From: Nitrobacter sp. Nb-311A
GTDB taxonomy: Bacteria; Pseudomonadota; Alphaproteobacteria; Rhizobiales; Xanthobacteraceae
Assembly: GCF_000152905.1 (NCBI RefSeq)
Contig: NZ_CH672416.1
Location: forward strand, 330,398-394,397
Direction: 5' to 3'
Length of the DNA stretch: 64,000 bases
The notes beneath the pieces are model-generated. The model did no database searches, had not been told where the DNA came from, and saw nothing but the letters and a program-made list of their open reading frames with translations. How positions within the stretch are numbered: the first letter of the stretch is position 1; every line of letters begins with the position of its first letter. The position numbers and the translations under genes were made by a program. Shown here piece by piece: positions 1 to 64,000 of the stretch.

Positions 1-831
1 GTCGATCGCGAGACATCGAGGATTTCGTTCGTCGTCTCGACCGAAGGCGGAATGAATATTGAGGAAGTCGCCCACAAAACGCCTGAGAAGATCGTGACCT
101 TCTCGGTCGATCCCGTCACGGGGGTGATGGGCCATCACGGCCGCACCGCCGCCAAGGCGCTGGGATTGCGCGGCGATCTCGGCAAGCAGGCGGAGAAGCT
201 GGTGGCGCAGCTTTATAACGCCTTCATCGCCAAGGACATGGCGATGCTGGAAATCAATCCGCTGGTGGTCACGAAGCAAGGCGAACTGCGCGTGCTCGAC
301 GCCAAGATATCGTTCGACAGCAACGCGCTGTACCGCCACTCCGAGGTCGTGGCGCTACGCGACGAGAGCGAGGAAGACGCCAAGGAAATCAAGGCGTCGA
401 GGTATGATCTGAGTTACGTCGCGCTCGACGGCCAGATCGGCTGCATGGTCAACGGCGCCGGCCTTGCCATGGCGACCATGGACATCATCAAGCTCTACGG
501 CATGAGCCCTGCGAACTTCCTCGACGTCGGCGGCGGCGCCACCAAGGACAAGGTCGCCGCCGCCTTCAAGATCATCACCGCCGATCCGAATGTGAAGGGC
601 ATCCTGATCAATATCTTCGGCGGCATCATGAAGTGCGACGTCATCGCCGACGGCGTCGTCGCCGCGGTGAAACAGGTGGGGCTGAATGTGCCGCTGGTGG
701 TTCGCCTCGAAGGCACCAATGTCGACGCCGGCAAGAAGATTATCCGCGAGTCGGGCCTCAACGTGCTGCCCGCCGACGATCTCGACGACGCGGCACAAAA
801 GATCGTCAAGGCCGTGAAGGGGGTCGCGTGA
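1..831 (+). CDS. sucC: Succinate-CoA ligase (ADP-forming) beta subunit, 5' end missing
   Basis: This is the C-terminal two thirds of the beta subunit of succinyl-CoA synthetase, which with SucD makes succinate and ATP (or GTP) from succinyl-CoA in the TCA cycle. The frame is open from base 1 and begins inside the ATP-grasp domain ([20 protein letters not shown]), so the true start lies upstream of the window; the ATG at 52 is internal. The C-terminal CoA-ligase domain is complete, with [17 protein letters not shown] and the NIFGGI loop. The TGA overlaps the sucD ATG by one base, which indicates translational coupling. Identity is secure from sequence and context. Confidence 0.97.
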
Positions 832-1715
832 TGTCCATCCTGATCGACAAGAACACCAGGGTCATCTGCCAGGGCTTCACCGGCAAGAACGGCACGTTCC
901 ATTCCGAGGCCGCCATCGCCTACGGCACCAAGATGGTCGGCGGCACCTCCCCGGGCAAAGGCGGACAGACCCATCTCGACCTGCCGGTGTTCGACACCGT
1001 CCGCGAAGCCCGCGAGGCGACCGGCGCCGACGCCAGCGTAGTCTATGTGCCGCCGGCAGGCGCCGCAGATGCGATATGCGAGGCGATCGACGCCGAAATC
1101 CCGCTGATCGTCTGTATCACGGAGGGCATTCCGGTGCTGGACATGGTGCGGGTCAAGCGCTCGCTGTCGGGTTCGAAGTCGCGGCTGATCGGGCCGAATT
1201 GCCCGGGCGTCGTGACCGCGGGCGAATGCAAGATCGGCATCATGCCGGCGAACATCTTCAAAACCGGCAATGTCGGCATCGTCTCCCGCTCAGGCACGCT
1301 GACCTATGAGGCGGTGTTCCAGACCAGTCAGGAGGGCCTCGGTCAGACCACGGCGGTCGGCATCGGCGGCGACCCGGTCAAGGGCACGGAGTTCATCGAC
1401 GTGCTGGAAATGTTTCTGGCCGACCCCAAGACCAGCGCGATCGTCATGATCGGCGAGATCGGCGGTTCGGCCGAGGAAGACGCCGCCCAGTTCCTGATCG
1501 ACGAGGCCAAACGCGGCCGCAAGAAGCCCGTGGTCGGCTTCATTGCCGGGGTCACAGCGCCTCCAGGCCGCCGCATGGGACATGCGGGCGCGATCATTTC
1601 CGGTGGAAAGGGCGATGCCGTATCCAAGACTGCGGCCATGGAAGCGGCCGGAATCGTGGTTTCCCCGTCCCCCGCACGATTGGGAAAAACTCTTGTCGAA
1701 AAATTGAAGTCCTGA
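831..1715 (+). CDS. sucD: Succinate-CoA ligase alpha subunit
   Basis: Alpha subunit of succinyl-CoA synthetase, 294 residues, the usual length. It carries the CoA-binding Rossmann domain at the N-terminus ([10 protein letters not shown]) and the ligase domain with the phosphohistidine loop near the C-terminus ([14 protein letters not shown], in which the His of GHAG is phosphorylated in the family). GPNCPG lies mid-protein. The start ATG at 831 overlaps the sucC stop. An in-frame extension back to 633 exists but runs inside sucC and is not used. It acts in the cytosol as an alpha2beta2 or alphabeta complex with SucC. Confidence 0.98.
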
Positions 1716-1847
1716 TTCATCTCTTGGTTCTTTTCGGCGGGAAGTTTCTCCCCAAATAAGGTAACGTTTGAATTCGCTCTGATCTCGCCGGGGGGAAAGC
1801 GCGTGCGCTGTCTGTCACGCGCATGACCGAAAACGTCAGGACGCGAT

Positions 1848-4805
1848 ATGTCTCGCCAGGACGCGAATACCGCATTTGCCCTTTCCTCGTTCTTGCAGGG
1901 CGCGAATGCCAGCTACATCGACGGACTTTACGCCCGCTATCAGAAGGATCCCGGTTCGGTCGACGCCGAGTGGCAGGAATTCTTCAAAAGCCTGAAGGAC
2001 TCTCCGCGGGACGTCGAAAAGAACGCGGAAGGCCCATCCTGGGAGAGGACCAACTGGCCGTTGGCGCCCCGGGACGACCTCACCTCAGCGCTCGACGGCA
2101 ACTGGACTCAGCCCGAAAAGATCATGCACGCCAGGACGCGGGAGAGGACGGAAGCGAAAGCTTCGGCGCTCGCCGGCGTCGACGTCAATCAGGCGACGCG
2201 CGACTCGGTTCGCGCGCTGATGCTGATCCGCGCGTACCGCATGCGCGGGCACTTTCATGCCAAACTCGACCCGCTCGGTCTCGAGCCTACGCGCGATCAT
2301 GAAGAACTCGATCCCCGCGCCTACGGCTTCACCGAGGCCGACATGGATCGCAAGATCTTCCTCGATCACGTGCTCGGGCTCGAATACGGCACGCTGCGCG
2401 AGATCGTGGCGATCTGCCGGCGCACTTACTGCCAGACGCTCGGCGTCGAGTTCATGCACATTTCAAACGCCGCGCAGAAGGGCTGGATTCAAGAGCGCAT
2501 CGAAGGGCCGGACAAGGAGATCAGCTTCACGCCGGAAGGCCGGCGCGCCATCCTGACCAAGCTCATCGAGGCTGAAGGTTTCGAGAAGTTCTGCGATGTC
2601 AAATTCACCGGGACCAAGCGCTTCGGCCTCGACGGCGGCGAGTCGCTGATCCCCGCGCTTGAGCAGATCATCAAGCGCGGCGGCAACCTCGGCGTAAAGG
2701 AAATCGTGATCGGCATGCCGCACCGCGGGCGGCTGAACGTGCTGACGCAGGTGATGGGCAAGCCTCATCGTGCGCTGTTCCATGAGTTCAAGGGCGGTTC
2801 GGTGAATCCGGACGCGGTCGAGGGCTCCGGCGACGTCAAGTATCATCTCGGCGCGTCGAGCGACCGCGAGTTCGACAACAATCGGATCCACCTGTCGCTG
2901 ACCGCCAATCCCTCACACCTCGAAATCGTGGATCCGGTAGTACTCGGCAAGGTGCGCGCCAAGCAGGATCAGCACGGCGATCCGCCCGAGCAGCGCGATT
3001 CCGTGCTGCCGCTGTTGATGCACGGCGACGCCGCCTTCGCGGGACAGGGCGTGGTGGCGGAATGTTTCGCCTTGTCGGACCTGAAGGGGTACCGCACCGG
3101 GGGCTCGATCCACTTCATCGTCAACAACCAGATAGGCTTCACCACCTATCCGCGCTACTCCCGCTCATCGCCCTATCCGTCCGACGTCGCGAAGATGATC
3201 GACGCACCCATCTTCCACGTCAATGGCGACGATCCGGAAGCCGTGGTGTTCGCCGCCAAGGTCGCCGTCGAATTCCGGCAGAAATTCCACAAGCCGGTCG
3301 TGATCGACATGTTCTGCTATCGCCGCCACGGTCACAACGAAGGCGACGAGCCGTCATTCACCAATCCGACGATGTACAAGAAGATCGCAACGCACCCCTC
3401 GACGCTCGAACTCTACGCCAGGCGGTTGGCCGCCGAGGGCGTCATAACCGAGGGCGAGATCGAAAAACTGAAAGCCGACTGGCGCGCGCGGCTGGACGCC
3501 GAGTTCGAGGCCGGCGCCGGCTACAAGCCGAACAAGGCCGACTGGCTCGACGGCAAGTGGGCCGGCTTCAAACTCGCCGATCAGAACGAGGAGCCGCGCC
3601 GTGGCGTCACCGGCGTGAACACCGAGACTCTGAAGGAGATCGGCCGCAGCATCACGCGGGCGCCGGACGGCTTCCGGGTGCATCGCACGGTGCAGCGTTT
3701 TCTCGATAACCGCGCCAAAACGATCGAGAGCGGCGCCGGGCTCGATTGGGCGACGGCCGAGGCGCTGGCCTTCTGCACGCTGATGCTGGAGCACCACAAC
3801 GTCCGCCTGTCCGGCCAGGACAGCGAGCGCGGCACCTTCTCGCAGCGACATTCCGTGCTGTTCGATCAGGAAGACGAGAGTCGTTACACGCCGTTCAACC
3901 ATCTCGGCGCGGACCAGGGTCGCTACGAGGTCATCAACTCGCTGCTGTCGGAAGAAGCCGTGCTCGGTTTCGAGTACGGCTATTCGCTCGCGGAGCCCAA
4001 CACGCTGACAATGTGGGAAGCGCAGTTCGGCGACTTCGCCAACGGCGCGCAGGTGGTGTTCGACCAGTTCATCTCCTCCGGTGAACGCAAGTGGCTGCGC
4101 ATGTCAGGTCTCGTCTGCATGCTGCCCCACGGCTATGAGGGCCAGGGACCGGAGCATTCCTCCGCGCGGCTGGAGCGCTTCCTGCAAATGTGCGCGGAAG
4201 ACAATCTGCAGGTCGTCAACATCACGACTCCGGCCAATCATTTTCATGCGCTGCGCCGTCAATTGAAGCGCCAGATCCGCAAGCCTCTGATCATGATGAC
4301 GCCGAAGTCGCTGCTGCGTCACAAGCGGGCGGTATCGCGCCTCGACGAACTCGGCGCCGACACCGCATTCCACCGTATCCTCTACGACGACGCGGCGATG
4401 CAGCCGGAACAGAAGATCAGGCTGGTGAACGACGATGAAATTCGCCGCGTGGTGCTATGCTCCGGCAAGGTCTACTATGATCTCTACGAGGAACGCGAGA
4501 AGCGCGACATCAATGATGTATACCTGATGCGGATCGAACAATTGTATCCCGTTCCGCTGAAGGCGCTGGTGCACGTCCTCGGCAGCTTCAGGAACGCCGA
4601 GATCGTCTGGTGCCAGGAAGAACCGCGCAATATGGGTGCATGGCACTTCATCGAGCCCTACCTCGAATGGATTCTCAACCAGATCGGCTCATCCAACAAG
4701 CGTCCGCGTTATGCCGGCCGCGCCGCGGCCGCAGCCACCGCGACGGGGTTGATGTCGAAGCATCTTGCTCAGCTCAAGGCGCTCATCGACGAGGCGCTGG
4801 ACTGA
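1848..4805 (+). CDS. sucA: 2-oxoglutarate dehydrogenase E1 component
   Basis: Thiamine-diphosphate-dependent E1 of the 2-oxoglutarate dehydrogenase complex, 985 residues, typical for Rhizobiales. It decarboxylates 2-oxoglutarate and transfers the succinyl group to the lipoyl arm of SucB. The N-terminal targeting helix ([18 protein letters not shown]), the GMPHRGRLN motif, the ThDP-binding region ([12 protein letters not shown] through VNNQIGFTT) and the C-terminal transketolase domain ([20 protein letters not shown]) are all visible. It starts at ATG 1848 (MSRQDAN), 132 bp after sucD. SucB follows after 109 bp, so the whole set is probably one TCA operon. Confidence 0.98.
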
Positions 4806-4914
4806 CACCAACACTCATGTCGGACTGAAACGCGAGGCTCCTTGCTGCGGATATCTTCGGGCATCCATGCCGCCGTCTTCAGGACAAGTCGGCCATGACG
4901 AAAGGAAGAGGACC

Positions 4915-6201
4915 ATGACCGAGATACGCGTTCCGACGCTCGGCGAATCGGTAACCGAGGCCACTATCGGAAAATGGTTCAAGAAGCCCGGCGACGCCGT
5001 GTCCGTCGACGAGCCGCTCGTCGAACTCGAAACCGACAAGGTGACTATCGAAGTGCCTGCGCCCTCCGCCGGCACGCTCGCCGAGCTCGTCGCCAAGGAG
5101 GGCGAAACGGTTGCCGTCGGCGCGCTGCTTGGACAGATCACCGAAGGCGGCGCATCGGCGAAACCGGCGGCGGTTAAAGCGCAAGGCATCGCTCCCGAAA
5201 GCGCGACCGGACGCCCGGACCTTAAGTCGGACACCACGAAGCCGATCAACGCAGGCCCGGAGGAACCGCGGCCCAGACCGGAAGCCGCGGCGCCGACCGA
5301 TGCACCGCTCGCCCCCTCGGTGCGTAAACTCTCCGCCGAGAGCGGCATCGATGCCTCGACCGTTCCGGGCTCCGGCAAGGACGGCCGCGTCACCAAGAGT
5401 GATATGCTGGCCGCGATCGAAGAGGCAGCCTCCGCTCCGACCCCGGTCCACCAGCCGGCGGCCGCCATGCAGGTTCGCGCGCCCTCTCCTCAGGACGACG
5501 CCTCGCGGGAGGAGCGCGTGAAGATGACGCGGCTGCGCCAGACCATCGCGCGCCGCCTCAAGGAGGTGCAGAACACCGCCGCGATACTGACGACCTTCAA
5601 CGAGGTCGACATGACCGGCGTCATGACGCTGCGTTCGCACTACAAGGATGCATTCGAGAAGAAACATGGTGTGAAGCTCGGATTCATGGGCTTCTTCACC
5701 AAGGCCATCGTGCAGGCGCTGAAGGACATTCCGGCCGTCAACGCTGAAATCGACGGCGGCGATCTGATCTACAAGAATTACTATCACATCGGAATCGCCG
5801 TCGGTACCGACAAGGGACTGGTGGTGCCCGTGGTGCGCGACTGCGATCACAAATCGATCGCCGAGATCGAGAAGAGCATCGCCGATTACGGCCGCCGCGC
5901 CCGCGACGGCCGGCTCAAGATCGAGGAGATGCAGGGCGGAACCTTCACCATCACCAATGGCGGCATCTACGGCTCGCTGATGTCGACGCCGATCCTGAAC
6001 GCGCCGCAGGCCGGCATCCTTGGGATGCACAAGATTCAGGAGCGGCCGGTGGCGATCGACGGCAAGGTGGAAATCCGGCCCATGATGTATCTCGCGCTCT
6101 CCTACGATCACCGCGTCATCGACGGCAAGGAGGCCGTCACCTTTCTCGTGCGCGTCAAGGAGTCGCTCGAAGATCCGGCGCGGCTGGTGCTGGATCTGTA
6201 A
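4915..6201 (+). CDS. sucB: Dihydrolipoyllysine succinyltransferase (E2 of 2-oxoglutarate dehydrogenase)
   Basis: E2 core of the 2-oxoglutarate dehydrogenase complex, 428 residues. Domains in order: lipoyl domain (residues 1-75, lipoyl-lysine K42 in ETDKVT), an Ala/Pro-rich linker, a peripheral subunit-binding domain (about 128-165, [12 protein letters not shown]), a second linker and the trimeric catalytic domain ending in [12 protein letters not shown], which holds the active-site His and Asp. ATG 4915 was chosen because a purine-rich Shine-Dalgarno (AGGAAGAGG) precedes it and [13 protein letters not shown] is the standard N-terminus; the upstream in-frame extension reads into the sucA end. 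Confidence 0.97.
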
Positions 6202-6219
6202 TTCAAGCTCGAGCATGTT

Positions 6220-6309
6220 CGCTTCTGATTGAATCAGAAGCGAGGCTCTATGATTTTGTTTGACGCGTTTTCCTCACGCGAACAGGTCTCCCACTTCGCT
6301 CGAAAACGC
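6220..6309. repeat. Dispersed intergenic repeat copy with hairpin after sucB
   Basis: An 11-bp palindrome (CGCTTCTGATT, one G, AATCAGAAGCG; 6220-6242) is followed by an element bounded by GCGTTTTC (6265-6272) and GAAAACGC (6302-6309). The same ends and internal text (TCACGCGAAC, CGCTCGAAAACGC) recur near 8430, 26720, 35786 and 35902. The hairpin may terminate or attenuate suc transcription before the next gene. Confidence 0.7.
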
Positions 6310-6323
6310 TATAAGGCAACCAC

Positions 6324-6824
6324 ATGACGCAAATCCTGCTGAAGTCCAATATCAGAACCGCCGAGCTTGGTCATTTAACCGCCATCGATCTGGAGTTGAA
6401 TGCCGTCATTTTGGAGTTGGTGTATCTGGCTTGTTTGAGCTTCGAGCACGGTCCATCCGCCGCAGGGATGTACCTCTCCGAGTATGGCGGGGAAATCAAA
6501 AGCGTTAGCTATGAGAATCCGCTGGATGTTCTGGGAGACTTCAAGAACATCTCGAAAAAATCCGCGGACTGGGTTCTGTCACGAACGTTGTTCTACCACG
6601 ACAACCATAGGCGACGGGCAAGGGCCGATCAGGAGAAGGCAAGCGCTGACGAAAAGCATCAATCGATCATCGAGAAAAAGCTTGGCAACCTCGACAACGC
6701 CCACGCTTTGAGGCGAAAGTTGATCAAGGACGGAGCCGACCCCGACGAGCTCAACCGGCTCATCGGAGGGTTGCTCTTCGAGCAGCGTGCAAAACTGATT
6801 CCCGGGCCGGACCAGACGGGTTGA
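6324..6824 (+). CDS. Hypothetical protein between sucB and lpdA
   Basis: I do not recognise this 166-residue protein. It has no signal peptide and no obvious membrane span. The first 60 residues are fairly hydrophobic ([17 protein letters not shown]). The middle is highly charged and probably helical ([19 protein letters not shown]), and the C-terminal part contains [20 protein letters not shown]. It sits on the same strand as sucB and lpdA and ends 10 bp before the lpdA ATG, so it is likely cotranscribed. No strong Shine-Dalgarno is visible. The repeat just upstream suggests this spacer has been a site of insertion. Confidence 0.6.
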
Positions 6825-6834
6825 GCAGGCATTC

Positions 6835-8238
6835 ATGGCGACTTACGATCTCATCGTTATCGGCACCGGCCCCGGCGGCTACGTCTGCGCCATTCGCGCG
6901 GCGCAGCTCGGCATGAAAGTCGCCGTGGTCGAGAAGAACCCGACGCTTGGCGGCACCTGCCTCAATGTCGGCTGCATGCCGTCGAAGGCGCTGCTGCACG
7001 CCTCCGAGATGTTTCAGGAAGCCGGACATTCATTCGCAAAAATGGGCATCGGCGTCAGTGCGCCGAAGCTCGATTTGCCGGCGATGATGGGCTTCAAGCA
7101 GCAGGGCATCGACGGCAACGTCAAGGGCGTCGAGTACCTGATGAAGAAGAACAAGATCAATGTCATCAGCGGCACTGGCCGCATCCTCGCAGCCGGCAGG
7201 ATCGAGGTGACGACCGCCGACGGCGGGAAACAGACGGTTGAAGCGAAAAACATCGTGATCGCAACCGGCTCCGATGTCGCGAAGCTCAAAGGCGTTGCGA
7301 TCGACGAGAAGCGCATCGTGTCATCGACCGGCGCATTGTCTCTCGACAAAGTACCGGGAAAACTTCTGATCATCGGAGCCGGCGTGATCGGACTCGAACT
7401 CGGCTCGGTGTGGCGCCGCCTCGGCGCGCAGGTGACGGTCGTGGAATTTCTCGACCGCATCCTGCCCGGCATGGACGGCGAGATCGCCAGGCAATTCCAG
7501 CGCATTCTCGAAAAGCAGGGCTTTGCATTTAAACTCGGAGCCAAGGTCACCGGCGTCGATACATCAGGCGAGACGCTGTCGGCGCAGGTTGAGCCCGCAG
7601 CGGGCGGCGCGGGCGAAACCATCGAAGCCGACGTGGTGCTGGTTGCGATCGGCCGCGCGCCCTACACCCGGGACCTCGGCCTCAAGGAAGCCGGCGTCGC
7701 GCTTGATAATCGCGGCCGCGTGGAGATCGACAAGCATTTCGCGACCAGCGTCAAGGGCATTTACGCCATCGGCGATGTCGTCCGAGGGCCGATGCTCGCC
7801 CACAAGGCTGAGGATGAGGGCGTGGCCTGTGCGGAGATTCTCGCGGGACAAGCCGGCCATGTGAGCTACGACGTGATCCCCAGCGTGATCTACACAACGC
7901 CCGAGGTGTCGTCAGTCGGCAGGACCGAGGAGGAGCTGAAGCAGGCCGGTACCGCCTATGCCGTCGGCAAGTTTCCGTTCACGGCCAATGGCCGTTCCAA
8001 GGTCAATCAGACCACCGACGGTTTTGTGAAAATTCTTGCGGACGCGAAAACCGACCGCGTGCTCGGTGTTCACATCATCGGCCGCGAAGCCGGCGAGATG
8101 ATCCAGGAGGCTTGCGTGCTGATGGAGTTCGGCGGCTCGGCGGAAGACCTCGCCCGAACCTGCCATGCGCATCCGACACGATCGGAAGCCATCAAGGAAG
8201 CCGCCCTCGCGGTTGGAAAACGCGCCATTCACATGTGA
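6835..8238 (+). CDS. lpdA: Dihydrolipoamide dehydrogenase (E3)
   Basis: FAD-dependent E3 that reoxidises the lipoyl groups of 2-oxoacid dehydrogenase complexes and passes electrons to NAD+. It is 467 residues. The N-terminal FAD-binding GTGPGGYV, the redox disulfide [13 protein letters not shown] (C42 and C47), the NAD-binding [13 protein letters not shown] and the C-terminal HAHPTRSEA with the catalytic His are all present. As the last gene of the suc cluster it probably serves the SucA-SucB complex directly. The end is followed by a large intergenic repeat. Confidence 0.97.
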
Positions 8239-8274
8239 GGACCGCGAGGCCAAGTTAGTTTGTCGCGATCCTTA

Positions 8275-8472
8275 GAGCATGATCCTGAAAAGTGGAAACC
8301 GGTTTTCGGAAAAGATCATGCTCAAACAAAAAGATAAGCGACGAGTCCGATTCAACGCAATTGAAACAGACTCTAGCGACTTTCACCGCTTCATGGAAAC
8401 GGTGGAAGTCTCTATCTTTATGTTTTGACGCGTTTTCTTCACGCGAACCGGATTCCACTCGCTCGAAAACGC
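8275..8472. repeat. Composite dispersed repeat between lpdA and xerC
   Basis: The element opens with an imperfect palindrome whose arms GAGCATGATC (8275-8284) and GATCATGCTC (8314-8323) are perfect. It contains a near-perfect hairpin (GACTTTCACCG with CGGTGGAAGTC) and closes with GCGTTTTC (8430-8437) and GAAAACGC (8465-8472). Parts of it recur at 18596 and 26640. It separates the convergent lpdA and xerC and may act as a bidirectional terminator. Confidence 0.75.
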
Positions 8473-8477
8473 TATGG

Positions 8478-9443
8478 TCAGGCGCGAGGATGCGCCGTCC
8501 TGTAGACTTCCAAGAGCCGCTCGCTGTCGATGCCGGTGTAGATCTGCGTGGTCGAGAGCGACGCGTGGCCGAGCAGTTCCTGGATCGCGCGCAAGTCGCC
8601 GCCGCGGCTCAAGAGGTGCGTGGCGAATGAATGGCGCAACGCATGGGGCGTCGCGCTGTCGGGCAGGCCGAGCGCGCCGCGCATCCGCGCCATCACAAGC
8701 TGGATGATGCGGGCCCTGAGCGGGCCGCCGCGCGCTCCGACAAAGATCGGTCCGTCCGGCGACAGCGAATGCGGGCACATCGCCACATATTCATGAATAA
8801 GAGCCAGCACGTTATGCAGCACCGGCACCATCCGCGTCTTGTTGCCCTTCCCGGTGACAACCAGAACGTCGCCCGCGCCGGGCAGCGGCACGTCGCGGCG
8901 CTTCAGCCCGAGCGCTTCGGAAATCCGCAAGCCGGATCCGTACAACAGCGCCATCACCGCGGCGTCGCGCGCCCAGATCCATGGCTCCCGATCCTCGCCC
9001 GCGCGCTCCGACGCGTCGGCAAATCGTTTCGCCGCGCTCATCTGGATCGGCTTCGGCAGGCTCTTGCCAACCTTCGGCGCGCGGATCGCGCCGAGCGCGC
9101 CGACCTTGCCGAGTCCTTCCCGTTCCAGGAATCGCGCGAACGAGCGCAGCCCCGCCAGCGAACGCATCAACGACCGGCCGCCGATGTCCTCCGCGCGCCG
9201 CGCGGCCATGAAGGCTCGGATATCGCCTGGTTCAAGCGCGGCGAAACGCTCCAGCGTCACCAGCTCGCCCCAGTGCTGGCCGAGAAACATCAGGCATTGC
9301 CTGACATCGCGCGCATAGGCTTCCAGCGTCTTTGCCGACAGCCGCCGCTCGGCCCGCAGATGCGTCAGCCATCGCGCGATCTGCTGCCCGACGTCCGACG
9401 CCGCGCAGGCGGGATCGGGAAGCGGCTCTGCGAGTTTCGCCAT
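8478..9443 (-). CDS. xerC: Tyrosine recombinase XerC
   Basis: Site-specific recombinase of the XerC/XerD pair that resolves chromosome dimers at dif during division. It has an N-terminal SAM-like core-binding domain (ARWLTHLRAERRLSAKTL) and a C-terminal catalytic domain with GSGLRISEAL (Arg), TPHALRHSFATHLL (His-x-x-Arg), LGHASLSTTQIYT (His and Tyr). I chose ATG 9443 (MAKLAEPLPD), which gives 321 residues and lies 7 nt after AGGG; ATG 9446 and 9458 are alternatives. A TATAAT-like -10 box lies at 9472-9477 on this strand. The gene is divergent from priA, as in related genomes. Confidence 0.93.
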   Translation of the reverse strand: MAKLAEPLPDPACAASDVGQQIARWLTHLRAERRLSAKTLEAYARDVRQCLMFLGQHWGELVTLERFAALEPGDIRAFMAARRAEDIGGRSLMRSLAGLRSFARFLEREGLGKVGALGAIRAPKVGKSLPKPIQMSAAKRFADASERAGEDREPWIWARDAAVMALLYGSGLRISEALGLKRRDVPLPGAGDVLVVTGKGNKTRMVPVLHNVLALIHEYVAMCPHSLSPDGPIFVGARGGPLRARIIQLVMARMRGALGLPDSATPHALRHSFATHLLSRGGDLRAIQELLGHASLSTTQIYTGIDSERLLEVYRTAHPRA

Positions 9444-9581
9444 CATCGCACCCTGCATGTTGAGTCCGGCGATTATATCGCGCCGTCCTGGTTTATCCTT
9501 CGCTAATCTTCCGGTTGGCTGGCCTATGGCGCCGTGTCCTCCTAAGCTGGCCGCCACTCCCGACAGAGACCGATTCTCCGG

Positions 9582-11798
9582 ATGGACCGTTCTTCGCGCC
9601 ATGGCACGTTCCCGGCATCGTCATCGACGACGCGCATCGTCGACGTGCAGGTTCCCGTTGCGATCGATCACGCCTATTCCTATCGCGTGCCGGACGGCAT
9701 GGAGGTGCGGCCCGGCGACGTGGTGACGGTGCCGCTCGGACCTCGCGAGGTGGTCGCCGTGGTCTGGGCCGAGAACCCCGCGCCCGATCCGCGCCTGCAC
9801 AACCGCCTGAAGGACATCTCCGGCAAGCTCGATGTCCCTCCGCTCAGGGACGAGCTGCGCACGCTGATCGACTGGGTCGCCAACTACACGCTGTCGCCGC
9901 GCGGCATGGTGATGCGCATGAGCCTGCGGATGGGTGAGCACCTCGGGCCGGAGCGGGCGCGGCCAGGCGTACGGTTGAGCGGCGAGCCGCCCCGGCGCAT
10001 GACCCCGGCGCGACGGCGGCTGCTGGCGGTCCTGTCGGACGGGCTGCTGCGTGCAAAATCGGATGCGGCCAAGGAAGCAGGCGTCAGCACCGGCGTCGTC
10101 GACGGCCTCGTCGACGAGGGCACACTGGCAACCGAGCCGATGCCGCGTTCACCGCCGCCCCCGCCGCCGGACCCGGATTTCGCCGTGCCCGATTTCTCCC
10201 GATCGCAGCGTGCGGCCGTTGACGCCATGCGCGCGCTGGCGTCGAACGGCACCTTCCACGTCGCGCTGCTCGATGGCGTCACCGGCTCCGGCAAGACCGA
10301 AGTCTATTTCGAAGCGGTCGCCGAAACCGTCCGCCGCGGCAAGCAGGTGTTGATCCTGATGCCCGAGATCGCGCTGACCGGGCAGTTCCGCGACCGTTTC
10401 GCAGCCCGCTTCGGCGAGCGCCCGCTGGAGTGGCACTCCGAATTGACGCCGCGCAATCGCGCACGCAACTGGGCCGCGATCGCGGCGGGCGAGGCGCAGG
10501 TCGTGGTCGGCGCGCGCTCGGCGCTGTTCCTTCCCTATGCCGGCCTCGGACTGATCATCGTCGACGAGGAGCACGATCAAGCCTACAAGCAGGACGAGGG
10601 CGTGCGCTATCACGCACGCGATATGGCCGTGGTTCGCGCGCATGTCGCGAAGATTCCGATCGTGCTGGCCTCGGCCACGCCATCGGTTGAGAGTGAGGTC
10701 AATGCGCGCAAGGGCCGCTACCAGCGCATCGCGCTGACGTCGCGGTTCGGCGGTCAGCATTTACCGCGGATCGAGCTGATCGATCTGCGGCGCGAGGGAC
10801 CGTCACGCGGACGATTCATTTCTCCGCGTCTCGCCGGCGAAATCCTCGCCGCCATCGAGCGGCGCGAGCAGGCGCTGCTGTTTCTCAATCGCCGCGGCTA
10901 CGCGCCGCTGACCCTGTGCCGCGGCTGCGGCCACCGCTTCGCCTGCGCCATCTGCGATGCCTGGCTGGTGGATCACCGCTTCCGGGAACGGCTGGTATGC
11001 CATCACTGCGGCTTCTCGATGCCGCGCCCGCATCAATGCCCGCATTGCGCGGCCGAACAATCGCTGGTCGCGGTCGGCCCCGGCGTCGAACGGTTGCAGG
11101 AAGAGGCCGCCGCGCTATTCCCCGACGCGCGGACCATGGTGCTGTCGAGCGACCTGATCACCTCGATCGAGACCATGCGCTCGGAGCTGAACGACATCGC
11201 CGAGGGCCGCGTCGACATCATCATCGGCACGCAACTGGTGGCGAAGGGGCACCATTTCCCGCGCCTGAACCTCGTCGGAGTGATCGACGCCGACCTCGGC
11301 CTCGGCAACGGCGATCCGCGCGCCGCGGAGCGAACCTTCCAACTGCTCAATCAGGTGATCGGCCGCACCGGCCGCGAGACGGGCCACGGCATCGGCTATC
11401 TGCAAACCCACCAGCCCGAACATCCCGTGATGAAGGCGCTGGTCGCGAGCGACCGCGAGGCGTTCTATGCCAGCGAAATCGCGGCGCGGGAGCGGACCGG
11501 CTACCCGCCGTTCGGCCGGCTGGCCAGCCTGATCATCTCCGCGGGTGACCGTCCGAGCGCGGAGAGCTTCGCACGCCGGCTCGCCGCGATCGCGCCGATC
11601 GACGAACGCATTCAGGTGCTCGGGCCGGCGGAAGCGCCGCTGGCCCTGATCAGGGGACGCTATCGATTCCGCCTGCTGGTGAAGTCGGCGCGCGGCGTGG
11701 ACCTGTCCGGCTATTTGCGCGACTGGCTCGCGTCCGCGCCGAAGACGCGAGGCAACCTCAAGCTCGAAGTGGATGTTGATCCGCAGAGCTTTCTGTAG
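9582..11798 (+). CDS. priA: Primosomal replication restart helicase PriA
   Basis: 3'-to-5' superfamily 2 helicase that reloads the replisome at stalled forks. It is 738 residues with the N-terminal 3'-DNA-binding domain (DVQVPVAIDHAYSYRVP), Walker A GVTGSGKTE, DEEH box (IIVDEEHDQAY), ATPS motif III and a cysteine-rich zinc-binding insert (CRGCGHRFACAIC, later CHHCGF and CPHC). The C-terminal helicase motif VI is LNQVIGRTGRE. The start at 9582 gives a full-length protein. Its role beside xerC is coherent with chromosome maintenance. Confidence 0.96.
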   Translation: MDRSSRHGTFPASSSTTRIVDVQVPVAIDHAYSYRVPDGMEVRPGDVVTVPLGPREVVAVVWAENPAPDPRLHNRLKDISGKLDVPPLRDELRTLIDWVANYTLSPRGMVMRMSLRMGEHLGPERARPGVRLSGEPPRRMTPARRRLLAVLSDGLLRAKSDAAKEAGVSTGVVDGLVDEGTLATEPMPRSPPPPPPDPDFAVPDFSRSQRAAVDAMRALASNGTFHVALLDGVTGSGKTEVYFEAVAETVRRGKQVLILMPEIALTGQFRDRFAARFGERPLEWHSELTPRNRARNWAAIAAGEAQVVVGARSALFLPYAGLGLIIVDEEHDQAYKQDEGVRYHARDMAVVRAHVAKIPIVLASATPSVESEVNARKGRYQRIALTSRFGGQHLPRIELIDLRREGPSRGRFISPRLAGEILAAIERREQALLFLNRRGYAPLTLCRGCGHRFACAICDAWLVDHRFRERLVCHHCGFSMPRPHQCPHCAAEQSLVAVGPGVERLQEEAAALFPDARTMVLSSDLITSIETMRSELNDIAEGRVDIIIGTQLVAKGHHFPRLNLVGVIDADLGLGNGDPRAAERTFQLLNQVIGRTGRETGHGIGYLQTHQPEHPVMKALVASDREAFYASEIAARERTGYPPFGRLASLIISAGDRPSAESFARRLAAIAPIDERIQVLGPAEAPLALIRGRYRFRLLVKSARGVDLSGYLRDWLASAPKTRGNLKLEVDVDPQSFL

Positions 11799-11878
11799 CG
11801 CTCATAATTCCGCTGCCGGCCGCGGCCTTGCGAGCCCACGCAAATCACCGCAATCATCGTGCGGGATCGGGACGGGGT

Positions 11879-12403
11879 TTACATAACCTCGGCGACCACA
11901 CGGCCGACGCCGCGGCCGGTCAAACCGATCGCGCGGGCGGCGCCTTTTGAAAGGTCCAGCACGCGGCCGCGGATAAACGGACCGCGATCATTAACGGTGA
12001 CGACCACGCTGCGGCTGCCATGGGTGACCCTCAGCTTGGTCCCGAACGGCAGACTGCGATGGGCGGCGGTCATGGCGTTCTGGTTGAAGCGCTGGCCGGA
12101 TGCGGTGCGGCTGCCGGCCTCATTGCCGTAATAGGAGGCCACGCCGGAGAACGATCGCCCCGAATGGCTAGAACCCCCAAAAGAAGCATAGGCGTTCCTC
12201 CAGGACCGTCCGCTGGCGCCGTGGCTCTTCGCATGATGTGCCTGATGATGATGGTGGTGATGATAATGATGCCGATGATGATTACGCGACCCGGCTGATG
12301 CCCCGGTGACGCTGCCTGCCACCAAAACGCTTGCGGCGATCACGGCGGCCAGCGTACGCGGCCGGATGAGAAATCCCAAGGTCGTGTTTTGCGAGTGCAA
12401 CAT
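11879..12403 (-). CDS. rlpA: RlpA-like septal ring lytic transglycosylase / DPBB protein
   Basis: Secreted protein of 174 residues with a double-psi beta-barrel: GVASYYGNEAGSRTASG, AAHRSLPFGTKLRVT and VTVNDRGPFIRGRVLDLS are the RlpA signature. Family members cleave peptidoglycan strands lacking stem peptides or are exported barwin-like proteins. A signal peptide follows the start (LAAVIAASVLVAGSVTGASA), then a striking His-rich stretch (HHRHHYHHHHHH) that could bind metal. The SPOR domain of E. coli RlpA is absent. ATG 12403 has AGGGG upstream; an in-frame ATG 13 codons earlier is possible. A small palindrome TTGCCG-n6-CGGCAA lies at 12425-12442 in the leader. Confidence 0.88.
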   Translation of the reverse strand: MLHSQNTTLGFLIRPRTLAAVIAASVLVAGSVTGASAGSRNHHRHHYHHHHHHQAHHAKSHGASGRSWRNAYASFGGSSHSGRSFSGVASYYGNEAGSRTASGQRFNQNAMTAAHRSLPFGTKLRVTHGSRSVVVTVNDRGPFIRGRVLDLSKGAARAIGLTGRGVGRVVAEVM

Positions 12404-13073
12404 TGATAAGGACCCCTGAAAGTATTGCCGCCCTTGCGGCAAGTGAAACCCCTGATTTTTTCGTCGGGGCAGGGTTGATCCTCAAACTAAGGCGTAAAAT
12501 GGGCAGAGAATTGCTTCATGACTCGGATGAAATATCTTTTGATCGGAAAGGATTGGTCCGTCAGTCGCTGAAATACATACTTTAATGAAAAGATCACGAT
12601 AATATACATTCACATACTGTAAAAGAAAGTCATCGCGCCGGACCAGAAACCATTCGGCAAGTACTGCAGGGGACCGCCCAGGCACTAGGCTTGAACTCGA
12701 GCCGTGCGGAAAACACCCGGGACACGGGTCTACACGGGTCTGTCCAATGGGCTTTTGTTCTGATCCGGCATTTGCCCCTTGAATTGCTGCACGCAGGAAT
12801 GAGTCTCGCGCCTCACGGGATTGACCGAACCAGACGCCGGACCAGGACCGGTTGAATTTCTGGCGCCATGCGACAAGGCATCACGTACGCCGCCCTCATG
12901 TTGCACCTGCGCGCGCGCTATGTTAGCAAAGCCGCGATTTTAACGCTGCCGGCACGCTCGTGCCGGCCGGAAATCAAAGTCCCTCTTGAATTCCAAGGGC
13001 TTGGGCCGCTTTGGCGCCGCTTGTTCGGCGACGGCTTTTCTCTTGCGAATTTGACAGCTTGAAGAGCGCGGTG
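12404..13073. other. Intergenic region upstream of the atp operon
   Basis: About 670 bases between the rlpA-like gene and atpH hold no convincing gene. The rlpA leader lies at the left end. A short direct duplication (ACACGGGTCT) occurs at 12731-12752. TTGCAC at 12901-12906 followed after 17 nt by TAGCAA could be a weak atp promoter, but this is only suggestive. Confidence 0.5.
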
Positions 13074-15166
<2,093 letters not shown>

Positions 15167-15225
15167 GTTTCGTCATGGCTGAGCCTTCCGTGCCTTGAGG
15201 CGCGGCAGCGAAAGACGACGTGGAT

Positions 15226-15244
15226 GCCCGGCACAAGGCCGGGC
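15226..15244. repeat. Palindromic repeat in the atpA-atpG spacer
   Basis: Perfect 7-bp arms GCCCGGC (15226-15232) and GCCGGGC (15238-15244) with a 5-nt loop, inside GGATGCCCGG...GGGCGTGACG. The same style of GC-rich palindrome occurs in the atpD-atpC spacer, inside proA and nested in the repeat at 35815. It matches the common Rhizobiales palindromic element that translates as DPRVKP-like text. Confidence 0.7.
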
Positions 15245-15306
15245 GTGACGAAGTAGGGAATTTGCAGCCGGGTCCATGACCGGATCGGCGCAGGGCGAGA
15301 CAGAGA

Positions 15307-16185
15307 ATGGCTTCACTCAAGGACATGCGTGTCCGCATCGCCTCGACCAAGGCGACGCAGAAGATCACCAAGGCCATGCAGATGGTGGCCGCCTCCAAGC
15401 TCCGCCGTGCGCAGAACGCCGCGGAAGCAGCGCGGCCCTACGCCGAGAAAATGGACACGGTGATTTCAAACATCGCCAGCGCCGCGGCCGGCTCGCCCAA
15501 CGCGTCGCCGCTTCTGGTCGGCACCGGCAAGGATCAGGTTCACCTGCTGCTGGTCTGCACCGGCGAGCGCGGCCTGTCCGGCGCCTTTAACTCGGCCATC
15601 GTCCGCCTGGCCCGTGAAAGAGCCTTCGCCTTGATGAACCAGGGCAAGGAAGTCAAGTTCTTCTGCGTCGGGCGAAAGGGCTATGAGCAGCTCCGCCGTA
15701 TCTTCGACAAGCAGATCGTCGAGACCGTCGAACTGCGCTCGGTGCGTCAGCTCGGCTTCGTCAATGCCGAGGACATTGCAAAGAAAGTGCTGGCCCGGTT
15801 CGATGCCGGCGAATTCGATGTCTGCACCCTGTTCTATTCGCGCTTCCGCTCCGTCATTGCGCAGATCCCGACCGCCCAGCAGGTCATTCCGCTTGCGGTC
15901 GAGGCCGCGGCCGGAAATGGCAATGCGGCGCCGTCCTACGAATATGAGCCGGAAGAGGACGAGATTCTCAACCAGCTGCTTCCGCGCAATCTCGCAGTGC
16001 AGATTTTCCGCGCGCTTCTGGAGAATAACGCTTCGTTCTACGGCGCACAGATGACGGCGATGGACAACGCCACCCGCAACGCCGGAGAGATGATCCGCAA
16101 GCAGACCCTGATCTACAACCGCACCCGACAGGCGATGATCACGAAGGAGTTGATCGAGATCATCTCCGGCGCCGAAGCGGTCTAG
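15307..16185 (+). CDS. atpG: F1F0 ATP synthase gamma subunit
   Basis: Central rotor shaft of F1, 292 residues. N-terminal [20 protein letters not shown] and the C-terminal coiled-coil [35 protein letters not shown] are the family hallmarks. The middle [15 protein letters not shown] is also conserved. It starts at ATG 15307 after GAGACAGAGA. The next gene on the strand is not atpD but an Ohr-type gene only 16 bp downstream. Confidence 0.97.
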
Positions 16186-16201
16186 TCGAAGGAGACGCAG
16201 C

Positions 16202-18065
<1,864 letters not shown>

Positions 18066-18080
18066 ATGGTCGATGCCCTT

Positions 18081-18159
18081 GCCGGGCTTGACCCGGCGAT
18101 CCATCGATAAATATTCTTTAAATATTCTTGGCGGATGCACTCGCGGGTCAAGCCCCGCG
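18081..18159. repeat. Paired palindromes and 11-bp tandem repeat between atpD and atpC
   Basis: GCCGGG/CCCGGC (18081-18097) and CGCGGG/CCCGCG (18142-18159) flank a perfect tandem duplication of TAAATATTCTT (18108-18118 and 18119-18129). The whole resembles one palindromic element split by an AT-rich insertion. It lies in the transcribed spacer of the atp operon and could affect mRNA processing. Confidence 0.65.
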
Positions 18160-18183
18160 GGTGACAGCAAAGAGACTGGAACC

Positions 18184-18594
18184 ATGGCGACTTTCCATTT
18201 CGATCTCGTTTCGCCGGAGAAACTGGCTTTTTCGGGCGAAGTCGATCAGGTCGACATTCCCGGCGTTGAGGGCGATTTCGGTGTTTTGGCCGGCCATGCG
18301 CCTGTCGTCGCGACGATCCGCCCTGGAATCCTGACCGTCACCGCCGCCGGCGGTACACGACAGAAGATCATCGTACTCGGCGGTCTGGCCGAAGTATCGG
18401 AAAAGGGCCTGACGGTCCTGGCCGACGTGGCGACCTCAATCGAGGAACTTGATCGTGCGCAATTCACTGACATGATCGCAGGCATGGAAGCCCAGCTGAC
18501 TGAAAAAGAAGGCTCCGAGCTCGACAAGGCCATCGAGCGGCTGGACCATTTCAAGAGCATCCAGAGTCAGCTCAATACGACGGCTATGCACTAG
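18184..18594 (+). CDS. atpC: F1F0 ATP synthase epsilon subunit
   Basis: Epsilon subunit of F1, 136 residues, which couples the rotor to the c-ring and inhibits ATP hydrolysis. The beta-sandwich domain is seen ([44 protein letters not shown]-like [11 protein letters not shown]) with a helical C-terminus. ATG 18184 follows AAGAGACTGGAACC. The upstream in-frame extension runs through the palindromic repeat and is not used. It ends the atp operon; a dispersed repeat follows directly. Confidence 0.95.
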
Positions 18595-18595
18595 G

Positions 18596-18727
18596 TCATG
18601 ATCCCGAAAAGTGGGAACCGGTTTTCGAATAAGATCATTGCTCAAACAAAAAGATAGGCGACGAGTCTGATTCAACGCAGTTGAACCCGACTCTAGCTGG
18701 AGTCTTTCCGCTTCTGACGGATCGGAA
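18596..18727. repeat. Dispersed repeat between convergent atpC and rppH
   Basis: Starts with TCATGATCCCGAAAAGTGGG and its inverted partner around AAGATCATTGCTC, followed by GGCGACGAGTCTGATTCAACG, closely matching the left part of the element at 8275. The GAAAACGC half seen elsewhere is missing, so this is a partial copy. It lies between two converging genes. Confidence 0.7.
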
Positions 18728-19258
18728 CTATGTTGAGTTTGAGCGCCCGGCGAGGCTCCCGAATTCCTTGACCACGCGCTCATAGACCGGACGCTTGAAG
18801 GGAATGATCAACCTGGTGAGATTCTGCATCGGCTCCCAACGCCATGCGATGAATTCCGGCTTGTGACCGTCGCCAGGGTTAGTGATGTTAATCTCGTTAT
18901 CCTTGCCGATAAAGCGCATCGCGTACCATTTCTGACGCTGGCCGCGATAGCGGCCCTTCCACGCCCGTCCTGCCACCATCCGTGGAATATCGTAGATCAA
19001 CCAATCGGATATTTCAGCAAGCTTCTCGATCGATCGAACGCTGGTCTCCTCATAGAGTTCGCGCTTCGCTGCAAGCCACGTGTCCTCGCCGGGATCGACG
19101 CCGCCTTGCGGCATTTGCCAAACATGCTGATCATCGGCGTGCTCAATGCCTGCGCGGCGACCGATGAAAACGAGCCCCCTCTCGTTGATCAGCATCATGC
19201 CCACGCAAGTGCGGTAGGGTAGATCGTCATAACGCGCCATTCCATCAATGCCCTGCAC
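18728..19258 (-). CDS. rppH: RNA pyrophosphohydrolase (Nudix)
   Basis: Nudix hydrolase that removes pyrophosphate from the 5' end of mRNA and so triggers decay. The Nudix box [20 protein letters not shown] is intact, preceded by [11 protein letters not shown] and followed by the RppH-type WYAMRFIG and [21 protein letters not shown]. It has 176 residues from a GTG at 19258, which has GGAGG 4 nt upstream; ATG 19240 ([10 protein letters not shown]) is an alternative without a good SD. It is the first gene of a long minus-strand series. Confidence 0.93.
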
Positions 19259-19295
19259 GCCTCCTCCGCTCTGAAAACGGACTCGGATTTCGATA

Positions 19296-20498
19296 TCAGT
19301 TCGATTTTGATTTCAGCATTGCGGTTGTCAATGGCACAAGCATCACGCCACGGCTTTCGAGACCCTTGATCCAGGCGCCAACTCGATCGATGGAAACCGG
19401 AAGCGCCGAAGTCATGCCCACGGCCGTCCCTCGTCCCTTCGCCAGTTCTTCAAGTCTTGCGAGAGTTTTGTCGATCTCCACCGAGGTCGGGACGGCATCA
19501 ATGGTCAGGTCGGCCTTGATGAACGGCATCGCCTGCCCCTTGGCGAGTTGACCCGCGACGCTCGTCGGCGCAGTGCCGTCGTCAAGGTAGCCGAGGCCGC
19601 GCTTGGCTGCTTCGCGAATGATCGGCTGCATGGCCGCAACCGCAGTGACAAAACGCGCTCCCATGAAATTGGTCAGACCGACATAGCCTTGAAAGCGGCT
19701 CAACTGCCAATGCAGGCGATCGATATTCTGATCAGTGCCGAGTGTCGTGAGCAGGGTTTGCGGTCCCGGGTCGTTGTCGGGATAATCATGGGGTTCCATG
19801 GGAAGCTGCAGCAGCACCTCGTGATGTTGAGCGCGCGCCTGTTCCACCAGCTTGCCCGGATCGGAGCTATAGGGTGTGAACGCCAGCGTCACGGCTGACG
19901 GCAGCTTCATGATTGCGTCGATGGTCTTCGTCGTACCGATGCCGAGACCGCTGACCACGATCGCAACCACCGGCATCGTTGCAGCCTTCGCGCGATCCGC
20001 CTCGGTGCCCATCGCATAAGCCTTGAAAGCCTTCAACCCGTCGGCAGCAACCACTGGAATCATTCCATAACGCGACTTCTCCAACAGACGCTGATGGATT
20101 CCCGTTGCCGCCGCCTCGGAGCGAGCGTCCGCGGCATCGGAATCCGGACCGGCGACGACGACATCCTGACGCGATCCGCTGGATCCGTCGATGATGGTGA
20201 TGGTCTTCTGTCCGGTTGCGGATCGAGTGGCGACGGCGGCGCTGTCCGGCTGTTGCGACGCAGGCCGGGTGGCTGCGGATTTTTCATCGCTGACCGGGGT
20301 GTGCCGGATCACGACCCTGGCCACGGGTTCGCCGCCGAGCGGATCGTGATTAAAGAAAACAAAGCCGAGGAAGACGACGAGGATCGATCCCAGTAAAAAT
20401 CCCGCGGCCTGTGGCAGCGTGAAAGGAAACCGCAAACGGCGCCTGGGCGCGGAATTCTGCCCAAGCGGCATGCTGAGATCCTCCGTAGTATCAGCCAT
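19296..20498 (-). CDS. Divergent polysaccharide deacetylase family protein
   Basis: 400-residue protein with an N-terminal cytoplasmic tail, one membrane span ([19 protein letters not shown], about residues 31-49) and a C-terminal NodB-like domain of the divergent polysaccharide deacetylase family. [47 protein letters not shown] and YLDDGTAP follow the family pattern. The substrate in these genomes is not known. It lies between ctpA and rppH, as in related chromosomes, where it is often called DUF610. A low-complexity linker separates the span from the domain. Confidence 0.85.
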
Positions 20499-20649
20499 GG
20501 CCCCCTCGAATCATCCGAATCAAGAATACCATGGGCGCTTGCAAAGGCGGCACACCAGATCAGGCGGTTGCCTGTCGTCCTCCGCACCCGCGAAACGAAC
20601 GGGCGACCCGCAGGCCGCCCGAATCCGAAAACAGGATGGTTTCAGAGGA

Positions 20650-22005
20650 TCAATTCGCTGCCTTGTTTGCGGGCTTTTCAATCGCCGCCTTGTTACCGGG
20701 GAGCGGCGACGATGCGTTGATCTTGACGCCGTGGAGAAGGTCATCAGCCATCTTGAGGGCCTTGTCTTTCGCGGCGTCCGACGGGAAGTAGGATTGCGAG
20801 CCTGTCTTCTCATCGGTGCCGTTTCGAAGATGCCCCCGCAGCGAAGCCTCGCCCTTGGTGTCGGTCCGTGACTTCAATTCATCGGGCACGTCCTGAAGCA
20901 CCTCGATATCCGGAACGATGCCCTTGGCCTGAATCGAACGGCCCGAGGGCGTATAATAGCGCGCGGTGGTCAGCCGGAGCGCGCCGTTGCCCGACCCCAG
21001 CGGAATGATGGTCTGCACCGAGCCCTTGCCGAACGAGCGGGTCCCGATCAATGTCGCCCGCTTGTGATCCTGCAACGCGCCGGCGACGATTTCGGAGGCC
21101 GATGCCGACCCGCCGTTGATCAGAACGATAACGGGCTTGCCCTTGGTGAGGTCGCCGGGATGTGCGCTGCGCCGCTGGGTTTCCTCGGCATTGCGGCCTC
21201 GCGTCGACACGATCTCGCCGCGATCGAGGAGGGCATCTGAAACGGTGACCGCTTCCTCGAGAAGCCCGCCGGGGTTATTGCGCAGGTCGATGATATAACC
21301 CTTGAGCTTGTCGCCGATCTGGCTTTGAAGGTCGGAAATCGACTTCTTCAGTCCCTCGGTCGTCTGCTCATTGAATGTCGTGATGCGGATATAGGCGATG
21401 TCGTCGGACTGGATCCGCGAACGAACCGAACGGACGCGAATGTTGTCGCGCACCAGCGTCACATCGATCGGGTTTTCCTGTCCCTTGCGGATGATCTTCA
21501 GCTTGATCTTGGTGCCGATCGGGCCGCGCATCTTGTCGACGGCCTGGTTGAGGGTCAGCCCCTGCACCGCCTCGTCGTCAAGATTGGTGATGATGTCATT
21601 CGCCAGGATCCCCGCCTTGGATGCCGGCGTGTCGTCGATCGGCGAGACGACCTTGACCAGGCCATCCTCCATCGTGACCTCGATGCCGAGACCTCCGAAC
21701 TCGCCGCGGGTCTGCACCTGCATGTCGCGGAAGCTCTTCGCATCCATGTAGCTCGAATGCGGATCAAGACCGGTCAGCATTCCGCTGATTGCCGATTCGA
21801 CCAGCTTGCTGTCGTCAGGCTTTTCGACGTAGTCGGTGCGGACACGCTCGAACACATCGCCAAACAGGTTAAGCTGGCGATAGGTATCCGACGTTGCGGC
21901 TCGTGCGCTTGATCCCACCAGCACAGAGCGCGGCTGTGTCACGAACAGCGTCAACGCGGCACCCGCGGCGGCGCTGAGAACAATAAGGGAAACCTTGCGC
22001 ATCAT
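20650..22005 (-). CDS. ctpA: Carboxy-terminal processing protease (S41)
   Basis: Periplasmic serine protease of the CtpA/Prc family, 451 residues. An N-terminal export signal (VSLIVLSAAAGAALTLFVT) is followed by a PDZ domain (GGLGIEVTMEDGLVKVVSPI) and the S41 catalytic domain with GGSASASEIVAGALQDHKRA (catalytic Ser) and TRSFGKGSVQ (Lys). The ATG at 22005 overlaps the TGA of the upstream EnvC-like gene, so the two are coupled. Family members trim periplasmic proteins, often with a peptidoglycan enzyme, which suits the neighbour. Confidence 0.93.
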   Translation of the reverse strand: MMRKVSLIVLSAAAGAALTLFVTQPRSVLVGSSARAATSDTYRQLNLFGDVFERVRTDYVEKPDDSKLVESAISGMLTGLDPHSSYMDAKSFRDMQVQTRGEFGGLGIEVTMEDGLVKVVSPIDDTPASKAGILANDIITNLDDEAVQGLTLNQAVDKMRGPIGTKIKLKIIRKGQENPIDVTLVRDNIRVRSVRSRIQSDDIAYIRITTFNEQTTEGLKKSISDLQSQIGDKLKGYIIDLRNNPGGLLEEAVTVSDALLDRGEIVSTRGRNAEETQRRSAHPGDLTKGKPVIVLINGGSASASEIVAGALQDHKRATLIGTRSFGKGSVQTIIPLGSGNGALRLTTARYYTPSGRSIQAKGIVPDIEVLQDVPDELKSRTDTKGEASLRGHLRNGTDEKTGSQSYFPSDAAKDKALKMADDLLHGVKINASSPLPGNKAAIEKPANKAAN

Positions 22006-23309
22006 CCGCGAACCTTTTGACCTTTGTTGACAGCCCACCACGGGCCTGGATCAATGGGAGCGCCGTCCTTACGGAACTCAATGTAGAGGACGGGCTGACT
22101 AGCGTTTGCCGCGAGAATCGAGGCGACACGGGAAGTCGATCCCATCGTCGCTACCGGCTCTCCGGTCAACACGAACTGGCCGATGTTAACCGAAATACGC
22201 TCCATGCCGGCGATCAGCACATGATATCCGCCACCGGCATTGAGGATCAAGAGTTGTCCGTAGCTCCGGAACGGCCCCGCATATACCACCCAGCCGTCAC
22301 ATGGTGTCGTCACCTGAGCGCCCGGACGGGCGGCCAGCGACACGCCTTTTTCCACGCCACCGGCGCCATCCGACCCGCCGAAGTCCCGAATCTTCGTGCC
22401 GTTTACCGGAAGCGCAAACAAGCCCTTGGCCGACGCAAAGGCAATAGCCGGACTGAGCCGGCCGGGATCCTTGAGGGCGCCTAGATTCGGTTTGCCGTCG
22501 GGCGCCCCCGGAACGCCTTGCCGGCTGGCTGTAGCCGCTGCCTTGGCCGCGCTCTTGAGGTCCTGCTCCATCTTCGCGATCAGGCCCTGCAGGTCATCGA
22601 CCTGACGCGACAATTCGATCGCGCGCGCCGCCTCCACGGCCATATTTTTTTCGATGCTGCTCTGCTGCCGCTGTCGTTCGTCCACCAGCGTCGCCAAGCC
22701 GGCTTGTTCCTGCTTGAGGCTGTCGCGATCGGCAGCCATCCGATCCCGCTCGGCAGCGATCGATTTCCGAAGGCCGACAAGTTCATCGAGATCGGCCACG
22801 AGCTTTTTCGTGCGCACGCGCATCTCTGGCACAACGGAACCGAGCAGGATCGCGGTGCGTAACGACTGCAAAGCGTCCTCCGGCCGCACCAGCAAGGCAG
22901 GCGGTGTGCGGCGGCCGGCGCGCTGGAGCGCGGCGAGCACTTCCATGATCTCCGATCGCCGCGAATCCAGTGAACCCCGGATTTCCTGTTCGCGGGCATC
23001 GAGCGGCAGCAGGCGCGCCTCGGCCTCCGTAATTTCAGTCTCGATGTCGCGAACCCTGGCGGCGACTTCGATCAACTGTTGATTGAGCTTGGCGCGATTC
23101 CGACCAATCGCCGCAATATCGACCTTCAGTCGTTCCTGTAATTCAACAGCGCTCTTTTGCTGTGCCCGTACCGCTTCCAGATCCCGCTCGCGCTGCTTGA
23201 TATCGTCCGCCGACGGGTTCGCCGGCGAGGGGGTTCCGGCCTGCGCCATCACACACGACGAAAGCGCGAACGAAAAACCCGCGAGCAGACAAGCCGAGAT
23301 CACAAGCAT
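22002..23309 (-). CDS. EnvC-like murein hydrolase activator, M23 peptidase domain
   Basis: Exported protein with a signal sequence (LVISACLLAGFSFALSSCVMA), a long coiled coil (about residues 25-250, heptads such as REQEIRGSLDSRRSEI) and a C-terminal LytM/M23 domain (GVSLAARPGAQVTTPCDGWV, YGQLLILNAGGGYHVLIAGM). The metal-binding residues appear incomplete, as in EnvC-type activators that switch on amidases rather than cleave. I chose ATG 23309, at the signal peptide; a GTG 33 codons upstream (23408) is also open. It overlaps ctpA. Confidence 0.88.
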   Translation of the reverse strand: MLVISACLLAGFSFALSSCVMAQAGTPSPANPSADDIKQRERDLEAVRAQQKSAVELQERLKVDIAAIGRNRAKLNQQLIEVAARVRDIETEITEAEARLLPLDAREQEIRGSLDSRRSEIMEVLAALQRAGRRTPPALLVRPEDALQSLRTAILLGSVVPEMRVRTKKLVADLDELVGLRKSIAAERDRMAADRDSLKQEQAGLATLVDERQRQQSSIEKNMAVEAARAIELSRQVDDLQGLIAKMEQDLKSAAKAAATASRQGVPGAPDGKPNLGALKDPGRLSPAIAFASAKGLFALPVNGTKIRDFGGSDGAGGVEKGVSLAARPGAQVTTPCDGWVVYAGPFRSYGQLLILNAGGGYHVLIAGMERISVNIGQFVLTGEPVATMGSTSRVASILAANASQPVLYIEFRKDGAPIDPGPWWAVNKGQKVRG

Positions 23310-23447
23310 GGAAGCCGGCGGCGACTGTCCATATCGCACCTCCGCGGGCTCTAAACAGAAGCCCCGGACCAGTTCCAGTTCAGGTGATGGGCGCTCGTTT
23401 GCTCGCACAGTTCAATCCGATCGCGCCAGCGCGTTCAGCCAGGCGCG

Positions 23448-23930
23448 CTAACCACGGTGATAAGGATGGCCGGCCAGGATGGTCGCGGCCCGGTAGATCT
23501 GCTCCAGCAACATGACGCGTACCATCTGATGCGGCCAGGTGGCCGTACCGAACGCAACGCTCAATCTAGCCCTGCGCCGCAATTCTGGCGAAAGTCCGTC
23601 CGCTCCCCCGATGACAAAAACAGTGCTCGTTACCGACTCATCCCGCCAGCGGCCAAGATGTGCCGCAAATGCGCCGCTGTCGATACTTTTACCTTTTTCG
23701 TCCAGCGCCACCAGAACCATCTTTTCGGGAGTCAACGCAAGTACTGCCGCCGCTTCTTCACGAACGCGCTGCTCAGCATCGCGGGCGCGGCTTTCCACAA
23801 CTTCATGGACATCAAGGCCGCGAAAGCCGAGCTTGCGCCCGATATCCTCAAAGCGTTCACGATAGCGATCGGCCAGTTCTCGCTCAGGACCCTGCTTAAG
23901 ACGACCAACGGCAATGACGACCAGTCGCAT
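23448..23930 (-). CDS. rlmH: 23S rRNA (pseudouridine1915-N3)-methyltransferase
   Basis: SPOUT methyltransferase that modifies pseudouridine 1915 in helix 69 of 23S rRNA. It has 160 residues, the family length. LDEKGKSIDSGAFA, FVIGGADGLS and the C-terminal knot WPHQMVRVMLLEQIYRA with the HPYHRG tail are diagnostic. It follows rsfS after 45 bp on the same strand, a common pairing in bacteria. Confidence 0.97.
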   Translation of the reverse strand: MRLVVIAVGRLKQGPERELADRYRERFEDIGRKLGFRGLDVHEVVESRARDAEQRVREEAAAVLALTPEKMVLVALDEKGKSIDSGAFAAHLGRWRDESVTSTVFVIGGADGLSPELRRRARLSVAFGTATWPHQMVRVMLLEQIYRAATILAGHPYHRG

Positions 23931-23975
23931 TGGCGCACGCTGACATGCGATGATTGAATCGCAGCGGCGGACGGT

Positions 23976-24527
23976 TCAGACCGTCTTCGCCGTCGCCGTA
24001 TTTTGAATCCACAATCTCTCGAGATTGTAGAATTCACGAACCTCGGGCCTGAATATATGCACGATCACATCGCCGGAGTCGATCAGCACCCAGTCGCAAT
24101 TGGGCATGCCCTCGATATGAATCTTCTTCACTCCGGTATCCTTGAGGCCCTTGGCCACATTTTCCGCGACTGCCCCGACATGGCGGTTGGACCGGCCAGT
24201 GGCGATGACCATGTAGTCCGAAAAAGCCGACTTGCCGCGTAGATCGATGGTAACGATCTCTTCCGCCTTCATATCCTCAAGGCGGGAAAGGATCAGCTTA
24301 AGGGTCTGCTCGACATCCGGTTGCGCCTTCGAAGTGACGGCGTCTGCCGAAGTCGTTCGTGCTCTAGGCCTGTCGGTCCCGGCTATCGTTCTCGTCGTCG
24401 CCGACGAGCCGGACGGAGCAGATCTGGACAATACAGGTGAGGTCAGGGACCATTCCTTTCGCTGAACCGACGCCGAATCCCGGCGTCCGGTGGATTTATA
24501 ATAGGCATGTAGGGGCAGAGGTTTCAA
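23976..24527 (-). CDS. rsfS: Ribosomal silencing factor RsfS
   Basis: Binds L14 on the 50S subunit and blocks subunit joining under nutrient limitation. The conserved RsfS domain fills residues about 70-180 ([39 protein letters not shown]). The first 65 residues are a Ser/Thr/Arg-rich extension not present in short homologues. The ATG at 24527 overlaps the nadD stop (ATGA), which favours this start, though an internal start nearer the domain is possible. Confidence 0.93.
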
Positions 24528-25138
24528 TATTCCAGTGAGGCGGCGCTTTCATGTTTTTGGCTCCCGTCCATCCATGTTCCGTCCCGGTTCCGCAGCCCGG
24601 TCGATGACAACCGAGATTTCATCCCTGTGAGGAAAACCCAGGCAGGCAGGCGGTGCGTGGCCAACCGGTCAGCTCTGGCTTCAGGCAAACGCCACGGCCC
24701 AAGCGCCTGCGCAGCCGGCGCCGCAAGAGCCCGGAAACTGTGCGGCGGGCGATCAACCACCGCGATCGGCACCGCGGCGGCAATCCGCCGCCAGTTTTCC
24801 CAGCGATGAAACTGCTCCAGGTTATCGGCGCCCATGATCCAGACAAAGCGCACGTTCGCGCACCTGCGTCGCAGATAGGTGATGGTGTCGATGGTGTAGC
24901 GCGTTCCGATGACGGCTTCGAGACAGCTGATGTCGATCCGCGGATCACTCGCTACCGCCGACGCCGCGGCGGCGCGTTCGCCGAGAGCGCGGAGCGCCCG
25001 CGCATCCTTGAGCGGGTTGGCGGGTGAAACGAGCCACCAGACCCGGTCGAGTTCCAGCCGCTTCAGCGCATACAGGCTGACGGCGCGATGCGCGGCGTGA
25101 GGCGGGTTGAACGAGCCGCCAAGCAGGCCGATGCGCAT
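24524..25138 (-). CDS. nadD: Nicotinate-nucleotide adenylyltransferase
   Basis: Makes deamido-NAD from nicotinate mononucleotide and ATP. The N-terminal [14 protein letters not shown] holds the nucleotidyltransferase motif (HxGH-like, here HAAH), and the C-terminal region keeps the usual layout through [14 protein letters not shown]. The ATG at 25138 (MRIGLLGG) is preferred, giving 204 residues; a TTG at 25222 would add 28 residues. The usual C-terminal ISSTxIR motif is degenerate here ([15 protein letters not shown]). Confidence 0.93.
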
Positions 25139-25228
25139 GCCATCGGAATGAAGCGGGATGGCGCGTGAGACGACGGAACGCGACCCCAAATCAATCCCCG
25201 CGCCACCCGCAGGATGATCCAATCGCGC

Positions 25229-26521
25229 TCACGGACGGACCTGCCCGTTACCATGTATGCGATATTTGAAACTCGTCAGTTGCTCGACGCCGACCGGCCC
25301 GCGCGCATGGAATTTACCCGTTGCGATGCCGATTTCAGCGCCGAAGCCGAATTCGCCGCCGTCGGCGAATTGCGTCGAGGCATTGTGCAGCACGATCGCT
25401 GAATCGACCTCGTTAAGAAACCGGGCGGCTGCTACGGGATCCGCCGTCACGATCGCGTCCGTGTGGTGCGAGCCGTGGCGCTGGATATGATCAATGGCGC
25501 CACCGCAACCGTCGACCACACGCGCGGAAATGATCGCCTCCCCATATTCCGTGTCCCAGTCATTATCGGTCGCGGGTTTGACCCGCGGATCGATGCTCTG
25601 CACGACGGAATCGCCGCGCACCTCGCAGCCGGCATCGATCAGCGTTTCGATCAGCGGCTTCAGAGCGTCCCGCGCGCCGGCGCGATCGACCAGCAGCGTC
25701 TCGGCCGCACCGCAAACGCCGGGACGGCGCATCTTTGAGTTGAGCACGATCGCCTTTGCCATGGCAGGATCGGCAGCGCCATCGACATAGACATGATTGA
25801 CGCCCTCAAGATGCGCAAACACCGGCACCCGCGCCTCGGCCTCGACGCGCGCGACAAGGCTTTTGCCGCCGCGCGGCACGATCACGTCGATGCCGCCATT
25901 CAACCCGCTCAAAAGCAGCCCGACCGCGGCGCGGTCGCGCGTCGGCACCAGCGCGATCGCCGCTTCCGGCAATTGCGCCTCGCGTAGTCCCTGAACCAGA
26001 CACTCATGAATCGCGCGGCATGAGCGAAAGCTTTCCGAGCCGCCGCGCAGGATCACGGCGTTGCCCGATTTAAGACACAGCGCACCGGCGTCGGCGCAGA
26101 CATTGGGACGGCTCTCGAAGATCACGGCGACCACCCCGAGCGGCACCCGCACGCGCTCGATGGTCATGCCGTTGGGCCGCTGCCAGCGCTCTGTGACGCG
26201 TCCTACCGGATCGTCGATCTCGCGGACGACTTTCACGCCGTCCGCCATCGCCTCCACCCGCGCTTGCGTCAGGGTGAGACGATCGACGAACGCCGCCGTG
26301 GCACCGCCGGCGCGTGCATCAGTAACGTCTTCCGCATTCGCCTCGAGAATCGCAGCCGCATTCCTTCGGATCGCGCGCTCCATCGCATCGAGCGCCTCGT
26401 TCTTCTGCGCCGTTGAAGCGAGGCTGAGCGCTCGCGCGGCCGCGCGCGCCTGTGTTGCAAGGTCGCCCATCAGGACCGGAAGATCGGCCGAAGCGTCAAT
26501 CGCCTTCAGGGAAGCAGCCAT
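25229..26521 (-). CDS. proA: Gamma-glutamyl phosphate reductase
   Basis: Second enzyme of proline synthesis, reducing gamma-glutamyl phosphate to the semialdehyde with NADPH. It has 430 residues from ATG 26521 (MAASLKAID); a GTG at 26545 is also in frame. [24 protein letters not shown], the catalytic-Cys region [15 protein letters not shown] and [13 protein letters not shown] are conserved. At [12 protein letters not shown] the DNA forms a perfect palindrome like the genome repeats. It is downstream of proB with a repeat in between. Confidence 0.96.
25571..25587. repeat. Palindrome within proA
   Basis: CGCGGGT and ACCCGCG with a 3-nt loop form a perfect palindrome. Read on the proA strand it encodes DPRVKP, the peptide text typical of the palindromic repeat found between other genes here. 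It may be a captured repeat or a coincidence, since ProA proteins have similar residues (DxRVxPAT) at this place. Confidence 0.5.
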
Positions 26522-26639
26522 TGAGGTAACAATCTTTGGTCCCACTCTCTGCCCGTAGCCCTAGCACAGAAATCCGTGGCCAGCGAGGCGTGGGACGGCT
26601 TTGCTCGCGCATGACAGCCTGGCTTGATTCAATAGAATC

Positions 26640-26765
26640 CCGCTCTGCGAGAGCCTTTCCGCTTCTAGAGACTTTCACCGCTTCATGGAAACGGTGAAAG
26701 TCTCTATCTTTATGTTTTGACGCGTTTTCTTCATGCGAACCGGCCCCACGTCGCTCGAAAACGCC
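26640..26765. repeat. Dispersed repeat with 15-bp hairpin between proB and proA
   Basis: Perfect 15-bp arms TAGAGACTTTCACCG (26666-26680) and CGGTGAAAGTCTCTA (26692-26706) enclose an 11-nt loop. The copy continues through TCTTTATGTTTTGACGCG and CTTCATGCGAAC to TCGCTCGAAAACGC, as at 8380-8472. It lies in the spacer between two genes transcribed on the minus strand and could weaken proA expression relative to proB. Confidence 0.75.
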
Positions 26766-27905
26766 CTAACCGGCGTCGCCGCGTGGCCCGCCGACCACGA
26801 GATCGTCGCGATGGATCATTTCGGCGCGGCCTCGGACACCCAGAAGCTGTGCGGCGTCGGAAGAGGAGCGTCCCTTGATCCTGTCGGCGTCGAGGGCATC
26901 GTAGGCGACCAGACCGCGGCCGATTTCATGCAAATCCGGGCCGCGCACGATGACGGCATCGCCCCGCGCGAAACGCCCGTCAATCCGGGTCACGCCTGCC
27001 GGGAGTAAACTCTTGCCCGCGCGTAGCGCAGCGACCGCACCGGCATCGATCGTCAGCGTGCCCCTGGGCTCCAGCGAACCGGCGATCCAGCGCTTGCGCG
27101 CCGTGACCGGATTTGCCGGCGTCAGAAACCATGTGCAGGGACCTGCATCCATGATGGCCTGTAGTGGATGCTCGATCTTGCCGGAAGCGATCAGCATGTG
27201 CGTGCCGGCCGTTGTTGCGATCTTCGCTGCCTCGACCTTGGTCCGCATTCCGCCGCGCGACAGCTCGGACGCAGCGCTACCCGCCATCGCCTCGATGTCC
27301 GCGGTGACCCTTTTCACCACCGGAATCAGTTTTGCCTCCGGATTGAGATGAGGCGGCGCGTCATAGAGCCCATCGATATCCGACAACAGGATCAGCAGAT
27401 CCGCGCTCGCCATGGTGGCGACCCGTGCGGCAAGCCGGTCATTGTCGCCATAGCGGATTTCGTTGGTAGCGACTGTATCATTTTCGTTGATGACCGGGAC
27501 CGCGCGCCATTCGAGCAGCTTCGCGATGGTCGAGCGCGCATTGAGATAGCGGCGGCGTTCCTCGGTGTCCTGCCATGTCACCAGGATCTGCCCCGCGCCG
27601 ATGCCGTGATCGCCCAATACTTTCGACCATATCCGGGCCAGCGCGATCTGCCCGACCGCGGCTGCGGCCTGACTCTCCTCCAGTTTCAGCGGGCCGCGAG
27701 GCAATTTGAGTTTGCTGCGGCCGAGCGCGACCGCGCCCGACGAGACCACCAACACATCGCAGCCGTCGCCGTGAAGCCCCGCGATATCGGCGGCTAGCGC
27801 CGACAGCCATTCCCCGCGCACCTTGCCCGCCGCGGAATCGATCAGCAGGGACGAGCCGACCTTGACGACGATACGACGAAATTTCTTGAGATGCGGGCGG
27901 GTCAT
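26766..27905 (-). CDS. proB: Glutamate 5-kinase
   Basis: First enzyme of proline synthesis, phosphorylating glutamate. It has 379 residues with an N-terminal amino-acid kinase domain ([64 protein letters not shown]) and a C-terminal PUA domain ([25 protein letters not shown]). The kinase domain normally confers feedback inhibition by proline. It lies between obgE and proA, the same order as in related genomes. Confidence 0.96.
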
Positions 27906-28048
27906 GGCAATGGACGGTCAATCGAAACGAAAGCGCCGCCTTCATCACATGAAAGCGGCGGCCGGGAAAGCGGAATGCCGATCGGGATCATTCCATCGCA
28001 AGATCGGCATCCACTTTTATCCGGAATATGCGCTCGCGGTCGCGCGGC

Positions 28049-29131
<1,083 letters not shown>

Positions 29132-29309
29132 TTAGGTAAGACAGGCGGACCGGCGAGACAACGGCATGGCATCACGGCCGCTGCCTGAAATCGTGAGCTC
29201 CGGCGTTTCGACCGGCATGTCCTCAAGCCTGACCCAGGATTTGGATACCGGTTCGCGTGAGCCTCCCCTTTGCCGGGACGGGACTGCCCGTTCCACAAGG
29301 TTGCAGATG

Positions 29310-29912
29310 TTACCGTTCGCGACGAGCGGCTCTGTTCCAGTGCTTCAGCGACGACCACACGCCGCGGGACAGACGGAAACGATCGATCGGCGTGGACGAA
29401 CCGAGCGCCCTGATTCGGTGCAGTTCGACGCCGGTCCACTGGAAGCCGCACTTTTCCAGCACGTTGCGTGACGCCGGATTGATCACACGCGCGCCGGAGA
29501 CCATGTAATCGATATTATACTCCTCGAAGGCGTAGTCGATCACTGCGCGCGCAGCCTCGGTGGCAAAGCCCCGGCCCCAATAATCAACGCCGACCCAATA
29601 GCCCAGTTCGGGCGCATCCGGCTCGCTCCAGTCAACGCCGGTTACCCCGACCGGCACATGATTGTGCTCGACCAGAAACACCATCTCGCGGCTATCGCCT
29701 GCAACGGCTTCGACGAAGCGAATCGCGTCATCCAGCGTATAGGGATAGGGCAGGCGGCGCGCCATCTCCGCGATGCGGCGATCGTTTGCGAGCGCGGCGA
29801 TGCCCCTGGCGTCCGCCTGGGTCGGCTTGCGCAGCGTCAACCGCTCGGTCTCGAGCGCGAACAACCGCCGATCGCGCAGCAAGGGCGTGGGGATGGGCAT
29901 GTCCTGCAACAT
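29310..29912 (-). CDS. GNAT family N-acetyltransferase (RimJ/RimL type)
   Basis: 200-residue acetyltransferase of the RimJ/RimL group. TERLTLRKPTQADARGIAAL, ELGYWVGVDYWGRGFATEAA (acetyl-CoA loop) and NPASRNVLEKCGFQ are the family motifs. The substrate is not known; members acetylate ribosomal proteins or small amines. ATG 29912 was picked because GGAG lies 7 nt upstream; the longer frame to 29996 would run through the rpmA terminator. It sits between rpmA and obgE, a common Rhizobiales arrangement. Confidence 0.88.
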   Translation of the reverse strand: MLQDMPIPTPLLRDRRLFALETERLTLRKPTQADARGIAALANDRRIAEMARRLPYPYTLDDAIRFVEAVAGDSREMVFLVEHNHVPVGVTGVDWSEPDAPELGYWVGVDYWGRGFATEAARAVIDYAFEEYNIDYMVSGARVINPASRNVLEKCGFQWTGVELHRIRALGSSTPIDRFRLSRGVWSSLKHWNRAARRER

Positions 29913-29954
29913 GGTCGGGCTCCGTGGTGCGAACGCAAGTCCCGTGCGGCGCGA

Positions 29955-29984
29955 AATAAAAAAGGAGGCCGGTTTCCCGCCTCC
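29955..29984 (-). terminator. Rho-independent terminator after rpmA
   Basis: On the minus strand GGAGGC (29984-29979) pairs with GCCTCC (29969-29964) and is followed by a run of T with one A (29963-29955). It stands about 60 bp beyond the rpmA stop and before the GNAT start, so it likely ends the rplU-rpmA transcript. Confidence 0.85.
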
Positions 29985-30046
29985 CCTGGGAGCCATCGAT
30001 GCTCCACCGGTTCAACAGGCACCGGCGGATGTGTGTCATCCACCGT

Positions 30047-30319
30047 CTACTCGGCTGCGGCTTCCGTCATCGGGAGGACCGATATGAAAGTGCGGCCGCC
30101 GGTTTTTACGCGAAACGCGACGCGACCCTCGACCTTGGCGAACAGAGTATGGTCCGTGCCCATGCCGACATTAAGGCCGGGGTGCCAGGTGGTGCCACGC
30201 TGGCGGGCGATGATGTTGCCGGGGATCACGTGCTCGCCACCGAACGCCTTGATCCCAAGGCGCTTGCCACGCGAATCGCGCCCGTTCCGCGAGGAACCGC
30301 CTGCCTTTTTGTGAGCCAT
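30047..30319 (-). CDS. rpmA: 50S ribosomal protein L27
   Basis: L27 of the large subunit, 90 residues, whose N-terminal tail reaches the peptidyl transferase centre. [20 protein letters not shown] and [21 protein letters not shown] are invariant family text. It lies 85 bp after rplU on the minus strand and is followed by a clear terminator. No N-terminal cleavage motif (as in Firmicutes) is seen. Confidence 0.98.
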
Positions 30320-30404
30320 CGCCCGTCTCCAAACTCGTCCGAATCTCTAGATCATTTCCGTGACAGAATCATTCATTTTCTCTCACGGAGATTTTTAATT
30401 GCTC

Positions 30405-30863
30405 TTAATCCGCGTCTTTCGCCTTCTTGGCCGCCGCCTTCTTCACCGGCGCCTTGGCAGCAGCCGCCTTCGGCGTCTCGTCGTCACCCTCGCCTACGGC
30501 GGGCGCGACGACCTTTTCCTTCTTGGGGCGCGGCCCGATGGTCGGGGCCTTACCGTCAGCCAGGATCTCGGTGACGCGCAAGACGGTGATCTCGTCGCGA
30601 TAACCACGTTTGCGCTTGGAGTGCTTGCGGCGACGCTTCTTGAACGCGATCACCTTGGGACCGCGCTTATGCTGCAGCACTTCCGCCGCCACCGAGGCGC
30701 CCGCGACCGTAGGTGCGCCGAGCACCGGCGTGTCGCCGCCCAGCACCAGAACCTCGCCAAGCTGCACGATCGTTCCGACCTCGCCGGCGATCTTGCCAAT
30801 CTCAAGGACATCATCCGGAACGACACGATACTGCCGGCCGCCGGTTCTGATGACTGCGAACAT
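30405..30863 (-). CDS. rplU: 50S ribosomal protein L21 with long C-terminal tail
   Basis: L21 of the large subunit. Residues 1-102 are the ordinary domain (MFAVIRTGGRQYRV, VIAFKKRRRKHSKRKRGYR). The remaining 50 residues are an Ala/Lys/Pro-rich tail (AAAAKAPVKKAAAKKAKDAD) seen in some alphaproteobacteria and absent in E. coli. The gene has a strong promoter at 31024-31051 and a leader of about 150 nt containing a stable hairpin, which may allow feedback control. Confidence 0.97.
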   Translation of the reverse strand: MFAVIRTGGRQYRVVPDDVLEIGKIAGEVGTIVQLGEVLVLGGDTPVLGAPTVAGASVAAEVLQHKRGPKVIAFKKRRRKHSKRKRGYRDEITVLRVTEILADGKAPTIGPRPKKEKVVAPAVGEGDDETPKAAAAKAPVKKAAAKKAKDAD

Positions 30864-30887
30864 CGTTTGATTCCTTCGTGTTCGATC

Positions 30888-30913
30888 CCGGCCTCGGGGA
30901 GTTCCCGGGCCGG
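30888..30913 (-). promoter_or_regulatory. Hairpin in the rplU 5' leader
   Basis: CCGGCC (30888-30893) and GGCCGG (30908-30913), with inner CGGG/CCCG pairs, form a stable stem about 25 nt before the rplU start. On the + strand it is followed by TTTTT, resembling a terminator, but no + strand gene ends here, so on the minus strand it is a leader structure. A regulatory role is inferred only. Confidence 0.5.
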
Positions 30914-31023
30914 CTTTTTGTTCAGTCGCATGGGTTGATATCGTTTCCGCGCGCTCGGAACGAGAGCCTGCCGGCCGCGCAAAAACAAGCGGCGGCGGGA
31001 AACACCCTGCGCCGGCTGGCGGC

Positions 31024-31051
31024 TTTATAGCGGCCCGGCGAAAGGAGTCAA
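31024..31051 (-). promoter_or_regulatory. Sigma-70 type promoter for rplU-rpmA
   Basis: On the minus strand TTGACT (31051-31046) and TATAAA (31029-31024) are separated by 16 nt, close to the housekeeping consensus. Transcription would begin near 31017 and yield a leader of about 150 nt before rplU. Confidence 0.75.
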
Positions 31052-31131
31052 GGCAACCTCAATGCCAGGACTGAACAGCTAGCCATCGCGCCCAGGCAGA
31101 TCCTATCGTCGCGATCCGGAATGACCTGCCA

Positions 31132-33957
31132 TCAGCGCGCATCATGGCCTCCGCTGACCATGGTCCACCCATCGGTATTGCGGATGAACAGACTGTCTTG
31201 CACGCCGGGCGCCGCGAAAAGCTGGCCCAACCGCCCGGTGATCACGGGACTGTTGCTGGTGTGCGCGACCGAGAACAGGCAACGATAGCGGCCCTGGCCA
31301 GCGTCCTTGGCGCAACTGATCTTTTTGAACGCGGTGAGCCGCACCCTCATGCCGCCCTTGCCGCCGGTCAGCGTCAGAACTTGCAGGCACTGGATGCCGA
31401 GGACCGGATCGTTGCGGTAGCCGCCGGACAGGCATTGCCGCTCAAGGTCGCGAATTGCCTGATTGGCCTGGGTCAGCCGTTGGTGGACCAGCAGAAAGAT
31501 GTCTTCCGCCGTCGGCTCGCCGGGTTCAGTCAGGGCGCTGCTCTCGCTGAAGTCGATGAGCCGCATTTCGGCGCGCACGACGCCGTCATTGACGGCGGTC
31601 TGATAGGCCCGGATCGCACTCGGACCATCGTCGATGACCCGGGCGTCGACGTATTTCAACGCTTCGTTGCGGACGCTGGTCTCCGGATCGCCCGCCGGTT
31701 TGACCGCCAGCATCGCTGCCCGGAACGCCTGCTGGACCGCGGTGTCGTCCAACAGAGCGCGCTCGCGGGTCGACACGGCGCGCAACAGACCGTTGCGGTC
31801 GGGCGCGAAATGCGTCGCCATCATGCGGGATACCGGTGCGAGTTCGGCCCAGATGCGGCGGATGGCGGCGAGTCCATCGAGCGATTGCGGTGCCGCCTCG
31901 GCCTGCGCGGCGGCCTTGACGTAAAGCGGCTGCGCAATGGCATTCGCCTTCGGCGCGGCTTGCCGCACGAGGACTTGCTGCCGATCTTGCGGCAGCGACG
32001 ACTTCTCGAGCGTGCCGAGCAAGTCCGACAGCTTCCTCAATGTTGCGAGATTATCGTCGGCGGCGATCAGCGACTTCAGATCCTCGTTGAAAACGCTTTC
32101 GAGCACTTGATTGCCCTTGGTCTTGAGCCTGTCCTCGAAAGCAGCTTTGCGCGCCGGCGCGACGTCATTGTAGCGGCTCGCCGCCTCCTTGCGGATCGCG
32201 GCGATGCGTTCCAGCGCCGGCCGCTCCAGCGGCAGCTGGTCAACGGTCTGGGCTATGTCATCGAACCACTTGCCCGCTTCGGCGCGGTTGGACAACAGCG
32301 ACGCCATGTCGATGAAGTGGCGCTCACTCAAGAACGGATTCGTAACCGCCAGATTGTTGAGCGTCTGGATTTTCGTGGCGCGGATGCAATGGGCCTGCAT
32401 CAACTTCCAGATCGAGCGCCGTTGCATCTCCTGCAGGTCCGCAAATGGCCGGCCGAACACCGGCACGAATGCTTTATCGGCGAAGGCATCCATGATCGTG
32501 CGCGTGCCGGCATCGATGCTCATGCGATTGAGGTCGGCGCCGGCGACGAATGGCGCGATCCAGTTTCCCAATACCGTGCATTGATCTTCGCGCGAATGCG
32601 CGGCGGCAAGCAGCCCACCGATGCCGTCCGCCAGCTTGACCGGCGGCGTTCGCCCCGCGTCGAGTTGTCTCTGCAATGTTCGATCGGCCCGCGTCAGCAG
32701 CATTTCGTTACGCGGCTTGCGCGACGAAATCTGTGCATCGTCCCCGGGCGCTTGCCAGATATCCCGCGTGCTCCCCACCGGCACAAGAGCCAGGCCGTCA
32801 CCGACGGTCGATAACGTGAAAGCGCGCGCCTGCGACAGCACATGGCGACGCGGACCAATGCCTTCAGGCCGGAATAGCCCGGTCGCCTCACGGGTTCCGG
32901 CCACGACAAGAATAGTCCGATGATCGTTGACGTGCAGCGGCGCCAGCACGCGCCGGAGCCGGTCGCGAGCGGCAGGCGGCTGATCGTTGGGCGTGGAGGC
33001 GATCAATTCGGCGAAGGGCATCGAGCCATCATCGCTAACCGACATCGTCAGGTCGGTATGACCTCGGCCGGCATAAGTCCAGACGCCAGCCATGTTGGCG
33101 TTGAACGCGACAAGCTTGCCGGCGCCGTGCCGTTCAAGCTTGATCTGCTGACAACCGGATGCCATCACATTGCCGGTCAGTTGTTTGCCCGATGGATCGA
33201 GCAGCGCGTCGTCAACCTTGAAAGAGAACCGCGGATATCCCTCGACCACCAGACCGGGGTCAAATTTCACCCGGCTACCGTCCACATGGCCGGTGGTCAC
33301 GATGATCTGTTCGGCGGTCTCGGCACCGCCGTGGCGCGCCTTGTTCAATACTTCAAATCGAAATATCGCGGCCAGTTGATCGCCGTCCTGGACGATGTCG
33401 GCCCGCGCGTCGCGCGTCTCGGTTTCGCGCCGCTTCGCCGTGCAGGTCATGGTGCCGCGCCATTGTCCCTGAAGCTTGCCGCCGCCGGGCGGCTGCGGTT
33501 TGGTGACAGGCGCATTCGCCGCATCGGCGTTACCCGATGACGCCGCCGCAGCGTTGCGCGTGGCGGTGAAATTGTCGCCGATGCCGCCGCAACCCGGCAT
33601 GGCGCCTTCGATCATCAGGCCATTGTCGCGCAACCTCCCGACCAGTCCGAGCGCGGCGTAGCCGGTAGGACGTTCGATCCAGTCGCGCGGCACGAAAGTG
33701 AACGCGCCCTTGGCATCTATGCTGCCGCTGACCTTGTACGCGCCGCCCTTGTCACGCGCATTCGGCGCAGCGAAACGAAAAGTGCCTTCAAATTTGGTGT
33801 TCGACTGCTGCAGGTCAAGCGTGAAGGCGATGTTGCGGTTCGCCCCGCATGAATAACGGCCTTGCCAGATGCCGGCGAGATCAGCGGCAAGAGCTGAGCC
33901 GGCAAATCCGAATGTGCAGGCAGCTACGAGCAAACAGCTCCGGTAAGGAAATTCCAC
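31132..33957 (-). CDS. Large secreted protein of unknown function
   Basis: I do not recognise this 941-residue protein. From a GTG at 33957 (AGGGG upstream) it has a signal peptide (CLLVAACTFGFAGSALA, cut before ADLAG). Three similar modules follow: LAGIWQGRYSC, LQGQWRGTMTC and MAGVWTYAGRG, each opening a GxW-type beta-barrel-like segment within residues 28-330. The C-terminal 500 residues are mainly helical, without a known catalytic motif. A longer start at 34062 is open but would bury the signal peptide. It has its own promoter and stands beside rplU, unlike the housekeeping genes around it. Confidence 0.75.
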   Translation of the reverse strand: MEFPYRSCLLVAACTFGFAGSALAADLAGIWQGRYSCGANRNIAFTLDLQQSNTKFEGTFRFAAPNARDKGGAYKVSGSIDAKGAFTFVPRDWIERPTGYAALGLVGRLRDNGLMIEGAMPGCGGIGDNFTATRNAAAASSGNADAANAPVTKPQPPGGGKLQGQWRGTMTCTAKRRETETRDARADIVQDGDQLAAIFRFEVLNKARHGGAETAEQIIVTTGHVDGSRVKFDPGLVVEGYPRFSFKVDDALLDPSGKQLTGNVMASGCQQIKLERHGAGKLVAFNANMAGVWTYAGRGHTDLTMSVSDDGSMPFAELIASTPNDQPPAARDRLRRVLAPLHVNDHRTILVVAGTREATGLFRPEGIGPRRHVLSQARAFTLSTVGDGLALVPVGSTRDIWQAPGDDAQISSRKPRNEMLLTRADRTLQRQLDAGRTPPVKLADGIGGLLAAAHSREDQCTVLGNWIAPFVAGADLNRMSIDAGTRTIMDAFADKAFVPVFGRPFADLQEMQRRSIWKLMQAHCIRATKIQTLNNLAVTNPFLSERHFIDMASLLSNRAEAGKWFDDIAQTVDQLPLERPALERIAAIRKEAASRYNDVAPARKAAFEDRLKTKGNQVLESVFNEDLKSLIAADDNLATLRKLSDLLGTLEKSSLPQDRQQVLVRQAAPKANAIAQPLYVKAAAQAEAAPQSLDGLAAIRRIWAELAPVSRMMATHFAPDRNGLLRAVSTRERALLDDTAVQQAFRAAMLAVKPAGDPETSVRNEALKYVDARVIDDGPSAIRAYQTAVNDGVVRAEMRLIDFSESSALTEPGEPTAEDIFLLVHQRLTQANQAIRDLERQCLSGGYRNDPVLGIQCLQVLTLTGGKGGMRVRLTAFKKISCAKDAGQGRYRCLFSVAHTSNSPVITGRLGQLFAAPGVQDSLFIRNTDGWTMVSGGHDAR

Positions 33958-34133
33958 AATGAGATGCCCCTGGCAGGTCGGTCGAATGTTTCCACGACAC
34001 GACGCGGCATGAAAAACTGGGTCTTCTGAAAACGCTTTGCAGTCTGCATCGAACGTAAGCATTAAACCTTATCGCGGCGCCGGATGGCGGCATCGCGAGC
34101 GTAACCGGGGATCGTCCAGCCGGTCATACAAAA

Positions 34134-34179
34134 CAACCGGCGCGGGCGCGGGGCGCGCGGGGGTGCTCCGCGCCGGTTG
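34134..34179. repeat. 12-bp GC-rich inverted repeat
   Basis: CAACCGGCGCGG (34134-34145) and CCGCGCCGGTTG (34168-34179) are perfect inverted arms around a 22-nt G-rich loop. On the minus strand it lies just downstream of the -10 box of the promoter at 34185-34211, thus at or near the transcription start. Confidence 0.6.
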
Positions 34180-34184
34180 CGGCA

Positions 34185-34211
34185 CTTATAGCCGCCGGGA
34201 CCGCGAGTCAA
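34185..34211 (-). promoter_or_regulatory. Putative promoter for the secreted-protein gene
   Basis: On the minus strand TTGACT (34211-34206) and TATAAG (34190-34185) are spaced by 15 nt, and the surrounding text closely resembles the rplU promoter (GAGTCAAGG and TTATAGC on the + strand). It would drive the large secreted protein with a leader of over 200 nt. Confidence 0.5.
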
Positions 34212-34366
34212 GGAAACGGATTGTATGTCAAGCGAATGCCCCGCGGCTTTCCGAGCTTGACGAGCGCTGCCGCCTTCGGCGGGCCGCCCGGCATTGGTCA
34301 TGAAACCAATGAGTTCCCTCGCCGTTGTTGCAGGCGGGATCACGCGGGCAAGGGGCTCCATGCAAC

Positions 34367-35494
34367 ATGGCGGAAGACACTCCGACGACTTCGGGCATCG
34401 GCAAGCACGGCGTTCTCCGGCTGCCTTCGGTGGATGTCGACAGCTACAACATCGAACTGAAGGACGATGACGGCTTTCTCGGCGACCGCGCCTGCAGGGG
34501 CGCCTTCCGGAAAATCCTCGACGATTTGCGCAAGCCGCTGAAGAAAAACGGCGACGACCCGCTCGGCAAAACTCCGTCCGAGGAGATTGGCAAGGGACCG
34601 CTCGACAAGGCGCTGATCGGCGAGGACATCGAGGCTGCGGCATTGGTGCACGGCGCGATCGAGGAATTCGCGCAGGAGCTGGCTTATGTGACCGGCCGTT
34701 TTCTCAAAACCAAAGCTTGGGCCGACACCGAATGCATCGTCGTCGGCGGCGGCTTCCGCAAGAGTCGGGTGGGCGAGATCGCGATCGCCCGCACCGACCT
34801 GTTGCTGAAAAGCGAGGGCCACAAAGTGCACCTGATCCCGATTCGCTTCGATCCCGACGAGGCCGGGCTGATCGGCTGTCTGCATCTGGCGCCGTCGTGG
34901 ATATTCGAGGCGTTCGACAGCATTCTGGCGGTCGATATCGGCGGCACCAATATCCGTTGCGGCGTCATCGAGACCAAATGCAAGAAAGCTGCCGATCTCT
35001 CCAAGGCGGCTGTGTGGAAGTCTGATCTGTGGCGTCATGCCGACGATGAGCCAACCCGAGAGGGCGCGGTGAAGAAACTCGCGAAAATGCTAAAGGATCT
35101 CATTTCGCAGGCGGAAAAGCAGGGACTGAAGCTCGCGCCGTTCATCGGCATTTCCTGTCCAGGCGTGATCCAGGAGGACGGATCGATCGAGAAGGGCGCG
35201 CAGAACCTTCCCGGCAATTGGGAGAGCAGCAGATTCAACCTGCCGGCGTTACTGATCGGGGCCATCCCCCAGATCGGCGGTCACGACACCACCGTGCTCA
35301 TGCACAATGACGGCGTGGCGCAGGGCCTGAGCGAAATGCCCTACATGCAAGACATCAGCCGCTGGGGCGTATTGACCATCGGTACCGGCCTTGGCAACGC
35401 GCGCTTCACCAACCGCAGGAAAGAGAACAAGAAAGAGAAGAAGCCAGAGAACGGAAAGGACAAGGATAAGAAAGACAGGACAGCCAAGGACTGA
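34367..35494 (+). CDS. ROK-type sugar kinase-like protein, apparently circularly permuted
   Basis: 375-residue ROK/hexokinase-fold protein. The phosphate-binding DIGGTNIRCG is at residues 190-199, SCPG at 263-266, HND with the likely catalytic Asp315 at 313-315 and GTGLGNA at 339-345. In normal ROK kinases the IVxGGG and AGLxGAA segments come last; here VVGGG (125-129) and AGLIG (166-170) come before DIGGT, so the two halves appear swapped. The zinc motif CGxxGCxE is not seen. The protein ends in a Lys/Glu-rich tail (NKKEKKPENGKDKDKKD). The start at 34367 (MAEDTPTT) is preferred over 34325. The substrate is unknown. Confidence 0.75.
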   Translation: MAEDTPTTSGIGKHGVLRLPSVDVDSYNIELKDDDGFLGDRACRGAFRKILDDLRKPLKKNGDDPLGKTPSEEIGKGPLDKALIGEDIEAAALVHGAIEEFAQELAYVTGRFLKTKAWADTECIVVGGGFRKSRVGEIAIARTDLLLKSEGHKVHLIPIRFDPDEAGLIGCLHLAPSWIFEAFDSILAVDIGGTNIRCGVIETKCKKAADLSKAAVWKSDLWRHADDEPTREGAVKKLAKMLKDLISQAEKQGLKLAPFIGISCPGVIQEDGSIEKGAQNLPGNWESSRFNLPALLIGAIPQIGGHDTTVLMHNDGVAQGLSEMPYMQDISRWGVLTIGTGLGNARFTNRRKENKKEKKPENGKDKDKKDRTAKD

Positions 35495-35983
35495 GTTCCT
35501 TTCACAACAAAGTAACCTTGATTGGTGAGGTTAAAATCGGGATCGCGTTGCCGGTTTCATAAAGACCGCTACGGTCGGATGGTCGCGCAGGTGGTCCGCG
35601 AAGCCGCACTTCCGACCACGATTTTAATGACGCGGCACGGGACCGTCGGTTATTATCGCGTCCGGCGGTCCCACTCTTGTCGAGAATTAAGACGCTGGTG
35701 ACGCCCGATTCGGCCCGGCCGGAGCCCGTTGTCGCGAGTCCAGAGCCTTCCCGCTCTGGATAGAGCTCCATGATTTTGATTTGATGCGTTTTCTTCACGC
35801 GAACCGGTATCCATCCTCGGGTCAGCCCGAGGACATGCTTCGCTCGAAACGCGATAGTTGCCGGTTCGCTTTTGCATTTGACCGCGCGGCAATGTATCAA
35901 TGCGCGCGTTTTTTCGCGCGAACCTGTTTCCGCTTCGCATGAAAACGCGCTAAACGCGACCCCGCCCGCCCGGCGGCCCCTTT
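35495..35983. repeat. Repeat mosaic upstream of tRNA-Ser
   Basis: No gene is seen. One repeat copy runs from GCGTTTTC (35786-35793) to GAAACGC (35846-35852) and contains a nested palindrome CCTCGGG-TCAG-CCCGAGG (35815-35832). A second, diverged copy occupies about 35902-35950 and ends in GAAAACGCGC. Apparent reading frames here are antisense to the tRNA and the repeats. Confidence 0.65.
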
Positions 35984-36073
35984 GGAGAGGTGGCAGAGTG
36001 GTCGAATGCACCGCACTCGAAATGCGGCATAGGTGCAAGCCTATCGGGGGTTCGAATCCCTCCCTCTCCGCCA
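35984..36073 (+). tRNA. tRNA-Ser(CGA)
   Basis: A complete class II tRNA of 90 nt including the encoded CCA. The acceptor stem GGAGAGG (35984-35990) pairs with CCTCTCC (36063-36069). The anticodon stem CCGCA/TGCGG encloses loop CTCGAAA, with anticodon CGA at 36018-36020, reading UCG. A long variable arm and GGTTCGAATCC T-arm are present. The integrase begins 87 bp downstream. Confidence 0.97.
36050..36073 (+). other. Probable attL at the tRNA-Ser 3' end
   Basis: Tyrosine-integrase islands usually recombine in the T-arm and acceptor part of a tRNA gene, and the integrase starts right after this one. The exact core cannot be set because no second copy of this 3' sequence was found up to 64000. 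Confidence 0.55.
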
Positions 36074-36159
36074 CCGGCACAAAGTATCCAATGAAATCAA
36101 CAGGTCATTGATCGCCATAGGCTTTTTTCCGCCCGACTGGTACACACGGGTGGTACACA

Positions 36160-37680
36160 ATGGCCCTTTCGATGAGTCGTCCCTGGAAGCATCCCGACAG
36201 CGGTTTTTATTGGTTCCGAAAGCGAGTTCCAAAGGATCTTCGCAACCTCGTCGGAAAGAACGAGTTGCGCTTCACTCTGGGCACGCGAGACCCGAGCGAA
36301 GCAAAGCGGCTCCTTGCCATCAAGCTCGTTGAAATTGAGGAGCGCTGGTCGAATTTGCGGCGGGGAGAGCGCCCGCTTTCCCCGGACGAGATTGCTCGAG
36401 AAGCGGCAGCGATAGGCGAGCGATTTCGGCGGCAGCTCGAAGCCGCCCCGTACGAACCGGTGGACTGGGACCTCAATATTGGCGCCACCTTATGGAAAGA
36501 ACCGACGCCTGCCGAATTTGTCGCACAGCTATTTGACCCAACAGCTGCCCAGACCATGAAGGACAAACAGCAGTCGCGTCAGCGAAAGCTCTGCTATTAC
36601 GTTGTCGACCTGCATCTCACCGCAAAGGAGCTGTTCCTTCAACATGACGATCGCGAAAAGGTGGCCCGAGCCGCCACTATCGAGCTGCAGCGTGCAGTCC
36701 AAGCACACCAAAACTATCTACTGGGCAAAGCTGAAGCCCAGCCACATGCTGGCATGTCCACAACTTTTCGGCAGGCTGTAGCACCCCTAACGTTCGAAGC
36801 GATCATCCAAGGATGGCTCATCGAAAAGAAACCAAACCAAAAGACCGAATACACATGGCGCAGGGTCATGAAGGAGCTCTCGGGATTCCTTGGCCATGAT
36901 GATGCACGCCGTGTTCGTGCAGAGAATCTTGTGGAGTGGAAAGCAGACCTCCTTTCAAAGGATCTGAAGGCCAAGACCATTCGCGACAGTAAACTTGCAC
37001 CGGTGCGAGCCATTTTCCAATGGGCCGTGGATAATCGAAAGCTCGATACCAATCCTGCTGCCCGCGTTAACATCGATCTCAAAGCACGTCCGTCAGAGAA
37101 GAGACGAGGTTACACGGACGATGAGGCCAGGATCATCTTGAGCGCTGCGCACACTGAGAGGGAAGCGCACAAGCGCTGGGTGCCTTGGGTTTGTGCCTAT
37201 ACGGGCGCGCGGATTGCAGAAATCTGTCAGCTTCGCGCGGAAGACATCAAGCAGATTGACGGCATCTGGTGCATTGCTTTCACAGGCGAAGCCGGCTCAC
37301 TGAAGAACGTGAATTCGGAGCGCGTGGTGCCGGTGCATTCGGCCTTGAAAACGGAAGGCTTTCTGAAGTTTGTGGCTTCCGCTCGCAAGGGCCCCTTGTT
37401 CGACGAACTGTCCCCGGATCGATTTGGTAGCCGCGGTGGCACCGGTACCAAGATCCTCAGCAGATGGATCAGGTCGCTCGGTGTGACGGATACCCGAATT
37501 TCGCCAAACCATTCATGGCGGCATCGCATCAAAACGCTAGGTCGGCGTTATGGGCTTGCGGTTGATATTCTCGACGCAATGACCGGTCACGGTCGTAAGA
37601 CGGTGGCAGACACCTACGGTGAGTTTCCGCCAGCCGCGATGTTGCGGGAGCTTTCGAAAATTCCGCCAGTCAAGCTGTAA
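36160..37680 (+). CDS. Tyrosine-type site-specific integrase
   Basis: 506-residue phage/ICE-type integrase. The N-terminal part has the DUF6538-like text RPWKHPDSGFYWFRKRVPKDL common in alphaproteobacterial island integrases, a core-binding SAM-like domain (about 225-305) and a catalytic domain with R351 (TGARIAE), H451-x-x-R454 (HSWRHR), H477 (TGHGRK) and Y486 (DTYGEF). All the catalytic residues are intact, so the island may still be mobile. It lies next to tRNA-Ser, its probable target, and points into the island. Confidence 0.95.
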   Translation: MALSMSRPWKHPDSGFYWFRKRVPKDLRNLVGKNELRFTLGTRDPSEAKRLLAIKLVEIEERWSNLRRGERPLSPDEIAREAAAIGERFRRQLEAAPYEPVDWDLNIGATLWKEPTPAEFVAQLFDPTAAQTMKDKQQSRQRKLCYYVVDLHLTAKELFLQHDDREKVARAATIELQRAVQAHQNYLLGKAEAQPHAGMSTTFRQAVAPLTFEAIIQGWLIEKKPNQKTEYTWRRVMKELSGFLGHDDARRVRAENLVEWKADLLSKDLKAKTIRDSKLAPVRAIFQWAVDNRKLDTNPAARVNIDLKARPSEKRRGYTDDEARIILSAAHTEREAHKRWVPWVCAYTGARIAEICQLRAEDIKQIDGIWCIAFTGEAGSLKNVNSERVVPVHSALKTEGFLKFVASARKGPLFDELSPDRFGSRGGTGTKILSRWIRSLGVTDTRISPNHSWRHRIKTLGRRYGLAVDILDAMTGHGRKTVADTYGEFPPAAMLRELSKIPPVKL

Positions 37681-37897
37681 GGTTTAGCGATCAAATCATC
37701 CGCACCACGAAACCGCCCATAATAGCCTGCATCATAGCCTGCATCCATAATTTTCAGAGAGTTAGGTCGTGGAATAACTCGATGAGCAAATGGGCAGAGA
37801 ACGTTGAGTGCCGCGATATGCATTGCAACTGTCTTTCGACCTGCCGGACAGACTCCCGCCCGAAATCGCCAGCCAGATCTCTGCCTCTGGTCGGGCC

Positions 37898-38677
37898 TCA
37901 TCCCGCTCCGAAATCCGGAATGATGAGATTCTCTGGTGGCCGCGCAACGATCACAGAGATGTTGTCTCTCGCGCCGACGGCGAAAACCTTGGCCACGAGA
38001 TCGCGCACAGCTCGGATGGGATCGTTGGCCACACTCAGAGCATGCCTAATGTCCCGGTCGTCTACCATGTCGGTGAGTCCGTCGCTGCATAGCAGAAGGG
38101 TTTCGTCAGTTCCGTGCGGCGCATCGATTTTGGTGTGGGGCTCGATGGCAACGGGAAACGAGGAGCCACCGAGCGCCTGGGTGATGGCATGCGACCGGCG
38201 GTTGCCCGAGCGGTTGATCCCATCATCGGCGACATCGTCGTGGCTAAGCTGGATGAGCCGGCCGGCGCTGAACAGGTAGCTGCGGCTGTCGCCGACGTTG
38301 AAGGTGAGCAGCGCTGTGGGGGTGAGGAACGCCCCAACCAGCGTGGTCCCCATACCAAGCGCCGCCTCCTGCTGCTCCATCAGCGTGTACAGATGCTGAT
38401 TGGCATCTTCGATCACTTCCGAACACGTTTCCGGATTTGAGAGCCGGTCGGCGGCTGCAACCAGATAATCGAGCACTGCACGGCTGGCCAGCGCGCCTTG
38501 CGCGTGGCCGCCCATGCCGTCCGCGACCATCAGGAGACAGCCATCGCCGGGTGCCGTCATGGCGACGGGCGTGCTCATGTCGCCCGTCAGCACGCGAGAG
38601 CCGACAGAGATGGCGTCCTCGTTTGCCGGCCGCATGCGACCGCGATGGGTGAAGGCAGCGATGGTCCAGCCCGTCAT
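37898..38677 (-). CDS. PP2C-family serine/threonine phosphatase
   Basis: 259-residue PPM/PP2C phosphatase, the metal-dependent type that reverses Ser/Thr phosphorylation. RMRPANEDA (residues 15-22), VADGMGGHAQG (51-61), FNVGDSRSYLF, CSDGLTDMV and ARDNISVIV carry the metal-binding aspartates. ATG 38677 (MTGWTIAAF) has GGGAGG at 7 nt upstream. It is the last gene of a minus-strand set with two membrane proteins. No partner Ser/Thr kinase is seen in the window, so the phosphoprotein substrate is unknown; a kinase outside the window or an unrecognised one is possible. Confidence 0.9.
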   Translation of the reverse strand: MTGWTIAAFTHRGRMRPANEDAISVGSRVLTGDMSTPVAMTAPGDGCLLMVADGMGGHAQGALASRAVLDYLVAAADRLSNPETCSEVIEDANQHLYTLMEQQEAALGMGTTLVGAFLTPTALLTFNVGDSRSYLFSAGRLIQLSHDDVADDGINRSGNRRSHAITQALGGSSFPVAIEPHTKIDAPHGTDETLLLCSDGLTDMVDDRDIRHALSVANDPIRAVRDLVAKVFAVGARDNISVIVARPPENLIIPDFGAG

Positions 38678-38767
38678 GCGCAGACCTCCCACGCTTTCGG
38701 AAAGGAGAGACCTCCGTACAGGAATAGCTCAGGCGGTTGCGATACGGCCATAAGCGCAGCGCTTGAA

Positions 38768-39184
38768 TTACGTTGTAGCGTCGCCCAACAGCCTGGCCTT
38801 CAGGTCGTCGAATTCGCCTTGAGAGATCGCCCCTCTGGTCAAAAGGCCATGAAGGCGCTCCAGCTCCTGAGCGATGGACGATTGTGGCAGCGGTGGAGGC
38901 TCGACGACATGAACCTTTTTCACGTCGTTGACAAAGAGGTTGAGACCGGATTCCCCGCCACTACTCGTCGACCCCACGCGCTGAGCTGCCCGCATCGCCC
39001 AGACCAACGCGATCCCCCAACCGATGATGGTGCCGCCGAAGGCGACGTTGATGACAAGGATGATCCAGCGGTTCGGATGATCGCGCCGGAATGCTACGAT
39101 GCTCGGGATGATGTAGATGATGCCGGCGAAGAGGAATACGATGCCTAGGAAGATTAGGTCGCCGGCATGAGAATCGGGCTGCAT
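38768..39184 (-). CDS. Superinfection-immunity-like membrane protein with SHOCT domain
   Basis: 138-residue protein with two membrane spans (LIFLGIVFLFAGIIYIIPSI and WIILVINVAFGGTIIGWGIA) joined by FRRDHPNR. This layout matches the Imm_superinfect family named after the T4 protein that blocks DNA entry of a second phage. The C-terminus is a SHOCT domain (ELERLHGLLTRGAISQGEFD). It starts one base after the upstream GYF_2 gene stop, so the two are coupled. Such proteins also occur as general membrane proteins, so an immunity role is an inference. Confidence 0.8.
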   Translation of the reverse strand: MQPDSHAGDLIFLGIVFLFAGIIYIIPSIVAFRRDHPNRWIILVINVAFGGTIIGWGIALVWAMRAAQRVGSTSSGGESGLNLFVNDVKKVHVVEPPPLPQSSIAQELERLHGLLTRGAISQGEFDDLKARLLGDATT

Positions 39185-39185
39185 G

Positions 39186-39785
39186 TTACAATACTCGCAG
39201 AATGATTGAGGCGATGAACGACGCTATCCAGACGTATCCATAGGTCGGCGTCTGGCACAGCCGTTGTGCGCGCATGAAGAGATAGGCCGGGGCTAACAAA
39301 AGCGCGAAGAACGTCATCCATCCGGAACTGTAGCCGGCGCGCTTGAGTTGCGCCGCGTCGGTCAGGCACAGCGTCGCATTCACCAGAAGCGGAACGAGCC
39401 AGGTGAGCGGCGACAGGAAAGCCAGATACGGCGGATCGTAGACGGGAGTGCCGTCCAGGAACTGAATGATATGAGTGAGTTGATAATGCAGGATGGCGGC
39501 ATCCACGAACACATACGCGATCGGCGCGACGGCGAGCGCCCACACCAAACCATTGTTCAGGTGGCTTGAAGCAATAGGCGGCGGGGTATTCTTGAGCTGC
39601 GTACCGAGGTCTGTGGTGCGCAATGGCTGCCAGTCGGCCAACCCTTTGCGCCAGATCGGGGTCTCACCGTCGATCGTCCGTGCGGCCAGGAGTTTGTGGA
39701 GTTCGTCGGCCGGGAAAGGCCCTTTGCGCTGTCCGCCTTGGGTATAGAACCACCCCTCACCGTCTGTCGTGCTGTGGTCAGTCAA
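39186..39785 (-). CDS. GYF_2 (DUF4339) domain membrane protein
   Basis: 199 residues. An N-terminal GYF_2 domain (GWFYTQGGQRKGPFPADELH through DWQPL, residues 10-52), a likely peptide-binding module, is followed by about four hydrophobic segments (LVWALAVAPIAYVFVDAAIL, LAFLSPLTWLVPLLVNATL, FALLLAPAYLFM, VWIASFIASIILRVL). The start is an unusual TTG at 39785 with a good SD (GGAGAG) 5 nt upstream. It immediately precedes the SHOCT protein, and both may form a membrane complex with the phosphatase nearby. Confidence 0.8.
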   Translation of the reverse strand: MTDHSTTDGEGWFYTQGGQRKGPFPADELHKLLAARTIDGETPIWRKGLADWQPLRTTDLGTQLKNTPPPIASSHLNNGLVWALAVAPIAYVFVDAAILHYQLTHIIQFLDGTPVYDPPYLAFLSPLTWLVPLLVNATLCLTDAAQLKRAGYSSGWMTFFALLLAPAYLFMRAQRLCQTPTYGYVWIASFIASIILRVL

Positions 39786-40001
39786 TATATCTCTCCGTTA
39801 TGATCCGGTCCGCGTCGAGAGCGGTTGGCCGTGTTCGTCCACTGACCGGCCAACGCGGCACTCTGAAAACTCGAGCCGTCAGGATGGACGCGGTCGACAC
39901 GGGGATCGCGTCGAAAGCGTCGATCCTCCTAGATTCAAATGAGGCCCCGAGAAATTGCGGGCTTTACCAAGAAATTCTCCGGCGTGACTTTATTGCCGCA
40001 G

Positions 40002-40988
40002 TTACAGCTTGGTGGGCGGCCGAAAAGCGCCGCCGGCCGATGAAGGATCACCGGCCGCGTACACCATCACATTCGGATCGGCGGTCTTGAGAGCATTCAG
40101 GATGACTTGCAGCTGGCCCTTTTTTTGATCGGCATCGAAGCCGAAGATGATCAGGCGCGGCTTGGGATCAATCGTGAGGCCCGCGTTGCCGGTAGCAACT
40201 TCTTGCACCATCGGGTCACACGGGAGCGGCACACCAGCTCCTGAGTCCGAACGCACGTGACGGCGCATCGCGCCTAGCCGCAGGATGGCGCGGCAGGCGG
40301 CCTGGTAGCGGGCGATCAGCGCCGGGGTGTGATGACTAAGGGTTGATCGGTAGCGGCGAAGCTGACCAACCACCGCGGGCACTCCGCTGCGTGCCCTGAG
40401 CGCCGTATTGGTAAAATGCTTGGCCTCGTGGAACACCACCGCGATGTCTGTGCCTTGTCGTTCTAATGTTGCGACATCGAGCCGGTCTAGACTGCGATTG
40501 GCCGATGAACCAGCGCCGTCAGCCATGCTGCCGTTACCCTCGCGCTCTTGTGCTCTCCCCAAGGCAATTTCGACATCGACTACGGCTGGGCTGCCCATAA
40601 TCATCGGGTGCAAGCCGCTCTTCTCGGCCCCCGCGAGATCGCTGGCCGCGCGGATCATGTCCCGAAGCGTTTCTTGGCCGGCATAGTGAGTCCAGCCGAT
40701 CCCGTTCGGCCTGAATTCGCCATCGACCAGTTCGGCCAGTGCCTGTTGTTGGCGGACCAGATATTTGACATGGGTCTTGGGGCTGGCGGTGCCGTCGCCC
40801 CTGTCGTCGATCCGGAAGATCGAGCCACCTCGATAGTAAACGTTCAAGGAGTTGCGGCGCACGGCCAGGAAGACGTCATCGCGCTTGAGGACATCCCGCC
40901 ACCAGGATCCGCTGTTCTGCCGGGCCAGTTGGTCGAGGTGGTCCAGAAACGCGTCACTGACGCCGTAGCTGGAATCAGAATCTGTCAC
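40002..40988 (-). CDS. Putative PD-(D/E)XK nuclease-like protein
   Basis: 328-residue protein with no family name I can assign. RLDVATL (D171), VVFHEAKHF (E188-x-K190) and QLRRYR (from Q209) fit the D...ExK...Q pattern of PD-(D/E)XK nucleases such as Mrr-type or VRR domains. The N-terminal 130 residues are unlike anything I recognise. GTG 40988 is preferred: it overlaps the stop of the upstream MBL gene (GTGA) and has GGGAGG 7 nt before; an ATG at 41006 is also possible. Translational coupling suggests it works with the MBL-fold protein. Confidence 0.7.
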   Translation of the reverse strand: MTDSDSSYGVSDAFLDHLDQLARQNSGSWWRDVLKRDDVFLAVRRNSLNVYYRGGSIFRIDDRGDGTASPKTHVKYLVRQQQALAELVDGEFRPNGIGWTHYAGQETLRDMIRAASDLAGAEKSGLHPMIMGSPAVVDVEIALGRAQEREGNGSMADGAGSSANRSLDRLDVATLERQGTDIAVVFHEAKHFTNTALRARSGVPAVVGQLRRYRSTLSHHTPALIARYQAACRAILRLGAMRRHVRSDSGAGVPLPCDPMVQEVATGNAGLTIDPKPRLIIFGFDADQKKGQLQVILNALKTADPNVMVYAAGDPSSAGGAFRPPTKL

Positions 40989-42232
40989 GCGGCGACCTCC
41001 CACCATTCGCCGTCCTGCTTGAGTGCGACGGCCTCAAAATGCTCCGGAAACGACTGCGGTGCGAAGGTATGGACCGGCACCAGCATCTTGGGCGCCACCG
41101 CGCGAGCCAGTCGTTTCAGGTCCTTGATGCTGGCATGGCCGGAGGTATGGGCATGGACCAGCGGGATATCGCGCTGCGCCAGTTCCGCCATGAGCGCCCG
41201 GCCGCGTTCCTGTGCGAGGTAGCCGCTCCATTGCGACCAGATCGCAACCGCGCCGCTTAGGCACCCCGCCCGGTCGAGGTCGCTGAGCATCGCCGAGCGA
41301 AACAGCATCGCCGCGTTCGGCGCGATCTCGGTCAGCCCTTCGCCGAAAATGCGGTGTGTGGCGTGGTGATCAAGAAGATCGAAGCGCCCGGACCGCTTGA
41401 TCTGAACGCGCTGATACTGCGGGATGTAAAGAGCTACACCGGGCCAGTTCGATTGCGGGATATGGGTGTTGTCGGTCGCCCGCAGCATTTCGGCGGTATA
41501 GAGGTCGATGATCAGCGTTCGCCCGGTCCGCTTGCAGGCTCGGTAGAGACTGACCATGCGGTCGATGTTCTGCGCGGAGGCCGCGACGAGGGCCAAACCC
41601 TTGGCCTCGCCGAAGAGCTCGACCAGGCGTTGCTCGACCTCCGACTCGGTCGGAAAGGACAGATCGGGATCAAGGCGGCCGAAGCTCGATCCTTCCATCA
41701 GCATGACATCGACGTTTTCAGGCGGATCGGAGACGAGCTTCTCGAACAGCGCCGCTTTGCGACCGTGGCCGCGAATGTCGCCGGAATAGAACAGCCGTTT
41801 GCCGCCAGCCTCAACCTCGATGGCGTGGGCGTCGTAGGCGGAGTGGTCGACAAGATGCGGCGTCACCCGAAACGGGCCAAATTGGAGCGTCGTGCCGCTG
41901 GTGAATTCGACCGGCCTCGCCGGCACATAGGGCCGGGGCACGAACGGGGCTGCGGCCTGCAGAATGCGAAGGGTCGCCGCGCCCAACGCCACCGGGAGAT
42001 CAGGTCCCGCCAACGGCGCCAGACCCCAATGATCCACATGCCCATGCGAGAGCACCAGGCCCAAAAGGTCGTCGCCGCCAGCCAGCCCCTCAATGACCGG
42101 ATGCGATCCGACATCGTCCGGATTGCCGTCCAGCGGCAGCCCCAAATCCAGCAAAAGCCTGGCGCCATCGGCCCGCAGTTCGATGCACGTCCCGCCGATT
42201 TCTTTGGTCCCACGATGGATTCGGACGCGCAC
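40985..42232 (-). CDS. MBL-fold beta-CASP-like metallohydrolase (RNase J/CPSF type)
   Basis: 415-residue metallo-beta-lactamase-fold hydrolase. The metal site LSHGHVDHWG (HxHxDH), the motif-3 His in VDHSAYDAHAIEV and YSGDIRGHG (Asp) are present, and HTSGHASIKDLKRL plus PKMLVPVHTF match the end of beta-CASP nucleases such as RNase J. It lacks RNase J C-terminal domains. The likely role is RNA or DNA cleavage, with substrate unknown. It begins at a GTG at 42232 and is divergent from the XRE gene; the next gene is translationally coupled to it. Confidence 0.85.
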   Translation of the reverse strand: MRVRIHRGTKEIGGTCIELRADGARLLLDLGLPLDGNPDDVGSHPVIEGLAGGDDLLGLVLSHGHVDHWGLAPLAGPDLPVALGAATLRILQAAAPFVPRPYVPARPVEFTSGTTLQFGPFRVTPHLVDHSAYDAHAIEVEAGGKRLFYSGDIRGHGRKAALFEKLVSDPPENVDVMLMEGSSFGRLDPDLSFPTESEVEQRLVELFGEAKGLALVAASAQNIDRMVSLYRACKRTGRTLIIDLYTAEMLRATDNTHIPQSNWPGVALYIPQYQRVQIKRSGRFDLLDHHATHRIFGEGLTEIAPNAAMLFRSAMLSDLDRAGCLSGAVAIWSQWSGYLAQERGRALMAELAQRDIPLVHAHTSGHASIKDLKRLARAVAPKMLVPVHTFAPQSFPEHFEAVALKQDGEWWEVAA

Positions 42233-42261
42233 GAATTAAAAAAGCCCATATGCCCATAATA

Positions 42262-42277
42262 GGGACATTATAGTCCG
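42262..42277. promoter_or_regulatory. Candidate operator between the MBL and XRE genes
   Basis: GGGAC (42262-42266) and GTCC (42273-42276) form an inverted repeat around ATTATA, in the 80-bp divergent spacer. XRE proteins commonly bind such short palindromes near their own start, so this may be the control site for both directions. A further GGAC is at 42287. Confidence 0.45.
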
Positions 42278-42312
42278 TGTTTTAATGGACCGCCAAGCCG
42301 TTTGTTGCCTTA

Positions 42313-42573
42313 ATGAAGGCGACCGCGCTTGTAGCTTGGAATCTTCGACGCCTGCGTGTGAAGCGCGCGTTGTCTCAAGAGGCTTTGGCGGTGGATGCTG
42401 GCATCGACCGTTCGTATGTCGGCCGGCTCGAACGGGGCGTAGAAAATCCGACGGTAGAAACGCTCGATAAATTAGCAACGGCGCTGCAAGTCGCTGCAGC
42501 GGAGCTTCTGCTAGTGCCTAAGGCCGGCGAGAAGCCGCCAGCTACACTTCGAAAAGGGCGTAAAAAGAGGTGA
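42313..42573 (+). CDS. XRE family transcriptional regulator
   Basis: 86-residue DNA-binding protein consisting of one Cro/CI-type helix-turn-helix: NLRRLRVKRALSQEALAVDA, IDRSYVGRLERGVENPTVET and LDKLATALQV are the canonical helices. A short Lys/Arg-rich tail ends it. It faces away from the MBL-nuclease-membrane-phosphatase cluster and has a palindrome in the shared spacer, so it probably controls that cluster and itself. Confidence 0.92.
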   Translation: MKATALVAWNLRRLRVKRALSQEALAVDAGIDRSYVGRLERGVENPTVETLDKLATALQVAAAELLLVPKAGEKPPATLRKGRKKR

Positions 42574-42743
42574 AGATCGCGTAAGCGATATCCGGCCTTG
42601 ATCACGTCAGCATCGCGCACCGGCAGACGACAACCATACTCAGCAGCCTCCTGCGATCTGCGCCGCTCAATCGTCGGGTAGATTTGGCGGAGTGTTGGGC
42701 TATGATTGTCCAATAACAATAATCGCTTGGGGCAGGCTGAGGT

Positions 42744-43961
42744 ATGGACAAAGATCACGCCAGCAAAGCGCACTCGGCCGATGCCGCGGCGCTCGGATTT
42801 TGGTATCAATCCTTCTATGCGCTCCAAATCCTAGTGACGCTGACTACAGACGACGCGGCGATCGGCATCGAGCAACTTGATGACATAGAGCTTAAGGCTG
42901 ACGGTCAGACACTGCTCTATCAGCTCAAGCACTCGATCAGCGCAGCACCGGCGCCTATCACCCTCAAATCAACATCGCTTTGGCGTACGATGAAGGTCTG
43001 GATCGATGCGTTGCCATCGCTGAGCCTAGCCGATACGACGCTGCACCTCGTAACCGTGGCCGAGATTTCTGTAGATAGCGCTCTTATGGCGTTGACTGAC
43101 CCTGGGGCCGACCGCTCCGATTTGGTCACGGCGATGACGACAGAAGCCAATCGTGTCATGGAGGCGCGCGAAGTCGCTGCGAAAGCGAACAATGCGCCAC
43201 CCTACGCCGACCGCTTCAATGGCTGTGCCGCTTTTCTCGATCTTTCCGAATCGGAGCGGCTTAATCTTCTTCGCCGCGTCCAAATTCGCCCGAACAGTCC
43301 GACGGTGGCGGAGGTTGAGCAGGAGATCGCAGGCCATTTCCATTTCGTGCTCCCCGAGCATCGGCAGACCGTGGCAAGCCGTCTCATCGAATGGTGGGAT
43401 CGGCAGATCGTCTACTCCCTTTGCCGTGAGCGCGAGTGTGTCATCACGCGGACCGAACTGCAGGCCCAGATTATGGCGATTGTTGCCGATCTTGAGCAGG
43501 GCAACCTCGTCCCCGAATTCGAGACGATCAGCCATCCTGAAGACTACCAGCCGGATAGCATGCTGGCTCGGCAGATAGCGCTTGTGAAGGGCAAGCCGTT
43601 CGACCTTGAGCGTGCCATTCGCGAAGAGTGGAAGGCACGTGAGCAGCGGGCTCGGTGGCTCGCCAACAGTCCCGCAATGGCGACAAGGATCACCAAGTAC
43701 GACCATGTCCTGCGTGAGCACTGGGCTGATCGGTACGCCGAGATAGTGGACGGCTGCACCGCACTCCAAGATGACGCGAAGTGCGCCTCGGGGCTGAATC
43801 TTCTGCGCTGGACTCATAACGACGCGCCGACGATCGTTCGCCCAATCGCCGAAGGCTGGGGTGCGGCCTACTATGTGCGCGGGAGCTATCAAGTGCTCGC
43901 GATCAACATGAAGGTGGGCTGGCATCCTGAATACGAGAAATTACTCGAGGATGGGGAATGA
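42744..43961 (+). CDS. ABC-3C system effector protein with QxK nuclease-like N-terminus
   Basis: 405-residue first component of an ABC-3C (ABC three-component) conflict system. The N-terminus (GFWYQSFYALQIL, E43, D46-D47, YQLKHS with Q60 and K62) matches the DUF4297/Cap4-like PD-(D/E)XK nuclease pattern. The C-terminal domain (WGAAYYVRGSYQVLAINMKV through HPEYEKLLEDGE) is the segment shared by ABC-3C effectors. The stop overlaps the start of the middle component (ATGA). By the general model the nuclease would be released on sensing by the ATPase; that is inferred. Confidence 0.8.
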   Translation: MDKDHASKAHSADAAALGFWYQSFYALQILVTLTTDDAAIGIEQLDDIELKADGQTLLYQLKHSISAAPAPITLKSTSLWRTMKVWIDALPSLSLADTTLHLVTVAEISVDSALMALTDPGADRSDLVTAMTTEANRVMEAREVAAKANNAPPYADRFNGCAAFLDLSESERLNLLRRVQIRPNSPTVAEVEQEIAGHFHFVLPEHRQTVASRLIEWWDRQIVYSLCRERECVITRTELQAQIMAIVADLEQGNLVPEFETISHPEDYQPDSMLARQIALVKGKPFDLERAIREEWKAREQRARWLANSPAMATRITKYDHVLREHWADRYAEIVDGCTALQDDAKCASGLNLLRWTHNDAPTIVRPIAEGWGAAYYVRGSYQVLAINMKVGWHPEYEKLLEDGE

Positions 43962-44443
43962 AGGTCGCCCACGACGTCTATGCCGAGACCAATCCTGCCT
44001 TCTGCGCGGCCGTTCTCGTCGAGTTCACCAAAACGTATGTGTCGATGCGGCCTGAGGGGCCGGAGACGCCAGCTGTGTATCTAGCGCTGCCAGTCGCGCT
44101 CTCGGGCGAGCTCGCTAGCACTTTCGCCGGGACGAATAAGAACACTGGCCTACTCGAATGGCTGGAGCGCAGCCCACAGGTCCGAGTCGGGCTGGCCAAG
44201 CGGGCAAACGCCTCACTGGACATCGTTACCGAGGCGATTCGATTTGGGTGCTTCGCACAGCTGCTGATCTTGGGCAAAGGGACGTTCCTTAGACTTGGAG
44301 ACAAGAAGTTGAAGCCGAGCGCAATCAGCGCGCTTGGCCAGGAGCCGGCGCAGGCAATGAAGCGGGCCGGACGCCTTGGGTATTGGTTTGCCGCAGCAGG
44401 CTCAACCCGCACGGTTTTTGATATGATGGGACTAACAGCATGA
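43958..44443 (+). CDS. ABC-3C system middle component
   Basis: 161-residue protein that fits the middle component of ABC-3C systems: VYAETNPAFCAAVLVEFTKTY at the N-terminus and GLLEWLERSPQVRVGLAKRA are family text, and it lies between the effector and the ATPase with ATGA overlaps on both sides. No catalytic motif is evident. It probably links effector and ATPase. Confidence 0.82.
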   Translation: MKVAHDVYAETNPAFCAAVLVEFTKTYVSMRPEGPETPAVYLALPVALSGELASTFAGTNKNTGLLEWLERSPQVRVGLAKRANASLDIVTEAIRFGCFAQLLILGKGTFLRLGDKKLKPSAISALGQEPAQAMKRAGRLGYWFAAAGSTRTVFDMMGLTA

Positions 44444-46398
44444 CACGCTGGAACATCACCACGATCTTCTTCCTGGGCGTGTCCAGGCAGCGCCGAGAGG
44501 TGACTTTCGCGGCTGACGAACTGAACATCATCACGGGCGCCTCTGGCACGGGCAAATCGACCCTGATCAAGGCGATCGACTACTGCCTCGGCTCGAGCAA
44601 ATGCGAGCTGCCCGCCCATGTTCGCCGACGCAGCGTCGCGGTCGGAGTAAAATGGATCGCAGGCGACGCGGAGATGATCGTCGGACGCGTGATCCCGCCC
44701 GTAGGTCAGGCAACCAGCACGCGTATGTTCACCGCCACCGGTCGAAATTTGCCGCTGCCTGAGACGGTAGACGAGTTCGACGGTGCGACGACAGTTGAGG
44801 CTGCGAAGGCCTTTATCGAGCGCGCGTTCGGGATCGGCGATGTAATCTCGGAGCCGGATGTCGCTGGCGTGCGTGGGCGCGCCAGCGTGCGCCACGTCAC
44901 ACCCTATTTGTTTGTGACTAAGGAGGTCATATACAGCGAGTCAACCCTCCTCCACGGCTTGGAGAAGGCGGACAAGGCGCGCGACATCATCGCGGCTATG
45001 CCTTACTTCCTTCGCGCGACCGACGAGGCGAGCGCAATTGACGAGCGGCGGCTGCGGCAGCTGCAGCGGGCGCTCGAAAAAGAGGGGGCGAAAGCACGCT
45101 CGCGCGCGGCTGCCGAGACGGCGCTCAAGCAGCGCGCAATCAGTCTCCTTACTGAAGCCCATCGCATCGGGCTGGCCAAGTCGCCCCCGCCGGATGCGCC
45201 AGAGGTCACGCTTCTCGCAGAATTAAAGACGATATGTGAGACGCAGCTTCAGGCAAACACTTACCCGGACGAGGGTGAACTGGGAGCTCTCAATCGGCGG
45301 CGCCGAGAGATTTTGTCCGAAGTCAGTGCGCTACGTCGGCGCTTGCAGGCGACCCGAACGGCGCTGCGCGAGGCGACGGGCTTCCAAGGCGCCGTTTCGC
45401 GTCAGCGTGACAAGCTCATGCTAGCCGAGCACCTGCATCTCGACGGTATCGCTGAAGTTTGCCCAGTGTGCGAGACCCCATCCGAGCGCGGACGCGAGGC
45501 AGCCCAGGCTCTGCAGGCCACTCTGACGAAAGTGCGTGCGGAGAGCGTGGCCGTGGAGCGTGTGAGGCCCCGGCTTGTCGAGCATGATGGCGCGCTTGAG
45601 GAGGAGATCGGCCGGCTCAATGTCGAGCTGCGCCGCATCGACGATCAGATTCAAACTTGGTTGCGCCAAAGCGAGGAGACGCGCCGTTTGGCTGATCTTG
45701 GCCAGCTTCGAGCACATCTACTCGGCCGGATTTCTTTCTTTCTAGAAGCGAGCATAGACGAACCACATCAGGCCGCGCGCGATCTCAGCGTATTGCGCGC
45801 CGAGATCGCCGAGTTGGAGGCGCGGGTCGATCAGAAAGCGAAAGAAATCAAGCTGCGGCGGGCGGAGACAAGAATCTCGCAGTTTGCGTCTGAGGCATTT
45901 GTGGCGCTGCCGACTGTGGCGCCTTGCATCGGGTCAGAACTCGACTTCTCGTCCCGCCAGCCGGAAGTTACCGTCATTGAAGAGGGAAGCGGTGCTGTTC
46001 TAAGGCTTCCTGATGTCGGATCTGATCAAAATTATCTAGCGATCCACATAGCGCTCTCCTTCGCGTTACAGCGCTACTTCGAGACGGTGAATGCTCCGGT
46101 GCCAGGTCTGCTCGTGCTCGACCAGATCAGTCGACCTTACTTCCCAACAAGCGGCGAGGACGAGGACGAGGCCGAAATCTCCGGCGGAGAGGAAGATGAG
46201 GACGTGCAAGCGATGCGCAAGCACATCGACTTCCTGTTCGCCGAGACGGCTCGACGGAAGGGGCTACAGGTCCTGCTCATTGAACATGCATATTTCGCGG
46301 ACGACCCCCGCTACGTGACCGCCACTAGGGAGCGATGGACGCGTGCCTCGGGACAAGCCCTTATTCCACTCAATTGGCCGACACGCGGCGCCGAATAG
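44440..46398 (+). CDS. ABC-3C SMC-like ATPase (DUF3732)
   Basis: 652-residue SMC/Rad50-like ATPase. Walker A GASGTGKST is at residues 33-41, a long coiled-coil middle contains a zinc-hook-like CPVC (C341-C344), and the C-terminal DUF3732 region holds the Walker B-like LLVLDQISRP and IEHAYFADD. The acidic stretch (GEDEDEAEISGGEEDED) near the end is low complexity. Such ATPases sense or clamp nucleic acid and gate the effector. It ends 126 bp before the DISARM-like operon. Confidence 0.88.
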   Translation: MTRWNITTIFFLGVSRQRREVTFAADELNIITGASGTGKSTLIKAIDYCLGSSKCELPAHVRRRSVAVGVKWIAGDAEMIVGRVIPPVGQATSTRMFTATGRNLPLPETVDEFDGATTVEAAKAFIERAFGIGDVISEPDVAGVRGRASVRHVTPYLFVTKEVIYSESTLLHGLEKADKARDIIAAMPYFLRATDEASAIDERRLRQLQRALEKEGAKARSRAAAETALKQRAISLLTEAHRIGLAKSPPPDAPEVTLLAELKTICETQLQANTYPDEGELGALNRRRREILSEVSALRRRLQATRTALREATGFQGAVSRQRDKLMLAEHLHLDGIAEVCPVCETPSERGREAAQALQATLTKVRAESVAVERVRPRLVEHDGALEEEIGRLNVELRRIDDQIQTWLRQSEETRRLADLGQLRAHLLGRISFFLEASIDEPHQAARDLSVLRAEIAELEARVDQKAKEIKLRRAETRISQFASEAFVALPTVAPCIGSELDFSSRQPEVTVIEEGSGAVLRLPDVGSDQNYLAIHIALSFALQRYFETVNAPVPGLLVLDQISRPYFPTSGEDEDEAEISGGEEDEDVQAMRKHIDFLFAETARRKGLQVLLIEHAYFADDPRYVTATRERWTRASGQALIPLNWPTRGAE

Positions 46399-46424
46399 GA
46401 ATTTCACAAGCGCCATTGGACGCT

Positions 46425-46438
46425 ACCGAGTACTCGGT
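46425..46438. promoter_or_regulatory. 14-bp perfect palindrome before the DISARM-like operon
   Basis: ACCGAGTACTCGGT is a perfect palindrome about 85 nt upstream of the methylase start, in an otherwise AT-rich stretch. A protein-binding site controlling the operon is likely; no local regulator other than the XRE gene is apparent. Confidence 0.5.
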
Positions 46439-46524
46439 TGATCTCACACTTATATTGTTATTTTATGGGAACATCGTCTTACATCATTCTAACGACTGTG
46501 GGTGGCCGGGACGGGAGAGGACAC

Positions 46525-48129
46525 GTGGAGCCAAAGGGGGGCGAGACGACGCTGTTGACTCGAGCCCGTTTGGCTGCTCGGATTCTTGCGGCTGATGCCA
46601 CATCGATGCAAGCACGTGCCGACGCATGTCTAGGCTTACTCGCCGAGATCGGAGCGGATGAGCGGCTCGGGGCCCTCCGCAAGGCGCTCAAGATTTTGCC
46701 GGTCGAGGAGCGTCATTACTGGATTGGTACGCTGTACACGCTAATGCTGCCGACCAAGGTCCGGCGATCACAAGCGACCTATTTTACACCGCCGGGCGTG
46801 GCCGATGCGGTTGTAGAGTTGGCCATCGAGGCCGGATTTGATCTGGCAGGCGATGACGTGCTCGATCCGGCGGCCGGCGGTGCGGCCTTCTTGTCGACGA
46901 TCGCTGGTCGAATGGCCGCCGTAGGGCTTGCCGCGAACGAGGTCGCCTTTCGGCTTAACGGTATCGAGATCGACGCGGGCTTGGCAACCCTTTCCCGCCA
47001 CCTGATTGCCGATCGATTGGGCGCGGCATTGCCGCGAGATGTCGTCATCATCGGCGATGCGCTTCGAGTTCAAATCCCAGCCTCGTATGGGCTTGTCATC
47101 GCAAACCCCCCGTATGGTCGGATGTCGATCGACGACGTCCACGGCGAGGCGTGGCGGCGCGTTGCCCATACCGGCCACATCAATAAGTACGCGCTATTCG
47201 CAGAACTCTGCTTCCGCAATGCAAAGCCTGGAGGGGTAGTCGCGCTCGTTATCCCCTCGAGTTTTCGGGCCGGCCCCCTTTACGGCCGTATGCGTAAATT
47301 TATCCGATCGCAGGGAGAGGTGCTGACAATCGGCTCAATCGCCGACCGCGACGGCATTTTTCTCGACGTCGCCCAAGACATTAGTGTGTTGATTGCCCGC
47401 AAGGGAAAACCTCATCGTGCGGAAGCAATGGTGCGATTTCCAATCATCGGCGCGGCGGCCGCCATGACCCGCGTGTTTGAGCAGGCGCTACCGACAAAAC
47501 CTGACGCAGCTTGGCCGCTTCCCGCTTTCGATCCGCAGACGATCGGTGGCGCGACGCTGGCCGATTACGGGGTCAGCGCGCGCGCGGGATACTTCGTCTG
47601 GAATCGCGAAGGCGCCCGACTCGTGACCCAGCTCGGAAGCCGGCGTGGCTTTCCTCTGATTTGGGCGAAGAACGTGCAACCAGGAGAGCTTTGCCGGCCC
47701 GCCGGCAAGTTGGGTACCAGGATCGATTTTGTCACTTTCCAGGATGAGAGCCCGGCAGTGATCCGGTCAACGGCGGCCGTCATGCAACGTACAACTAACG
47801 ACAAACAGCCGCGACGGCTTATTGCGGCGATGGTGGATCCCGCCGTCGTCGCGCGGTGGGGCGGCTTCGTGTCGGAGAACCATACGATTGTGCTCACAGC
47901 CCAAGATCCCGAACGGCTCGCGCTTGCCGTCGCACTTCTCAATACCGCCGCGGTCGACCAGCGCTACCGCCGCGTATCCGGAACGGCGGCCGTCTCTGTG
48001 ACTCTGCTCCGACAGCTCGATCTTCCCACGCCGGCAGCGTTCCAGGCCGCGCTTTGCGAAACCGCCGGTGATACCGAAGCTGCGGCTCTCGCTGCGTATC
48101 GCCTGCAGGCAGACATGGTTGATGCTTAA
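46525..48129 (+). CDS. N6-adenine DNA methyltransferase of a DISARM-like operon
   Basis: 534-residue gamma-class DNA methylase. SAM-binding motif I is DPAAGGAAFL (residues 114-123), the catalytic NPPY is at 194-197, and YFTPPGVADAV is the conserved text in front of motif I. The C-terminal third (LPAFDPQTIGG, LIWAKNVQPGELCRPAG) looks like a target-recognition domain. I chose GTG 46525, which has GGGAGAGG 4 nt upstream; a longer frame from 46438 lacks an SD. In DISARM it would mark host DNA so that self is spared. It overlaps the next gene by one base. Confidence 0.88.
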   Translation: MEPKGGETTLLTRARLAARILAADATSMQARADACLGLLAEIGADERLGALRKALKILPVEERHYWIGTLYTLMLPTKVRRSQATYFTPPGVADAVVELAIEAGFDLAGDDVLDPAAGGAAFLSTIAGRMAAVGLAANEVAFRLNGIEIDAGLATLSRHLIADRLGAALPRDVVIIGDALRVQIPASYGLVIANPPYGRMSIDDVHGEAWRRVAHTGHINKYALFAELCFRNAKPGGVVALVIPSSFRAGPLYGRMRKFIRSQGEVLTIGSIADRDGIFLDVAQDISVLIARKGKPHRAEAMVRFPIIGAAAAMTRVFEQALPTKPDAAWPLPAFDPQTIGGATLADYGVSARAGYFVWNREGARLVTQLGSRRGFPLIWAKNVQPGELCRPAGKLGTRIDFVTFQDESPAVIRSTAAVMQRTTNDKQPRRLIAAMVDPAVVARWGGFVSENHTIVLTAQDPERLALAVALLNTAAVDQRYRRVSGTAAVSVTLLRQLDLPTPAAFQAALCETAGDTEAAALAAYRLQADMVDA

Positions 48130-49112
48130 TGGCGCGGCACCGCCCCTTTGACCGCGCACCGGGCACCGACCTGCGGGATCGACAGCTGCAGCGCCAGGCG
48201 CAGCTCGAAAAGCGGGCCGGACTAACGTCGAAGCTGTCTGTCAAAGTCTCGCGCCAGGCGGCGGAAACCACCGTTGCCAGTACCCCTGTTGAGCGCATCG
48301 ATCGGAACGTGGAAGGATACATGGCGGCGCTTGCAGTCCAGCCGTTCCACCGACTGGCATCTCTAGAAGTAGCAGAGCTCACGCCAGCCTACAGGAGGTT
48401 GGTGCGGTCCGCGGCGGAGGTAGCCCGAGATGGATCAGCGCAGGTGGTGATGCCATGGCCTCCGACGCGAATATCGCCTTCAGCGATCGCAGCCCTTTTG
48501 GCGATCGGCGTCGTCGGAAGTGCTGATGTCGAGCAGATCCTGATCGAGGGAGAATGGTCCAATACCCGCAAGCGAGCCGATGAGCTCCGGGCCGTCGTAT
48601 TTCCGTATGCGCGTAGCACGCACGCGTTGGCCCGTTCGGTACAGGTCGATCGCCATCTCCTCGGTGAAGTGCACTTCGAGCACCTCAAGCGCTACCTGAC
48701 GGGTGGTGCCGATGCGGCAAAAGACTACCATCAGGTTCTGGCGCGCGTGCGGGGATTGAGCGGGCGGGCAAAGGACGGCATGGACTACGCAGAGTTCGAG
48801 CATCCGATCTTGGACGAGATAGTCCCACACGGTTCGCCATCAGGAGCTCGGCCCTCCAATAGCTCATTGCTCTGGCGAACACGGAGCAAGACGGACATAG
48901 CGACGCACAAGCGTTCCGGCGAGGCCGACCATCCCGCGATGGCTCCATATTATCTTTATACAATCCGCGCTGGGGACCGCCCCGGCGCGGAGTTGAGAGC
49001 CATTCAAAGGGCACCGGACCTACTCATACTCGATCTGTCTAAAAGTGCGCGCGACCGGCTCGGCTGGAACTGGCAAAAGCACGCCGCGGACATGGTCGCC
49101 ACCATGCGGTAG
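48129..49112 (+). CDS. N-terminal fragment of the DrmE-like protein
   Basis: 327 residues ending at the TAG. The first 50 residues are charged; then VEGYMAALAVQPFHRLASLE and PDLLILDLSKSARDRLGWNW are recognisable as ordered segments, the latter resembling a Walker B-like strand. No complete catalytic motif is visible. If the stop is real, this truncated product would be made alone. Confidence 0.6.
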   Translation: MARHRPFDRAPGTDLRDRQLQRQAQLEKRAGLTSKLSVKVSRQAAETTVASTPVERIDRNVEGYMAALAVQPFHRLASLEVAELTPAYRRLVRSAAEVARDGSAQVVMPWPPTRISPSAIAALLAIGVVGSADVEQILIEGEWSNTRKRADELRAVVFPYARSTHALARSVQVDRHLLGEVHFEHLKRYLTGGADAAKDYHQVLARVRGLSGRAKDGMDYAEFEHPILDEIVPHGSPSGARPSNSSLLWRTRSKTDIATHKRSGEADHPAMAPYYLYTIRAGDRPGAELRAIQRAPDLLILDLSKSARDRLGWNWQKHAADMVATMR

Positions 49113-49241
49113 GTCCATCCATCTACCGGCATCCTCGCAATTGTTGACGATCCGTGGACTTACCGAGCCGCACGCTTTGACCTTCTCGGAACCAAGCAGC
49201 CTGGCCGCAAGGCAAAGACGCTGCCGGCCATTGGGCACGTT

Positions 49242-50879
49242 GTGTACTCGCCAGTGTCGGGACTCCTGCAGAATCCTGGACAGGCAGAACCGCAATTCGA
49301 GGGCGGCACGCGTATCAAGGTCGACGGTTTCTTTGGCGATGTCGATCGCAATATAGAACGGCTGCGGGGGCTGGCGAGCCGGCTAACGGAGCTAGGTGAC
49401 CTGACCGGCGCTGATGCGGTGAGGGTCGTTATCGCCACAGTTCGCCGCTCGGCGTGCCTGCCCGGCTCGATTGCCGAACTCAGCCGGTTTCTTGAACGAG
49501 AAACCTCCACGGCAACGGCGAACGACCAACTCGCGATCTACCGCGTCGCCGCAGAGCTCTCATGTCTTACCGATCCACGTAGCCCGGCCAGCCAGGCCGA
49601 CGCACAGGCGCAGGTGATGTCGGAAACAAGGGCCATCATGCGCTCGCTGGAACAGGCGACACCGATGTCGACGCTGATGGAGGACGCGATACAGCCGGCC
49701 CTTCGCTCGAGTTCGAGGTCAATCTTTCTGTTTCGCTCTGACATGGTCGCAGAATTTGCGGCCGATCGGCTATCGACGGCGCATGCGAAGCTGACGGAAA
49801 GGCTCGACGCTGGGATTATCCGGTTCGTAGGCGAGCGTGTCCTGAGTACGATCACGGCCATGCCCAACTCAATGCGAAACCAATTCAAGCGGGCGGTCGT
49901 CGTTGCCCCCACAAGGTCCGCGATCCTTGCGTCGCTTGCCGAGGCTTGGCTGCCCGAGCAGATCCTAATCTTGGCTGACGCCGACACGCTCGCCTTCGCC
50001 GCGCGCGACGCGAACTCTCTGGCCGACGAGATCGACATAGCCCCACTCGCTGCCCGGCTGCGATTGTTCGCGGCGCGTGCCACGGCGCGCGTTACCGAAA
50101 TTGGACGGCACAATGTGCAGCTCGACGCGGAGATGCCGCCCGACGATGTCGAGTTCCCAACCAGCTCCGTAGTCGACTTGAGCGGCGGAGTTCGGGGCGA
50201 GCGGCGCTTGATCGAAATCTCTATGGACAACGGTCAGAGGATCATCGCGCGCCCGTCGACCGGCATCGTCCTGCGCAATGACAACGCCACGACGACCGCC
50301 TTCATCGAGCGCCCGGCTTCGCAGGTGCAAAAGGGGGACGAGGTTTGCGTGATCGGCCCGGGCTTCATTGAACGGGCGCGCGCACTCGTCAACGTGCGCG
50401 CGACCGCGGTAGCAGAAATCCGCGAATACCATCATCAGGTCGCTCGCCGCTTCGGCGAAATCCCGGGCTCCTCGATCAACGAGCGCCTTCGGGCCGTCGT
50501 GTCTCAGATGGGAGTGCCGCTTATCTCGATCGATAGGGCGCGCTACTGGGTCGATCTCGACGGCGAACTCGACAAGCCGCTGCACGATGTCGTCCCCCAT
50601 GCCCCGCACGATCGCGATACCTTCATGCGCCTCACGGCGGCGCTCGGTATCGGCCAGAAGCTGGCGGAAAGCTTTTGGCTTTGGGCTGTAGTCGCACAGC
50701 GGTCGCACAGGCTGCGCGCAGGAAACATCTTCCACGATGCCTTTCGCGGCATTCTCACTGATCCGCATGCTGCGCTCGCAATCAATCGTAACCGTAGCGC
50801 CGACATTCGCGCGCTTCGCGCCATGGCCGAAGAACATGTAGCTATCGTCGCCGAAACACGGAACTTGGAGGCAGCGTGA
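49242..50879 (+). CDS. C-terminal fragment of the DrmE-like protein
   Basis: 545 residues from a GTG at 49242 that is probably not a real start, since the frame is open from 49113 with protein-like codons. AVVVAPTRSAILASLAEAWL and ILILADADTLAFAA suggest a nucleic-acid-enzyme-like fold, and the end (IGQKLAESFWLWAVVAQRSHR) is helical. The TGA overlaps the drmA GTG. Confidence 0.55.
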   Translation: MYSPVSGLLQNPGQAEPQFEGGTRIKVDGFFGDVDRNIERLRGLASRLTELGDLTGADAVRVVIATVRRSACLPGSIAELSRFLERETSTATANDQLAIYRVAAELSCLTDPRSPASQADAQAQVMSETRAIMRSLEQATPMSTLMEDAIQPALRSSSRSIFLFRSDMVAEFAADRLSTAHAKLTERLDAGIIRFVGERVLSTITAMPNSMRNQFKRAVVVAPTRSAILASLAEAWLPEQILILADADTLAFAARDANSLADEIDIAPLAARLRLFAARATARVTEIGRHNVQLDAEMPPDDVEFPTSSVVDLSGGVRGERRLIEISMDNGQRIIARPSTGIVLRNDNATTTAFIERPASQVQKGDEVCVIGPGFIERARALVNVRATAVAEIREYHHQVARRFGEIPGSSINERLRAVVSQMGVPLISIDRARYWVDLDGELDKPLHDVVPHAPHDRDTFMRLTAALGIGQKLAESFWLWAVVAQRSHRLRAGNIFHDAFRGILTDPHAALAINRNRSADIRALRAMAEEHVAIVAETRNLEAA

Positions 50880-53800
50880 AAGGCCTTTCAAGCAAACAGC
50901 TCGCCAACGTCGACATCGAACTCAAGGAGGCCATTTGCGACTCCTTGGTAAATGCGCTGGTTGCAAGGGTCAGCGGCAATGATGAGCGTGGCCGGACTAT
51001 CTTGGGCAATTCGCCGCGTCGCGGAATCTTCGCCGGGCAGTTGCTCCCGCGCTTCGATGTGGGTGGCGCGGTTGACGAGACCTCCGATATCCGGATCGCG
51101 GCGATCGGGATGGACCTCATTGTCAGAGCCGGCAGTGGCGCGACCATCCGGGTCACCCCGCGCTTTTCTGCATATGTGCGCGTCATTCCGCTTTGGCGGG
51201 ACCTGACTGCAGGCGGCGGCGAGCTCGATTTCGATTTCAGGCTGCTAAAGAGTATCCAGCAGCAGATCGACGATGCCATCAGAGCAGAACGCGTACCTGC
51301 GTTGCAAGCGGCCGGTGTTGATCGTCCCGATTGGAAAGGCATGGATGAAGCGAAGCGCGCAACCGTGCGCGCGCGGCGGACACAGATTCTCGCGGCAATC
51401 CGGACCAAAGCCTACGCGGCGCATGGCATCAAGCTCCTGTCCGGCGAACCTGAGAGTGAACCGGCTGATGCAGTTCTGCCGAACGACGGCGCAATAAGCG
51501 ATCCCAACATCCTCGACGACAACCCTCCCCAGCCCGCGCCGATCGCGCGCCTCGTGCGCGAAGGCCGTGCGATCCCGCTCGGCCTGGTTGATCCCGCGCC
51601 CGTTCCCGGCAAGTGGCGCCGGCTCGATCTGTCATTGCCGGCTATCGAATTTGCCAGTGACGCCGATGACGCCAGCCTCGCCGCGACAGTCGAGGCGTAC
51701 AACTCCTCGCTCAGGCAAGCGGTGGCCGCGCAACTGGAGGCGTGGGCCGCCGGCGACGGGTCGACCGAAGCTTGGCGTGATGCCGCAGTGCAGCCGGGCG
51801 AGACGCTTGACGAGGCCAAATGGACTGCGGCGACGGCCGCACTTGCCGCGCGGCCCGTTGAGCGCGCACGTGTTGTCCCAGACCTCTCCCGTGTGGTGGT
51901 GAAAGTAGAACGGCAAGCTGACTTCCTCGACCCCAGCCGCCTGTCGCTGCGGATCATGCTGGACAATCAGTCGCCCGAGCTCACGCCGCGGGACGCGCAG
52001 GGCCGCTGCAACACCGTTTTCTGCGCCAGCCTCTCGCTGCTGTTGCCCGAGGCCGCGCATCATCCGTTGCGACTCGACCGGGTGGAGCCGTCGTATCGTT
52101 TCCGCGACTATCTCGATTACCCGGCGATCGGCATCAATTGTGGTGTCGAGGCCCGGCGCGCTGAAGGCCACCTTGGGCTCGATACCACGGTGGCTCCTCG
52201 CTTCGCGCAGCCGCGCATCGTCGCGCGTCGCATTGATGTATCGTTCGAGTTCGTGGTTTTGAAGGACCAGGGCTTCGATCCGACTAAGCTGCTCGAATTG
52301 CCTCGATCCTACGTCAAATGGATTGATCGACAGGAATTGCGCCTCCGGGACACGGTCGGGGCAGATCTCGATCCAGCCGATGCGGAAATTGAAGCCGCGC
52401 GGTTGCGCAAGGACATTGCCGCTCAGCGTGCCGAGGCGCGCTACATTGAGCGCGGCATCGAAGTCCTGATGGCCTCGAAGATCGCATACGAGTGCTTATC
52501 TGGAGCGAGCCTGGCAGAACGAGAAGCGCTCGAGCGCAGGGCCGCGCCGTGGCGGGCGTGGACCATGACCAATGAAACTTTCGCGCTTCGCGACGAGTAT
52601 GACCCCAAGCGAGGTTGGCGCCTCTTCCAAATAGCCTTCGTCCTGGCACATGTGCCGGTCTTTGCCTCACACATGACTGAGTGGCGCGAATTCCACGACC
52701 CTGAACTCGACGAAGAAGGTGTCAGCCTCCTATACTTCCCCACCGGTGGCGGAAAGTCCGAGGCCTTCTACGGCGCTCTGCTGTTCGCCATGTTTCTCGA
52801 TCGTTTGCGCGGGAAGGATCGGGGCATCACAGCGATGATCCGCTACCCTCTGCGTTTGCTCACGCTGCAGCAGGCGCAACGCCTACTCAAGCTTGTTGTG
52901 CGAGCGGAGATTGTGCGCCGCAAGCACAAAGCTGGACATTGGCCCTTCGAGATGGGCTTCTGGGTTGGAAATCAGAACACGCCGAATCACTACCGCGCGT
53001 TCCGCGCCGATATCCCTCTTGCGAGCGATGAGGGGTTCACTGACGACAGCGAGCTCGATGGTAAATCCGGTAATGAGGAGCAACGCGCACAGGGTCGTCG
53101 CTACGTCGAGGCGCTCGAGGCGTATGACAAGATCCCCGAGTGCCCGATTTGCGGCAAGCCGACGGGTTTAAGGCGCGACGAAGGTGAAAGCCCGTTCGGC
53201 AAGCGCGCGGTAATTGTTTGCTTCAACGAAGGCTGCACATGGAATCGCGAGCATGGCGGGCGGCATCCCCTGCCGTTCTTGCTGACCGATGACGCGATCT
53301 ACGCTCGCGCACCGGCCATAGTCCTGGGGACAGTCGACAAGCTCGCGATGCTCGGACAACACACTGCGACAGTCAGCAAGGTGCTGGGCATGTTCGGCCT
53401 AGCTCGCAGGATGGACAGGTGGGGCAATTTCGATACGCCGCGGCGGGAGGACGACCTTCGGCGCGACCCCGCCGACGATGACTGCTTCAACGTCTTTCCG
53501 GCCTATGCCAACGGCCAACGCGTCTTCCACGATCCGTTCCCGTCGCTCATCATTCAGGATGAGGCCCACCTACTGGAGGAAAGCCTCGGTACCTTCAGCG
53601 GGTTGTTCGAGACGCTGCTGGAAACGGTCATGAAGGACGTAGCGGACATGGCGGGCGACGGACTTGAGGTCGCGCGTCGCTGGACGGGGGACGCGTGGGG
53701 CGCCCCACGTATGCCGAAGGTCATCGCAGCGACAGCCACGATCTCCGCGCCCGAGCGTCAGCTCGAGACCATCTATCAGCGTCTCCCGCTTCGTTTTCCA

Positions 53801-55222
53801 TACCCCGGGCCAGACCTCTACCACTCGTTCTTTGCCGAACCGGCCGACCCGCCTGCAGGCAATGGGGAACGCGTCGCGTTCACTGCAGCCCTTCCATTCA
53901 CAATGCGGCCCGAGCAGACTGCGCCCTGGATGCGGCTCTACGTGTCGCTTATGACGAACGACGCCACCCACACAGTGACCACGGTCGGCGTGCTGGCGGC
54001 GTTCCATGGCATCGTCACTTCCCTGTGGGATGGCTTGCTCGACGATAACCGCCGAGCGCCCACCGTGGCCTTGATCCGCTCGGCAATACCCCAGGGGACG
54101 GCGGGAGATTGGCACCGAGCGGCGATAGATCGCGCTATCGCCCGAGGCCGGGCAGACGAGATCATGGCTCTCGTCGACCTTCATCGTATCGCGCTCGCCT
54201 ACGTCACCAACAAAAAGGGAGGCGATCAGATCATCGACGCGTTGAGCGCCGCGGTCGAACACCAGCATAGGCGCATCGGAAGAGCGCATACGGCCTTCGA
54301 AAGCCGCCTTATTTCTGGCGGCATCGACATGAAGGACATCCAGGGGGTCATGGAGGATGCCGAGACCTCGTTCGAAGGTGCTATCTATCCCGACATTGCA
54401 ACGACCCTACGCAATATTGTGGCTACCTCCGCGATAAGCCACGGCGTGGATGTCGACCGATTCAACAGCATGTTCTTCGCCGGTTTGCCATCGGACATTG
54501 CCGAATATATCCAGGCTTCGAGCCGCGTCGGACGTACGCATGTCGGTTTTGTCATACTGCTTCCCACGCCCCAGAACCGCCGTGACCGCTACGTCATCGA
54601 GACCCATGACATCTTCCATCGTTTCCTTGAACGGATGATTGCGCCGCCGGCTGTCGAACGCTGGGCAGAAAACGCGATCAAGCGGACCATGGCCTCATAT
54701 GTCCAGACGTGGGCGATGCTACGCGAGGCGCGCGAGTTCATCGCGCAGGAGGACTGCAGAAAAGCAGAGGTAAACCACATGGATCAAATTAGCCGGTTTG
54801 CCACTCTGGCGCGGCGCAATCATGTGGCCTTCTGCGAGGCGCTTGGCGAATTCATGCTGCGGGCGAGCGGCTTCGCCGGAAGAGGAGCCTCAAAGCTGGG
54901 AACGCCCCACTACGCGGAGTTTTACCGTGCCCTTGTCGAGAAGCAGGTCGACACGTTCGTGCGCGACATCTCCAATCGGGGCACAATCGCGAGCCTGCGT
55001 GACTATTGGGATGACTTGCCGGCGTTTCGCCCTCCGATGACGTCGCTGCGAGATGTCGACGAGGCGGGGTACATTGTCGCCGCTGGTCGCGATCCGCTGG
55101 CCCGTGGGCGATCCACGGATGTAGACCGACAAGACCTCGCCAAGGTCATGCGCGCGATCAGGTCACAACGAGGGACGGCCTCGGAGATGGACGCGGACGG
55201 AGGCGGCTATGAGCGTGGGTAA
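50876..55222 (+). CDS. drmA: DISARM helicase DrmA
   Basis: 1448-residue superfamily 2 helicase. Walker A PTGGGKS is at residues 622-628, the DEAH box (D895-H898, QDEAHLLEES) and ATATISAPERQ (motif III) follow, and SSRVGRTHVGF near residue 1215 is motif VI. A CPIC (756-759) with later cysteines suggests a zinc site between the helicase motifs. The first 600 residues are a long unassigned region. DrmA with DrmB forms the core that loads on phage DNA ends in DISARM. It starts at a GTG overlapping the DrmE-like stop and overlaps drmB by 14 bp. Confidence 0.88.
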   Translation: MKGLSSKQLANVDIELKEAICDSLVNALVARVSGNDERGRTILGNSPRRGIFAGQLLPRFDVGGAVDETSDIRIAAIGMDLIVRAGSGATIRVTPRFSAYVRVIPLWRDLTAGGGELDFDFRLLKSIQQQIDDAIRAERVPALQAAGVDRPDWKGMDEAKRATVRARRTQILAAIRTKAYAAHGIKLLSGEPESEPADAVLPNDGAISDPNILDDNPPQPAPIARLVREGRAIPLGLVDPAPVPGKWRRLDLSLPAIEFASDADDASLAATVEAYNSSLRQAVAAQLEAWAAGDGSTEAWRDAAVQPGETLDEAKWTAATAALAARPVERARVVPDLSRVVVKVERQADFLDPSRLSLRIMLDNQSPELTPRDAQGRCNTVFCASLSLLLPEAAHHPLRLDRVEPSYRFRDYLDYPAIGINCGVEARRAEGHLGLDTTVAPRFAQPRIVARRIDVSFEFVVLKDQGFDPTKLLELPRSYVKWIDRQELRLRDTVGADLDPADAEIEAARLRKDIAAQRAEARYIERGIEVLMASKIAYECLSGASLAEREALERRAAPWRAWTMTNETFALRDEYDPKRGWRLFQIAFVLAHVPVFASHMTEWREFHDPELDEEGVSLLYFPTGGGKSEAFYGALLFAMFLDRLRGKDRGITAMIRYPLRLLTLQQAQRLLKLVVRAEIVRRKHKAGHWPFEMGFWVGNQNTPNHYRAFRADIPLASDEGFTDDSELDGKSGNEEQRAQGRRYVEALEAYDKIPECPICGKPTGLRRDEGESPFGKRAVIVCFNEGCTWNREHGGRHPLPFLLTDDAIYARAPAIVLGTVDKLAMLGQHTATVSKVLGMFGLARRMDRWGNFDTPRREDDLRRDPADDDCFNVFPAYANGQRVFHDPFPSLIIQDEAHLLEESLGTFSGLFETLLETVMKDVADMAGDGLEVARRWTGDAWGAPRMPKVIAATATISAPERQLETIYQRLPLRFPYPGPDLYHSFFAEPADPPAGNGERVAFTAALPFTMRPEQTAPWMRLYVSLMTNDATHTVTTVGVLAAFHGIVTSLWDGLLDDNRRAPTVALIRSAIPQGTAGDWHRAAIDRAIARGRADEIMALVDLHRIALAYVTNKKGGDQIIDALSAAVEHQHRRIGRAHTAFESRLISGGIDMKDIQGVMEDAETSFEGAIYPDIATTLRNIVATSAISHGVDVDRFNSMFFAGLPSDIAEYIQASSRVGRTHVGFVILLPTPQNRRDRYVIETHDIFHRFLERMIAPPAVERWAENAIKRTMASYVQTWAMLREAREFIAQEDCRKAEVNHMDQISRFATLARRNHVAFCEALGEFMLRASGFAGRGASKLGTPHYAEFYRALVEKQVDTFVRDISNRGTIASLRDYWDDLPAFRPPMTSLRDVDEAGYIVAAGRDPLARGRSTDVDRQDLAKVMRAIRSQRGTASEMDADGGGYERG

Positions 55223-57437
55223 GCGGGGCGGAGGAGACTGGCGGACCGCGAACCGGCGGCCAGCGGCCTTCGGCGGCGTGAGGCGCGAGGCTGAAATCCT
55301 CGAGCCCCCAACCATGTCGAGATCGCGCGTGCAAATAGCAGGGTCATACGCACCCGGGGTGCTCATGACCTGGGAGGGCGGAAAGGGCATCTGCCGCTCT
55401 GTACCGTTGGCAAACGACATCACCAAGCAACTTAACCGAACCACAATCGACCTCGTGTTCGAACACCTGAGCGACTCCGCCACCAACTGGCGTGACCGAG
55501 CCATGAAGGCGGTCCCCAACGCGCTTCCCGAGCTCGTTCTTGACGCCCCCTTCCGCGACTCAAGAACCGGCGAGGTCCGGATAGAGCGCGGTGATTTCCA
55601 GATGACCGGGCCGGACCGCGTCGGGTACGTCCCCTACCCGTTGCTTTACCGCTGCGGTATCTGTGGCTCGACGCGCGAGTACGAAAGCGTCGCCGATCAG
55701 GCGCGGCAGCCACTCCCCAAGAAATGCAATGGCCACGATGCCCGCTGGACGCAAGTCGACGTTGTCTACGTGCACTGGTCTGGTGAAATTCAACCTCTAA
55801 GTCCGTTCAACTTCAACTTCGACCCACAGACCGGAGGTACGCGCCAGATCAGAATGTGCACTTGCGGTTCGGCCAGCTTCAAGCTGCGCAACGAAGCTCC
55901 GGTATTCTCGGAATGGCGTTACGTTTGTGAAGGCTGTGGGGACGCGCGTTCGCTCAAGAAAGCTGATCCGGAGGTGCTCGCACGGCTACAGACCGAACAA
56001 AACGCCGGCGGGCGCGCCTTCCAGTGGATCGAAGTCAACATGCTGCCGGTGTCTTACCGCGCCAACTCGACCTTCTACCCCCAGCGCACTAGCTTCATCG
56101 AATTCCAGGACAGCTCTGTCGTTGAGCTGATGACCCCACCGCGCGCCGGAGAACTCGTCGCGAAGCTGGCCCAGATACATCACATTCCATTCGCTGAGCC
56201 ATCGGACGATGAGGTGCGAGTCATGGTTCAGGCCGATCCGACGCATGCTGGAGACTGGGACGACTACGTCAGTTTCCTCGACATGGCGCGGCGGGCGGAA
56301 GAAGGTGGTCGCCCAGAACGCGCGCGCGCATACCGCGACAATGCGCACGAGCTGCGCGAGGGTTGGTTCGCCGCCGGCATCGTCGAGCGTGGCAGACTTG
56401 GTAGCCCAGGCGTGCTCCAGGCCATCAACGTGCGTGAAGACTGGACACGCCGATACGACCCAATCCGACTTACCATTCAGCACAATGCGTTTATCCGTGA
56501 ACACATTGAAGAGGCGATGGCGCGACACGCGGCCGTTGACGTCATGGAGCCAGACATCACCCTAACCGACGTCGTCAATGACCCGCTGCGGAAGACGCGT
56601 TACCAAGCCAATATCGGCAACCTTCTCGAACATCTGGGCGTCGAGCGTCTGGTGATCGTCCGCAATCTGCCCATCTGCGAATTCAGCTTCGGCTATACCC
56701 GGGTCTCCGCTACGCCCGTCTACAAGCGAGAGCACCAGGGCATAAGCGTCGATATGCCGGTGCGCCTCAAGGCTTTCGATCAGCTTCCGGTCCAGGGAAC
56801 GAAGCGACCAATCTACATCACGCAGCAGCAAAACGAGGCGCTCTACTTCAAGCTGGACGAGGCGAGAGTGCTGCGCTGGCTGAAGGCCAACATCGTGGTC
56901 GACATTCCCGACGAGAGTTTAGGCCGGGCATATCTAGAACGGTATGAGGATTTTGGACCATTCTTGGAAATGTTCAAGGATCGTGAGGGTACAGGAGCCT
57001 ATCCACGCACGCTGCCGGCCTATGTTTACCTACTTCTTCATACCCTGTCGCACCAGATGATGCATTCGTTAGCTGACGCGTCCGGCGTCGACCGTGACGG
57101 CATTGGCGAGCACATTTTTCCCGCGGATCTTGCTTTCGTGATCTATCGCAAGGGTATGACGCCCGACCTCGGCAACATCTCGGCGATGTGGCGCAACCAC
57201 GCGGACGAATTCCTGCGCCGAGCTATCGCCCCACGCATGTTGAGATGCGGGTCCGGGAGTTTGTGCGACGCGAGAGGTGGAGCTTGCCCTGCCTGCGTGA
57301 TGGTGTCAGAGGTGAGCTGCATTGCCTCCAACCTGTTGCTGTCGCGCGCCGTACTCAAGGGCGGCAAGGGTCCCGAATGGGAGCCGAAGTCGGCGCCCGA
57401 TCTGGTTGGTTTCTTCGATGTAGCTCTTTCGAAATGA
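55209..57437 (+). CDS. drmB: DISARM protein DrmB (DUF1998)
   Basis: 742 residues. An N-terminal zinc-like CGICGS (C149, C152) is followed by a long central region. The C-terminal DUF1998 domain has LLHTLSHQMMHSLADASGV and GEHIFPADLAFVIYR, and a cysteine cluster C680-x5-C686-x6-C693-x2-C696 (CGSGSLCD, CPAC). It is DrmA's partner in DISARM. The start ATG 55209 lies inside the drmA end, and the stop overlaps drmC (ATGA), which shows tight coupling. Confidence 0.9.
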   Translation: MSVGKRGGGDWRTANRRPAAFGGVRREAEILEPPTMSRSRVQIAGSYAPGVLMTWEGGKGICRSVPLANDITKQLNRTTIDLVFEHLSDSATNWRDRAMKAVPNALPELVLDAPFRDSRTGEVRIERGDFQMTGPDRVGYVPYPLLYRCGICGSTREYESVADQARQPLPKKCNGHDARWTQVDVVYVHWSGEIQPLSPFNFNFDPQTGGTRQIRMCTCGSASFKLRNEAPVFSEWRYVCEGCGDARSLKKADPEVLARLQTEQNAGGRAFQWIEVNMLPVSYRANSTFYPQRTSFIEFQDSSVVELMTPPRAGELVAKLAQIHHIPFAEPSDDEVRVMVQADPTHAGDWDDYVSFLDMARRAEEGGRPERARAYRDNAHELREGWFAAGIVERGRLGSPGVLQAINVREDWTRRYDPIRLTIQHNAFIREHIEEAMARHAAVDVMEPDITLTDVVNDPLRKTRYQANIGNLLEHLGVERLVIVRNLPICEFSFGYTRVSATPVYKREHQGISVDMPVRLKAFDQLPVQGTKRPIYITQQQNEALYFKLDEARVLRWLKANIVVDIPDESLGRAYLERYEDFGPFLEMFKDREGTGAYPRTLPAYVYLLLHTLSHQMMHSLADASGVDRDGIGEHIFPADLAFVIYRKGMTPDLGNISAMWRNHADEFLRRAIAPRMLRCGSGSLCDARGGACPACVMVSEVSCIASNLLLSRAVLKGGKGPEWEPKSAPDLVGFFDVALSK

Positions 57438-58000
57438 CCGACGAGGTCCTGATCTCGCCGCGTGCAACCGCGAGGCTGGTTGTGACAATGCCGCCGGCGC
57501 CGAGTCGGCTTGCCGACGCACTCGCGGCTGATATCGCCAGCGACTATGTCACGCTTACGCCGACGACGGATGCCTTTCGGCACTTAGCACTGTTGGCACG
57601 CCAGAGGTTCACGGTCATGATTCCGTACATGGATCGGATTGGGGCAGACTGGGCCACTGAGTTGTTCGAGACTACGCAAGCCATAGAACGTATTCTGGTA
57701 ATCAGGGATGCTTCGCAGATCAGCGGCTGCGGCGAGGCGGGACGGCGGCTCGAAAGGGCGACGACCCGCATTATCGATTATGGAGGTGCTGGCCTCACAC
57801 AAGAGGCGTTCCACGCCAAGATCGTGCTAGCGGATGGCGTCGCGGCCTATGTGGGCTCGGCCAATCTGCTCCGGCGCTCGAAACTTGCTAACCTGGAATG
57901 CGGGATTCTAGTTGAAGGTCCTGCCGTGCATGCTGTCAAGATCCTGATCGATGCGGTTGTCAACATGGCGGCGGGAGCCAGAGCGGTGCCCGACATCTAA
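57434..58000 (+). CDS. drmC: DISARM phospholipase D-like nuclease DrmC
   Basis: 188-residue protein of the PLD superfamily with one HKD motif (H127-A-K129, D134 in HAKIVLADG) followed by AAYVGSANLLRRS. One-motif members dimerise to form the active site. DrmC is non-essential in some DISARM systems. The ATG at 57434 overlaps the drmB stop; the longer frame starts inside drmB. It is the last gene of the operon on this strand. Confidence 0.9.
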   Translation: MTDEVLISPRATARLVVTMPPAPSRLADALAADIASDYVTLTPTTDAFRHLALLARQRFTVMIPYMDRIGADWATELFETTQAIERILVIRDASQISGCGEAGRRLERATTRIIDYGGAGLTQEAFHAKIVLADGVAAYVGSANLLRRSKLANLECGILVEGPAVHAVKILIDAVVNMAAGARAVPDI

Positions 58001-58088
58001 AGAGCCGCTATGCTGCACACATCAACTGAACCCCGCCATCTCGCTGGTCGTCTCGATTGATATCATATTTCAGTCGACGACTGGTTAG

Positions 58089-58239
58089 TTAGGCATCCTC
58101 GCTGCGCTCGGGCGAGACGTAACGAGCGCCGCAATTTTGGGCAATCGTCGTCGCAGGTGGCAGACCAAATGCCCTCCCACTCGTAGTCGCAGCGATAGCA
58201 GTGATAGAAATTTCGGAATAACGGCATCGGCCAATCCAT
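58089..58239 (-). pseudogene. Small zinc-ribbon protein broken by a 1-base insertion
   Basis: From ATG 58239 the minus strand reads MDWPMPLFRNFYHCYRCDYE, then WEGIWSATCDDDCPK, after which an extra T (in the AATTGC near 58132) shifts the frame. Removing it gives CGARYVSPERSEDA and a TAA at 58091-58089, a typical end for this small CxxC/CxxxCxxC family. The four cysteine pairs suit a zinc ribbon. It lies next to the DUF2958 gene, with which such proteins often occur in integrative elements. The reading depends on one base. Confidence 0.55.
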
Positions 58240-58287
58240 CTTGAAGAAGCAGCGGCATCCGGTGCCGCTGCAAATTGATGTTAGATG

Positions 58288-58629
58288 CTACGCGACGATT
58301 CGTCCTTTGATCCGTGCCTCGTCGGCGTAGGTCGTGAGCGACTTGCACGCGACGAAGTGGAGGTCCCGTTCGACAGGTAAGCCGAGCGGCCCAGGAATCG
58401 ACATGATCTCGGTCAAGCTGACGTAACCGATCTCGGGACAACCCAAGCCTAAGTCGCAAAGTCCAAAAAACCGGTCCGGCTCATCCGGATCGCACTCCGT
58501 CAGTAGCCAGGTTGCGCCCGCATCCGGCGTGAACAATTTTACGACTGGAAAGGGATCGCGTTCGTCGACCAAGGCGTTGACAAGAAGGGCGACGCGATCT
58601 TCGACAGTGAGCAGATCTGTCTCAGCCAT
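58288..58629 (-). CDS. DUF2958 domain protein
   Basis: 113-residue protein of the DUF2958 family: VKLFTPDAGATWLLTECDPD, FGLCDLGLGCPEIGYVSLTE and LGLPVERDLHFVACKSLTTY are the recognised text. It is usually found on plasmids and integrative elements, function unknown. ATG 58629 overlaps the stop of the upstream nuclease-like gene (ATGGCTGA), so the two are coupled. The longer frame to 58872 is antisense to the other gene and is not used. Confidence 0.85.
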   Translation of the reverse strand: MAETDLLTVEDRVALLVNALVDERDPFPVVKLFTPDAGATWLLTECDPDEPDRFFGLCDLGLGCPEIGYVSLTEIMSIPGPLGLPVERDLHFVACKSLTTYADEARIKGRIVA

Positions 58630-59803
58630 GAAAGGTCTCCGCGATATCGGAGACTTCGGCTTGGCCGCCCGGTTGAGTGTGCCTGGTGCGGGATCCTGCT
58701 TTGCGAGGCCGCTTCTTGCTCTTGGCGACGGATGTTGCTGTCGTAGAATTCGGCGTCTCGCTGCCCGGCACCTTCGCCACAATGACAGCAAGAGCGGCGT
58801 CATAAACGCGCTGGAAGTCGCAGTAGCGCTTCCAAAGCTGCTCCGCCGTTTCTCGATCGCCCGCCACGTCAATAGCGTCGATGAATGTCTCCAGGGTGAA
58901 GTGCTGGAACCGGACCCTGGTAGGGTCGTCCTCCGAGAGCGGGAGCAGTTCGCTGGCGTAGACGCGGAAGGCGGCGTCGACGCGCCGGTTGAGGCGGGGA
59001 CCTACGCCAACGAACATCGCTCGCGGTGTGATGCCGTGATCGACCGCGAGTTGGGCGACGCAATGCTCTCGCATCAACTGCTCAATGAGCGGCGCTCGGA
59101 GAATTGCGCTCTCGGGATCCTTGTAAAGACGGACCTCTTTCAACGCCTCGCTATAGCGGTCGCGCCACCGGGCCACGTTGGTCGGTTCTTCCGAATACTT
59201 GACCTCGACGTATACGATGGCGGACTCGCCGTCTGGCGTCGTCACGTGAATGGCGACATCAAATGCGGTACGGTCGGCAAGGAAGCGCTCGTCGCGACGT
59301 CCCGGGGAATGTTCAAACGCGATGCGCTCGACGGAATGGACGAATTCGGGCAGCAATTGGCGGAAGACGTTTGTCGCCAATTTTGTATCGAGAGCGAGCG
59401 GACCGAAGGCATTCGCCACGAGGCACATGGACGTCAATGTGTTGGTCATGAGGCGATCTTCGTCGACCGCTGCATCGTCCTCGCGAAGCAGAAGAAACTC
59501 ACGGAGTGCCAGCAGGTGAACCTGGGGGGAGATGAAGTTCAGACCAGTTTCGGCCGCGTCGGCTCGAAGGTAGGAGCCGAGGTGGGCGCCGTGCTCTTTC
59601 ACGTCAGCGCTCGGAATGCCTTGATCATGCATCCACAAAATTTGGAGCAGGCGTGCGGCCCGCCGAAAGCGCGAGTCGATTAGGCAGTGCGAACCGTAAT
59701 GTTTAGCGATAGCGTCGCTGACGAACGGTGTCCGTCCGAGGCTGGCAGCTTTGGGAAGCGTCCCAATCTGGACTTCCGACGGAACAGTAGAAATTTTCGG
59801 CAT
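58622..59803 (-). CDS. PD-(D/E)XK nuclease-like protein
   Basis: 393-residue protein with D182 (AFDVAIHV) and YVEVKYSE (E200-x-K202), the D...ExK core of PD-(D/E)XK enzymes, preceded by helical EFVHSVERIAFEHSP. The C-terminus is a Lys/Arg-rich tail (SKKRPRKAGSRTRH). ATG 59803 with GGAG upstream was chosen; GTG 59827 is possible. It is transcribed with the DUF2958 gene. It resembles plasmid and island nucleases of unknown target, and could be restriction-like. Confidence 0.72.
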   Translation of the reverse strand: MPKISTVPSEVQIGTLPKAASLGRTPFVSDAIAKHYGSHCLIDSRFRRAARLLQILWMHDQGIPSADVKEHGAHLGSYLRADAAETGLNFISPQVHLLALREFLLLREDDAAVDEDRLMTNTLTSMCLVANAFGPLALDTKLATNVFRQLLPEFVHSVERIAFEHSPGRRDERFLADRTAFDVAIHVTTPDGESAIVYVEVKYSEEPTNVARWRDRYSEALKEVRLYKDPESAILRAPLIEQLMREHCVAQLAVDHGITPRAMFVGVGPRLNRRVDAAFRVYASELLPLSEDDPTRVRFQHFTLETFIDAIDVAGDRETAEQLWKRYCDFQRVYDAALAVIVAKVPGSETPNSTTATSVAKSKKRPRKAGSRTRHTQPGGQAEVSDIAETFHG

Positions 59804-59827
59804 CGATATCTCCACGAGAGTTGACAC

Positions 59828-60500
59828 GGGAGATTCAATCGAGGGCTGCCGATGTAGACGGCGATATGGAATCAGCCGAGAGCGATAGGCGCTCGGTTGC
59901 TACTAGTTTGAAGCAATCGTTGGCGTACCTCAGCAAGAAGGCCGGCGGTTTCAGGCCCGGTAGTGTCGGACCACCACGATGGTGGCTCAGGCCGGTTGGG
60001 CTGGCACCAAAAGGGGGCCGGATCCTAAATGGAATTCAGGATGAACAAGGTACTCGGGTGGAAGTATAAAGCCGGCGATTAGGTGAAGGGCAACGGACCG
60101 TCCTTCGGTACCATATTTTGCGGTCAAATCTAGAGTATTACCCCAGATCTTGGCTACCCTCTGAGCTATGCGCTCAAGCTCGATTAAGCCTGGGACATTT
60201 ACATAGGAGGCCGCCGCGGAAATCGTGGCCGCCTTTTCTATTCGTCGCGTCGGAAGACATTGTCGTGCAGGAATGGAAATCCATAACGAACAGTGCCAGC
60301 TAAATGCGCTTGAGCACGCTCCGAACCGAGCCCGGCTCTTTGACTTCGATTTTCAAGGCGAGCACCGCATCTAAATAGCGAAAACTGCGTTGAACCTCGA
60401 TCCCCTGCTAATAGTTGATCGAGTAAGTAGATGGCAAGGCCGACCAATAGCCGCCTCCATCCCGGATGCCGGTTTCCGCAAACCAAGTTAGTAAATTATC
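59828..60500. other. Non-coding region before the VapE-like gene
   Basis: About 670 bases with stops in all frames of interest. A short hairpin (CCACCA-CGA-TGGTGG, 59971-59985) and some A/T-rich text near 60120 are the only features. It could be the remnant of a mobile element or a control region, but I see no coding signature. Confidence 0.4.
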
Positions 60501-62006
60501 ATGCACGACATCGAACGCGCAGAGCGCGTAACGTCCAACGTCGCGTTGGATATATCGACAATTTCACAATATGAAGTCGTTGGCTTATCGAATCGGACTA
60601 CACCCTCAACCGCAAACGATTTTCACTCAGCGCCGACCGATGAAGTGGTCGATGAGAGCAACGTGGAAAGCTTTGTTCGCGACTACATGGCGCGCCGGCA
60701 AATTGAAGTGCTTTTTGATGGGACTTTGTTCTTGCGAGACCGCCCGTTGCAGGCAATCACCGCCGAGGACATCGACGCGGTTCTTGCTGTCGACCCTCCC
60801 AACACCAACGATTTGCTAGACGAAATCGTACTCTTCGCCCGAGGCAGGGGCGCTCGATTCAAGAAGGGCGACCTTAGCGCTGCATTACGTCAGGTTTTGC
60901 GAACGGAAAGGAGACGCCGATATCAAATCGTGATGCGTCCCCTCTTAGAAAACTGTTCGCTAGAGGCTTATGAGCGGGCGAGGGAATCTTGGAACAGATT
61001 GGGCACCCTGTTCGATATGGAACGTGAACTGGCTGTCGCAATCCTGAAGCATTTTTGCTGGTGTGTGAAGCAAAAGCAGCTCGGGCGCACCGTCCTGCAT
61101 CATTGCTTCCCCATCGTTTTTAGCGCGGAGCAGGGCACCGGCAAGACCGTCTTTGTCAAGAAGTTCATTTCGCCCTTGCGCGAACTCGCGACGGAGGCCG
61201 CACTGTTCAGCGATTTGTCGGATCGCCGGAGTGGCGACATTTTCCGATTCCCAGTCATTTTTCTGGACGACATGGAGGAAGTTCGGACCAGGGAAGGCCC
61301 GGCATTGAAATCGGTTCTAACAGCGGACAAACTTCGGCGTCGCCGCATGGGTACTTCTTTTTCGGATGGAATTCGGCAGAGCAGCGTTCCCATAGGCACC
61401 TCGAACCGACCGATTCACGAATTGGTGCAGGATAGCACCGGCCACCGACGTTTCGCCATGATGCCGTTCCGCAACGGTGCTGTTACGAAAGGCGGCGATG
61501 CCGAAGTTTGGCACGTTGTGAACTCGACGGATTACGAATTACTGTGGCAATCGGTCGATGCCTTCGCCCCGAGCCCCATCCTTCCCTACCTGAGGCAGCT
61601 TCGAGATCACCAAGGCGCGTCTCGTAGCAGAGACAGCGTTCTTGACTGGGTGCGTGAGCTCGATTTCGAATCAGAGCCGGTCCGGAATTTAACGACGAAA
61701 CGCGGCCTGCGAGCTCAAGCGCTGCATGCCCTCTTCATGGTGCAGACGGGAACGGAGATCTCGGCGAAATGTTTTGCGGATGAAATGCACCGCGTGTCAC
61801 TACAGCCGGACACGCCCTTTGCCGACAAAATCAAAACCGAAACCGGTGCGCTCTATCGCCTCAAAAGGCCGCAGGATGACGGCCGCCACTGTTGCTCTCC
61901 GCGGTCTCATCCGCCGACCTCAAGCTTGTCATCTCTGTCAGGTCCATCAGCTTCGTCAGGTCCGTCATCCTCGTTGAGCGTGGATGAAGCGATTGGACAG
62001 CCATGA
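60501..62006 (+). CDS. VapE-like primase-helicase family ATPase
   Basis: 501-residue protein resembling virulence-associated E (VapE) / D5-type helicases. Walker A EQGTGKT (residues 210-216), the Walker B-like VIFLDDMEE (D256, D257), and SNRPIHELVQDSTGHRRFAM (sensor and arginine-finger region) fit. It lacks a visible primase Zn domain. The C-terminus (PTSSLSSLSGPSASSGPSSS) is Ser/Gly/Pro-rich and lies on an 18-bp tandem repeat. No clear SD precedes ATG 60501. The stop overlaps the next gene's ATG (ATGA), so the two products are probably partners in DNA replication or defence. Confidence 0.75.
   Translation: MHDIERAERVTSNVALDISTISQYEVVGLSNRTTPSTANDFHSAPTDEVVDESNVESFVRDYMARRQIEVLFDGTLFLRDRPLQAITAEDIDAVLAVDPPNTNDLLDEIVLFARGRGARFKKGDLSAALRQVLRTERRRRYQIVMRPLLENCSLEAYERARESWNRLGTLFDMERELAVAILKHFCWCVKQKQLGRTVLHHCFPIVFSAEQGTGKTVFVKKFISPLRELATEAALFSDLSDRRSGDIFRFPVIFLDDMEEVRTREGPALKSVLTADKLRRRRMGTSFSDGIRQSSVPIGTSNRPIHELVQDSTGHRRFAMMPFRNGAVTKGGDAEVWHVVNSTDYELLWQSVDAFAPSPILPYLRQLRDHQGASRSRDSVLDWVRELDFESEPVRNLTTKRGLRAQALHALFMVQTGTEISAKCFADEMHRVSLQPDTPFADKIKTETGALYRLKRPQDDGRHCCSPRSHPPTSSLSSLSGPSASSGPSSSLSVDEAIGQP
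61937..61972 (+). repeat. 18-bp imperfect tandem repeat in the VapE-like gene
   Basis: GTCAGGTCCATCAGCTTC (61937-61954) is repeated as GTCAGGTCCGTCATCCTC (61955-61972). It encodes the Ser-rich tail, and a similar fragment lies just upstream. Slippage at this site could change tail length in frame. Confidence 0.55.
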
Positions 62007-64000
62007 AGCTTACGCTTGCTAACAAATACCGGCCTCAACGATTTGAGGATATTTGGGGCCAGGCCACGTCTGTGAAACTTCTTTCCAGGTTGGCCCAGCT
62101 ACGTCATGGTAGACCGTTGCTGCTCAGTGGCGCCTATGGGTCCGGGAAAACTTCGCTAGTTCGACTCTTTGCCAAGGCCCTCAATTGTGAAGCTCCGAAC
62201 GAGCACGGGTCTCCCTGTCACGAGTGTCGTTTCTGCCTAGGCCAAGAACACAGCTGTTTGGTTGAATACGATGTGCCTGCTCTCGGCGGTGAGAAGGACG
62301 TAGTTAGAGGGTGGGTTGAAGCGCACCACCGCGAAGTTCGAGACGGTTGGCGCATTCTATTCTTTGATGAAGCACACGCCTTGACACCGGCGGCAATGAC
62401 TAGCCTCCTCAAAGAGGTCGAGGACTCCAAGCGTGGAATTGCGTTCGCCTTTGCGACAACCGATCCGTGGCAGCTAACAGCGGCATTGCGGTCTCGGTTG
62501 CTGGAGATTGAAGTTCGCCCGCTTGACGTGGCTGATGCGGTCGAGTTCCTGGAGTCCATCGCCCGACGCGAAGGTATCGCTTACGACAGAGAGGGACTGA
62601 TCTTACTCGCCTCAGTTAAACAGGGGCATGTCCGCGATTTACTCGGTGGACTTGAGCATGTTGCGGGCGCTTTTGGCCACGTGAGCGCCGAAAATGTAAA
62701 ATCGATCTTTTGCGTCCACCATCTTGAACTGCTGGTCGAGTATTTCCAGGCACTTGCCGCCGGAGATTCTGAAGGTCAGATGTCGGCCATGCGGAAATGG
62801 CATGATCCAATTTCCGCAAAGGTCCAAGGCGTGCGAGCGCTTCTCACATCGATCTTCTACAATGAGATCCTGGGACAGAAGGTACTGATCGACGCTTTTG
62901 TGGATTCGCTAATCAGCGAGCGGTTCGGAATTGTATCGGGCTTCTGCGAGCGTCTTAATGTTGACAGCCCGCGGAAACTTGAGCGCTTCTGGGAGAAGAT
63001 GCTGAGTTTTTGGGCTGGTCGTCAGTCAATGGATGAAACGGGTCTGACCCTGTGTCTCTCGCTGTTTGAAAATCTGGTAAACCGAGGTCTCACAGATGGT
63101 GTCGGACTGATATCGACTGCTGTCCCAATTGTCGAACGGCCGTCGGCGCAACAAGCAGTGTGGATTCCACATGTCGCCACCGAACTTATCAGCGAACGCT
63201 TTTCAGAAGACGGCGGCAGGACCGATCAATATCTGAGCCGCGCTGACGTCCGCGAAATCGTAAACCGCGCCTCATTCTTTATACAGCATCATGGACGGAT
63301 GATGAATGCAGCGTTCACCGTTTTTCCCGGTTGGCGGGCCAAGTCGTCTGAACGCACCGCAATTGAAGCCATCAGGCAATTTCGAGAAAAATTGGATTGT
63401 CTCTGCTCGGATGCTGGAGAGCCGCATGCAAGCATGACAGTCTATGAACGTGACTTGGATGGCGTTTTCGGCCGTATAGTCGCTCATGTTCCACAGATTG
63501 TTGATCCCAATTTCGCGACTGTTCTGGCGGACTGGTGCAACGGTTTCAACGAAGACAACAGCGAAGGGCCGTTTGTTGAGTGGGATCAAAAATGCGACCC
63601 CAAGAATTCGACATCCCTGACATTTCATTGGGATCGCGTATTGGCGCTTTGCGGTTCGTTCTATGACGATGGGGTGTCCCATGGTGCGTGCTCGCTGCTC
63701 GATCATCTACAAATCCCTCGTAAGATCAGACGACCATCGGGACCGATACGCAGCCCGTTGCTTGAGTTTTCGGGTGCTCTGACAGCGGAATCGATCGAGA
63801 AATCCTGCATGAACAACATGCTGCCCCTGTCCGCATTCGACGCGCAGGCGTGGCCATGGATTCGGCGAGGTTGGGAGCAGAAGGAATTCGTCGACCGGCA
63901 AGGGGAGGTTAACAGGCGGCGCGATGAGATAGCGAAAATTCAGCGACTTTGGAGCGGTGATCACAGCCGGCAACTCGCGGAAGTGGAGAAGCTCATAAAG
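62003..64000 (+). CDS. DnaX-like clamp-loader AAA+ ATPase, 3' end beyond window
   Basis: 666 codons are open from ATG 62003 to the window edge. Residues 1-200 match the N-terminus of the DNA polymerase III gamma/tau subunit: NKYRPQRFEDIWGQ, Walker A GAYGSGKT (43-50), zinc cysteines C62, C72, C75, C78 (CHECRFC), Walker B FFDEAH (120-125), sensor-1 ATTD (151-154) and arginine finger at RSR (163-165). The rest is unlike the C-terminus of DnaX. The chromosome's own dnaX is not in the window. Coupling to the VapE-like gene suggests a private replication or sensing module. Confidence 0.8.
   Translation, partial: MKLTLANKYRPQRFEDIWGQATSVKLLSRLAQLRHGRPLLLSGAYGSGKTSLVRLFAKALNCEAPNEHGSPCHECRFCLGQEHSCLVEYDVPALGGEKDVVRGWVEAHHREVRDGWRILFFDEAHALTPAAMTSLLKEVEDSKRGIAFAFATTDPWQLTAALRSRLLEIEVRPLDVADAVEFLESIARREGIAYDREGLILLASVKQGHVRDLLGGLEHVAGAFGHVSAENVKSIFCVHHLELLVEYFQALAAGDSEGQMSAMRKWHDPISAKVQGVRALLTSIFYNEILGQKVLIDAFVDSLISERFGIVSGFCERLNVDSPRKLERFWEKMLSFWAGRQSMDETGLTLCLSLFENLVNRGLTDGVGLISTAVPIVERPSAQQAVWIPHVATELISERFSEDGGRTDQYLSRADVREIVNRASFFIQHHGRMMNAAFTVFPGWRAKSSERTAIEAIRQFREKLDCLCSDAGEPHASMTVYERDLDGVFGRIVAHVPQIVDPNFATVLADWCNGFNEDNSEGPFVEWDQKCDPKNSTSLTFHWDRVLALCGSFYDDGVSHGACSLLDHLQIPRKIRRPSGPIRSPLLEFSGALTAESIEKSCMNNMLPLSAFDAQAWPWIRRGWEQKEFVDRQGEVNRRRDEIAKIQRLWSGDHSRQLAEVEKLIK

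What the first reader, a model, noticed from the sequence alone, without database searches (positions are those of the whole stretch)
46525..58000. DISARM-like operon pairing an adenine methylase with a DrmE-like gene
Gene order is N6-adenine methylase (NPPY), DrmE-like (split), DrmA, DrmB, DrmC, all overlapping by a few bases. In the classes I recall, the adenine methylase goes with drmD (class 1), while drmE goes with the cytosine methylase (class 2). This operon has no SNF2-type DrmD in view, so it appears to be a mixed arrangement.
Basis: partly seen in the sequence, partly recalled or inferred. Interest (0 to 1): 0.75.

Follow-up and report, generated by a model that had tools for sequence, protein, structure and literature searches.

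The report
DISARM variant: adenine methylase, remote DrmE
The window carries a bacterial anti-virus gene cluster related to DISARM that pairs an adenine-marking enzyme with a very distant cousin of the DrmE protein; the same cluster recurs in related bacteria and fits neither standard DISARM class, but here the DrmE-like gene is cut in two by a stop codon.

Summary
The operon is real: N6-adenine methylase (46525-48129), a DrmE-position gene "X" (48129-50879), DrmA, DrmB and DrmC (to 58000). One in-frame TAG (49110-49112) interrupts X. X is one open frame in 29 of 31 other X loci examined, so the split is most likely a local lesion or sequencing error. No DrmE model in PADLOC, NCBIfam or Pfam recognises X. 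Profile-profile comparison nevertheless links about 180 C-terminal residues of X to DrmE proteins (score 57.6, E 2.5e-6; at most 19.0 in 200 column permutations). So "DrmE-like" holds as remote homology of one domain plus gene position. The predicted fold of X is an SF2 helicase-like core lacking Walker A and DEAH motifs, then a domain that weakly resembles inteins. A methylase lies directly upstream of X in 28 of 32 X loci; neither DrmD nor a cytosine methylase was detected. The 13 DrmA proteins sampled from X loci form one supported clade outside class 1. PADLOC's two class definitions both exclude this set. Verdict: a recurrent DISARM variant, not found described in the papers searched, whose window copy is probably damaged.

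The parts
46525..48129 (+). N6-adenine DNA methylase, 534 aa, TaqI/Eco57I-like (NPPY, motif I)
   Evidence: Pfam N6_Mtase 3.5e-10 and Eco57I 9.2e-8, above cut-off; PADLOC MTase_II 1.2e-95, no DrmMI model among its 24 families; PDB M.TaqI 6.8e-6; both motifs in 20 of 20 homologues found in 24 loci
48129..50879 (+). X, remote DrmE homologue, 916 codons, interrupted by one in-frame TAG
   Evidence: continuous frame; one open frame in 29 of 31 other X loci; DrmE link by hhalign
49110..49112 (+). in-frame TAG stop inside X
   Evidence: '1 TAG'; all 25 other rows of the X alignment have a residue there
48129..49109 (+). N-terminal piece of X (first RecA-like half, no Walker A)
   Evidence: AF2 model of the L007 homologue and fold searches; motif scans
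49113..50150 (+). X continued: helical part and second RecA-like half (boundary approximate)
   Evidence: dN/dS 0.10-0.12 for the whole part after the stop
50151..50876 (+). C-terminal domain of X: DrmE_C-related, possibly intein/Hint-like beta fold with a helical insert (boundary approximate)
   Evidence: hhalign to DrmE proteins; intein rows lead VIA-align, Z 7.6; Pfam Intein_splicing, sub-threshold, in 8 of 17 members, best 0.0089
50876..55222 (+). DrmA-like SF2 helicase, 1448 aa
   Evidence: PADLOC DrmA 6.3e-92; NF038325 7.1e-109, below its cut-off; PDB DrmA 7s9v 1.5e-47; Walker A, DEAH and motif VI
55209..57437 (+). DrmB-like protein with C-terminal cysteine cluster
   Evidence: PADLOC DrmB 4.4e-17; NF038324 2.2e-13, below cut-off; PDB DrmB 7s9v_B 0.029; cluster
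57434..58000 (+). DrmC-like phospholipase D-family nuclease, one HKD motif
   Evidence: PADLOC DrmC 1.8e-9; PLDc_2 above cut-off; HKD motif

Best explanation
This is a DISARM-family anti-phage operon of a recurrent but, as far as I could find, unnamed variant. Proposed working: the methylase marks host DNA with N6-methyladenine (activity inferred from motifs). DrmA and DrmB form the helicase/translocase that engages unmarked incoming DNA (inferred from solved DrmAB of Serratia, PMC9142583). DrmC cuts DNA (inferred from its HKD motif). X is a catalytically dead SF2 helicase-like scaffold with a C-terminal DrmE_C-type module; it binds DNA or DrmAB and sets where the machine acts (inferred). In this strain X is interrupted, so the system is probably crippled, unless the stop is a sequencing error or is read through.
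For: Family hits for methylase, DrmA, DrmB, DrmC. Methylase directly upstream of X in 28 of 32 X loci. X links to DrmE-slot proteins: score 57.6, E 2.5e-6 against 19.0 at most in 200 column permutations; leave-one-out 50.4-62.2; DrmE_C-matching segments of six proteins E 7.1e-7, of four E 1.3e-4 (score 42.5) against a permuted maximum of 20.9 in 100. SF2-like fold with no DE[AC][HD] motif in 23 of 23 homologues and no Walker A pattern in 22 of 23. 13 sampled DrmA from X loci form a clade, 100/100. dN/dS 0.10-0.15 on both sides of the stop (dS is above 1.3, near saturation).
Against: No DrmE HMM recognises X. The first 665 residues of X alone do not align with DrmE above noise (E 0.43). With only the five NF038316-matching proteins the hhalign score falls to 40.6, E 3.8e-4, prob 35.9. 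I chose the eight comparison proteins by position; L035 matches no DrmE model, and L029 does not match Pfam DrmE_C. Against single sequences X scored no better than background for six of the eight. DrmA and DrmB hits are far below NCBIfam cut-offs. DrmC was not found in 7 of 32 loci. No function was tested. The class 2 prototype (Bacillus) was not available for comparison.
Confidence: 0.75

Rival explanations
1. X is not homologous to DrmE: an unrelated large protein occupies the same slot, and the C-terminal similarity reflects a common Hint/HTH-like module.
For: No direct HMM match to any DrmE model; the N-terminal part is not alignable; the C-terminal domain weakly resembles inteins, a widespread fold.
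Against: Collinear C-terminal alignment over about 165 columns, far above permuted controls; a protein in the same slot directly before DrmA in L035, L038, L039, L040, L054, L055 (L029 and L030 have one gene between); lengths 792-906 aa in six of these eight (X 880-956); no Walker A in seven of the eight.
Confidence: 0.17
2. The two pieces are separate functional proteins (a split DrmE), made by reinitiation or stop read-through.
For: dN/dS is similar before (0.11-0.15) and after (0.10-0.12) the stop; L048 also has X in two overlapping frames.
Against: 29 of 31 other X loci have one frame; the first start codon after the stop is a GTG 43 codons on; L048 also breaks DrmA into several frames, so it looks damaged too. 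A recent nonsense change or an assembly error would give the same dN/dS.
Confidence: 0.12
3. It is an ordinary restriction-modification locus with helicase genes, not part of DISARM.
For: The methylase is closest to type II methylases.
Against: DrmA, DrmB and DrmC homologues with overlapping reading frames in a conserved order.
Confidence: 0.04

Closest known systems
DISARM class 2 (DrmMII, DrmE, DrmA, DrmB, DrmC)
   Same: DrmA, DrmB, DrmC and a protein in the DrmE slot; remote homology of X to DrmE proteins
   Different: Adenine instead of cytosine methylase; X unrecognised by DrmE models; DrmA in its own clade
DISARM class 1 (DrmD, DrmMI, DrmA, DrmB, DrmC)
   Same: An adenine methylase with DrmA, DrmB, DrmC
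   Different: No DrmD found; methylase 534 aa, while the three class 1 examples have 1308-1365 aa (L049, L050, L056); DrmA outside the class 1 group
DrmE_C-bearing loci with a DUF1156-like methylase (Streptomyces L055, Rubrobacter L040)
   Same: DrmE-like, DrmA, DrmB, PLD with an adenine-type methylase; DrmA in the same larger branch
   Different: Methylase of another family, divergently transcribed in L055; Pfam DrmE_C rings (over cut-off in L055, below it in L040)
ARMADA (Bell et al. preprint, PMC12458937; abstract, sections 3 and 26, part 1 of section 4 and search passages read)
   Same: YprA-family helicase with a methylase
   Different: ARMADA is described with BrxHII-like and PglX-like genes; here DrmB is a separate gene as in DISARM, and no SNF2-type DrmD was hit (the BrxHII-like family itself was not searched)
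XPF / Hef / RIG-I-like SF2 helicase fold
   Same: Fold of X residues about 60-659
   Different: X lacks Walker A and DEAH-type motifs

Membership tests
DISARM (any class) | DrmA helicase | tested here: met
   PADLOC DrmA 6.3e-92; 7s9v 1.5e-47; below the NCBIfam equivalog cut-off
DISARM (any class) | DrmB (DUF1998-type) | tested here: met
   PADLOC DrmB 4.4e-17, C-terminal part only; 0.029 to solved DrmB; below the NCBIfam cut-off
DISARM (any class) | DrmC PLD nuclease | tested here: met
   PADLOC DrmC 1.8e-9, HKD motif
DISARM class 1 (PADLOC type I) | DrmD present | tested here: not met
   no tblastn hit at 1e-6 with one DrmD query in window 36001-62000 or in 32 fetched loci
DISARM class 1 (PADLOC type I) | DrmMI methylase | tested here: not met
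   adenine methylase, but no DrmMI model among its 24 PADLOC families at E<=0.001
DISARM class 2 (PADLOC type II) | DrmMII cytosine methylase | tested here: not met
   methylase is N6 type; no cytosine-methylase hit with two queries
DISARM class 2 (PADLOC type II) | DrmE recognised by a DrmE model | tested here: not met
   0 of 5 X members in PADLOC and NCBIfam at E<=10; Pfam DrmE_C 0 of 9 X genomes or records against 3 of 3 comparison records, 2 of them over the cut-off
DrmE superfamily (remote homology) | profile-profile similarity to DrmE proteins above controls | tested here: met
   E 2.5e-6 and 7.1e-7, permutation controls; E 3.8e-4 and 1.3e-4 with the strictest sets; C-terminal domain only
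DrmE superfamily (remote homology) | same fold as DrmE over the full length | not testable with these tools
SF2 helicase, active | Walker A and DEAH-type motifs | tested here: not met
   absent from window X; Walker A pattern in 1 of 23 and DEAH-type in 0 of 23 homologues
Intein/Hint fold | fold similarity of the C-terminal domain | tested here: inconclusive
   intein rows lead with Z 7.6 (rmsd 2.3, 67 aligned); Foldseek 0 hits at E<=0.001; Pfam Intein_splicing best E 0.0089, no hit for the folded member itself
DISARM (any class) | anti-phage activity with host methylation | not testable with these tools
   needs experiment

The most novel reading that the evidence does not exclude
DrmE-family proteins, of unknown function so far as I recall, are dead SF2 helicases fused to an inactive Hint/intein-like domain whose helical, HTH-like insert sits where inteins carry their homing endonuclease (intein layout recalled). 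They act as the DNA-reading scaffold that lets DISARM swap its methylase (cytosine, DUF1156-like adenine, TaqI-like adenine) while keeping one helicase-nuclease core.
Probability: 0.3. Interest if true: 0.65.

Novelty: new variant of a known kind. Interest (0 to 1): 0.45.

Why it matters
It adds a recurrent DISARM arrangement that PADLOC's two class definitions exclude and whose middle gene its models miss. It also offers a testable idea of what DrmE is: a helicase-like scaffold without ATPase motifs. If the methylase can be swapped around a DrmE-DrmAB-DrmC core, then what tells self from non-self in DISARM may lie with DrmE rather than with the methylase class.

Tried and rejected
Relatives in viral contigs: six scans (X, DrmA, and the slot proteins of L030, L029, L035, L054) confirmed none. 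X as a single sequence in 289 genomes of the class: only the window's own. tblastn in plasmids with the L029 DrmE and with L028 (part of the L030 protein): no match; with L039, L054 and L055: only the query itself or records of the same species; with the X of L031 and L032: themselves or their species, plus one weak Sinorhizobium X hit for L031. Single-sequence hhalign of X against each slot protein was not significant; against 199 background ORFs, L054 and L040 ranked 1 and 2 of 210, but the other six DrmE-slot proteins ranked 15 to 187. N-terminal DrmE/X alignment: noise. PDB profile search with X: best E 0.23 to an unrelated-looking phage protein. An attachment-site repeat of the tRNA-Ser 3' end: no exact repeat of 16 or more bases elsewhere in the window; in the genome only partial matches that may be other tRNA genes. 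Papers: searches for DISARM with drmE/drmD, with ARMADA, with drmMII/class 2, with subtype/adenine methyltransferase, with intein/Hint, and for DrmE alone (30 of 136 listed, 40 of 61). In the listings and in passages of PMC9252829, PMC9142583, PMC12926258, PMC9716671 and PMC11705971 I saw no description of this arrangement or of a DrmE fold; PMC11705971 names a class 2 DISARM with DrmE in archaeal proviruses. The original DISARM paper is not held, so its subtype figures were not read.
Full report
OBSERVATION. The methylase carries NPPY and motif I, DrmA has Walker A, DEAH and motif VI, DrmB has the C-terminal cysteine cluster, and DrmC has one HKD motif. PADLOC gives DrmA 6.3e-92, DrmB 4.4e-17, DrmC 1.8e-9 and MTase_II 1.2e-95. 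The NCBIfam DrmA, DrmB and DrmC models match below their curated cut-offs, so this is a divergent set.

THE SPLIT. The two ORFs (48129-49112 and the one listed from 49242) are in one frame, separated only by TAG at 49110-49112; the frame is open from 49113. Relatives align straight through. Counting 31 X loci other than the window (L003-L026, L031, L032, L046-L048, L066, L067; L002 is left out as the same record as L016), 29 have X as one open frame. L019 and L048 are broken, and both also have broken frames in other operon genes. Against four relatives, dN/dS of X is 0.11-0.15 before and 0.10-0.12 after the stop, with dS above 1.3, so near saturation. That fits a recent lesion, a sequencing error or read-through; I think lesion or error most likely. 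Intact copies exist elsewhere.

WHAT X IS NOT. X and four relatives match nothing in PADLOC or NCBIfam at E<=10; further members L006, L022, L031 and L032 match no DrmE model in NCBIfam, nor do L022, L031 and L032 in PADLOC. Pfam gave no hit at E<=0.05 for either window piece, and no DrmE_C among the hits of 17 C-terminal members at E<=10. The DrmE models NF038316 and PF24957 do not find it in the window's genome. PF24957 finds none in 9 of 9 X-bearing genomes or records, while it finds all 3 comparison records, 2 of them over its cut-off.

WHAT X IS. The X family reaches Rhizobium (21-25% identity), Polaromonas and Afipia by iterative profile search (E 2.4e-37, 2.1e-32, 4.5e-20, then 1.4e-12). 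In other DISARM-like loci a protein of similar size sits directly before DrmA or, in L029 and L030, one gene further upstream. NF038316 matches L029 (6.5e-34), L030 (2.8e-25), L039 (3.2e-11), L054 (2.4e-9) and L055 (1.1e-5); only L029 and L030 pass its cut-off. Pfam DrmE_C matches L055 (1.2e-14) and L038 (9.8e-11) over its cut-off and L030, L040, L054 and L039 below it, but not L029 or L035. A profile of the C-terminal parts of eight such proteins, chosen by me by position, aligns with the X profile (X columns 714-896) with score 57.6, E 2.5e-6, prob 88.8. Two hundred column permutations reach at most 19.0, the reversed profile 15.3, and leaving out any one protein gives 50.4-62.2; using only the five NF038316-matching proteins gives 40.6, E 3.8e-4, prob 35.9. 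DrmE_C-region segments of six proteins give E 7.1e-7, and of the four best E 1.3e-4 (score 42.5) against a maximum of 20.9 in 100 permutations. The N-terminal parts alone do not align (E 0.43). These E-values are for one comparison each. So X is a remote DrmE homologue, shown for the C-terminal domain only.

FOLD. The AF2 model of the L007 homologue (77% identical to the window; pLDDT 73.7, pTM 0.63) resembles SF2 helicases over residues 60-659. Foldseek's 20 hits at E<=0.001 are SF2 helicases or Dicer-type helicase proteins, best FANCM 1.3e-6. VIA-align puts Hef first (Z 10.7, rmsd 10.6, 372 aligned), with XPF at Z 10.1 (rmsd 8.6, 373 aligned). TM-scores are low (0.24/0.34 for the best row), so domain placement is not reliable. 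Walker A is absent from window X and from 22 of 23 homologues, and DE[AC][HD] from 23 of 23. The C-terminal domain folded alone (pLDDT 75.7, pTM 0.52) gives no Foldseek hit at E<=0.001. In VIA-align its first seven rows are intein structures (Z 7.6 to 5.8), followed by cyanase (Z 5.3) and, lower, the controller protein C.AhdI (Z 4.9) for the helical insert. Pfam Intein_splicing is the commonest weak family, in 8 of 17 members with best E 0.0089, though not in the folded member; it also rings weakly (0.01) in the slot protein L035. Z under 8 may be chance, so the Hint reading is a lead.

DISTRIBUTION. X occurs in 4 of 397 genomes of the order and 3 of 398 of the phylum, the window's own included in both. 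In 28 of 32 X loci (window included) an N6-type methylase lies directly upstream; in L006 it lies after DrmC; in L005 none was found; L046 and L047 end just after DrmC and cannot tell. DrmC was found in 25 of 32; L024 ends before it. No DrmD or cytosine methylase was hit at E<=1e-6 in the 32 fetched loci (L002 included) and the window stretch searched.

DrmA TREE. Of 33 DrmA proteins, the 13 taken from X loci form one clade (100/100). It lies in a larger group of 18 (100/100) with L039, L054, L040, L055 and L053. The three DrmD-bearing class 1 loci fall in the other group of 15, together with L029, L030, L035, L038 and others. Order within the 18 is weak, long branches are flagged, the root is for drawing only, and I chose the rows from plasmid hits and fetched loci, so the tree shows separateness, not a complete history.

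COMPARISON WITH KNOWN CLASSES. PADLOC type I needs DrmA, B, C, D and MI and prohibits drmE; type II needs DrmA, B, C, E and MII (PMC9252829, passages). This operon meets neither. Bell et al. (PMC12458937; abstract, sections 3 and 26 and part 1 of section 4 read) mention many uncharacterised DISARM-like classes, so this could be one of them without being described. Bravo et al. (PMC9142583, passages) report that unmethylated DNA stimulates DrmAB more than methylated DNA and leave DrmE open.

MECHANISM. Shown: gene set, order, recurrence, motifs, remote DrmE link. Inferred: host N6 marking, DrmAB engagement of unmarked DNA, DrmC cleavage, X as a dead helicase-like scaffold. The window's copy is likely impaired because X is cut at codon 328 of 916.

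Noticed in passing
window 42744-46398: Upstream three-gene unit whose last gene matches LmuB (PADLOC 1.7e-107): a Lamassu-type defence system directly before the DISARM-like operon. The first two genes were not searched.
   Followed up: partly
window 35984-37680: tRNA-Ser(CGA) directly followed by what looks by eye like a tyrosine integrase gene: the stretch may be an integrated defence island. No exact repeat of the tRNA 3' end was found in the window.
   Followed up: partly
window 58622-59827: Minus-strand PDDEXK_13 nuclease-family protein (Pfam 2.1e-80) right after DrmC.
   Followed up: no
window 60501-64000: Pair of a VapE-like ATPase and a DnaX-like AAA protein with a long extra C-terminal part; possible further defence unit, runs off the window.
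   Followed up: no
L055 3994-15106 and L040 5022-16195: DrmE_C-matching protein, DrmA, DrmB and PLD with a DUF1156-like adenine-type methylase: another non-standard methylase pairing.
   Followed up: partly
L030 7613-12991: A 1792-aa DrmE-family protein with a Walker A motif near its N-terminus (residue 32), followed by a NERD/UvrD-type gene and DrmA.
   Followed up: no
L053 8491-12661 and L058 6117-13120: DrmA homologues preceded by a gene annotated as a sigma-70 family factor, in Roseomonas and Streptomyces.
   Followed up: no
L010 and L011: Paracoccus sp. IB05 and Tabrizicola sp. SY72 show identical coordinates and identities over the operon: recent transfer, shared element or contamination.
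   Followed up: no
L006 6347-9808 and L032 19212-22617: A gene pair annotated as ATP-binding protein and S8 peptidase lies near both X-type operons.
   Followed up: no
L003 and L049: One strain, Sphingomonas parapaucimobilis YK209, carries an X-type operon on one plasmid and a DrmD-bearing DISARM set between cas3 and casA of a type I-E CRISPR locus on another.
   Followed up: no
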